Below, piece by piece: positions 1 through 39,528 of a stretch of DNA of 39,528 nt. Origin of the DNA: Magnetococcales bacterium. Its GTDB lineage: Bacteria; Pseudomonadota; Magnetococcia; Magnetococcales; JADFWU01. A model generated the notes under the pieces. It searched no databases. It worked only from the letters and a program-made list of their open reading frames with translations, and was not told the origin of the DNA. Numbering within the stretch: the stretch's first letter is position 1; every line of letters starts with the position of its first letter. The stretch is taken from positions 1-39,528 of the forward strand of contig JADFWU010000029.1 in the NCBI GenBank assembly GCA_015234045.1, read 5' to 3'. Made by a program: the position numbers and the translations under genes.

Positions 1-3000
1 ATTGTGGATGATGGTGCTACGGAAGATGCCGCCTATAGCTGGAGTGTTCCAAGTGCCGCGTTTGACGATGATGATCTGATCCACGGTGATAGCCTGAGCT
101 ATACCGCCAGCACGCCATCCTGGCTGACGTTCAACACCACAACCAACACATTGAGCGGTACGCCGGTGAATGCTGAGGTTGGTGATCATACGGTCATTAT
201 CACGGCGACCGATGAGCAAGATACATCAGTGACCGATACCTTTGTGGTTACGGTAGCGAATACCAATGATGCGCCAACAGTGAGCGGTGTTCTGACATTT
301 GCTGATGCCACAGAAGACAGTGCCTACAGCATGACACTGCCCGTGGATCTGTTTGATGATGTGGATGTCGGCGATACTCTGACAATCACGGTTTCCGCAC
401 CTTCTTGGCTGGGTTTCAACGCCACAACAGGTGTGCTCAGTGGTACACCGCTTAACGCCAATGTTGGCACTGAAACCATCACAGTAACAGCCACGGATAC
501 CGGCGGTGCGGCCATTTCTGTTCAGGCGGATCTGACTAGTATCAATACCAATGATCTGCCTACAGGCGCGGTGGTGATTGATGGCCAGCTAAGAGAAGGG
601 TATGACCTGACCGCCAATACCGGGGCTGTGCAAGATGATGATGGTCTGGGTACGCTTGGTTATCAGTGGTATCGATCCACAAACGATGGTGTGGATTGGA
701 GTGTTATTACCGGCGCAACCAACAGTATTTATCAGTTGGGTGTGGATGATCCGGGCGCTTTGATTAAGGTCACTGTTTCGTATACTGATCTACGGCTTAC
801 AGCTGAAACCATTTCAGCCGAGAGTGCAACAACGGTCAACTATGCGCCAACTGCGGTGGATGATGCCATCGTGGTGCAAAATGGTATTAGCACAACCCTA
901 TTGAACTTGCTGAATAACGATTCTGATCTGGATGGTGATTCCATTTCAATCACCGGCAAGGATAGCACCAGCGCTCAAGGTGGCATGGTGACGTATCATG
1001 AAGGCGGCGGTTTGGTCTATACGCCAGCCTCTGGTTTTATTGGCACAGACTCTTTTGGCTACACAATTACCGATAGTGAAGGAGATACCAGTAGCGCAAC
1101 AGTCACGGTGGATGTAGATACACCACCGGAATCTGGTGTTGGGGCAGGGGATCTCTATGCAGTGGCCACCAATAATCAACAGTTGGTGACTTTGGGTGGA
1201 ACGGATGCCGAGAGTGATTCGCTCTCATTCCTTATTACTGCACTGCCAAGCAATGGCACGCTCTATCAGACCAGTGATGGTACAACGCTGGGTGATGTGA
1301 TTGATGCTGCGGATACCACGGTTACTGATGGTCAGTTCCGACTGATTTTTGTTCCAGATACTGATTGGAATGGCACCACAACGCTGGAATATAAAGCCCA
1401 TGATGGCAAACTGCTCTCCTTGGATACTGCCACAGCCAGTATCACGGTAACACCCAACTTTGCACCGGTGATGACATCGGATACAGCCTCAGCCACGTGG
1501 CAGGTACACGCCCTTGATCCTGATCCAACCGGTGTCGCGGTGCAAACACTGCTGACCAGTGGTTTGGTCACGGATCAGGATAGCGATGTGATGGGCATTG
1601 CGGTGACTGGTGCGGATGTCACCAATGGGTATTGGGAATTTAGTACTGATGGTGGCTCAAGCTGGAATGTGTTGAGTGATGTCTCCACATCGGCAGCAAC
1701 TTTGCTGGCAGAAGATGCACAGGTGCGCTTCCAAGCGGATGATACCTATGCCGGATCGGTAACACTGAGCTTCCAGGCTTGGGATCAATCCGATGGGCTG
1801 GCCTCTGGTACAGAAAATATCGATGTCTCAAACGGTGATGCTTACAGTGCCTTTAGCTCAGGCAGTACTACTGTTACCGCCAATGTTGAGGTTGGTCTGT
1901 TTGGTGATCAACTCGCCAAACTGACCGCCAGTACTGGTGATGTCTCCGATCTGTTGGGATCGGATGTGGATATTTCCGGTTCGGTGATCATTGCTGGTGC
2001 TCCGGATTATGATTCTACGGCGACAGCGTTTGGTGGGTCGGTCTCACTGGTATCACAGAATAAGCCTGTTACAGCTTCAGGTTATTATGGAAATATGGAT
2101 TATTTTCATCCTAGTGGTATCACAGACGGCAATCTCACTGATGAATATTATGCGATTTGGGAGACTAATAATGGTCAAACTGGCTGGGTAACCATAGATC
2201 TTGGCCAGGAGTATCTAATCTCTCAACTCAAGGTTATGAATTCGGATAACCGTCACCACGGAGATCGGGGTACAAGAGATTTTCGCATTGAGATTTGGGG
2301 TGAATCAACGTCTGCGACCACTGTTGTGGACAACACTCTATCAGATCCACGTGGCTTAACCACGCATCCTTTCTACACCTATAATGTCACGCCAATTGCA
2401 GGGCAGTACGTCAAATTCTATGTTGACAGCTATTATGGTTCCAGCGCTGCATTAAATGAAATACAGGCATATGGTCAATCTCAGGTTACGGTTGCAAACC
2501 TTACAGGGGCGGTTTACCTCTACGAGATGGATGACTCCGGTTCCTGGTCTGAAACTGAAGCACTCGTTCCGAGTGCAGCAGAAGCCGGGGATGATATCGG
2601 GCAGGCGGTTGCGGTTTCCGGTGATGTGGCGCTGATCTCTGCCACTGGAGATGATGACCAAGGCAGTAATGCCGGTGCTGCATATCTCTACACCAAACAA
2701 ACCGATGGTTCTTGGACTCAAACCACGAAATTAACCGCTTCTGATGGCAGTGCTGGAGAGAGTTTTGGTAATGCATTGGATGTCGATGGCACTACAGCCG
2801 TTGTTGGTGCGGTGAGTGCCAATACCACGGGTGCGGTCTATCTGTTTGAAAAAGCCTCTGAAACCAGTTGGACTGAATCGGAAATTGTTGCGCCTTCTGA
2901 TTTGATTGCCTCAGACCAGTTCGGTTATGCCGTAGCACTGGATGGCACACGCATGATCGTTTCTGCACCGGGACAAGATGGTGCAGACGATACGCCAAGC

Positions 3001-6000
3001 GCTGGTGCGGCCTATATCTTTGAACAACAGGAAAATGGTTCCTGGAGCCAAGTTGCAAAACTGGTTGCTGATGTACTGATTAATGGTGATGGTCTCGGTT
3101 ATCGTGTAGCGCTCTCCGGTGGTTTGGCAGTACTTACTACACCAAGTGGTGATGCCAATGGCACAGACAAGGGTGCAGCCTATGTCTTCGAACGGCTGAG
3201 TGATGGCTCTTGGGATCAGACAGCTATATTGGCAGATCCTGATGCATCGGGTATCGGTTTTGGGGATGACGTAGCCATCAAAGGCAACACCATTATTGTC
3301 AGTGACAGCCGGGATGATACCGGTGGTGCTGATAAAGGAAGTATCTACTTCTTTGAAAAGGGCAGTAGTGGTTGGACCTATGTCGCCACACAACAGGCTT
3401 CAGATGGTGTGGCTGCGGATCTGTTTGGTGGTGCTATTGCAGTGGATGGCGATCAATTGGTTGTCGGTGCTACCGGAGATGATGATAACGGTAGCAACTC
3501 TGGATCTATCTACGTTCATGCGTTGAATAGTGCTTACAACGATACACCAATCCTTTCAGGTTCAATGCTAGTTGTTGCTGGCTCCACCAATGGTAGTGAA
3601 ACAATTTTGGTTTCGACTTTGGTCGATGGTCTGATCAGTGATGTGGATTCACCGGATGTCGGTATTGCAGTCACAGGCCTGAACAGCGGTAGCGGTGAGG
3701 GCGTTTGGCAGTACAGCATTGATGGTGCTAACTGGCTCTCTTTCAACACCATTTCCGAATCCAGCGCCACACTGCTTGATGCAGATGATACGACGGCAAT
3801 ACGCTTTGTTGCGGTTGATAATGATGCGACTGATGTGTCCATCACCGTGCGTGCTTGGGATGGATCTGATGGGCTGGATAATGGTTCCACTGGGGTTGAT
3901 ATTGCTGGGACAGGCGGTACATCACCATTCAGCACCGCGACACTCACTACGTCGGTCAATATGGTGCCAGACCTGACCGTTAGCACCAATGTCGCGCAAA
4001 GTGTCATGCAGTTTGATGGTGTGGATGACTATATTGCCATCCCGGATAGTGATTCTCTTGATCTGACCGGTTCGTTCTCGCTGGAGTTTTGGGTCAATCC
4101 AGATACTTTGACCGGTAACCAGGGGCTAATTGCCCAGGATCAGCTACTCAGCAACAATGGCGCGTTTGTGGTTTGGCTCGATGGTGCCAATCTGAAAATG
4201 GCACTTCGAAATGATGGTTCTCAGAGCACGCTTGTTGCCAACACGGGAGCCTCACTCTCCATTGGATCATGGGCGCATATTGCCATCGTCTTTGATGATA
4301 GTGCCGACACACTGACCTTCTATCAAAACGGCGTTCAACTGGGTGATCCAGTCAGCTATACCGATGAGGTGTTTGATTCCACTGCACCGATTGTGCTTGG
4401 TAACCGTGATACCGGCGCAGAATACAATGTGCCTCTTGAAGGTAAGTTGGACACCGTCCGCATCTGGGGTGATGCACGCACGAGTGATGAAATTGCAGAG
4501 AGTTTCCAGCAGGAAGCACCGATTAGCAATGATAACCTGTTGGCACACTACGATTTTGAATCAATCACCGGTGATCAGGTTTTGGACCGTTCTGGCAATG
4601 CCAATACCGCAACGCTGGGTTCCGATACCGTAGATGATGCAGCTCAACCGGTTGCTTTGAACAATCATCTTGATCAGGTAGTGCATTTCAGTCCTGTGAT
4701 TCCGGTTACAAATCTGTCAGCTATTCGGTTTGCGGACAGTGAGTTTCTGAAAACTTCTGTAACAGTGACTGGTTCCTTCTCAGCTGAGACTTGGTTCTAT
4801 CGTGAAGGGCAGAATCTCTGGGATGTCCTGATGTCACAATCAGGAGATCAAAACAGTTTTCATGTTTCGTATAATGCGTCCAATCAGTTGGTAATGAATA
4901 TTCAGGGAGAGACTTTTACCCAGGATATCTCCAGTTTTGATGCTGATAATGCGACCATGATGGATGAGTGGTACCACCTGGCTGTGACATATGATGCGCC
5001 GAACAATCATGGCATCGTCTATCTGAATGGTCAGGAGGTGATAAACGAGACCCATGCCACGTCACTGGTTCAGACCAATACCTTCTATATTGGAAATGAT
5101 GATTGGAATTCTGGTGGTGATGGTTTCAATGGTCTGTTAGATGACTTCCGTCTTTGGGATGATGTTCGTACACCGGAAGAAGTGGTTGCAGGCTATGCGA
5201 ATAGTACACCCATAAACCCTGATAATTTAATTCTCAGCTACGATTTTGAATCTGCCAGCAGTGGTCAGATTCTGGATCAATCCGGCAATGGCAATCACGG
5301 TATTTTAGGGTCCAGTACTGCCAGTGATGGTGCTGATCCCAAACTGTTCAACTACCGTCCAACTGTCAGCAATCAATATGCCATGCGTATTGATTCAGGC
5401 GACTATATCAATACCAACTATACCCTGACCGGAGCCGATTTCACGATTGAGAGTTGGTTCTATCGTGATGAGACATTTGATTATGATGTGTTGGCTGCGA
5501 GCAGTGGTAATACCCAGTTTTGGGTGGGCTTCAATCCGTCGCAGAAGATTGGTCTAAGTCTGGCGGGCAGTCACGTCTATTTCGATCCGACTTCCAGCAA
5601 TCCTGCCAATCCCAGCTTAATGGACAGTTGGCATCACTGGGCGCTTAGTTATGATGCCAGTGCCAAGACGGGAACGTTCTATCTGGATGGTCAGAGCCTC
5701 TTTACCAATACCCATACCAATGCCATCTCTCTCAATGACAACCTGTTGCTCGGTAACGATCTTTGGGATTCTAGCGATGACAATTTCCAAGGGCTAATGG
5801 ATGATGTGCGGGTCTGGAGTGATGTGCGTACTGCCACTGAGATTGCTGACAGCTACTATCAGAATACACCGACCAATATCGATAATCAGGTCTTGAGTTA
5901 TGATTTTGAGACCGTGAGCAATGGTCAGGTTCTTGATCAATCCGGTAATAATCAATCCGGCACCCTTGGTGCTTCTACCGCAGTGGATGCAGCGGATACG

Positions 6001-9000
6001 GTTCTGACTACATTGACTGGGATTGAAAAACCCAATCTCAATCAGGCGGTTATTGCTACAGTCATGCCCTCTGTCCAGGTCGATAACATGTCGCTGGAAG
6101 GCTGGTTCCGTTGGGATGGCGTGGATACCGGAACCAATATGAACCTCTTACAAGTTGGTACCACCCTATCCAATGGCTATAACCTCTACGCGGCGCGACA
6201 GAGTAGCGGTGTGTATCATCTGTCTGCTGGTCGTCCGGGTGTTGAAACCTTGCTGACAACCGATTATGCCCTGGTCGCTGATACTTGGGTGCATGTAGCC
6301 TTGGAACGTGATTCAGGTACCTGGAAGATCTTTGCTGATGGTGTAGCGTTAAGTGCCACTGGTGGAAACACAACTGGTGCGCCAACCGTGCCAACAGGCG
6401 GATTTTACATCGGTAATGATTCGGAACAGACCGTTACTTTCTCCGGTGATATCGCTGATGTCCGTTTCTGGAGTGACATCCGTACTGAAAGTGAGCTTCA
6501 GAGCACCATGGAACAGACGCTCACCGGCAGTGAAGCGAATTTGGTCGGCTATTGGAAGTTGGATGAAGGCAGTGGTAGCTCGGTTACGGATAGTGCTGGC
6601 AGTGCCAATGGTTCATTGAATGGTGCAACCAGTTGGACAGATTCTGGCCAGCCTGACGCACCCTCAATCAGTACCAACAGTGTCACTTTGGATGAAGATG
6701 CCACCCTTGTTGGCACTATTGAGGTTGTGGATAGCGAAGGAGATGCCTTTACTCTGTCGGTGCAATCTGATGTGACCAATGGCACTTTGACACTGAATAC
6801 ATCAACGGGTGGGTGGAGCTACCTGCCTGATAGTGAATTCAGCGGCACTGACAGCTTTACGGTTCGGGTTAGCCAAGGTGATTTCATTTCTGATCAACAG
6901 GTCAATCTGACCATACAATCGGTCAATGATGCGCCGCAACTTTCCGGTACATTACCAACGGTGATCGGATCAACAGCAGGTACACAAACCATGCTGGTGG
7001 CGGATCTGATCAGTGGTCTTGCCAGTGATGTGGAAACAACGGATCCAGGTGTTGCAGTGACTGGGCTCGACAACGGCACTGGTGGAGGTGTTTGGCAATT
7101 CACCACCAATGGTACTGATTGGACCGATTTTTCAACGATTTCTGAATCAGCCGCTACGCTGTTGAGTGCGGATAGTACGACGGCGGTACGCTTTGTCTCT
7201 TCAGGTGGATCTGCTGGTGATGCGTCCATTACCGTGCGGGCTTGGGATGGATCTGACGGCAGTGCCAATGGCACGACTGATGTTGCCGTTGATTCTACCG
7301 GCGAGCGGAGCCCATTCAGTGATACCGCATTGACTTCATCGGTCAATATGGCACCAGTGTTGACAGCGTCTACTGATTACACACAGTCAGTAGCACAGTT
7401 TGACAGTGTGAATGATTACATCACCATTCCTGGCTCATCGGATATGGTGGTGAATGGCGATTTTACCATGGAGTTTTGGGTTAATCCGGACCGGCTCACC
7501 GGTACTACACAGGCTATTTTGTCACAGGATCAATTTGCAATCAGTAATGGTGCTTTTGCAGTTTGGATCAATGAGACCGGCAATTTTATCTTGACGCTCA
7601 GAGAGTTGGGTTATGGAGAAGCGCTGAGTTATCATTCAGATGCCAACTTGACTATCGGTCAATGGGATCATATTGCCGTTGCCTTTGATGACGCTGCCAA
7701 TACGGTAACTGTCTATCAGAACGGTATTCAAGTCGGAACACCAGCCAGTTATACCGGAGACATTTTTGATTCTACAGCAGATATATTAATAGGAAATCGG
7801 GATACTGGTAGTGATCTCAATATGCCATTTGATGGGCAGTTGGATGAGGTTCGTATCTGGGGGGATGTACGGAGTGCTTCAGAAATTCTCAGTAGCTACC
7901 AAACTCAGTTGACCGGTGCTGAAGATAATCTGCTGGTTCATTATGATTTTAATAGTGTAGATAACGGTGTTGTAACCAACTCGGTTGTTGATGGAATTGA
8001 TGGTCAGTTGGGTACGGCTGTGGTGGGCGACAGTGCCGAGCCGATGATGGTCAATACCTTGGGTGGCGCACTGCGGTTTGATGGAAATGGCGATTATGTC
8101 ACGCTTGGAAGCGTCTCCACTGTGCCAACAGCTTTTACTGTGGAAGCCATTGTCAAGCTGGATCAAAACACCACGCTGTGGTCCCGTTTCCTTGAACTTG
8201 GTAATGGTCCAAGTAGCGATAATATTCTGTTTTCATTGTATGAAAATACTGGCAAGGCCGTTCTTAATGTTCGTATCGGGTCGGCTGTACAGGGTGAGGT
8301 AGTCTCTGCTGATGTGTTGCCACTGAATACTTGGGTCCACGTTACGGCTGTTGCCTATGGTGATGGAAGTGGACGAATCTATTTTGATGGCGTTGAGCAG
8401 GGTTATGTCAGCTCTGGTATGAATATCCGGAACATTGCCCGCAGCACCAACGCTATAGCACACAGTAGCTGGACAGTCGATCCTGATTTGGATGGTGATA
8501 TCGCAGAGGTACGTCTCTGGGGTAAAGCGCTGACGCAGGATGAGATCAATAGCAATCTGCATGCGCCGTTGAGTGGCAGTGAATCTGGCTTGCAGCATTA
8601 TTGGAATATGAATGAGGGATCAGGCACGGTAGTGACTGATCAGGCTGGCTCAGTCGATGGTACGCTTGTGGGCGGTTCTACATGGATTGATACCAATGTC
8701 GATCTGCCCATGCCTGAAATCACTCAATCCGAGACACTGTTTACCGCTGAAGACAGCCCACTGACTGGTACGATCCAGGCCGTTGATGATGAAGGGGATA
8801 GCGTAAGGCTTTCCTTGCAGGCAGATGCTGCAAATGGAAGCGTCAGTTTCAATGCAACAACAGGTGCTTGGAGCTATACACCCGATGCCAACTTTAACGG
8901 AACGGATAGTTTCACTATTCGGACAACGCAAAATGAACCCGTTGGTCAAGATGCTGTTGTTGTCACAGAGGTTTTAACAGCAGATGAAGTGATTACACTC

Positions 9001-12000
9001 ACTGTTCTGCCTGCTCAGGATGCCCATTCAGGTTCACTGACCCTCTCAGGCACACCCAGTGCTGGTGAGACACTGACTGTGGACAGTACTGCTTTTGTTG
9101 AACCGGATGGTCTCGGTGATTTCAGCTATCAGTGGCAGCGTCTGGAAGGTGTTGGTGACGCTGGTGTCTGGACAGATATCTCAGGCGAAACAACGGCGAG
9201 TTATGTCGCCCAGAATAGCGATATCGGCACGATGGTCCGGGCTGTTGTTGACTATGTGGACGATGGTGGCACGGTGGAATCAGTGACCAGTTCGCCCTCT
9301 TCAACGGTTACTGTAGCCAATTTGGTAGGTACATCAGGTGCCGACACACTGACAGCCACCATATACCATTCGAATATCAGTGGGTTGGATGGCGATGATA
9401 CGCTGACCGGTGGCACAGGAAATGACACGCTGGATGGCGGTGCGGGAAATGATCTGCTCAGTGCTGGGGCAGGGGATGACACGCTGATCTATGACAGTGC
9501 GGATACCACGACCATTGATGGTGGCGCTGGCAGTGATACGCTGCAATTGACGGTTGATACGGCTTCTCTCCATTTGACCAATGTTGCCAATAGTGTCTTG
9601 AACGGCATTGAAATCATCGAAATGGTGGGCGGAAATCACGCGCTGAGTTTTGATGCTTTAGATGTTACGAGCTTGTCTGAATCCACTGATCAGCTGTTTG
9701 TTACGGGTAGCAGCACAGATACGCTTTCATTGTTGGATACCGATAATGGCAGCTGGAATGACGATGGTATCGTGGAGGTAGATAGTGTCGCTTGGAATAA
9801 ATACAGCTCAGGAACAGCCACGGTTCTGGTGGATACCGATATTACAGCCACTGTCGATACCTTAAGCCCAAGCCTCTATTTCGAACAGATCAACCCGACG
9901 TTTACTGATTTACGCGCCCATTTTGCATTGGATGGAAATGCAACAGACAGCACGGGTAATGGCTATGATGGCGTGCTCAGTTCAGTAGCCGTCTCTACCA
10001 CTACAGATCGTTTCGGTAATGCCGCATCTGCCTATACGTTTACTACAGCGGATGAGTACATTGATATTCCCAAAACCGTAGCTGATTTCGATCTGAACGA
10101 TTTTGCTATTTCCATGTGGTACAAGTCGGGCAGTCATGCTGCGGCTGGTGGTGCGCTCATGGTGATGGATTCTTCTGATCCGTACACCGGTCCTACGGTC
10201 TATTTTGGCTATCCTGGTTCAAACGATACCATGCAATTCCGTATTGATTACGATGATGCAGTCAATTGGACTAATCAAAAGGTTGCTGATAGTCAGTGGC
10301 ATCATGGCGTGTTCCAACGGGCTGGTAATCAGCTTGAAATCTATGTGGATGGTGAACAGGTTGCTACCAACACGGTATCGGCCATTAATTTGGATACTAC
10401 GGTTTACGATAGCGATTTCCGTCTTGGTGCCCATGCAATAGATCAGTCTATCCAGGAGTACTATGGCAGTCTGGATGAGCTTTCTTTCTACACGCGTGCG
10501 TTAACAGCGAATGAGATTAGCACAACATATAGCGGTCAGGTTCAAACCGGGGAGGATGTCACCTTCCTGAAAGGCAGTGGTGCTGTTTCCCTGCTTCAGG
10601 GTGTGGTGCTGACCAATCATGCTGTAACAAATTGGGATGGTGGTGTGGTTACCGCAGCGGTGAGCAGTAATGGCACGGCCAATGATCAACTGACAATCAA
10701 TGATCAAGGCACGGGTGCTGGACAGATCAATATTTCTGGTAGTGATCTTTATTACGGTTCCACGGCGATTGGTACATTCAGCGGTGGTGTGGATGGTGCG
10801 GCGTTGACCGTGAGTCTGAACAGTGCAGCCAGCACGGATGCAGTTCAAGCATTGATGCACAACATTGCCTTTGCGAACGATGCGACAACGCCCAGCGTGT
10901 TGACCCGAACGGTGACAGTTCAGGCAACCAATAATCTCGGCAATGCTGCATCGGTGACTCAGGATGTATTAATTGAGGTAAATACACTACCTACGGCCAG
11001 TGATAACACCATCACAGCCATAGAGAATACCAGTCAAACCATTGCGCTGTCTGATCTTGGGTTTAACGATGCGGATGGCGATGCGTTGGATCACATTGAG
11101 ATTATCTCGACCATCGGTTCCGGTACGTTGAGAGTCGGTTCTACCCTCATCAATGCTGGTGATTCTATCTCACTGGCAGAGATCAACAGCAATAGTTTTA
11201 CCTTTACGCCTGATCCAGGCACCAGTGGTAATGGATATGGTGCGTTTGCGTTCAAGGTGCATGACGGAACGGCGCTGAGTACGTCAGCCAATACGATCAA
11301 TTTTAATGTGGATCTGGTGGGTGCCAGCAATCTGAATGCACGCTATACATTTGATGGTACAGCCCTGGATAGCAGTGGCAATGGTCACAGTGGCACATTC
11401 TATTCTGGAATAACCCAGGTTGCTGACCGTTTTGGTAATGCGAATAGCGCCATCAGCTTTGATGGTACGACAAACGGATTGGTTAAACTGGATCATGCGG
11501 CAATGAATGGTCTAACGGATTTTACTGTCAGTTTTTGGGCTAAGTTTACAGATACCGGATCGACCAAACATTTTATGAGTGGTGCAACTACGAGTAATTT
11601 CAATGCGTTTTTGCCGATCCATGATGCCGGAGTCATCAGGATGCTGTTCAGCGGTGGTTCATTCACATTCGGATCAGATTTGAATGATGGTGGATGGCAT
11701 GCATTACACTTTGTTCGTACTGGTGCATCAATCAAATTCTATGCAGATGGTAGTTTCCAGTCAGAATGGACAACAGCGTCTACATCAGCGCTAACCATTG
11801 CTCCTAATGGATTATGGCTCGGTGGTGATCAGGACTCGCTTGGTGGTGGATTCGCAACCAATCAGCAATATACTGGTCAGATGGATGAAGTTCGTATTTA
11901 TAATCGTGCATTAAGCGCTACCGAAGTGGCCAATACGGTATCAATGCCAATGGCCGCTGATCCGATTGTATTTGATCTCAATGGTGATGGCATTAATCTG

Positions 12001-12900
12001 GTTTCAACCGAGGGGTTGGACAACGATTTCGACATGGTGCCGGAGAATGCCATGCGTGCCAAAGTATGGGCAGGGCCAGATGATGGTTATTTGGTTATGG
12101 ATAAAGATGGTGATGGCCAGATCAATGATATCACCGAAATGCTTTCTGAATTCTTTACCGCTGGTCACGATAGTGGACTCTCAGCTTTGAGCACGTTGGA
12201 TGATAACGGTGATCAAGTGATCAATGCCGGAGATGGTGCGTTTGATAGTCTGATGATCTGGCAGGATTTGGACAGTGATGGCGTTACTGATCCTGGTGAG
12301 TTGAAGCCATTGAACGCACATGGTATTGAATCCATTAATCTGGATGCGGAAACAGTCAATTTTACCGTTGACGGAGCAACAGTGCTTTCGGAAGGCAGTT
12401 TTGTATACTCCAGTGGTGTTGACGGACAGTTTGCAGAGTTGGATATCCATATTGTTGGGGATGCTGAAACCGGTAGCTCTCAAGTGGATATCACCACAGA
12501 TGCAGTCGCACCTCTGGCTGGACTTGATGTGTCAACGGAAACGCTGGCGCAGCAGGTTATCTTGGTGGATGAACAGAGTGCGGCTGAGGCAATTAATCTC
12601 ACCAATCCGCTGGTGGATAGCGTTCTTCTGCCCACCGATATTGAAGCACTGCCTATGGACAATGCCGTTGAGCCGATTGATCATACTACGCTGGATATTG
12701 AAGAGATTTTCAATGGTTCTGATGGGTTGGATGTGGTTCTACAGACTGAATCAGAGGAATATAGTAGTGAGACTTTGGTTCTCAGCGATATCAATACAGT
12801 CGATACAGAGGTGAATGATGTATCGATAATGGTAGCAGAAACAATCAGCTTGTCTGCACTGTTGCCGGATGAAGAGTGGCATCCACATGTTGATGTATAG
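1..12900 (+). CDS. Giant modular secreted RTX/LamG/FG-GAP protein (5' end outside window)
   Basis: The frame is open from the first base to TAG at 12898-12900, about 4300 codons. A GTG at 4 lies inside a repeat domain and is not a credible start, so the gene begins upstream. Residues counted from base 4: two He_PIG/cadherin-like repeats (about 35-175), an Ig-like domain with YQW (190-270), a cadherin-like/Big_9 domain (280-375), FG-GAP propeller units (about 635-1175) interrupted by a discoidin domain (about 690-825), eight LamG-like domains (nt about 4000-4660, 4720-5330, 5380-5990, 6050-6640, 7385-8040, 8065-8690, 9905-10540, 11335-11945), a short RTX block of GGxGxD-type nonapeptides (3125-3165), and an EF-hand-like domain (3989-4115) with DLNGDGINL, DKDGDGQIND and DLDSDGVTDPGEL. 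RTX repeats plus this C-terminal domain are typical of type I secretion substrates. Adhesion or polysaccharide binding is inferred. No secretion genes are in the window. Confidence 0.9.
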   Translation: MVDDGATEDAAYSWSVPSAAFDDDDLIHGDSLSYTASTPSWLTFNTTTNTLSGTPVNAEVGDHTVIITATDEQDTSVTDTFVVTVANTNDAPTVSGVLTFADATEDSAYSMTLPVDLFDDVDVGDTLTITVSAPSWLGFNATTGVLSGTPLNANVGTETITVTATDTGGAAISVQADLTSINTNDLPTGAVVIDGQLREGYDLTANTGAVQDDDGLGTLGYQWYRSTNDGVDWSVITGATNSIYQLGVDDPGALIKVTVSYTDLRLTAETISAESATTVNYAPTAVDDAIVVQNGISTTLLNLLNNDSDLDGDSISITGKDSTSAQGGMVTYHEGGGLVYTPASGFIGTDSFGYTITDSEGDTSSATVTVDVDTPPESGVGAGDLYAVATNNQQLVTLGGTDAESDSLSFLITALPSNGTLYQTSDGTTLGDVIDAADTTVTDGQFRLIFVPDTDWNGTTTLEYKAHDGKLLSLDTATASITVTPNFAPVMTSDTASATWQVHALDPDPTGVAVQTLLTSGLVTDQDSDVMGIAVTGADVTNGYWEFSTDGGSSWNVLSDVSTSAATLLAEDAQVRFQADDTYAGSVTLSFQAWDQSDGLASGTENIDVSNGDAYSAFSSGSTTVTANVEVGLFGDQLAKLTASTGDVSDLLGSDVDISGSVIIAGAPDYDSTATAFGGSVSLVSQNKPVTASGYYGNMDYFHPSGITDGNLTDEYYAIWETNNGQTGWVTIDLGQEYLISQLKVMNSDNRHHGDRGTRDFRIEIWGESTSATTVVDNTLSDPRGLTTHPFYTYNVTPIAGQYVKFYVDSYYGSSAALNEIQAYGQSQVTVANLTGAVYLYEMDDSGSWSETEALVPSAAEAGDDIGQAVAVSGDVALISATGDDDQGSNAGAAYLYTKQTDGSWTQTTKLTASDGSAGESFGNALDVDGTTAVVGAVSANTTGAVYLFEKASETSWTESEIVAPSDLIASDQFGYAVALDGTRMIVSAPGQDGADDTPSAGAAYIFEQQENGSWSQVAKLVADVLINGDGLGYRVALSGGLAVLTTPSGDANGTDKGAAYVFERLSDGSWDQTAILADPDASGIGFGDDVAIKGNTIIVSDSRDDTGGADKGSIYFFEKGSSGWTYVATQQASDGVAADLFGGAIAVDGDQLVVGATGDDDNGSNSGSIYVHALNSAYNDTPILSGSMLVVAGSTNGSETILVSTLVDGLISDVDSPDVGIAVTGLNSGSGEGVWQYSIDGANWLSFNTISESSATLLDADDTTAIRFVAVDNDATDVSITVRAWDGSDGLDNGSTGVDIAGTGGTSPFSTATLTTSVNMVPDLTVSTNVAQSVMQFDGVDDYIAIPDSDSLDLTGSFSLEFWVNPDTLTGNQGLIAQDQLLSNNGAFVVWLDGANLKMALRNDGSQSTLVANTGASLSIGSWAHIAIVFDDSADTLTFYQNGVQLGDPVSYTDEVFDSTAPIVLGNRDTGAEYNVPLEGKLDTVRIWGDARTSDEIAESFQQEAPISNDNLLAHYDFESITGDQVLDRSGNANTATLGSDTVDDAAQPVALNNHLDQVVHFSPVIPVTNLSAIRFADSEFLKTSVTVTGSFSAETWFYREGQNLWDVLMSQSGDQNSFHVSYNASNQLVMNIQGETFTQDISSFDADNATMMDEWYHLAVTYDAPNNHGIVYLNGQEVINETHATSLVQTNTFYIGNDDWNSGGDGFNGLLDDFRLWDDVRTPEEVVAGYANSTPINPDNLILSYDFESASSGQILDQSGNGNHGILGSSTASDGADPKLFNYRPTVSNQYAMRIDSGDYINTNYTLTGADFTIESWFYRDETFDYDVLAASSGNTQFWVGFNPSQKIGLSLAGSHVYFDPTSSNPANPSLMDSWHHWALSYDASAKTGTFYLDGQSLFTNTHTNAISLNDNLLLGNDLWDSSDDNFQGLMDDVRVWSDVRTATEIADSYYQNTPTNIDNQVLSYDFETVSNGQVLDQSGNNQSGTLGASTAVDAADTVLTTLTGIEKPNLNQAVIATVMPSVQVDNMSLEGWFRWDGVDTGTNMNLLQVGTTLSNGYNLYAARQSSGVYHLSAGRPGVETLLTTDYALVADTWVHVALERDSGTWKIFADGVALSATGGNTTGAPTVPTGGFYIGNDSEQTVTFSGDIADVRFWSDIRTESELQSTMEQTLTGSEANLVGYWKLDEGSGSSVTDSAGSANGSLNGATSWTDSGQPDAPSISTNSVTLDEDATLVGTIEVVDSEGDAFTLSVQSDVTNGTLTLNTSTGGWSYLPDSEFSGTDSFTVRVSQGDFISDQQVNLTIQSVNDAPQLSGTLPTVIGSTAGTQTMLVADLISGLASDVETTDPGVAVTGLDNGTGGGVWQFTTNGTDWTDFSTISESAATLLSADSTTAVRFVSSGGSAGDASITVRAWDGSDGSANGTTDVAVDSTGERSPFSDTALTSSVNMAPVLTASTDYTQSVAQFDSVNDYITIPGSSDMVVNGDFTMEFWVNPDRLTGTTQAILSQDQFAISNGAFAVWINETGNFILTLRELGYGEALSYHSDANLTIGQWDHIAVAFDDAANTVTVYQNGIQVGTPASYTGDIFDSTADILIGNRDTGSDLNMPFDGQLDEVRIWGDVRSASEILSSYQTQLTGAEDNLLVHYDFNSVDNGVVTNSVVDGIDGQLGTAVVGDSAEPMMVNTLGGALRFDGNGDYVTLGSVSTVPTAFTVEAIVKLDQNTTLWSRFLELGNGPSSDNILFSLYENTGKAVLNVRIGSAVQGEVVSADVLPLNTWVHVTAVAYGDGSGRIYFDGVEQGYVSSGMNIRNIARSTNAIAHSSWTVDPDLDGDIAEVRLWGKALTQDEINSNLHAPLSGSESGLQHYWNMNEGSGTVVTDQAGSVDGTLVGGSTWIDTNVDLPMPEITQSETLFTAEDSPLTGTIQAVDDEGDSVRLSLQADAANGSVSFNATTGAWSYTPDANFNGTDSFTIRTTQNEPVGQDAVVVTEVLTADEVITLTVLPAQDAHSGSLTLSGTPSAGETLTVDSTAFVEPDGLGDFSYQWQRLEGVGDAGVWTDISGETTASYVAQNSDIGTMVRAVVDYVDDGGTVESVTSSPSSTVTVANLVGTSGADTLTATIYHSNISGLDGDDTLTGGTGNDTLDGGAGNDLLSAGAGDDTLIYDSADTTTIDGGAGSDTLQLTVDTASLHLTNVANSVLNGIEIIEMVGGNHALSFDALDVTSLSESTDQLFVTGSSTDTLSLLDTDNGSWNDDGIVEVDSVAWNKYSSGTATVLVDTDITATVDTLSPSLYFEQINPTFTDLRAHFALDGNATDSTGNGYDGVLSSVAVSTTTDRFGNAASAYTFTTADEYIDIPKTVADFDLNDFAISMWYKSGSHAAAGGALMVMDSSDPYTGPTVYFGYPGSNDTMQFRIDYDDAVNWTNQKVADSQWHHGVFQRAGNQLEIYVDGEQVATNTVSAINLDTTVYDSDFRLGAHAIDQSIQEYYGSLDELSFYTRALTANEISTTYSGQVQTGEDVTFLKGSGAVSLLQGVVLTNHAVTNWDGGVVTAAVSSNGTANDQLTINDQGTGAGQINISGSDLYYGSTAIGTFSGGVDGAALTVSLNSAASTDAVQALMHNIAFANDATTPSVLTRTVTVQATNNLGNAASVTQDVLIEVNTLPTASDNTITAIENTSQTIALSDLGFNDADGDALDHIEIISTIGSGTLRVGSTLINAGDSISLAEINSNSFTFTPDPGTSGNGYGAFAFKVHDGTALSTSANTINFNVDLVGASNLNARYTFDGTALDSSGNGHSGTFYSGITQVADRFGNANSAISFDGTTNGLVKLDHAAMNGLTDFTVSFWAKFTDTGSTKHFMSGATTSNFNAFLPIHDAGVIRMLFSGGSFTFGSDLNDGGWHALHFVRTGASIKFYADGSFQSEWTTASTSALTIAPNGLWLGGDQDSLGGGFATNQQYTGQMDEVRIYNRALSATEVANTVSMPMAADPIVFDLNGDGINLVSTEGLDNDFDMVPENAMRAKVWAGPDDGYLVMDKDGDGQINDITEMLSEFFTAGHDSGLSALSTLDDNGDQVINAGDGAFDSLMIWQDLDSDGVTDPGELKPLNAHGIESINLDAETVNFTVDGATVLSEGSFVYSSGVDGQFAELDIHIVGDAETGSSQVDITTDAVAPLAGLDVSTETLAQQVILVDEQSAAEAINLTNPLVDSVLLPTDIEALPMDNAVEPIDHTTLDIEEIFNGSDGLDVVLQTESEEYSSETLVLSDINTVDTEVNDVSIMVAETISLSALLPDEEWHPHVDV
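2053..2490 (+). other. Discoidin (F5/8 type C) domain inserted into an FG-GAP unit
   Basis: This part of the giant protein encodes a galactose-binding-like fold: KPVTASGYYG, GITDGN, a WVTIDLGQ core strand, ISQLKV, FRIEIWG and a closing LNEIQAYG. The flanks read as the two halves of a single FG-GAP unit: VIIAGAPDYDS before it and TGAVYLYEMDDSGSW after it. The DNA looks more A+T-rich than the neighbouring repeats. The boundaries are approximate. The fold assignment comes from motif resemblance. Confidence 0.7.
3553..4494 (+). repeat. Intragenic long repeat, copy A (about 314 codons)
   Basis: Copy A comprises a cadherin/Ig-like domain followed by a LamG domain. It runs from LSGSMLVVAGS to RIWGDARTSDEI and is recognisably duplicated at 6940-7887. 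Shared landmarks in order are DPGVAVTGL/DVGIAVTGL, GVWQ, ISES-ATLL, ITVRAWDGSDG, SPFS, LT-SVNM-P, MEFWVNPD/LEFWVNPD and GNRDTG. A third, more diverged copy of only the first half lies at about 1470-1890. Confidence 0.8.
6940..7887 (+). repeat. Intragenic long repeat, copy B (about 316 codons)
   Basis: Copy B is the partner of 3553-4494 in the same reading frame, with the same domain order and closely similar protein sequence. The nearly equal length indicates duplication of a two-domain unit within the gene rather than independent recruitment. Confidence 0.8.
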
Positions 12901-13095
12901 CGTGTTGATGATAGGGGACAGAGGCATATACAAGTCAATAGAATAGAATAATCAATCAAAAAACATACTGATCGCTTGACTTCTGTTCACAAAAGCGTCA
13001 CTGTGTGCGATTAGATATTGTAATTGCGCTGCATTCAAGAGCCTCAAACGCCCGCATCCGCAGTCTCCCCAAGTTTTTTCTAAGGACATCACCTT

Positions 13096-14406
13096 TTGGA
13101 CTTTTCAGAGTTAAATCTAGCAAAACCCATACAGCATGCGATCAAACGTCTCGGATATAAGACAGCAACGCCCATTCAGGCCCAAGCCATTCCGCCTTTG
13201 CAGGCTGGTAAGGATCTATTAGGTATTGCTCAAACCGGTACCGGTAAAACCGCTGCTTTTGCACTACCTATTTTAGATTATTTGCTCAAAAATAATCGGC
13301 GTCCAACTGCCAAAAGTGCTCGGGTTTTGGTGTTGACACCGACCCGCGAATTGGCTTCTCAGATTGACGATAGCTTTCGTGATTGTAGCAAAGGCATGCG
13401 TATCTATCGGGGGTTGGTCTTCGGCGGTGTAGGTCAGTCGCCTCAGGTGAGAACCATGCGGCGTGGTGTGGATGTGTTGACCGCTACACCAGGACGTTTG
13501 CTGGATCTGATGAACCAGCGCCATATACGTCTGGATAAACTGGAAGTATTTGTTCTGGATGAAGCTGACCGGATGTTGGATATGGGATTTATCCATGATA
13601 TCCGCAAGGTTATGGCAACACTGCCACCCAAACGGCAAACGCTGCTCTTCTCTGCTACCATGCCGAAAAGCATCGCCGATTTGGCTGGTGGATTGCTCAA
13701 TGATCCTGTTACGGTAGAGGTGACACCGCAGGCTACAACCGTTGACCGTATCGAACAGAAAATCATGTTCGTGACCAAGGCAAAAAAGCGGTTATTGTTG
13801 CAGAATCTGTTAGAAGAGCATCCCATTGAGCGTGCTTTGGTTTTTACACGCACTAAACATGGTGCGGATCGTGTTGCCAAGCATTTGGAGCAAAATGCCA
13901 TCCGTGCGGAAGCCATCCACGGCAATAAATCCCAAGGTGCTCGACAAAAAGCGCTGTCTCGATTCAAAAAGAGTCAGGTGCGTGTGTTGGTGGCAACGGA
14001 TATCGCTGCACGTGGTATTGACGTGCCGGGTGTGAGTCATGTGATCAATTTTGACTTGCCCAATGAGGCGGAGAACTATGTTCACCGCATCGGACGCACT
14101 GCACGGGCTGGCGCCGAGGGTATTGCCATCTCTTTCTGTGATGTGCTTGAGCGCCCTTTGTTGCGCGATATTCAGCGCTGTATTCGGCAAGTCGTGCCCA
14201 TTGATGAAGAGCATCCATTCCACGCAGAGGGGGTTGCTCAACCCAGAACCGCAAGCAAGCCGAACAATCGTAATTACAGAGGACGGCGCGGGAAATCTCA
14301 GAAGAGTTGTGGGCCTGGTGGTGATACCTGTTCCCGTCCATCCAAGCCTTCTGGAAGCAAGCGGCGCCGCAATAAAAGACGCGGTGGCGCAAGGCAGGCT
14401 GCTTAA
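13096..14406 (+). CDS. rhlE: DEAD-box ATP-dependent RNA helicase, RhlE type
   Basis: An ATP-dependent RNA-unwinding enzyme of the cytoplasm, with roles in RNA turnover, ribosome assembly or cold adaptation in this family. All core motifs are visible in the 436 residues: Q motif (F3 to about Q28), Walker A AQTGTGKT at 45-52, PTRELA, TPGRLLDL, DEAD at 155-158, SAT at 186-188, then in the second RecA domain ATDIAARGID and HRIGRTARAG. A basic, Arg/Lys/Gly-rich tail of about 60 residues follows, as in RhlE proteins that use it to bind RNA. The start is TTG, chosen because TAAGGA at 13081-13086 lies nine bases upstream and the Q motif begins straight after. It appears monocistronic. RhlE against a sister subgroup cannot be settled by motif alone. 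Confidence 0.95.
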   Translation: MDFSELNLAKPIQHAIKRLGYKTATPIQAQAIPPLQAGKDLLGIAQTGTGKTAAFALPILDYLLKNNRRPTAKSARVLVLTPTRELASQIDDSFRDCSKGMRIYRGLVFGGVGQSPQVRTMRRGVDVLTATPGRLLDLMNQRHIRLDKLEVFVLDEADRMLDMGFIHDIRKVMATLPPKRQTLLFSATMPKSIADLAGGLLNDPVTVEVTPQATTVDRIEQKIMFVTKAKKRLLLQNLLEEHPIERALVFTRTKHGADRVAKHLEQNAIRAEAIHGNKSQGARQKALSRFKKSQVRVLVATDIAARGIDVPGVSHVINFDLPNEAENYVHRIGRTARAGAEGIAISFCDVLERPLLRDIQRCIRQVVPIDEEHPFHAEGVAQPRTASKPNNRNYRGRRGKSQKSCGPGGDTCSRPSKPSGSKRRRNKRRGGARQAA

Positions 14407-14796
14407 CGCATTGATTGTACGCGTTCACGAATGGGCATTGTCTGTTCGTGAACGCGGATTATCATTGATATTGTGTTGCTCATTGTAAAAAAAAATTTGG
14501 TCCCTTCCTTTTTGTCAGCCTCATCCCAGTACGTAAACTCCCCTCAAAATATCGCTATGTCACTGTGCGTTTTTTCGTCTCGCTATTCATCTTTCCTGAA
14601 TTCGAAATGATAAATTTTGCACTTTTCCTGACAAAATTATTGGTCGAAATCTCTCTATTTAACATGTTGAATGGTTATTGTTCGCCTGATCAATTTTTTT
14701 TTGTTTCACTAAATATAGATATTGCTGTATATATATCCCCTAAATCCTCTACAACCTCTACTTCCACTACATTTGAAAGTACATATTAGGTGAACC
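14407..14796. other. Intergenic region with a perfect stem-loop and A+T-rich leader
   Basis: No convincing gene is seen. At 14420-14456 a perfect 12-bp inverted repeat (CGCGTTCACGAA / TTCGTGAACGCG) encloses a 13-base loop, 14 bases after the helicase stop. No T-tract follows directly, so it is not a canonical intrinsic terminator, though it may end or stabilise the helicase transcript. From about 14560 the DNA becomes A+T-rich and ends in a pyrimidine-rich CCTCTAC-type near-repeat (about 14740-14772) before the ribosome binding site of the next gene. The promoter of the signalling genes probably lies here, but I cannot pick one securely. Confidence 0.55.
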
Positions 14797-15402
14797 GTGA
14801 AAATTGAGGCGTTATCACCGAAACAGGTTGCCGATCTACTTGGCGTATCAACACAGGCCGTACATAAATGGGTTGCTAGTGGACTACTCCAGGCATGGCG
14901 TACTCCAGGTGGACATCGACGCATCACTAAAGCCTCTGTAGACCAGTTGCTTTGTGAACGAGACCAGCAGCTTATGGATTCAAATCCAGAGCGTAGAGCA
15001 GTATCTGTTTTGGTTGTAGATGACGATCTTCGAATGCACGCAGTGTTCCAAAAACACCTCCATTCCTGGGACATGAACCTGGATGTTGTGACTGCAAAAT
15101 CTGGAATGGATGGATTTGTTCAGGTCGCCAAAAAAAGGCCTGATCTCATTATCACCGACCTGATCATGCCTGATCTTGATGGCTTCCATATGATCCAAAA
15201 ATTAAAGGATGATCCAGAGCTACGGTCGATCCACATTATCGTTTCAACCGTCTTACAAACAGAAGAAATCTCCAGAAGAGGCACACTTCCTGATGATGTG
15301 CTTGTTTTCCAAAAGCCGATTTCTTTTCCTAAACTAAAAACCGTCATTCTTGGAATTATATCAACAATACGCACTACATCATCATCAGGGATAAATCACT
15401 GA
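14797..15402 (+). CDS. Excisionase/MerR-type HTH fused to a C-terminal receiver domain
   Basis: A probable DNA-binding response regulator of 201 residues. Residues 5-45 form a HTH_17/BldC-type winged helix with the signature SPKQVADLLGVS, VHKWVASG and the wing TPGGHRRI. Residues about 68-190 form a receiver: VLVVDDD acidic patch, probable phospho-acceptor D121 in ITDLIMPDLDG, a V-S-T switch segment and a QKPIS lysine loop. The output-first order is the reverse of ordinary OmpR/NarL regulators. The start is GTG, supported by TTAGG ending six bases upstream. It lies 42 bases upstream of the PAS-GGDEF-EAL gene and is probably cotranscribed with it. Its phosphodonor is unknown; the neighbouring kinases are the obvious candidates. 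Confidence 0.85.
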   Translation: MKIEALSPKQVADLLGVSTQAVHKWVASGLLQAWRTPGGHRRITKASVDQLLCERDQQLMDSNPERRAVSVLVVDDDLRMHAVFQKHLHSWDMNLDVVTAKSGMDGFVQVAKKRPDLIITDLIMPDLDGFHMIQKLKDDPELRSIHIIVSTVLQTEEISRRGTLPDDVLVFQKPISFPKLKTVILGIISTIRTTSSSGINH

Positions 15403-15444
15403 TCTATTACCATTCATCCTAAACAAGATCATTGAGATAGACAT

Positions 15445-18174
15445 ATGACGACAAAGAGCCAACAAGAAGTCACAGCGGAGATTATCAGGCTGAAATCCCA
15501 ATTGGATGCCTACAAGAAGGATAATGTGCGCCTGAACGATCTTGAAAAGCAGCTGGATAGCACTCTTTATAATTTGAGAATTCACCAAGAAGAGTTGCAT
15601 TCACAGAACGAGGAGCTTGTCCACTCCAGGGAAAAACTTGAGGCTTTGCTTAGTAAGTTTTCAGTTCTTTTTGAGGATTCTCCTGTAAGCTACTTTGTTC
15701 TGGATAAACATCAGACAATCCTTGAGTTAAATCAAGCTTCTGCGCGTCTTTTAAATACGCCCAAGCAGTTTCTTCTAGGTAAACTGCTGTTGCCCTATAT
15801 AAACCGATCTGAAATTGATGCGTTAAACAATCATTATCGTCGCGTATTTGACGGCAGTAATGCCACTGATGAACTTGAACTGATTCCTCATAAACGAAAG
15901 TCTGTTCCCTGTGTTCTACAAAGTCAAAAAATAATCGATCCAATACTGGAAGAGCCCGTAAGCTTAACAGTGATTTTTGATATATCATCTCAAAAGTATC
16001 AAGAGCAACAAATTGCCATGTTGGCAGAGCGTAATAGGCGCATATTATATGCTGTCGAAGATGGTATCTTAGGCACCAATGAATCTGGATTGATCGTTTT
16101 TTCCAATCCTGCCTCAGAAAAGATGTTGCAATTCACGAGTGAAGAACTATTTGGACAATCGCTTGTAGAAATTTTGAAAGAAAAAGATACTGATCATAAT
16201 AAAACTCTAGATATAGATTCTGCTATACTGAACACACTCAAAGATGGTGACGTTCGTACAGTAGAAGAACAACTGTTTAGGTGTAAAAACGGTAGCCGGA
16301 TCTTGGTAGAATATGTGGTTGCTCCCACATACGAAGAGGAATACATTTCTGGATTGGTATTAACATTCAGAGATATCTCCAGGAGAAAACAAGCTGAAGA
16401 AATTCTCCGAAATGCACACGACCAACTTGAACGTCGTGTGCTGGAGCGTACCAAGGAATTGCGTACTGTAAACGAGCGGCTGCGTCTTACATCACAAGTA
16501 TTTGAGAGTACTTCTGAAGCCATTGTGATTACTGATGCCAAAAACAGAATAATTGAGGTGAATCCGGCTTTTATTCGAATTACTGGATATACCTCAGATG
16601 AGGCGTTGGGAAAAAATCCTGGGTTTATGAAATCAGGTCGGCATGATAGAGCCTTTTATGCTGATTTATGGAAAAAAGTTTGGCAAGAAGGGTTTTGGCA
16701 AGGAGAAATCTGGGACAGACGAAAAAACGGTGAGGTGTATCCAAAGTGGCTGACTATTAATACAGTCAAAGACAAAACGGATGACCTCATCCAATGTATT
16801 GGTGTGTTCTCAGATATCAGTCGGGTGAAGGCCACAGAGGAAAAACTGGAACAACTTGCTTTTTTTGATGGTCTGACAGGTCTACCCAATAGAACCTTAT
16901 TCAAAACTCGATTAGAACATGAATTTACTGCTGCTCACCGACACAGGAAAAAAATAGCACTGCTGTTTTTAGACTTGGACAATTTTAAAAATATCAATGA
17001 CACACTTGGCCATGCGGCAGGAGATAACCTATTAACAATTATGGCAGGACGAATAAAATCCTGTGTACGTGATTCAGATACCGTGTCTCGTTTGGGTGGA
17101 GATGAATTTACAATTATTTTGACCGACATTGATGACGCTTCATCAGTTTCTCATGTGGTTTATAATATCCAAAAATCAATGAGAAAGCCTATGAAATTAG
17201 ATGGGCATCGCATTGTGGTTGGAGGAAGTATCGGCATTGCCATTTATCCAGACGATGGAAACACGTCTGACTCTCTTATAAAAAATGCTGATGCTGCCAT
17301 GTATCATGCAAAAGAATCAGGCCGTAACACCTACGCCTTTTTCACAAAAGAGCTGAATTCGCAGGCTATGCGGCGTATGGACCTGGAGAGCGGGCTAAGG
17401 CAGTCCGTTGAGAATAAACAGCTTATTCTATACTACCAACCCAAGGTTGATTTTATCTCTGGTCAGTCCATAGGTATGGAAGCACTCGTACGTTGGGATC
17501 GACCAGGTCATGGTATCGTGTCGCCTGCTGAATTTATCCCGGTAGCGGAAGAGTCTGGGCTTATAAGGGAAATTGGACAACAAGTATTGGAAATAGCCTG
17601 CCGCCAAGGCGTTGAATTGATTGATGCTGGAATAAATACAGTGCCAATATCCGTTAATCTCTCCACCCGCCAACTGCAACATGCCAACATAATTGACGAT
17701 ATACGGAAAGTTCTTGTAGAAACGGGTTTCCCGCCTCAATTGCTGGAAGTCGAAATTACAGAAAGCATGATGGCGACCGACGTGGATGATGCTATTGATA
17801 AATTGAATGCCATCCGTGAGATGGGAATAACCATTTCTGTGGATGATTTTGGTACAGGTTACTCTTCACTCAGCTATTTGAAGCGTTTTCCAATACATAC
17901 ATTAAAAATTGACCGCTCTTTTGTGCAAGATCTTCCAGAGGATGGGGATGATGCTGCCATTGTCCGAGCCATTATATCCATGGCTCATAGTCTCGGGCTC
18001 GATACAGTTGCAGAAGGCGTTGAAACCCAGGAACAGGGACAGTTTTTAAGCGAACACCATTGCCAAAATATGCAGGGGTATCTGTTCAGCCGACCGCTGT
18101 CTTTCTCCGACATTAAAATATTCCTTGAAAAAACAAACGGTAACATTGATTCTCGAGCATTGCGTGAGGGTTGA
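15445..18174 (+). CDS. PAS-PAS-PAS-GGDEF-EAL c-di-GMP signalling protein
   Basis: A 909-residue protein predicted to make and/or degrade cyclic di-GMP. It opens with a coiled-coil (about 1-60) and has three PAS domains (about 65-185, 200-315 and 355-470). The GGDEF domain (about 475-635) has an intact GGDEF at 551-555 and an inhibitory RxxD site (RDSD) five residues before it. The EAL domain (about 650-895) keeps EALVRW (E679), DDFGTGYSS and EGVET. No transmembrane segment is evident, so it is probably cytosolic. The first two PAS domains closely resemble those of the hybrid kinase at 26026-28611. Its stop overlaps the sequence at the next gene's start region. Both catalytic motifs look functional; which activity dominates cannot be read from sequence. 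Confidence 0.95.
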   Translation: MTTKSQQEVTAEIIRLKSQLDAYKKDNVRLNDLEKQLDSTLYNLRIHQEELHSQNEELVHSREKLEALLSKFSVLFEDSPVSYFVLDKHQTILELNQASARLLNTPKQFLLGKLLLPYINRSEIDALNNHYRRVFDGSNATDELELIPHKRKSVPCVLQSQKIIDPILEEPVSLTVIFDISSQKYQEQQIAMLAERNRRILYAVEDGILGTNESGLIVFSNPASEKMLQFTSEELFGQSLVEILKEKDTDHNKTLDIDSAILNTLKDGDVRTVEEQLFRCKNGSRILVEYVVAPTYEEEYISGLVLTFRDISRRKQAEEILRNAHDQLERRVLERTKELRTVNERLRLTSQVFESTSEAIVITDAKNRIIEVNPAFIRITGYTSDEALGKNPGFMKSGRHDRAFYADLWKKVWQEGFWQGEIWDRRKNGEVYPKWLTINTVKDKTDDLIQCIGVFSDISRVKATEEKLEQLAFFDGLTGLPNRTLFKTRLEHEFTAAHRHRKKIALLFLDLDNFKNINDTLGHAAGDNLLTIMAGRIKSCVRDSDTVSRLGGDEFTIILTDIDDASSVSHVVYNIQKSMRKPMKLDGHRIVVGGSIGIAIYPDDGNTSDSLIKNADAAMYHAKESGRNTYAFFTKELNSQAMRRMDLESGLRQSVENKQLILYYQPKVDFISGQSIGMEALVRWDRPGHGIVSPAEFIPVAEESGLIREIGQQVLEIACRQGVELIDAGINTVPISVNLSTRQLQHANIIDDIRKVLVETGFPPQLLEVEITESMMATDVDDAIDKLNAIREMGITISVDDFGTGYSSLSYLKRFPIHTLKIDRSFVQDLPEDGDDAAIVRAIISMAHSLGLDTVAEGVETQEQGQFLSEHHCQNMQGYLFSRPLSFSDIKIFLEKTNGNIDSRALREG

Positions 18175-18182
18175 ATGAGACT

Positions 18183-20405
18183 ATGAGTAGTATTACCACC
18201 AAATGGAGAAAAATTCTTCCATTACTGCTGATTATGGCCATCGTGGCCATCTCGGTTGGTGGAATAACGCTTACTCAACTGTACCAAACTGCATTTGAAG
18301 AAGCCTCAGCGCGTCTGGTTGAAACAGCACAAAGCCGTGCTCGACTCATGGAGGCCATCGCTCGTTTTAATAATAAATACTCGCAGGATTTTCCCGGTGG
18401 TTCGTTCAATGCTTCTCTTTCCCAGATTAGAGAAGCCCATGAAAATTTTGAAGGATTTGGACAAACTGGAGAGTTTACTCTGGCTAAACTGGACGGTGAG
18501 AAGATCCTTTTTCTTCTCAGACATCGCCATCAAATTTCAAACATCCCAAGCCCTGTTCTTTTTCATCAAGACATAGGAAAAAACCGCCTTGCCGAACCCA
18601 TGAGACGCGCTCTCTTGGGTCAGCCAGGAATCGATATCGCGCCGGATTACAGGGGAACAATCGTCCTGGCTGCCTACGAACCTGTGGCCGTACTCAATAT
18701 AGGCGTAGTGGCAAAAATTGACCTGGCAGAGATACGGCAACCATTCATAAATGCGGGAGGAATTTTGCTCGGTATTTCCTTTATACTGATTGGTATAGGT
18801 ACCGCATTGTTCTTCCGTATTTCTGATCCCATGATACGAGATCTCATGGAATCGGAAATGCTAAGAATAAGTCAACAGGAGCTGTTAAAAGCCAAACAAG
18901 AAATTAAAAAAAAGGCGATTTATCTCGACAATATACTTCATTCTGCTTTGGACACATCCATCATTGCCACTGATGATCAGTTCGTCATTCGCTATTTCAA
19001 CCCAGCCGCGGAAAAAATATTTGGTTACTCCCGAGACAGCATTATTGGTCGCACTGTGATGGACGTTCACGAATGGGAAAATGTCGATCCAGATAAGTTT
19101 GTTCAAGGACTCCAACAGATCCAGAGTTCTGGTTCTCATATCTACCATGTCATTAAAACAGAACCACAGCACAAAATCGTTAAATCACGTGCCTCGTCTA
19201 TTCGAGATGAATCCAACACGCTTGTTGGCTATGTGCTCATGTCAAAAGATATCACTGATCAACAACTTGCTGACGAAGCGTTGGTTCGATCAGAAAGAAA
19301 ATACCGCCTTCTAATGGAGTATGCAAACGATGCTATTTTAGTCGCTGATGCAAGTACGGGTCTGATTTTGGATGCTAACCGAGCAAGTGCCAAATTACTG
19401 GGCCGCCCTGTTAAAGACATCATTGGCATGCATCAGGCTCAACTACATCCTGCTGAAAAAGCCGAGGAATACAAAAGAATTTTTGAAAAAAATGCGCGAG
19501 ATGGATCTGGAATCGTAACGGATATTGTCGTTGTTCATAAGAGTGGTCACCATATTCCTGTTGAAATCCATTCCGGTGTAACAGATTTAGGGGACAAGCA
19601 AGTTATTCAAGGCATTTTTCGGGATATCACCGATCGAAAACAGGCGGAAAAGGAAATCCGAGATCTGAACGCCAATCTCGAAAGGCGCGTGATGGAACGA
19701 ACCCGGCAACTGGAGGATAGTAACAAAGAATTAGAGGCATTCTCCTATTCTGTCGCTCATGATCTTAGGGCCCCACTAAATAATATTCTTGGTTTTTCTC
19801 GCATCCTCTTTGACGAATATCAGGACCAATTCAACACGGAAGGACGAGAGCAACTTGAATGGCTGCAAAAAAGTACACTCATGATGCAAAAACGAGTGAA
19901 TGATTACCTGAACCTGGCGCGTTCAACAAAAGTCTCAATCCAGTCTAAGCAGGTGAACTTATCCGATCTGATCGAAAATGCGATTCTGCAAGCAAAAGCT
20001 TTTCATCCAGAATTTGAATCTGTAAAAACGACAATCACGCCCGGTTTAATGGCTATGGGAGACCCTGGTCTGTTGACTGTTGTTGCCGAGAATTTAATTT
20101 CCAACGCATTGAAATTTACTTCAAAAATAGAGAAAGCGCATATTTGTTTTGGTGTACAACACAATGATAAAGGCGACAAAGAGTTTTTTATCCAGGACAA
20201 TGGTATGGGGTTCGATCCGCGTTTTACACACCGCTTATTCAAATTCTTCGAACGATTACATGATACGGAAGCGTTTGAGGGGTCTGGTATTGGTTTGACC
20301 ACAGTTCAGCGGATCATCAAACGACATGAAGGAACAATTCGGGCTGAATCAAAGCTTGGAGAAGGCGCGACATTTTACTTTACCTTGGGTGGGGTTGTTC
20401 AGTAA
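18183..20405 (+). CDS. Membrane sensor histidine kinase, CACHE-like sensor with two PAS domains
   Basis: A 740-residue inner-membrane sensor kinase. TM1 is at about 10-31, a periplasmic sensor at 32-188 contains a CACHE-like ending (DYRGTIVLAAYEPV, VVAKIDLAEIRQPF), and TM2 is at about 190-211. Two PAS domains (252-360, 370-486) precede a coiled-coil, HisKA with SYSVAHDLRAPLNN (phospho-acceptor H526) and HATPase_c with NLISNALKF, DNGMGFD and GSGIGL. The kinase core is of the phytochrome-like class. The frame is also open from a TTG at 18171 overlapping the previous stop, but GAGGG at 18166-18170 abuts that TTG directly, so the ATG at 18183 (12 bases from it) is preferred. It has no receiver of its own, so its phosphate must go to a separate receiver, perhaps the one at 22118. 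Confidence 0.92.
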   Translation: MSSITTKWRKILPLLLIMAIVAISVGGITLTQLYQTAFEEASARLVETAQSRARLMEAIARFNNKYSQDFPGGSFNASLSQIREAHENFEGFGQTGEFTLAKLDGEKILFLLRHRHQISNIPSPVLFHQDIGKNRLAEPMRRALLGQPGIDIAPDYRGTIVLAAYEPVAVLNIGVVAKIDLAEIRQPFINAGGILLGISFILIGIGTALFFRISDPMIRDLMESEMLRISQQELLKAKQEIKKKAIYLDNILHSALDTSIIATDDQFVIRYFNPAAEKIFGYSRDSIIGRTVMDVHEWENVDPDKFVQGLQQIQSSGSHIYHVIKTEPQHKIVKSRASSIRDESNTLVGYVLMSKDITDQQLADEALVRSERKYRLLMEYANDAILVADASTGLILDANRASAKLLGRPVKDIIGMHQAQLHPAEKAEEYKRIFEKNARDGSGIVTDIVVVHKSGHHIPVEIHSGVTDLGDKQVIQGIFRDITDRKQAEKEIRDLNANLERRVMERTRQLEDSNKELEAFSYSVAHDLRAPLNNILGFSRILFDEYQDQFNTEGREQLEWLQKSTLMMQKRVNDYLNLARSTKVSIQSKQVNLSDLIENAILQAKAFHPEFESVKTTITPGLMAMGDPGLLTVVAENLISNALKFTSKIEKAHICFGVQHNDKGDKEFFIQDNGMGFDPRFTHRLFKFFERLHDTEAFEGSGIGLTTVQRIIKRHEGTIRAESKLGEGATFYFTLGGVVQ

Positions 20406-20458
20406 GGGCCACGGAAAAAATTAATCATTACATGTTTTATGACTGTTATAGGAATTCC

Positions 20459-22030
20459 ATGACGTTGCCTCTTCCAAAAATACTCATCGTTGATGATCAA
20501 CCAGCTAATCTGAAAGCATTACAGAGTCTTCTTGAAGACGTAGATGCTGATATTCTGGAAGCCTCATCCGGTAATGAGGCACTATCCATCGTAGCGGATA
20601 ACAAATTAGCGCTCATTCTTTTGGATGTGCTTATGCCAGGCATGGATGGTTTCGAAGTGGCGAGTCTCATTCGAGGGGTTGATCAAATCAAAGATACCCC
20701 CATTCTTTTTGTCACCGCAGCGTACAAAGATGATCTCCATCGTTTGCAAGGATATCGTTCGGGGGCAGTTGATTATATTGAAAAACCGATAAATAATGAA
20801 ATCCTCATCGCCAAGGTGACCGTTTTTTTGGATCTATACCTTGCCCGATATCAACTGGAAGAGACCAATTCCCGACTTCGATTAGAAGCAAATGAACGTC
20901 AAATAGCTGAGAAGGCATTGGCCAAAGCCCAAGCAATTGCCAATCTAGGTAATTGGGATTGGGATCTTAAAGGCAATACTCTACTGTGGTCTGATGAGGT
21001 TTACCGAATTTTTGGATTGGATCCAAATAGTTGTACTATCAACTACGCGATGTTTTTGGATGCAATTCACCCCGAAGATCGAGATGTCGTCCAAAGCAAG
21101 ACCAATTTATCTTTGTCTAATTCAACAATTCCCTATGACCTCCAGTATCGTCTTGTTCGACCCAATGGGGTTCAGAGAATTGTTCATGAGCAAGGAGATG
21201 TTCTACAGGATAAGTCGGGGCAGCCAATACGCATGGTGGGCATAACCACAGATATTACTGAGCGTAAACGGGCTGAGAAATTAATTCTTGATCTAAATGT
21301 CAATCTGGAAAAACATGTGGTAAAGCGTACTCAGGAACTGGAGGATAGTAACAAAGAACTGGCCGCATTCTCCTATTCTGTTGCCCATGATCTCAGAGCA
21401 CCTCTCAACAACATCATAGGTTTCTCTCGCATTCTTTGTGAAGAGTATCGCAATGGCCTTGATGAAGAAGGTCGTGCGTATCTGGATTGGCTACGAAATA
21501 GCGCCCTACAAATGCAGATACGCGTTAACGATTATCTTAACTTTGCGCGTTCAACCCGTGTTTCCACGCGATCTGAAAAAGTAAACCTATCCGACTTGGT
21601 TGAACATGCTATTCTTTATGCAAAAGTCATCCATCCAAAATTAGAATCTATAGGCGTTTCGATTACCCCTTGTTTAATGGTCAGAGGTGACCCTGACCTT
21701 CTGGCTGTTGTTGTCGAAAACTTGGTGTCCAATGCTCTTAAATTTACTTCTAAATCTGACAATGGGCATATTGTGTTTGGAGAGCAGAAAAATCACAGTG
21801 GTGAAAGAGAGTTTTTTATTCAGGATAATGGTGTAGGCTTTGACCCTTGTTTAACACACCGTTTGTTTAAATCCTTTGAAAGTCTGCACGAACCAGGAGA
21901 GTTTGAAGGATCAGGTATAGGGTTAACCACTGTCCAGAGAATAATAAAACGACACGGGGGAAAGATTCGGGCAGAATCAATGGTGGGAAAGGGCGCAACA
22001 TTTTATTTTACCCTTGGCAAAGCAGGGTAA
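20459..22030 (+). CDS. Receiver-PAS-histidine kinase
   Basis: A 523-residue soluble kinase. An N-terminal receiver (about 6-125, VDDQ patch, phospho-acceptor D56 in LLDVLMPGMDG, lysine loop IEKPI) is followed by a coiled-coil, one PAS_3-type domain (150-275), HisKA with SYSVAHDLRAPLNN (H310) and HATPase_c (DNGVGFD, GSGIGL). From the coiled-coil to the end it is strikingly similar to the preceding kinase, indicating tandem duplication of the catalytic half with different sensor modules. The ATG at 20459 is chosen over the in-frame ATG at 20432 because ATAGGA lies five bases before it and the receiver begins at once. The N-terminal receiver suggests it is itself controlled by another kinase in the cluster. 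Confidence 0.92.
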   Translation: MTLPLPKILIVDDQPANLKALQSLLEDVDADILEASSGNEALSIVADNKLALILLDVLMPGMDGFEVASLIRGVDQIKDTPILFVTAAYKDDLHRLQGYRSGAVDYIEKPINNEILIAKVTVFLDLYLARYQLEETNSRLRLEANERQIAEKALAKAQAIANLGNWDWDLKGNTLLWSDEVYRIFGLDPNSCTINYAMFLDAIHPEDRDVVQSKTNLSLSNSTIPYDLQYRLVRPNGVQRIVHEQGDVLQDKSGQPIRMVGITTDITERKRAEKLILDLNVNLEKHVVKRTQELEDSNKELAAFSYSVAHDLRAPLNNIIGFSRILCEEYRNGLDEEGRAYLDWLRNSALQMQIRVNDYLNFARSTRVSTRSEKVNLSDLVEHAILYAKVIHPKLESIGVSITPCLMVRGDPDLLAVVVENLVSNALKFTSKSDNGHIVFGEQKNHSGEREFFIQDNGVGFDPCLTHRLFKSFESLHEPGEFEGSGIGLTTVQRIIKRHGGKIRAESMVGKGATFYFTLGKAG

Positions 22031-22117
22031 CCGGAATGATTTTATGAGAACGAGAATGAACTTCAGTGTATTGTTATGTACGTTGAAAATATTTTCAGAA
22101 ATACAGGTGATGACCCG

Positions 22118-22525
22118 ATGACTCAACACAGCACAATTTTATTGGTAGAAGATGATCCTGCCGCAGTACAAATTGCACTGCATGCCTTTACAAAAAGTGG
22201 TGTCAAAAAAGAGCAAATTTCAGTTGCTAGAAATGGACAAGAAGCCTTGGACCTGCTCTTTAAAACTGATGCCTCAGAATCTCATAAGCCAAGTTTAGTT
22301 CTTCTAGATCTGAAACTGCCCAAGATTGATGGGTTGGAAGTGCTCAAAGAGATCCGGGAAACAGAGGCAACCAAAGACATCCCAGTCATCATACTGACCA
22401 ATTCTGATGAAGAACGCGATGTCACTCAAGGGTATGATCTGGGCGCAAACAGCTATCTCAGAAAACCCGTTGATTATCTGCAACTTATTGAGCTGTTAAT
22501 TCAGCTTGGTCTTATTCCAGAATAG
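22118..22525 (+). CDS. Single-domain response regulator, Rcp1-like
   Basis: A 135-residue stand-alone receiver. It has LLVEDDPAAVQIALHAF, phospho-acceptor D64 in LLDLKLPKIDG, the T/S switch in VIILTNSDEE and K in YLRKPVD. The VEDDPAD-like start and the KLPKIDGLEVL form are typical of Rcp1, the partner of phytochrome-like kinases, which matches the kinase type encoded just upstream. The ATG at 22118 has AGGTGA seven bases before it; an upstream in-frame ATG at 22076 has no comparable site. The last 14 bases overlap the 3' end of the convergent CheB-CheR gene. It has no output domain, so it probably acts by protein binding or as a phosphate shuttle. Confidence 0.92.
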   Translation: MTQHSTILLVEDDPAAVQIALHAFTKSGVKKEQISVARNGQEALDLLFKTDASESHKPSLVLLDLKLPKIDGLEVLKEIRETEATKDIPVIILTNSDEERDVTQGYDLGANSYLRKPVDYLQLIELLIQLGLIPE

Positions 22526-25500
22526 GCTCTTTAGTATTTTCACTTTCGGCAACCGAAGGTATGACTGCTGTTTGAATTGCTAGTTTTCCTTGCCAGTTCA
22601 CGACTCGGGATGATGCCAGTAACTTAATGGTTTCTCCACTTTTATTCATTCCCTGGCCATTTTGAATGGTGGGGGCATGTCCAGATCCAAAAAGTCTTGA
22701 TTTCGCAAATCCATTCTGATGCTCTGACAAAGGCAGAAGCTTGTTGACGCTATTCATTTGTGTGATCTCATCTGGAGAGGTGTATCCGAAAAATCGCGCA
22801 AATGCATGGTTACAATACACAGGCTGACCTTTTCGATGAATAACCACCCCTTGGATTCCTGATTCTGCTAACGTCCGATATCTTTCTCGTGAATCGTCTA
22901 AATCTTTGCGTGCTGCTTGCAGTTCTGTCACATCCTCAAATATCAGTAAATATCCGTCAGTGGATTCACCTTCTTCATCGCGTCTGGCTTCCATCAGCAT
23001 CCGGAAGACACGATATCCAACACCCGGTAAGGTATGCTCCACTTCAAATTCCAGTGACAAACCTTTTCTGACATCATCTATCCCTGGTTTCAAACGATCA
23101 TAGATCTTTTTCCCAAACGCAGTAAATAATCTTGCACCCAGAAGCTTTTTGTTTTGTCCAAACCACTCCGACATTTTTCTATTTAGATTAAGGATACGCT
23201 GATCAGTGCCAATAAGCGCGACACCCATTGGAAGGGAGTTTGAGACCAATTGATGCAGTCTTTCATTGTAGGATAGTTCCTGACGAATATTTCGAATCTC
23301 GGTTTGGTCTATGATAACGATAACCGCACCTTCAACTCTATCTTCCATGGTGTGGTAAGGAACAATTCTGAACCAGAGAGCCAACCTATCCGTTAAAATT
23401 TCTTCCTGATGCTCTTTTCCAGAACTAATAACGCGACTAATTTTATTCTTCAGATTCACAATATTGACGTGAGAGGGGATAGACGTAAGGATCTCTCCAA
23501 TATCTTCCGAAGCAAGACCAAAAAATTTGACGGCTGCTGGCGAAAACCGTTTTACTCGTAGTTTGGGATCTACAATGATAATAGAGTAACCAATATTTTT
23601 CTGCATATTTTCAAGGTCAGAGTTTGCCACCATCAACTCTGAGGTACGTGTTTGCAGTTCTTCGTTAACAGTGGTCAGTTCTTCATTTGTGGATTGAAGT
23701 TCTTCGTTGGATGTTTCCAGTTCTTCATTTGTGGACTGCATTTCCTCATTTGAGGCTTGTAGCTCTTCATTCAAAGCTTGCAACTCTTCGTTGGATGTTT
23801 CCAGTTCTTCGATAACAGTCTGCAAATGTTCTTTGGTAGCGACTAACTCTTGTTCAAGCTCAGGAATCCTTGAGACATCCCCTTCAATAACACTGTCAGA
23901 GACCCCTGTATCATTTATTTTAGGGATTTCGAACTCTTCGAAACCAATAAGGTAAAGACTGCTCGACTGAGAGACGCGGGTAGCGGGATGAAGCCCCATA
24001 CGAACGCCTTTCTTTATATTTCCAACAGTGATCGGTTTAACAGAGCTAACAGCAGATTCTCCTGATTTTTTTACTTTGGAAAACAGAGCCCAAAACTCAC
24101 CGCGCAATTCAGGAATAAGCATACGAGTGACGTTTAAGTCTCCTTTTCCAGAACTGAGCACCATATACCCAGTGATATCTCCATTGATCTGATAAACAGA
24201 GCCATCATCTCCTACGATCATGCTCTTTGGTGCGTATATCCGCATGATCGTGGTCCGCATGGCCTCTTCCACACTGACCTTTTTCTGTTCAGTCGTTTTT
24301 TGTACGCCAGACCAGGTTTGTCGGGGGCGCTCCATCAGTGAACGTCGCCCAAAACGGTCACCTACCCCAATTTTCTTCTGATATATTCGGTGTTTAGCAT
24401 CAACCGTAGAAAAAACATCAGCGCTCTGACCCAGGGCTTCTGACTTGCCAAGAAATAGATAACCGCTTGAAGATAATGAAAAATGAAAAGAAGCGAAAAC
24501 ACGCCCCTGAAGTTCCTGATTGAAATATATCATGACATTTCGGCAACTGATTAAATCAACCCGTACAAAAGGAGGGTCCTTTGCTAAATCTTGACGCGCG
24601 AATACCACTAATTCTCGAATTTCTTTGGAGATATAGAATTTGTCCCCTTTTTTGGAGAAATATCGTTCGACATATGCAGACGGCATTTCCCTTAGAGACG
24701 ACTCTAGATATATACCCTTACGTGCTCTTTCCAGCGCATCCATGTCGATGTCAGTTGCAAAAATCTGTATATTAAAACTGCCTAATTTCAGGCCCAGTGC
24801 TTCCGATAATAATATAGCCAAAGAGTAGGGCTCTTCTCCCGTTGCACAACCGGGTGTCCATATGCGAATTTCATCTCCAGGCTCTTTATTGTGAAGCGCT
24901 TCTTTCAAGGCGTTACCAATAGCAGAAAAAGCCTCTCTGTCCCGGAAAAAACCGGTGACTGAAATAAGAATATCCTTGGCTAAACTGTCTGCTTCCGAAG
25001 GATTTTCCCGCAAGAACAATATATAATCAGAAAGATCATGCGTCCCAGTGGCATTGATGCGGCGCTCAATACGACGACACAAGGTTGTCTGTTTATACTT
25101 GGAAAAATCAATGTCGGTCCGCTTCCTGATCAGGACAAAAATTTCGTCCAGCCCGGACAAACCAGATTGTTCATCAGCGATGAGTTCCAGTACTTTCCCT
25201 GGAGCCATCACAATATCAAGGAGATTGAGGCCAATTCTGTCTGGGGAAAGGATCAGATCAACGAGATTTGTCTCAATGGCCGCTAACGGCATGCCATTGT
25301 ATTTGGCTGTTTCAGGATCTTGTACAATGGTAAAACCGCCATGCGCCTTGATCGCACGCATGCCTAAAGCCCCGTCCGAACCCGTACCTGAAAGAATAAC
25401 GCCTACGGCGTGTTCTCCTTGATCTTCTGCTAAAGCTGAAAAGAAATTATCAATGGACGGTTTCGGTCCGACTGGGCTGGTGGGTGGCTTGAGAAAAAGT

Positions 25501-25859
25501 ATTCCGCCTTTGATGTCCGAATCATGATTGGGTGGCGTAATATGAATGGTGCCGGCAATTACTGGTGTCTTATGTTTGATTTCTACCACTGGCAGATTGG
25601 TTTCCCGCGCCAATAATTCCACCATCATGCTGCGATATTTAGGTGCCATATGTTGTAAAACAACATAACCCATGGCCGCATTGACAGGGAGTTTTGCAAC
25701 CAATATTCGTAAAGCCTCTAATCCACCCGCAGAAGCCCCAATTCCTACCACAAATATTTTTTTATTGTTTTCAGAAGTCTTTTTCCCAGCTTTTTTGGTG
25801 TCTGAATCTATTTTGGGAGTAGTTGAAGGCTTGTCTTTTTTGCTTTTGCCGGTTGCCAT
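22512..25859 (-). CDS. CheB-CheR-PAS fusion (methylesterase/methyltransferase sensor protein)
   Basis: A 1115-residue fusion of chemotaxis-type adaptation enzymes. After a Lys-rich leader, a CheB methylesterase domain (about 35-215) has the catalytic set S43 (GASAGG), H70 (LQHM) and D162 (GTGSDGA) but no N-terminal receiver. A CheR methyltransferase domain (about 230-490) has IWTPGCATGEEPYS for S-adenosylmethionine and a CRNVMIYF motif. A long coiled-coil (about 665-755) is built from near-repeats of EELQ/STNEEL, followed by about three PAS domains. Many relatives continue into a histidine kinase; this one stops after the last PAS at ILE-stop. Its methyl-accepting substrate is unknown, since no MCP lies in the window. 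It is transcribed divergently from the hybrid kinase at 26026 and converges with the receiver gene. Confidence 0.94.
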   Translation of the reverse strand: MATGKSKKDKPSTTPKIDSDTKKAGKKTSENNKKIFVVGIGASAGGLEALRILVAKLPVNAAMGYVVLQHMAPKYRSMMVELLARETNLPVVEIKHKTPVIAGTIHITPPNHDSDIKGGILFLKPPTSPVGPKPSIDNFFSALAEDQGEHAVGVILSGTGSDGALGMRAIKAHGGFTIVQDPETAKYNGMPLAAIETNLVDLILSPDRIGLNLLDIVMAPGKVLELIADEQSGLSGLDEIFVLIRKRTDIDFSKYKQTTLCRRIERRINATGTHDLSDYILFLRENPSEADSLAKDILISVTGFFRDREAFSAIGNALKEALHNKEPGDEIRIWTPGCATGEEPYSLAILLSEALGLKLGSFNIQIFATDIDMDALERARKGIYLESSLREMPSAYVERYFSKKGDKFYISKEIRELVVFARQDLAKDPPFVRVDLISCRNVMIYFNQELQGRVFASFHFSLSSSGYLFLGKSEALGQSADVFSTVDAKHRIYQKKIGVGDRFGRRSLMERPRQTWSGVQKTTEQKKVSVEEAMRTTIMRIYAPKSMIVGDDGSVYQINGDITGYMVLSSGKGDLNVTRMLIPELRGEFWALFSKVKKSGESAVSSVKPITVGNIKKGVRMGLHPATRVSQSSSLYLIGFEEFEIPKINDTGVSDSVIEGDVSRIPELEQELVATKEHLQTVIEELETSNEELQALNEELQASNEEMQSTNEELETSNEELQSTNEELTTVNEELQTRTSELMVANSDLENMQKNIGYSIIIVDPKLRVKRFSPAAVKFFGLASEDIGEILTSIPSHVNIVNLKNKISRVISSGKEHQEEILTDRLALWFRIVPYHTMEDRVEGAVIVIIDQTEIRNIRQELSYNERLHQLVSNSLPMGVALIGTDQRILNLNRKMSEWFGQNKKLLGARLFTAFGKKIYDRLKPGIDDVRKGLSLEFEVEHTLPGVGYRVFRMLMEARRDEEGESTDGYLLIFEDVTELQAARKDLDDSRERYRTLAESGIQGVVIHRKGQPVYCNHAFARFFGYTSPDEITQMNSVNKLLPLSEHQNGFAKSRLFGSGHAPTIQNGQGMNKSGETIKLLASSRVVNWQGKLAIQTAVIPSVAESENTKEPILE

Positions 25860-26025
25860 AGATTCTCAATGTGGGGTAGGAGGGACGAAAGAACATTCTC
25901 TCGAATGCCCCAGAACTGAAGTGTATCAAATTACTCACAATAAGAGTACACTGTTCTTGGATTATCGTGCCTTTATTTGTAAACTAAGCTAACCTTCTCC
26001 ACCCAGAAACAGAACCGGATTTGTC

Positions 26026-28611
26026 ATGGCCAAGACGACTAAATCAAAGCGAGAGATTGAGAATGAGGTCGAACAACTTAAACAACAAATTGAGGTATAC
26101 AAGAAAAAGGACTCACTATTTTCTGTCCTTGAGTCTCAACTCCAGCATACATTGGATAATCTTAACATTTACCAAGAAGAGTTGCGCACCCAAAACGAGG
26201 AATTGCTACTAACACGAGACAAATTAGAAACGTTATTTAATAAATATTCGCTGCTTTTTATGGATTCTCCAGTAGGATATTTTGTGGTGGATCACTGGCA
26301 TAAAATCATTGAAACAAATCATGCAGCGGCAGAATTGTTGGGAATAGCTAAGGATCAGCTCATCAATAAACCGTTCCTTCCGTTTGTTGCCAAAAAGATG
26401 CGGCATAATTTGGATTCTCATTTTCGCAGAGCATTTAATCGGGAAAGAGCGTGTGATGAAATAGTGCTTCTACACAACCGAGACAAGCCTGTTTATTGTT
26501 TGCTGGAGAGTAGGCTGACACGACAACCAGAAAAAGACCAGCCTCTCTGTCTTACAGTAGTGTTCGATATTACAGAGAGAAAACAGGCAGAGGACCGGAT
26601 TGCTGAATTGGCAGAACAAAATACCCGTATTTTGGATTCTGTTGCCGAAGGTATTATTGGCATAAACTCTTCTCGTCAGATTATTTTTGTAAATCCCTCT
26701 GCGGCGCAGCTCCTTGGTGTTGATGTAATTGATATACTGGGAAGAGATCCCTGCGAAGTTTTGCGTGCATCTACGTTGGATGATCAACCTGTATCCATTG
26801 AAAACGATCCCATTGTTGAAACGCTTAAAGATGGCCGAATGCGTACAATTCTTGACTGCTTTTTTCACCGAAAAAGTGGTGAACGATTCCCAGCGAGCTG
26901 CACGGCTTCTCCAACATTTCATGACGGCGGGATCTCCGGTCTTGTATTCACATTTCAGGACGCTACCGAAAGAAAAGAAATTGAAGAGAGACTGAATATA
27001 GCCAAAGAAGAGGCTGAATCTGCCAATCGTGCTAAAAGCGCTTTTCTTGCCACAATGAGCCACGAGATTCGCACACCTATGAACGCCATTATTGGGATGG
27101 CAGATTTCGTAGATGCGACCACCTCTCAGGAAGAACGTACCGAAGCGATGGATATCATAAAAGAGTCTGGCCAGGCTCTTTTAATCCTCATTAATGATAT
27201 TTTGGATCTTGCTAAGATTGAATCGGGAGAATTGGGCATTCAGAATGAGGTGTTTTCTCCCAGAGATCTCATAGAAAGCATCTACAACATCATGCGCTAT
27301 TCAGCCTCCAAACAGAATAATCTGGCATTGGAACGGCATATCGATTCAAATGTTTATCCGGCAATCAAGGGAGATTTTCGACGTGTCCGCCAAATTTTAA
27401 TCAATCTTGTTGGTAACGCAATTAAATTCACGGCATCTGGCTCAGTAACAATCAACCTGAGCCTTGCTCCAGATACTGAAGCAGAACCATCATTAATCTA
27501 TACCGTTGAAGATACAGGTGTCGGCATTTCTCAAAGCAAGATAGACACCATATTTGAGTCCTTCGTGCAGGCCGACTCCACTACACAGCAGCAATATGGA
27601 GGCACGGGCCTAGGTCTAGCCATATCCAAAAAACTTGTAAATATTATGGGGGGCCGTATTTGGGCTGAAAGTCTTCTGGGGAAAGGCAGCCGTTTTTCCT
27701 TTTCAGTACCAGCACAACCTGTAGATTTGGAAGATTCGATCAACGGAAAGGTCACAGGGGATGATTACCCTGCGTCTTTACCAAGTGCCATGCCTTCAAA
27801 GGTCATTAGCAAATTTCATCCTACTTCTGATATTCCAAAAGATGCCCGCATTCTGCTTGCTGAAGATGATCCGATCAACCAAATTGTCATTCTCAAAATG
27901 TTCAAGCGTTTAGGAATTCATCCCACCCTTGCCCAGGACGGATTAGAAGTATTGGCACTCACTGCCAAGGATGATTATGACTTGATTTTTATGGACGTTC
28001 AAATGCCTAGAATGGATGGCCTTACTGCTGTCAGCCGTATCAGAGAAAGAGAAAAGATAGATAAAAATCATCATCATACAACTGTTATAGCCCTCACAGC
28101 TTATGCTTTGGAAGGTGACCAAGAAAGGTGCCTTGGGGCTGGTATGGATGACTACCTTTGCAAACCAGTTCGAGGCTCAGATCTGCACAGCACCCTTTAT
28201 CGTTGGTTAGGAGATGAACGGAAGGCATCAAGCTTGGTTCGACATCAAGAGCCGTCAACTCTCACCCCTGTATTAGATGAAGTAATCTTACTGGAACTTC
28301 AAGCTGATCTTGAGGAAGATTTTGAGACAATAGTGTCGCTTACATTGATGTCTATGACAGAACGGACAGTCGCGATCAAAGAAGCCTTCACCAACAATGA
28401 TCCCAGATCGTTGGAAAATATGGCGCATAATCTTAAGAGCACAAGCCTTCAATTTGGTGCCATGAAGGTGGGCTCTATCGCTGAACAACTGGAGAGACTT
28501 GGACGTGCCGGATCCATAGCTGAGGCTCAACTGTTAATCGATACACTTGAAGAAGAAGTGAATAATGTACAAGAAGCCGTGAAACGTATTGAAGGATATT
28601 GGTTAGATTGA
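26026..28611 (+). CDS. Hybrid histidine kinase PAS-PAS-HisKA-HATPase-REC-HPt
   Basis: An 861-residue cytosolic phosphorelay protein. It has an N-terminal coiled-coil and PAS domains at about 68-190 and 200-318, then HisKA with [18 protein letters not shown] (H346), HATPase_c with [16 protein letters not shown] and [13 protein letters not shown], a receiver with LAEDDPINQ and D657 in [12 protein letters not shown], and a C-terminal HPt with AHNLKSTS (H801). The full His-Asp-His chain implies transfer to an external receiver; the HTH-receiver protein and the Rcp1-like receiver are candidates by proximity only. The N-terminal 320 residues are paralogous to those of the PAS-GGDEF-EAL protein, including [17 protein letters not shown] against NLRIHQEELHSQNEELV. 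A terminator at 28643-28674 ends the gene. Confidence 0.94.
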
Positions 28612-28642
28612 CGCAGGTAATCCCTGTGGTGACTCAAACAAA

Positions 28643-28674
28643 AAGGGCTTAGACATAAAATTGTCTAAGCCTTT
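28643..28674. terminator. Bidirectional intrinsic terminator
   Basis: A stem of about 13 bp (AAGGGCTTAGACA with TGTCTAAGCCTTT, one G-U pair) encloses the loop TAAAAT. On the + strand it is followed by GTTTTA, ending the hybrid kinase transcript. On the - strand the A-rich flank becomes CCCTTTTTGTTTG, so it also ends the tRNA-Lys transcript, whose 3' end is eight bases away. Confidence 0.85.
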
Positions 28675-28681
28675 GTTTTAT

Positions 28682-28757
28682 TGGTGGGCCGTCGGCGACT
28701 CGAACGCCGGACATGCTGATTAAGAGTCAGCTGCTCTACCAACTGAGCTAACGGCCC
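28682..28757 (-). tRNA. tRNA-Lys (anticodon CUU)
   Basis: This 76-base gene includes an encoded 3' CCA. On the - strand the acceptor stem GGGCCGT pairs with ACGGCCC. The D arm contains GCTCAGTTGGTAGAGC, the anticodon stem GCTGA/TCAGC holds the loop CTCTTAA with CTT at positions 34-36, and the T arm has CGGCG-TTCGAGT-CGCCG. The CTT anticodon reads AAG lysine codons. Confidence 0.97.
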
Positions 28758-28782
28758 TTTGATTGAAGCAAGGAGGGCCCAA

Positions 28783-28811
28783 TAAATAACGTTTCGTTTT
28801 CAGTGCGTCAA
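28783..28811 (-). promoter_or_regulatory. Sigma-70 promoter of tRNA-Lys
   Basis: On the - strand, TTGACG (28806-28811) and TATTTA (28783-28788) are separated by exactly 17 bases. A G+C-rich stretch (TTGGGCCCTCC) follows, like the discriminators of stringently controlled stable-RNA promoters. The predicted start is near 28776, about 20 bases before the mature tRNA. Confidence 0.7.
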
Positions 28812-28831
28812 GGTGTTTGCCGCTATTAAGA

Positions 28832-29065
28832 CTACAAACAGTCAGAGTGGCTGTTATCGCACCAGGGAAGGGAGCCGCTTTTTCCACAGCCACATACTTC
28901 CAGTGTGTCATCGCTGTTTGGTGTGAAAGAAAAAGGCTCAATATGGGACTGGTGGGAACAGTCGCATAGGGGTGGGGTGTCGGTATTGCCACAGGTGCAA
29001 ATATCCATGGTCACACCCTTACTGGCTTTGATAGGAAAAGGGCAGTCACGATTGAATCCACTCAT
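28832..29065 (-). CDS. Small double-CDGSH iron-sulfur protein
   Basis: A 77-residue protein with two CDGSH-type [2Fe-2S] motifs of the three-Cys one-His kind. Predicted ligands are C23, C25, C34 and H38 (CTCGNTDTPPLCDCSH), and C58, C60, C69 and H73 (CGCGKSGSLPWCDNSH). Both keep the C-x-C-x2-S/T-x3-P-x-C-D-x-S-H spacing. Both replace the Gly of CDG, with Cys in the first and Asn in the second. Two motifs in a short chain match the bacterial and Miner2-like monomeric class; the role is probably electron transfer or cluster transfer. The start is the ATG at 29065, with GAGGA about nine bases upstream, rather than an upstream in-frame ATG at 29122. It is divergent from the LuxR-type gene. Confidence 0.88.
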   Translation of the reverse strand: MSGFNRDCPFPIKASKGVTMDICTCGNTDTPPLCDCSHQSHIEPFSFTPNSDDTLEVCGCGKSGSLPWCDNSHSDCL

Positions 29066-29195
29066 ACTATGTATCCTCGGGTAAATAAAAATAGGGCACC
29101 TGATGACGGTAATTCCTGCCAAAGTCTATGAGGCGACTATGGGCGTAAAGATAGCGCGTCCAGATGAAAATGAAAACCATGCTAGTGTGGGGGTA

Positions 29196-29204
29196 TGGTA
29201 TAAA
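29196..29204 (+). promoter_or_regulatory. Extended -10 promoter before the LuxR-type gene
   Basis: TGGTATAAA fits the extended -10 form TGnTATAAT; no good -35 is seen. Transcription would start near 29211, giving a leader of about 80 bases. This lies downstream of an in-frame ATG at 29164 and so favours the start at 29293. Confidence 0.5.
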
Positions 29205-29292
29205 TAGGCGTAGGTGCGTGTTTTGCAAAAATATGATGCGTCTGAAAAAAATACCTGTGCCTGTGTTTTTTAAGTTTACTGGAGCTGGTTTT

Positions 29293-30033
29293 ATGAATGT
29301 GGCTGAACAGATCGAAAAGATCCAACAGCTTGGTACACCGGAAGCTTTTCAGAAATACCTGGCAGAGCTTGGCGGTGCGTATGGTTTCAATAACGTGGCC
29401 TATACGCTTAAATTGCCAGACACAATGGAAAACGCCCATCAAGTCGTGATGGTCAATAACCTGCCCGATACATTCGTTGACCGATATGCAAATCTTCATT
29501 TGGAAGTGTGTCCACGCTTTAAAAGCCTTTGGGGTGCAACTACGCCGTTGATCTACGATATGAAAGCGCATCATGAGGTAGAAGAGTGGCGAAAAACGGG
29601 ATCAAAAAAATTATTGTCCCTTATTTCAGATTGGCATGATTTTGACTTTTACGGTGCAGGGTTTAGTTTTCCATTCCATGGGGCTCATGGTGAGATTGCT
29701 GTTTTTACTTTTCTATCCAATTCGATAGATCAAACGTTTATTGATACACATGTCTATCGTATGTTCCCACTGTTTCACATTCTAACGCCCTTTTTACATG
29801 AACGCTATTTAGCTGTTTCTGGGTGTATGCATGTGCGTAATATCAAGTTGACACCACGGGAGAAAGAGTGTCTGCGTTGGGCGGCTGAAGGAAAGTCATC
29901 CTGGGAGATAGGCATGATTCTGACCATCTCTGAGCGCACGGCAATCAACCATTTACAAAATGCTGGTCGCAAACTTCAAGCGACCAACAGGGTGCAGGCT
30001 GTGGCCAGAGCTGTGCTCTATAAGCTGATTTAA
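29293..30033 (+). CDS. LuxR-type regulator with atypical autoinducer-binding domain
   Basis: A 246-residue transcription factor. Residues about 10-165 look like an autoinducer-binding domain. Residues about 185-243 are a LuxR/FixJ HTH: TPREKECLRWAAEGKSSWEI, ISERTAINHL and a final K-L-Q-A-TNR-QAVARA, very typical of quorum-sensing LuxR proteins. In the ligand region, my alignment puts F61, Y65, C73 and P74 where LasR/TraR have W, Y, D and P. The Trp and the Asp that contacts the acyl-homoserine lactone amide are therefore not conserved. No luxI-type synthase is present. The ATG at 29293 is supported by GGAG eight bases upstream and by the extended -10 within the longer frame. Probably a LuxR solo sensing another ligand, which is inference. 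Confidence 0.88.
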   Translation: MNVAEQIEKIQQLGTPEAFQKYLAELGGAYGFNNVAYTLKLPDTMENAHQVVMVNNLPDTFVDRYANLHLEVCPRFKSLWGATTPLIYDMKAHHEVEEWRKTGSKKLLSLISDWHDFDFYGAGFSFPFHGAHGEIAVFTFLSNSIDQTFIDTHVYRMFPLFHILTPFLHERYLAVSGCMHVRNIKLTPREKECLRWAAEGKSSWEIGMILTISERTAINHLQNAGRKLQATNRVQAVARAVLYKLI

Positions 30034-30034
30034 T

Positions 30035-30050
30035 TAGTAAGATCTTACTA
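30035..30050. promoter_or_regulatory. Perfect 16-bp palindrome
   Basis: TAGTAAGATCTTACTA is a perfect inverted repeat starting two bases after the LuxR-type stop codon. Its length and symmetry resemble a binding site for a dimeric regulator such as a LuxR protein, but its position behind the gene is unusual. A role in transcript end formation is equally possible. Confidence 0.4.
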
Positions 30051-30243
30051 GACTCTGTAAATTGGCTGGAAATGATAAAGTCGCCTTGATAGGCTATATC
30101 AATATTTTGAATGGGTAGCAGAGTTCTTGAAGCTTCGCTTAACATTCCGAATTTTACTGAAACTCTACTTTCTGGGGTAGAAGAGTAGATCGTTTCTCAC
30201 TTATTTTAATCCCACTTAATTTTAGCAGCTTTTGCTGTGCAAG

Positions 30244-30277
30244 AGGGCGCTGTCGTAGTAGACAGTGCCCTTTTTTT
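30244..30277 (+). terminator. Strong intrinsic terminator
   Basis: GGGCGCTGTC pairs with GACAGTGCCC (one G-U pair) around the loop GTAGTA, followed by seven T residues. It lies 210 bases after the LuxR-type gene, so that transcript has a long untranslated tail or a small unrecognised RNA ends here. Confidence 0.85.
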
Positions 30278-30728
30278 ATTTGTTGACTTTGTGATAAACA
30301 GTTGAGTTTAGGTTTTTTATTGCTCATTTATTGTTTATCATAATATAACGAATGGTAAATACGGCTTGATAATTTCAAATGTATTGCGTTATTGTATGGT
30401 TTTATCAGTTGTTGTTCTATGTATGAAATTATTAGAGGTGGTTTCACTAACCGCACCCAGTTTTGGTAGATCCTTTTGGGAATGTCTTGGGATGATGTAT
30501 TTTTTACGCGACCCTAAACTGCGTCCAGTTTGAAAAGTGTAATTTGTGACTTCGAATACGCCCTTGCGGGGCTACAATTAAACAACAAAATTGGCCCGCA
30601 CATAAAGTCGGCCCTACGGGTCTTCAGGATAAGATCGGCGTAGATGATATGCCTGAGGCGATCAAGTATGCCTATCATAAGAAAAAAACAATCAGAAAAT
30701 TGGTACGCGGCCAAAGGGCTTGATGGTG
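30278..30728. other. Unexplained intergenic stretch with repeats and a possible gene remnant
   Basis: No intact gene is recognised. A 9-bp inverted repeat TGATAAACA/TGTTTATCA spans 30292-30340 with a 31-base loop. Two imperfect direct copies of an AAC-GC-CCAGTTT motif occur near 30450 (AACCGCACCCAGTTTTG) and 30517 (AACTGCGTCCAGTTTGA); they look faintly like terminal repeats of IS3-family elements. From about 30518 to 30723 a + strand frame stays open, ending MPEAIKYAYHKKKTIRKLV...GQRA-stop, but it has no good start or ribosome binding site and no family I recognise. It may be the tail of a lost gene or chance. Confidence 0.4.
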
Positions 30729-31076
30729 TCATAGATGGATGACATGACCCATCGACATGTTTAACAAGTCGTCTACATGATGGACTGACCAATCAACATG
30801 GATTTTGAAGTCATAATGTACTTTGGCTTTTTTGTGTGTTTCATGGGCTTGGATGGTGCAGTTAAGATGCTTGGGAATCTCCAAACCCATCATACTATCT
30901 GACCGGATTTTTCCTTCGATGCTCTCTGCCAGTGCGCGGAGAAAAGCCGCTGTTTGTTCGGGCGTTTTGGGTCCATCATGACGAAAGTGGGTGCCGGATA
31001 TCTCTGGTAGACCATGCTTGTCTGTCACCGGTGCAATGCCTAACCGAGTCAGGATGGTTGAGATCAATTTTAGCAT
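30729..31076 (-). CDS. Small protein of unknown function
   Basis: A 115-residue protein I do not recognise. It starts MLKLISTILTRLGIAPV, contains a PKTPEQTAAFLRALAESIEGKI helical stretch and ends in a His-rich part (VHYDFKIHVDWSVHHVDDLL). No clear signal peptide or transmembrane helix is seen. The start at 31076 is chosen because GGGAGGG lies five bases before this ATG. The frame is open further back to an ATG at 31172, which has no ribosome binding site. It follows the membrane-anchored gene at 31222-32208 by 145 bases on the same strand and may be the last gene of that transcription unit. Confidence 0.6.
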   Translation of the reverse strand: MLKLISTILTRLGIAPVTDKHGLPEISGTHFRHDGPKTPEQTAAFLRALAESIEGKIRSDSMMGLEIPKHLNCTIQAHETHKKAKVHYDFKIHVDWSVHHVDDLLNMSMGHVIHL

Positions 31077-31221
31077 GGTGCCCTCCCGATTCACTGTTGT
31101 GGTGAAATCAGATAATCCTTCCTGACGTTCATGAAATGGGCGATCTCTTACTTTGTTTCCCATTTCATCCATCTATATATTTGATCCCATGCAGCAAGGA
31201 CAGTTCCGACATGTATGGAAT

Positions 31222-32208
31222 TTATCCAATAAATCCGCTGGAGCTTCGGTAGGAGCGGGCCGCTTTTGAAGAGGCGAAACGGGATGATCTGGTTTTGCCA
31301 TTGGCTGAAGTGGTTTTAAGTGATGGGGATTCATTACGCAGACGCCACGCTGTTGAACGGCTGTCCATGGCGGCCAGTTTGGCACCGTAGCCCGGGCGTG
31401 TTTTGGCCGTTGAAAAATATTTGGTGCGTTGTCGGGAGACGTTGTTGATGCTGTTGCCAAAGCGGGTGCCATGCCGATTGGCCATATCTTGTTCGTACAT
31501 GTTGTTACGGCGGATCTGAGTGATAAAGTTGGCCGATGAACGATACTTTCTGCGTTTATAGTGATGGCTTTCGAACAGATCATCATCCATGGCCATGAAT
31601 AATATAAAGTCACCATCCACATACTCTTCCCGATAGTTCATAGCTGCTTCAGCCATGGATTCCCGTCTGAGAAAATAGTGCTCGGGTAGATAAATCGGCT
31701 GGTTGTCTGGATGAGGATAGGGCTGGTTTACTTTAAAAAGGCTATTGGTGCCCATGCCGGTGAGTTGAAGCAATGCGGGTACTTCACTGCCTTGTTCGGT
31801 TTGAAACAGATTCAGCAGGAAGAGAGGGTCATCCTGCGGGTCACAGCTGACTTGATTTCTATTCAGGTCTTCACAGCCTTGAATCGTGACGTGTCTTTCC
31901 TGGATCTGTGTGCTGAGTAGAACCAGTTGATCGCCTTCAAAGATCTCATTAACCTTCCAATAGAATGTTTCCAGATCATCGGATTGATTAAAGGCTTCTT
32001 GAACGGATTCGAGATTGATAAAACCCATGGTGCCAGGAGCCTCAAGCCATTGAGCCATAGCGACTTCTTCAGGATCGGGTTTGTCATCTTCAAAAAAACC
32101 AAGGCCGATAATAATGATGACAATGCCGAAAAACAGCTGTCCCAATGCTTTAATGCAAAAGCTGACTGCTTTGAATAATCCATTCAGCAGAGTGTTTGAA
32201 TCGGACAT
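31222..32208 (-). CDS. Membrane-anchored protein of unknown function
   Basis: A 328-residue protein without a family I can name. A hydrophobic helix at about 20-40 (ALGQLFFGIVIIIIGLGFF) anchors it with a short N-terminal tail. It is followed by an acidic segment (EDDKPDPEE), a mixed globular region with two Cys (in QGCEDLNRNQVSCDPQ) that could form a disulfide, and a C-terminal 80 residues rich in Ser, Arg, Lys and Thr ending RSYRSSSGFIG. The start at 32208 has CAGGTAA about six bases upstream. It lies 84 bases after the DUF350-like gene on the same strand, so the two are probably cotranscribed and may act together in the envelope. A different frame is open across its 3' end (see findings). 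Confidence 0.75.
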   Translation of the reverse strand: MSDSNTLLNGLFKAVSFCIKALGQLFFGIVIIIIGLGFFEDDKPDPEEVAMAQWLEAPGTMGFINLESVQEAFNQSDDLETFYWKVNEIFEGDQLVLLSTQIQERHVTIQGCEDLNRNQVSCDPQDDPLFLLNLFQTEQGSEVPALLQLTGMGTNSLFKVNQPYPHPDNQPIYLPEHYFLRRESMAEAAMNYREEYVDGDFILFMAMDDDLFESHHYKRRKYRSSANFITQIRRNNMYEQDMANRHGTRFGNSINNVSRQRTKYFSTAKTRPGYGAKLAAMDSRSTAWRLRNESPSLKTTSANGKTRSSRFASSKAARSYRSSSGFIG

Positions 32209-32292
32209 GATATTTACCTGATGCAGTTTTTGCGGTCAATATGTGCAATAGAGGCCCGCGAGCCACTTTAGGTGTGCATGAGCGGGAAGGCG

Positions 32293-33162
32293 TTAAAAGC
32301 TCCAAACAATCATGATTGCAACTGAAATTGCCAAAGTCGCTTTAATAAGGCCGACCCCCACATTTTGTTGACCGACAATTTGATCCCGCAAACGCATGCC
32401 TGGAATAAAGAATCGATCCACCAGTTCACGAGCCAACGGAAGCAGAATGATGCCTGATAGTGCATAAAAGGAGAATATCTGCATTTGATTGAGCAGGGAC
32501 TCTGTGCCAAATGGATTCATTCGTGCCAATCCTGTTGACAGAATAAGGCTGTAAGCCACTAAATTACCACTCCAGGCAATACCAACCGCACTGTTTTTAT
32601 ATTTACTCAATTGGCCCATTTCATCATGTTTGGTCAGCCGACGATAGACCATGGAAAATGCCACAAGGCCGACCTGTCCGAGCACAAAGGCCAGGCCAAA
32701 AGAAGCGGCAGAGAAGCTACCGGAAATACCGCCCGCGATGATCAGTCCCGATCCGACAAATGAGCCAGCCAATACATTGGCAACACCGATATTGCTGTGA
32801 TCAATCAACTCTCTGGTAATCGAAAAACGATGCAGAATAAACTTATCATTCACCCATCCAGCGATCACCAAGGCAGCCATGCCCATGCTGGCATAGAGCA
32901 GTACAGAGGGCAGTTCATGGATAAATCGGAAAACAGAAGGCGGTTCTGGTGCAGGGCCGCCGGTAAAAACACCGGCAATGACCGAGATGAAACCGCCAAG
33001 GTAGCCAGCCAATACGATGCCAACAGCGGTACTGCTGTTAGTCGTGAGTTGGTCGCGTATGGCATATGGAGTAGCCAGATCATAGATAAAACGGGCGATA
33101 AAGAGCAGGATCAGAGCGGCGATAAAATAGCAAAGACTGTACAGGATCGTGCTGACTTCCAT
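32293..33162 (-). CDS. DUF350-family multi-pass inner-membrane protein
   Basis: A 289-residue hydrophobic protein with about seven or eight predicted helices. Three internal units share one pattern, a helix ending in A-x(3)-D followed by a polar loop and a glycine-rich helix: ARFIYDLATPYAIRDQLTTN..VGIVLAGYLGG, AGWVNDKF...ITRELIDHSNIGVANVLAGS and ARELVDRF...LRDQIVGQQNVGVGLIKAT. This resembles tandem DUF350 (YjfL/UPF0719) units. The family has no established biochemical role; it is often found with stress-related membrane genes. GGGAG lies nine bases before the start. It heads the run of three minus-strand genes down to 30729. Confidence 0.85.
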   Translation of the reverse strand: MEVSTILYSLCYFIAALILLFIARFIYDLATPYAIRDQLTTNSSTAVGIVLAGYLGGFISVIAGVFTGGPAPEPPSVFRFIHELPSVLLYASMGMAALVIAGWVNDKFILHRFSITRELIDHSNIGVANVLAGSFVGSGLIIAGGISGSFSAASFGLAFVLGQVGLVAFSMVYRRLTKHDEMGQLSKYKNSAVGIAWSGNLVAYSLILSTGLARMNPFGTESLLNQMQIFSFYALSGIILLPLARELVDRFFIPGMRLRDQIVGQQNVGVGLIKATLAISVAIMIVWSF

Positions 33163-33249
33163 AAATCGTGGCTCCCAGGGTAAAACGCAGTAGCAAATAT
33201 ATATTAAATAACAAAGTTAACATATTGAATGGATAGATGTATCGGAAAA

Positions 33250-34647
33250 TTAAGCAGGAACAGAAGTGGATTGAGTAACGTCGGAAGAGACCAGCTGAAG
33301 GCGGCGCTGCACCAACCCAGGCAACGGTTGATAGACGATGGTAAACGAGCCGGTGTACCAAGGTGGTAGATGGGCGTGACGCAAATTGATCACGGCTTGG
33401 GAGAGGGAGTCTATCAGGGAAATAGTATCCAAAACGGTGTCTAATTCAGAGAGAGATAAAAAATGTGGTGCAGGCCAACCAGCTTGTTGAGCAAGAGCGG
33501 CGTAGTGGGTCTGGTAGGCCGCAGAGCGACTGCCGCCCCAATCGGGAAAAAGGCCGATGTGGTGTTGGTTGTTGATCAATAGACCCAATTTTTGAGTGAT
33601 GACCAGATCCCAGGTCACATCTGGTGTTTGGAACTCAGAGAGCAGTAACAGCGCATCACCAACAGGTTCATCCAGCGGGGTGAGTTGAAGGGTCTCATGT
33701 CGGTAGGCCATACGGGCAAACAGACCCTGTTCCATAAAGGGTGCAGCATCGTCTCTGTTGAGAAATACCAAAGGGGCATTGCCGCCGGTGACATCCACTA
33801 ACCACTGTTCATCGTGCAGTGGAATTAACAGAATATGGTGTTCGATCCAGGGAGGAGTGCGGTTACGATGGCGTATCCAATCATCCAGTTGGTGATCAAT
33901 ATCGTCATCCAGCGGGTGTTTACTGCCAGCTACATGGATGGGTTTGATGTCTAGAATATGACAGATAAATAGAAGGGCAGCGGTTTTTTCCGCGCAGATA
34001 CCACCATCGCCTTGATCCATCACCAGCCACATGGTCGCACCGTTGCGAAAAGGGGTGGAACCGTTGAGGCGCGAGATGTTTTCAAAGGGGGTTGCGTGTA
34101 TTGCCTGAGCGACACGAAACAGCAGCATATTCTGAGTGCTTGGGGTCAGACACTGTGCAAATGATTGGGTCAATTGTGAAAATGTGTCTATGCATTCACC
34201 GTTGCACGCTATAAATGGCCTTTTTTTCAGGTCAAGCATACGTGTGATGGCGGGATCAATCAGGGGACGACTGCTTTGGTAGAGTTGTTGGTGCCACTGC
34301 CGAAGGGTGTTGGCTTCTGGAAGTCCTGGTCCTTGTTGAGTATTGGGTATCAGTTCAAGGGTGGTGTGCTGTTGTGTCAGTGCAATGGTATCTGTATTGG
34401 TCAGTGGTTTTTCCTGACCATGCAGCTGAACAGGTGAGCGAAGGCACAGTTCTGGACTGTTCATGATTCTCAGTAGGCTTTGATAATGAAGCGCATTTTC
34501 TACCACGAGCGGAATGTGTGGCTCATGGGCGTGCAGAATCCACTCAACGGGAATGGATTTTAACTCTGTTTGTATCTCAAATGAAATACAGCTGTTGTTG
34601 CCCAGTGGATCACGAATATGGAGCGATTTTTTGGTGTTGCTATTCAT
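33250..34647 (-). CDS. Arylamine N-acetyltransferase-like protein with long N-terminal extension
   Basis: A 465-residue protein with a central NAT/transglutaminase-like cysteine core. PFENI at 187-191 and GGIC at 215-218 sit about as far apart as PFENL and the catalytic Cys in classical NATs. C218, H270 (EHHILLIP) and D285 (DEQWLVDVTGG) then give a Cys-His-Asp triad, with the same His-Asp spacing (15) as in NATs. Classical NATs are about 280 residues with PFEN near residue 40. Here 186 residues precede it, and the RRGGYC motif is DGGIC. Acetyl-CoA-dependent acyl transfer is therefore a hypothesis; a transglutaminase-like or protease activity is the main alternative. Its start overlaps the preceding unknown gene by eight bases, implying translational coupling within the nadB operon. 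Confidence 0.72.
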   Translation of the reverse strand: MNSNTKKSLHIRDPLGNNSCISFEIQTELKSIPVEWILHAHEPHIPLVVENALHYQSLLRIMNSPELCLRSPVQLHGQEKPLTNTDTIALTQQHTTLELIPNTQQGPGLPEANTLRQWHQQLYQSSRPLIDPAITRMLDLKKRPFIACNGECIDTFSQLTQSFAQCLTPSTQNMLLFRVAQAIHATPFENISRLNGSTPFRNGATMWLVMDQGDGGICAEKTAALLFICHILDIKPIHVAGSKHPLDDDIDHQLDDWIRHRNRTPPWIEHHILLIPLHDEQWLVDVTGGNAPLVFLNRDDAAPFMEQGLFARMAYRHETLQLTPLDEPVGDALLLLSEFQTPDVTWDLVITQKLGLLINNQHHIGLFPDWGGSRSAAYQTHYAALAQQAGWPAPHFLSLSELDTVLDTISLIDSLSQAVINLRHAHLPPWYTGSFTIVYQPLPGLVQRRLQLVSSDVTQSTSVPA

Positions 34648-35716
34648 GGCGGTAGTGGTTTCTGGCCTGTATGAGTTGGCGCAGAGGGTTGAGTGATTGA
34701 ATGGCTTCGGTAGTAAATCCAGTCATATAAGCCATGGGGCGGTAGAGGCGTTGGAACAGGCTGCCCTCTTCGAAATCTTGAATCCAGCGCTCAGAATGGA
34801 ACAGGGAATCAGCCTCTGCATCGAAGGAGAGCAGAAAAAGCCCGCGAATTGGGTCCATGCCGTCGTGTTCCATCATTTGTAACCGGATATCAAAGCCATT
34901 GGGTACGCCCAATGCCGGCGGATGGATAGAGACCGAACTGAGGGGTTCATAGTGATGAATGAGAGCGGGAATCTCATCGTGCCACAGGCGGTTAAACTGT
35001 TGTTGACCGTTTTCGGTGAGTTGCAAACCGGCTTGGACAGTGGTGGCTGGTTTGATCCAGTCTAATCCACGCATCTGTTCCAGAGTGGTAAATATATGCG
35101 GATAGGGCAGGGGATGTGTGAGGCTGTTTTGATAATCAATAAAGGGTTGAACGTTGCGTTGGTCCGGGTAATGTCCCAGCACGGAGAGCAGGAAAAGGAG
35201 GCCGTATTCTTGTCGTAATCCATTGAGTGTGGCTCTATCCAGCATGGTTGGCTGTAGTGAGAAAACCAGATCCACCAACCGATAATCAAAGGCACCGTTG
35301 TCTGTGGTGCAGGTGCTAAGACAGTTGCGTGCGGGTTGTTTCAGTGAAACAGCTTGGCCAGAAGGGTCTTTGTTAAGGAATATATCAAGAGTTAGGCGGC
35401 CACTTTGACTGGCTTGCCAGAAGTGAATCAACTCCTGTTGGACAAAGGGCAATTCCGGGTAGTTGGCCACATCCAGGCGAGATGCGTTATCTGGATTGAG
35501 GGCATGTTCGAGCAACACGGTTTCAATGGTGCAATCCAGCAGTGATTCTTGATCAAACGTAATATAGAACGCCTCTTCCAGCGGGGATTGATCCACGCTG
35601 ATACGCAGATCCCATTCTGTGTTCTCATAAAGAGGCAGGGTGTCTGGTTGAAATCGGGTTTGCGCACCGGGTAGCTCTTTATTAAAGCGCAAGGCATGTG
35701 GAAACGAGGTGGTCAT
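34640..35716 (-). CDS. Unknown protein coupled to nadB
   Basis: A 358-residue protein of no family I recognise. It looks soluble: no signal peptide or hydrophobic helix is evident. Notable parts are an N-terminal WDLRISVDQSPLEEAFYITFD segment, a Cys pair in NCLSTCTTDNG, a helical LRQEYGLLFLLSVLGHYPDQ and a conserved-looking GFDIRLQMMEHDGMDPIRG near the C-terminus. Its ATG overlaps the nadB stop as ATGA (35713-35716), and its own stop overlaps the start of the NAT-like gene by eight bases. The three are almost certainly translated from one message. A partner or substrate role for the NAT-like protein is inferred only from this coupling. Confidence 0.8.
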   Translation of the reverse strand: MTTSFPHALRFNKELPGAQTRFQPDTLPLYENTEWDLRISVDQSPLEEAFYITFDQESLLDCTIETVLLEHALNPDNASRLDVANYPELPFVQQELIHFWQASQSGRLTLDIFLNKDPSGQAVSLKQPARNCLSTCTTDNGAFDYRLVDLVFSLQPTMLDRATLNGLRQEYGLLFLLSVLGHYPDQRNVQPFIDYQNSLTHPLPYPHIFTTLEQMRGLDWIKPATTVQAGLQLTENGQQQFNRLWHDEIPALIHHYEPLSSVSIHPPALGVPNGFDIRLQMMEHDGMDPIRGLFLLSFDAEADSLFHSERWIQDFEEGSLFQRLYRPMAYMTGFTTEAIQSLNPLRQLIQARNHYRHE

Positions 35717-37347
35717 GGTGATGAAATGGGTAGAATCGTATCTTTATTACACGCTTCGTCCAGGTCTGGGTAGTTGGTGGTGTAGTGCAGTCCTCGGCTC
35801 TCTTTGCGATTCAGAGCGGAGCGAATGATCAATTCAGCGACTACGGCAATATTGCGGAGTTCCACCAAATCCTGCGTGATTTTACAATTCCAATAATATT
35901 GGTTGATCTCCTGGCGCAACATTTCAATGCGGCGTCTTGCGCGAGCCAAGCGGTGATCAGAGCGCACAATACCTACGTAGTTCCACATAAATCGCCGGAT
36001 TTCATCCCAATCATGGGAGATCAATACCGCCTCTTCACAGGGTGTGGTATCAAAGCTATCCCAAAGAGGGATGCTCTCCAGCGGTCTTTTTGGTGTTTCT
36101 TGTAGGTGGCGAACGATATCCTTATAGGCCGCTTCGGAGAATACCAGACACTCCAACAAGCTGTTGGAAGCCAGACGGCAGGCACCGTGTAAACCAGTAT
36201 GGGCTGTCTCTCCGATGGCATACAGGCCATGGATATCGGTTTTTGCAGAGAGATGGGTAACGATACCGCCACAGGTATAGTGTGCAGCGGGCACCACGGG
36301 AATAGGCTCCTTGGTCATGTCGATGCCCAGGGACGCGCATTTCTCAAAGATGGTTGGAAAGTGGGATTTTATGAATTCCGCACCTTTGTGCGTGATGTCG
36401 AGAAAAACGCAATCATCACCGGTACGTTTCATCTCAAAATCAATGGCGCGAGCGACGATATCGCGCGGGGCTAACTCTCCCCGAGGATCGTGGCGTTGCA
36501 TGAACGCTTCACCATTTGCCAAAATCAGGCGACCACCTTCACCGCGCACGGCCTCTGAAACCAGAAATGATTTGGCTTGAGGATGAAACAGGCAGGTGGG
36601 ATGAAACTGGATAAACTCCATGTTGGCAACACGACAGCCAGCCCGATAAGCCATGGCAATGCCATCTCCGGTGGCGATATCGGGGTTGGATGTGTACAGG
36701 TAGACTTTACCTGCGCCACCCGTGGCTAAAATGACAAACCGCGCTCGAAATGTGTTAACCTGGCCGGTCTTAATATCAAGAACATGACCACCCAGACAGC
36801 GATTTGGTTGGCCGGGCAGATATTGTCCTAATTTATGGGACGTAACCAGATCAATAGAGATCTGATTTTGAATGAGTTGAATGTCAGGGTGTTTTTTGAC
36901 TTGTTGGAGCAGTGTTTCCACAACAGTCTTGCCGGTAGCATCGGCGTTATGGATAACCCGGCGTGCTGAATGGCCGCCTTCACGGGTGAGGTGGTATGCC
37001 TCGTGGTTCTGTTCGTCTTTAGTGAATGAGACACCCAGGTCGATAAGGTGTTGAATGGCCTTTTGACCATTTTTGACCACGAAGCGAACGGTATCAGTAT
37101 TGCAAAGACCAACACCGGCTGTGTGTGTGTCCGCTTCATGGGATTTTCGCCGATCATCTGGATTTAATACAGCAGCGATTCCACCTTGTGCATAGCGGCT
37201 ATTGGACTCACAGGCTTCGGCTTTGCTCAGTAGTACAACGGAACCGTGCTCTGACAAACGCAGGGCTATATCCATCCCGGCCAGTCCAGCACCGATTACG
37301 AGAAAGTCTGAGAAATTTAATGGTTTTTCAGGATGATTCAGAATCAC
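35713..37347 (-). CDS. nadB: L-aspartate oxidase
   Basis: A flavoenzyme of 544 residues that oxidises L-aspartate to iminoaspartate, the first step of de novo NAD synthesis. It shows the FAD-binding VIGAGLAGMDIALRL near residue 17, SRYAQGGIAAVL, the family signature HLTREGGHSARRVIHNADATG, EFIQFHPTCL, PRDIVARAID, AAHYTCGGI and GETAHTGLHGACRLASNSLLE near the end of the FAD domain. A helical C-terminal domain follows, as in the succinate dehydrogenase/fumarate reductase flavoprotein superfamily. The length is normal. nadA and nadC are not in the window. The gene is divergent from rpoE, with 247 bases between them. Confidence 0.97.
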   Translation of the reverse strand: MILNHPEKPLNFSDFLVIGAGLAGMDIALRLSEHGSVVLLSKAEACESNSRYAQGGIAAVLNPDDRRKSHEADTHTAGVGLCNTDTVRFVVKNGQKAIQHLIDLGVSFTKDEQNHEAYHLTREGGHSARRVIHNADATGKTVVETLLQQVKKHPDIQLIQNQISIDLVTSHKLGQYLPGQPNRCLGGHVLDIKTGQVNTFRARFVILATGGAGKVYLYTSNPDIATGDGIAMAYRAGCRVANMEFIQFHPTCLFHPQAKSFLVSEAVRGEGGRLILANGEAFMQRHDPRGELAPRDIVARAIDFEMKRTGDDCVFLDITHKGAEFIKSHFPTIFEKCASLGIDMTKEPIPVVPAAHYTCGGIVTHLSAKTDIHGLYAIGETAHTGLHGACRLASNSLLECLVFSEAAYKDIVRHLQETPKRPLESIPLWDSFDTTPCEEAVLISHDWDEIRRFMWNYVGIVRSDHRLARARRRIEMLRQEINQYYWNCKITQDLVELRNIAVVAELIIRSALNRKESRGLHYTTNYPDLDEACNKDTILPISSP

Positions 37348-37380
37348 AGTACAACCCTGTCATGCGTATTGAAAGAGGAT

Positions 37381-37386
37381 ATTATA
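37381..37386 (-). promoter_or_regulatory. Probable -10 element of the nadB operon promoter
   Basis: On the - strand a perfect TATAAT stands 33 bases before the nadB start codon, predicting a start near 37374 and a short leader. The -35 region 17 bases upstream (AATTTT) is poor, so an activator or another spacing may be used. Confidence 0.5.
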
Positions 37387-37517
37387 ACGCTATTATGAAC
37401 CTTAAAATTCCATCCGTCACTTATTCGCAGTTGGCCCACGCGGTAAGAAAGTGTAGATTATAGTGTCAGCTTTCACGGTGTCGGTGTGAAATTGTATTAA
37501 ATCATCGTGTGATCCGG

Positions 37518-37546
37518 TGAACTTTTTGCTTTTTAATGGTGTCAAT
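37518..37546 (+). promoter_or_regulatory. Sigma-E-type autoregulatory promoter before rpoE
   Basis: TGAACTT (37518-37524) and GTCAAT (37541-37546), separated by 16 bases, match the sigma-E consensus GGAACTT-N16-GTCAAA with one mismatch in each element. Transcription would begin near 37553, about 42 bases before the rpoE start. This supports positive autoregulation as known for rpoE in E. coli. Confidence 0.7.
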
Positions 37547-37594
37547 AATGGTGTCCAGTCTATCGTTTGCACTGGTCAATGAATTTGGAGCCGA

Positions 37595-38191
37595 ATGGTG
37601 AGTGACGCAGATCGTTTACTCATCAATAAGGTTAAAGAAGGCGATACCAAGGCCTTTGAACTCCTGGTGCGTAAGTACCAGGGGCGCGTGGCCTCGGTCA
37701 TTTCCCGGACAGTTCAAGATCCTGCCAAGGTGCAGGATTTGACTCAGGAAGCATTTCTCAAGGCTTATCGTGCCTTGGCAAACTTTCGAGGGGATTCCGC
37801 CTTTTATACATGGCTGTTCCGTATCGCGGTCAATACAGCCAAAAACCACGTGATGTCTGCGGGACGAGGCGTGCCGGTCAACGATATTGAGTATGAAAAA
37901 GCGGACCGTATCGCTACGCAGTTGCAAGACCACGATACACCGGAGAGACAAGTCCTCCGGGGTGAAATGTTGAAGAACCTGCAAGCGGTGATCAACGGTT
38001 TGCCCGATGCAATGAAGGAAGCTATTATCCTCCGCGATCTTGAGGGAAAGACATATGAGGAGATCGCCCAGGAAGTAAGCTGCCCAATCGGCACTGTGCG
38101 TTCACGAATCTTTCGTGGCCGACAAGAGATCATCGAAAAAATGCAGGGTTATCTGAAATCTGGAAATGGCCAGGGCCAAGCTGCCCACTGA
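37595..38191 (+). CDS. rpoE: RNA polymerase sigma factor RpoE (ECF sigma-24)
   Basis: A 198-residue ECF sigma factor directing the envelope-stress response. Region 2 (about 12-85) contains DLTQEAFLKAYRALANF, RGDSAFYTWLFRIAVNTAKNH, nearly as in E. coli RpoE. Region 4 (about 130-185) contains LEGKTYEEIAQEV, CPIGTVRSRIFRGR for -35 recognition. The gene is preceded by its own sigma-E-like promoter and followed after 65 bases by the anti-sigma gene. GGAG ends four bases before the ATG; a GTG one codon later would have the better spacing, so the start may be off by one residue. Confidence 0.96.
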   Translation: MVSDADRLLINKVKEGDTKAFELLVRKYQGRVASVISRTVQDPAKVQDLTQEAFLKAYRALANFRGDSAFYTWLFRIAVNTAKNHVMSAGRGVPVNDIEYEKADRIATQLQDHDTPERQVLRGEMLKNLQAVINGLPDAMKEAIILRDLEGKTYEEIAQEVSCPIGTVRSRIFRGRQEIIEKMQGYLKSGNGQGQAAH

Positions 38192-38256
38192 TTTCTCACT
38201 GTGTTTTGAACAAACCTGTTGAGAATTTGGTTTAACGGAAAGAAAGGGGGTGTTTC

Positions 38257-38637
38257 ATGAGCTGTAATCCGGAACTGGTGTCAGCCTATCTGGATGGCGA
38301 GGTGGAGGATATTCTTGCCAAACCGCTCACTGACCACCTTCTCAAGTGCGATCATTGCCAACAAATGTTGGCGCGGTTAGCAAGAATAAAAGACTCAATC
38401 GCTGAAAACTTCCAACTACCTGATCCCGAAGGGCTCACGTCTTCGGTTATGTCTGCTCTGGACGCTTCTGTGACGACTACTGAAAAAAGCCGTCCCAGTT
38501 TGGTCCGTTACGGTATTCCGGCTGCTTTGACTGCTGCTGCTATCGTTGGTTTTTCCCAATTCGGGGGGAACGATGAGGCGGGTAAGAAGCAGGAGAGCCA
38601 GAATATTAACAACGAGTTGAAAAAGTTGGGTAAGTAG
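38257..38637 (+). CDS. rseA: Zinc-binding anti-sigma factor, RseA-like
   Basis: A 126-residue single-pass membrane anti-sigma factor. The N-terminal cytoplasmic domain has the SAYLDGEV start typical of anti-sigma factors and H27-x3-C31-x2-C34, the zinc-binding ZAS pattern that E. coli RseA lacks. A transmembrane segment lies at about 84-102 (GIPAALTAAAIVGFSQF). Only about 25 residues follow it, ending in a Lys/Asn-rich tail, so the periplasmic part is much shorter than in E. coli RseA (about 216 residues in all). It should bind RpoE and release it after proteolysis or zinc loss; which signal applies is unknown. GAAAGGGGG precedes the ATG. Confidence 0.85.
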   Translation: MSCNPELVSAYLDGEVEDILAKPLTDHLLKCDHCQQMLARLARIKDSIAENFQLPDPEGLTSSVMSALDASVTTTEKSRPSLVRYGIPAALTAAAIVGFSQFGGNDEAGKKQESQNINNELKKLGK

Positions 38638-38683
38638 CAGGGCGTTATTGCCACTGTGGATGGTGGTGGGGTCATGTATTGAA

Positions 38684-38718
38684 GAAAAAAAGCCCTTGTG
38701 ATTCTGGGCTTTTTTCTT
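38684..38718 (+). terminator. Intrinsic terminator after rseA
   Basis: GAAAAAAAGCCC and GGGCTTTTTTC form a hairpin around TTGTGATTCT, followed by TTTT. It stands 47 bases after the rseA stop. The rest of the 318-base gap to rseC holds no gene I can support; an rseC promoter should lie between 38720 and 38940. Confidence 0.8.
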
Positions 38719-38955
38719 TTTTGGTGTTTTTTTTGCTAAACCAATACTGATGGCTTTTGAGAATTTAAATAGATGGCTGTGTCTGGCTTGATGTCTGAGT
38801 TCACAGCTAGAGGATGAAATCTCCTCTTTTTCAATAGGTAAGCGCCATTGAAAGACGTTTGCTAGGTATTGAAACGGCTTTCCGACCAACATTGATCCAT
38901 ATGATGGAATTCCTTGAAGGGGTTCTATGGATCACAGTCTGGGGAGGATGAGGCC

Positions 38956-39450
38956 ATGATGCGTGAAGAAGGACGCGTTGTAGCACTGGACGGGGCGTTT
39001 GCCATCGTTCGTAGTGGTCGTAAAAGCGCGTGTGGCTCTTGCCACGCTGAAAGCAGTTGTAGCACGCTTTCCGGTGGGCGCAACAATAATGAAGCTGAGA
39101 TTCGGGCTCATAATGCTATTAATGCCGAGGTGGGTGATCGGGTGGTTCTGGAGTTGAGAGAGGGTCAGTTCCTCAAAGCCGCTTCACTGACCTATGGAAT
39201 GCCACTAGTGAGCTTTTTTGTCGTGGGCATTGGTGTTAGGGCGCTTCTTCAGTCCATGGGGTATATGGAAGCTTCAGAGGGGTTGGGTGCCTTGGCTGGT
39301 CTTTTGAGCTTGGTGGGTAGTCTGGTTTGGTTGCGAGGCTACAATCGTCGCATTGAGAATGATTTGAGCCAGCAAGCGGTGGTTGCTTCTTTGGTGCCAG
39401 ATCGTGCTATCAATGTTCAGCCTGTCAAATTTCCCAGCTGCTCAGTATAG
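38956..39450 (+). CDS. rseC: RseC/SoxR-reducing-complex family membrane protein
   Basis: A 164-residue inner-membrane protein of the RseC/RnfH-associated family, which in E. coli modulates sigma-E and helps reset SoxR. The N-terminal cytoplasmic part has C26-x2-C29-x5-C35, the cysteine cluster expected of the family. Two transmembrane helices follow (about 77-100 and 110-130), then RGYNRR and a short tail. An ATG pair lies at 38956 and 38959; GGGAGG eight bases before the first supports it. The frame is also open from an ATG at 38914 without a good ribosome binding site. It is separated from rseA by a terminator, so it probably has its own promoter. Confidence 0.9.
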   Translation: MMREEGRVVALDGAFAIVRSGRKSACGSCHAESSCSTLSGGRNNNEAEIRAHNAINAEVGDRVVLELREGQFLKAASLTYGMPLVSFFVVGIGVRALLQSMGYMEASEGLGALAGLLSLVGSLVWLRGYNRRIENDLSQQAVVASLVPDRAINVQPVKFPSCSV

Positions 39451-39528
39451 TGGTTTCGTCTAAAATTTGAACAATCAGCCGTTCCAGCCCTGGTGATATT
39501 TTTGCTCTGATGATCTGCTTCGCATATC

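Follow-up and report, generated by a model that had tools for sequence, protein, structure and literature searches.

A rare four-gene cassette joining a DUF350 membrane protein to a NAT-like protein, found downstream of nadB in a Magnetococcales bacterium

We analysed a 39,528-nucleotide stretch of DNA from a Magnetococcales bacterium (contig JADFWU010000029.1, hereafter 'the window'), in which nadB is followed by two overlapping genes, called here gene 2 and gene 3. Both belong to a larger and rare unit: a cassette comprising a tandem DUF350 membrane protein, a membrane-anchored protein with a Ser/Arg tail ('SR-tailed'), gene 2 and gene 3. All four genes co-occur in two genomes, the window's own (G000) and a second genome of the same order (G002; JADGBX010000186.1). 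The combination suggests a rare variant of a membrane-stress or amine-modification cassette, and nadB is probably its upstream neighbour rather than a part of the functional unit.

The genes of the locus are arranged as follows, in the order of transcription:

35713–37347, minus strand: nadB, L-aspartate oxidase (544 aa, GTG start; NF006567, E = 5.5e-251)
34640–35716, minus strand: gene 2 (358 aa; putative new family, no known domain; homologue in G002)
33250–34647, minus strand: gene 3, predicted NAT-like Cys-His-Asp protein (465 aa; C218, H270, D285; profile match)
32293–33162, minus strand: tandem DUF350 (YjfL-type) membrane protein, cassette member (PF03994, E = 2.9e-51)
31222–32208, minus strand: SR-tailed single-TM protein, cassette member (328 aa; homologues only in G002 and in a third genome, G005)

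The coordinates of the minus-strand trio of nadB, gene 2 and gene 3 were all confirmed, as were the overlaps of 4 and 8 bases described in the initial annotation (ATGA between nadB and gene 2, ATGAATAG between gene 2 and gene 3). No obvious Shine-Dalgarno sequence is found 5' of gene 2 or gene 3, which fits re-initiation past the upstream stop, and the three genes have similar GC3 values (0.50, 0.53 and 0.50, respectively). The initial annotation was right about the trio and ended the unit too early, leaving out the DUF350 and SR-tailed genes, which follow on the same strand with gaps of 87 nt (gene 3 to DUF350) and 84 nt (DUF350 to the SR-tailed gene). A weak amphi-Trp domain match lies on that strand at 30729–31172, 49 nt past the SR-tailed gene; it is not seen on the corresponding G002 contig.

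Several features elsewhere in the window were observed in passing. To the eye, the very long repetitive frame at positions 1–12900 (4,299 aa, open at the start of the window) looks like a giant surface adhesin of the RTX/cadherin type. A protein of 1115 aa (22512–25859), by eye a CheB/CheR-PAS fusion, lies amid several hybrid sensor kinases. A gene for a small CDGSH iron-sulphur zinc-finger protein (28832–29122) adjoins one for a LuxR-type protein with autoinducer-binding and GerE domains (29164–30033), and the window showed no evident luxI-like gene.

The overlaps had led to the proposal that genes 2 and 3 are tied to NAD-precursor or quinolinate supply, a link that did not survive comparison with other genomes. 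Of 48 Magnetococcales genomes, 40 have a nadB orthologue (at least 60% identity). We examined 29 other nadB loci, with as much as 1.5 kb of downstream sequence, and neither gene of the pair is present at any of them; a divergent rpoE adjoins nadB at 28 of those 29 loci. The pairing of genes 2 and 3 recurs in G002, as one would look for in a conserved gene pair, with nadB on one contig (C68) and the pair on another (C95). The expected neighbourhood therefore held as to the pair itself and failed as to nadB: the constant partners are the DUF350 and SR-tailed genes. Since 29 nadB loci lack the pair, its link to nadB appears particular to the window's genome. A true NAD-linked operon, in which genes 2 and 3 would modify or control the supply of iminoaspartate or quinolinate, is suggested by the two overlaps and the matching GC3 values; overlap by itself, however, speaks for co-expression rather than for a common pathway, and with the G002 pair away from nadB we regard such an operon as very improbable. 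Because the cassette lies directly downstream of nadB here, its expression in this genome would probably depend on nadB, through read-through and translational coupling, and it would not serve NAD synthesis.

The organization of the cassette in G002 supports the four-gene unit. The order on contig C95 is a divergent speA-like arginine decarboxylase gene, a TerD-TM gene, then the tandem DUF350, SR-tailed, gene 2 and gene 3 genes, with gene 3 beginning directly past the stop codon of gene 2. Two blocks (gene 2–gene 3 and DUF350–SR) are thus kept, and their order is swapped between G000 and G002. The DUF350 proteins of the two genomes form one clade (support 0.999), separate from the rest of the order's DUF350 proteins and distinct from those of the spermidine-synthase operons of relatives. 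The SR-tailed protein, which has one predicted TM segment (residues 21–39), is known from three genomes only (G000, G002 and G005), and the end of its tail is conserved in all three homologues. In G005 (contig C159, locus L019, 196–2809) a TerD-TM gene is followed by the SR-tailed gene on a 3.3-kb contig from which DUF350 and the gene 2–gene 3 pair are absent; the cassette may have been reduced or interrupted there.

Beyond these genomes the cassette is hard to find. Within the order, gene 2 occurs in just two of 48 genomes, G000 and G002. Extending the search to 398 sampled genomes of the phylum added no carrier of gene 2 or of the SR-tailed protein to those already known. No homologues of the cassette were found in viral contigs or in plasmids, nor in genome contigs beyond JADGBX, the last by a scan with two short peptide patterns that could miss remote relatives.

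Gene 2 had been described as lacking a recognizable family, and searches of Pfam, NCBIfam, PADLOC, PHROGs and the PDB agree, returning no convincing match. Its homologue on the G002 contig is 41% identical (E = 1.9e-76), and we conclude on sequence grounds that the two represent a new protein family. Residues ~210–245 (LQLTENGQQQFNRL) resemble the end of a winged helix by eye; Pfam gives nothing there, and we make no claim of it. AlphaFold2 models built from two sequences each reached a pLDDT of 38 for gene 2 and 34 for gene 3, and are unusable because there are too few homologues.

Gene 3 comprises an N-terminal extension (residues ~1–145), a NAT-like core (~170–293) and an unmatched C-terminal part (300–465). 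The motifs reported for it at NAT-like spacing are indeed present: PFEN at 187–190, GGICAE at 215–220 (containing C218), H270 and DEQWLVD at 279–285 (ending in D285). When gene 3, as a single sequence, was compared by hhalign with a profile of 15 genuine NATs gathered from genomes of the phylum, it scored 51.1 (E = 1.7e-6, probability 90%) over residues 180–292. Shuffled versions of gene 3 reached at most 21.9 (40 shuffles) and 24.7 (200 more), and the reversed sequence scored 12.7. In an hmmsearch with the same profile, gene 3 was the sole match among the 109 ORFs of the window (6.2e-6; next best 1.4). C218, H270 and D285 align, in order, with the NAT catalytic residues, as read in one sequence only. 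The alternative fold raised at the outset, transglutaminase, gave no match to PF01841 in Pfam, no hmmsearch match and an hhalign score (16.8) inside the shuffle range, so that the profiles side with NAT. Because the NAT profile match exceeds the shuffles with the motifs in register and the transglutaminase profile does not, we judge from the sequence that the core of gene 3 resembles the NATs.

Its divergence from that family (PF00797, which includes the amide synthases RifF and GdmF) is nonetheless considerable. Gene 3 shares PFEN, GG-x-C-x-E, the Cys-His-Asp triad and the His-Asp spacing of 15 with these enzymes, but at 465 aa it is much longer than the usual ~280, with an N-terminal extension of ~145 aa and with Cys and His set some 15 residues further apart. 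Of the VPFENL and RGGYC motifs of NATs it has PFEN and GG-x-C-x-E; the arginine of RGG is replaced by D (DGG), and the segment VDVTGG stands where NATs have VDVGFGG. The one Pfam match is a sub-threshold match to arylamine N-acetyltransferase (E = 0.013; 15.8 bits against a cut-off of 22.8), and a gene 3 fragment scored 19.2 bits, also under the cut-off. We therefore call the protein NAT-like rather than filing it as a NAT, given a score below the curated cut-off and the D for R in RGG-x-C. The G002 homologue is similar in its N-terminal part (33% over residues 112–178, E = 8e-8); its frame runs into the contig end after 199 codons, ahead of the NAT motifs, and the remainder was not found elsewhere in the G002 genome. 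A PF00797 match in G013 was considered as a second gene 3 and set aside, since it sits in a pilM-like gene.

The company of the DUF350 protein allows a comparison with known operons, in which DUF350 (YjfL) occurs with CesT/Tir-PspA and either a spermidine synthase or a glutathionylspermidine-synthetase-like ATP-grasp ligase (PMC11237479). The cassette shares with these a DUF350 membrane protein, in tandem form as in their spermidine-synthase group, a second membrane-anchored protein, cytosolic partner genes and a single enzyme gene, and likewise has a polyamine gene nearby (the speA-like gene of G002). It differs in its NAT-like enzyme, in its own DUF350 clade, and in a gene 2 product and SR-tailed protein unrelated to the partners tested: hhalign gave no match for gene 2, gene 3 or the SR-tailed protein as divergent forms of DUF4178, CesT, PspA, lipoprotein or DUF2617. 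No PspA, CesT/Tir, DUF4178, spermidine synthase or ATP-grasp ligase gene is found around the cassette in the window or on the G002 contig. Some DUF350 loci of relatives match the kinds described in that work: one in G023, with AdoMet decarboxylase, CesT/Tir, PspA, DUF4178, DUF350 and spermidine synthase, and one in G011 (L071, 4607–10044), which encodes DUF2617, a spermidine synthase and proteins of 576 and 139 aa without a Pfam match. There is also some likeness to TerD-linked stress systems, in that TerD-TM immediately adjoins the cassette in G002 and neighbours the SR-tailed gene in G005; no TerD was detected in the window's genome, however, and classic ter operon genes were not seen next to the cassette.

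By analogy with those operons, we put at about even the chance that this is a DUF350 membrane-stress cassette in which a NAT-like acyltransferase replaces the polyamine synthase or ligase. Following the NAT mechanism, C218, activated by H270 and D285, would be acylated by acyl-CoA or a similar thioester, and the acyl-enzyme would then hand its acyl group to an amine. The likeliest acceptor would be a polyamine, or some other amine connected with membrane stress, as the DUF350 operons suggest; the two grounds for naming a polyamine are DUF350's company elsewhere and the speA-like gene of G002. Gene 2 might be a cytosolic partner or regulator of gene 3, because the two genes are coupled and the coupling is kept in G002. 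The fuller reading, of an N-acyltransferase standing in for the spermidine synthase or glutathionylspermidine-type ligase of a DUF350 envelope-stress cassette and acylating a polyamine or similar amine with gene 2 as its helper, is bolder, and we hold it less likely than not. Both forms must contend with a pair known from two genomes only, a second gene 3 cut before its motifs, a missed Pfam NAT cut-off, the D at the RGG arginine, the VDVTGG segment, the lack of TerD in G000, and a gene 2 and SR-tailed protein unlike the classic DUF350-operon partners.

Two other readings of gene 3 were weighed. A Cys-His-Asp triad of this kind also serves amidases, cross-linkers and protein acyltransferases, and gene 3 could have kept the NAT-like fold for one of these activities, acting on the SR-tailed protein or on DUF350 instead of a small-molecule amine. 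Its N- and C-terminal extensions might then serve for docking, and the SR-rich tail, with its conserved end, as a protein substrate. PFEN and GG-x-C-x-E are, however, NAT marks, the transglutaminase profile does not match, and the SR-tailed protein of G005 accompanies TerD-TM with no gene 3 on the visible contig, so that we think this reading unlikely. Nor do we favour a catalytically dead NAT-like scaffold, with gene 2 as a regulator, in a cassette that senses and does not modify: the retention of all three triad residues and of the His-Asp spacing makes it quite unlikely, even though the RGG arginine and the GFGG segment are altered and gene 3 has diverged to below the Pfam cut-off.

Across bacteria, DUF350 operons are found repeatedly in company with polyamine enzymes. 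The cassette described here, genuine and rare, brings to these systems a NAT-like protein of divergent sequence, together with two new families (gene 2 and the SR-tailed protein), in a small four-gene unit that is open to testing. If the cassette's only recognizable enzyme is indeed a cysteine acyltransferase, it would point to the modification of amines, more than to the making of polyamines in itself, as the common theme of DUF350 operons, and NAT-like enzymes would reach beyond their stand-alone xenobiotic and amide-synthase roles.
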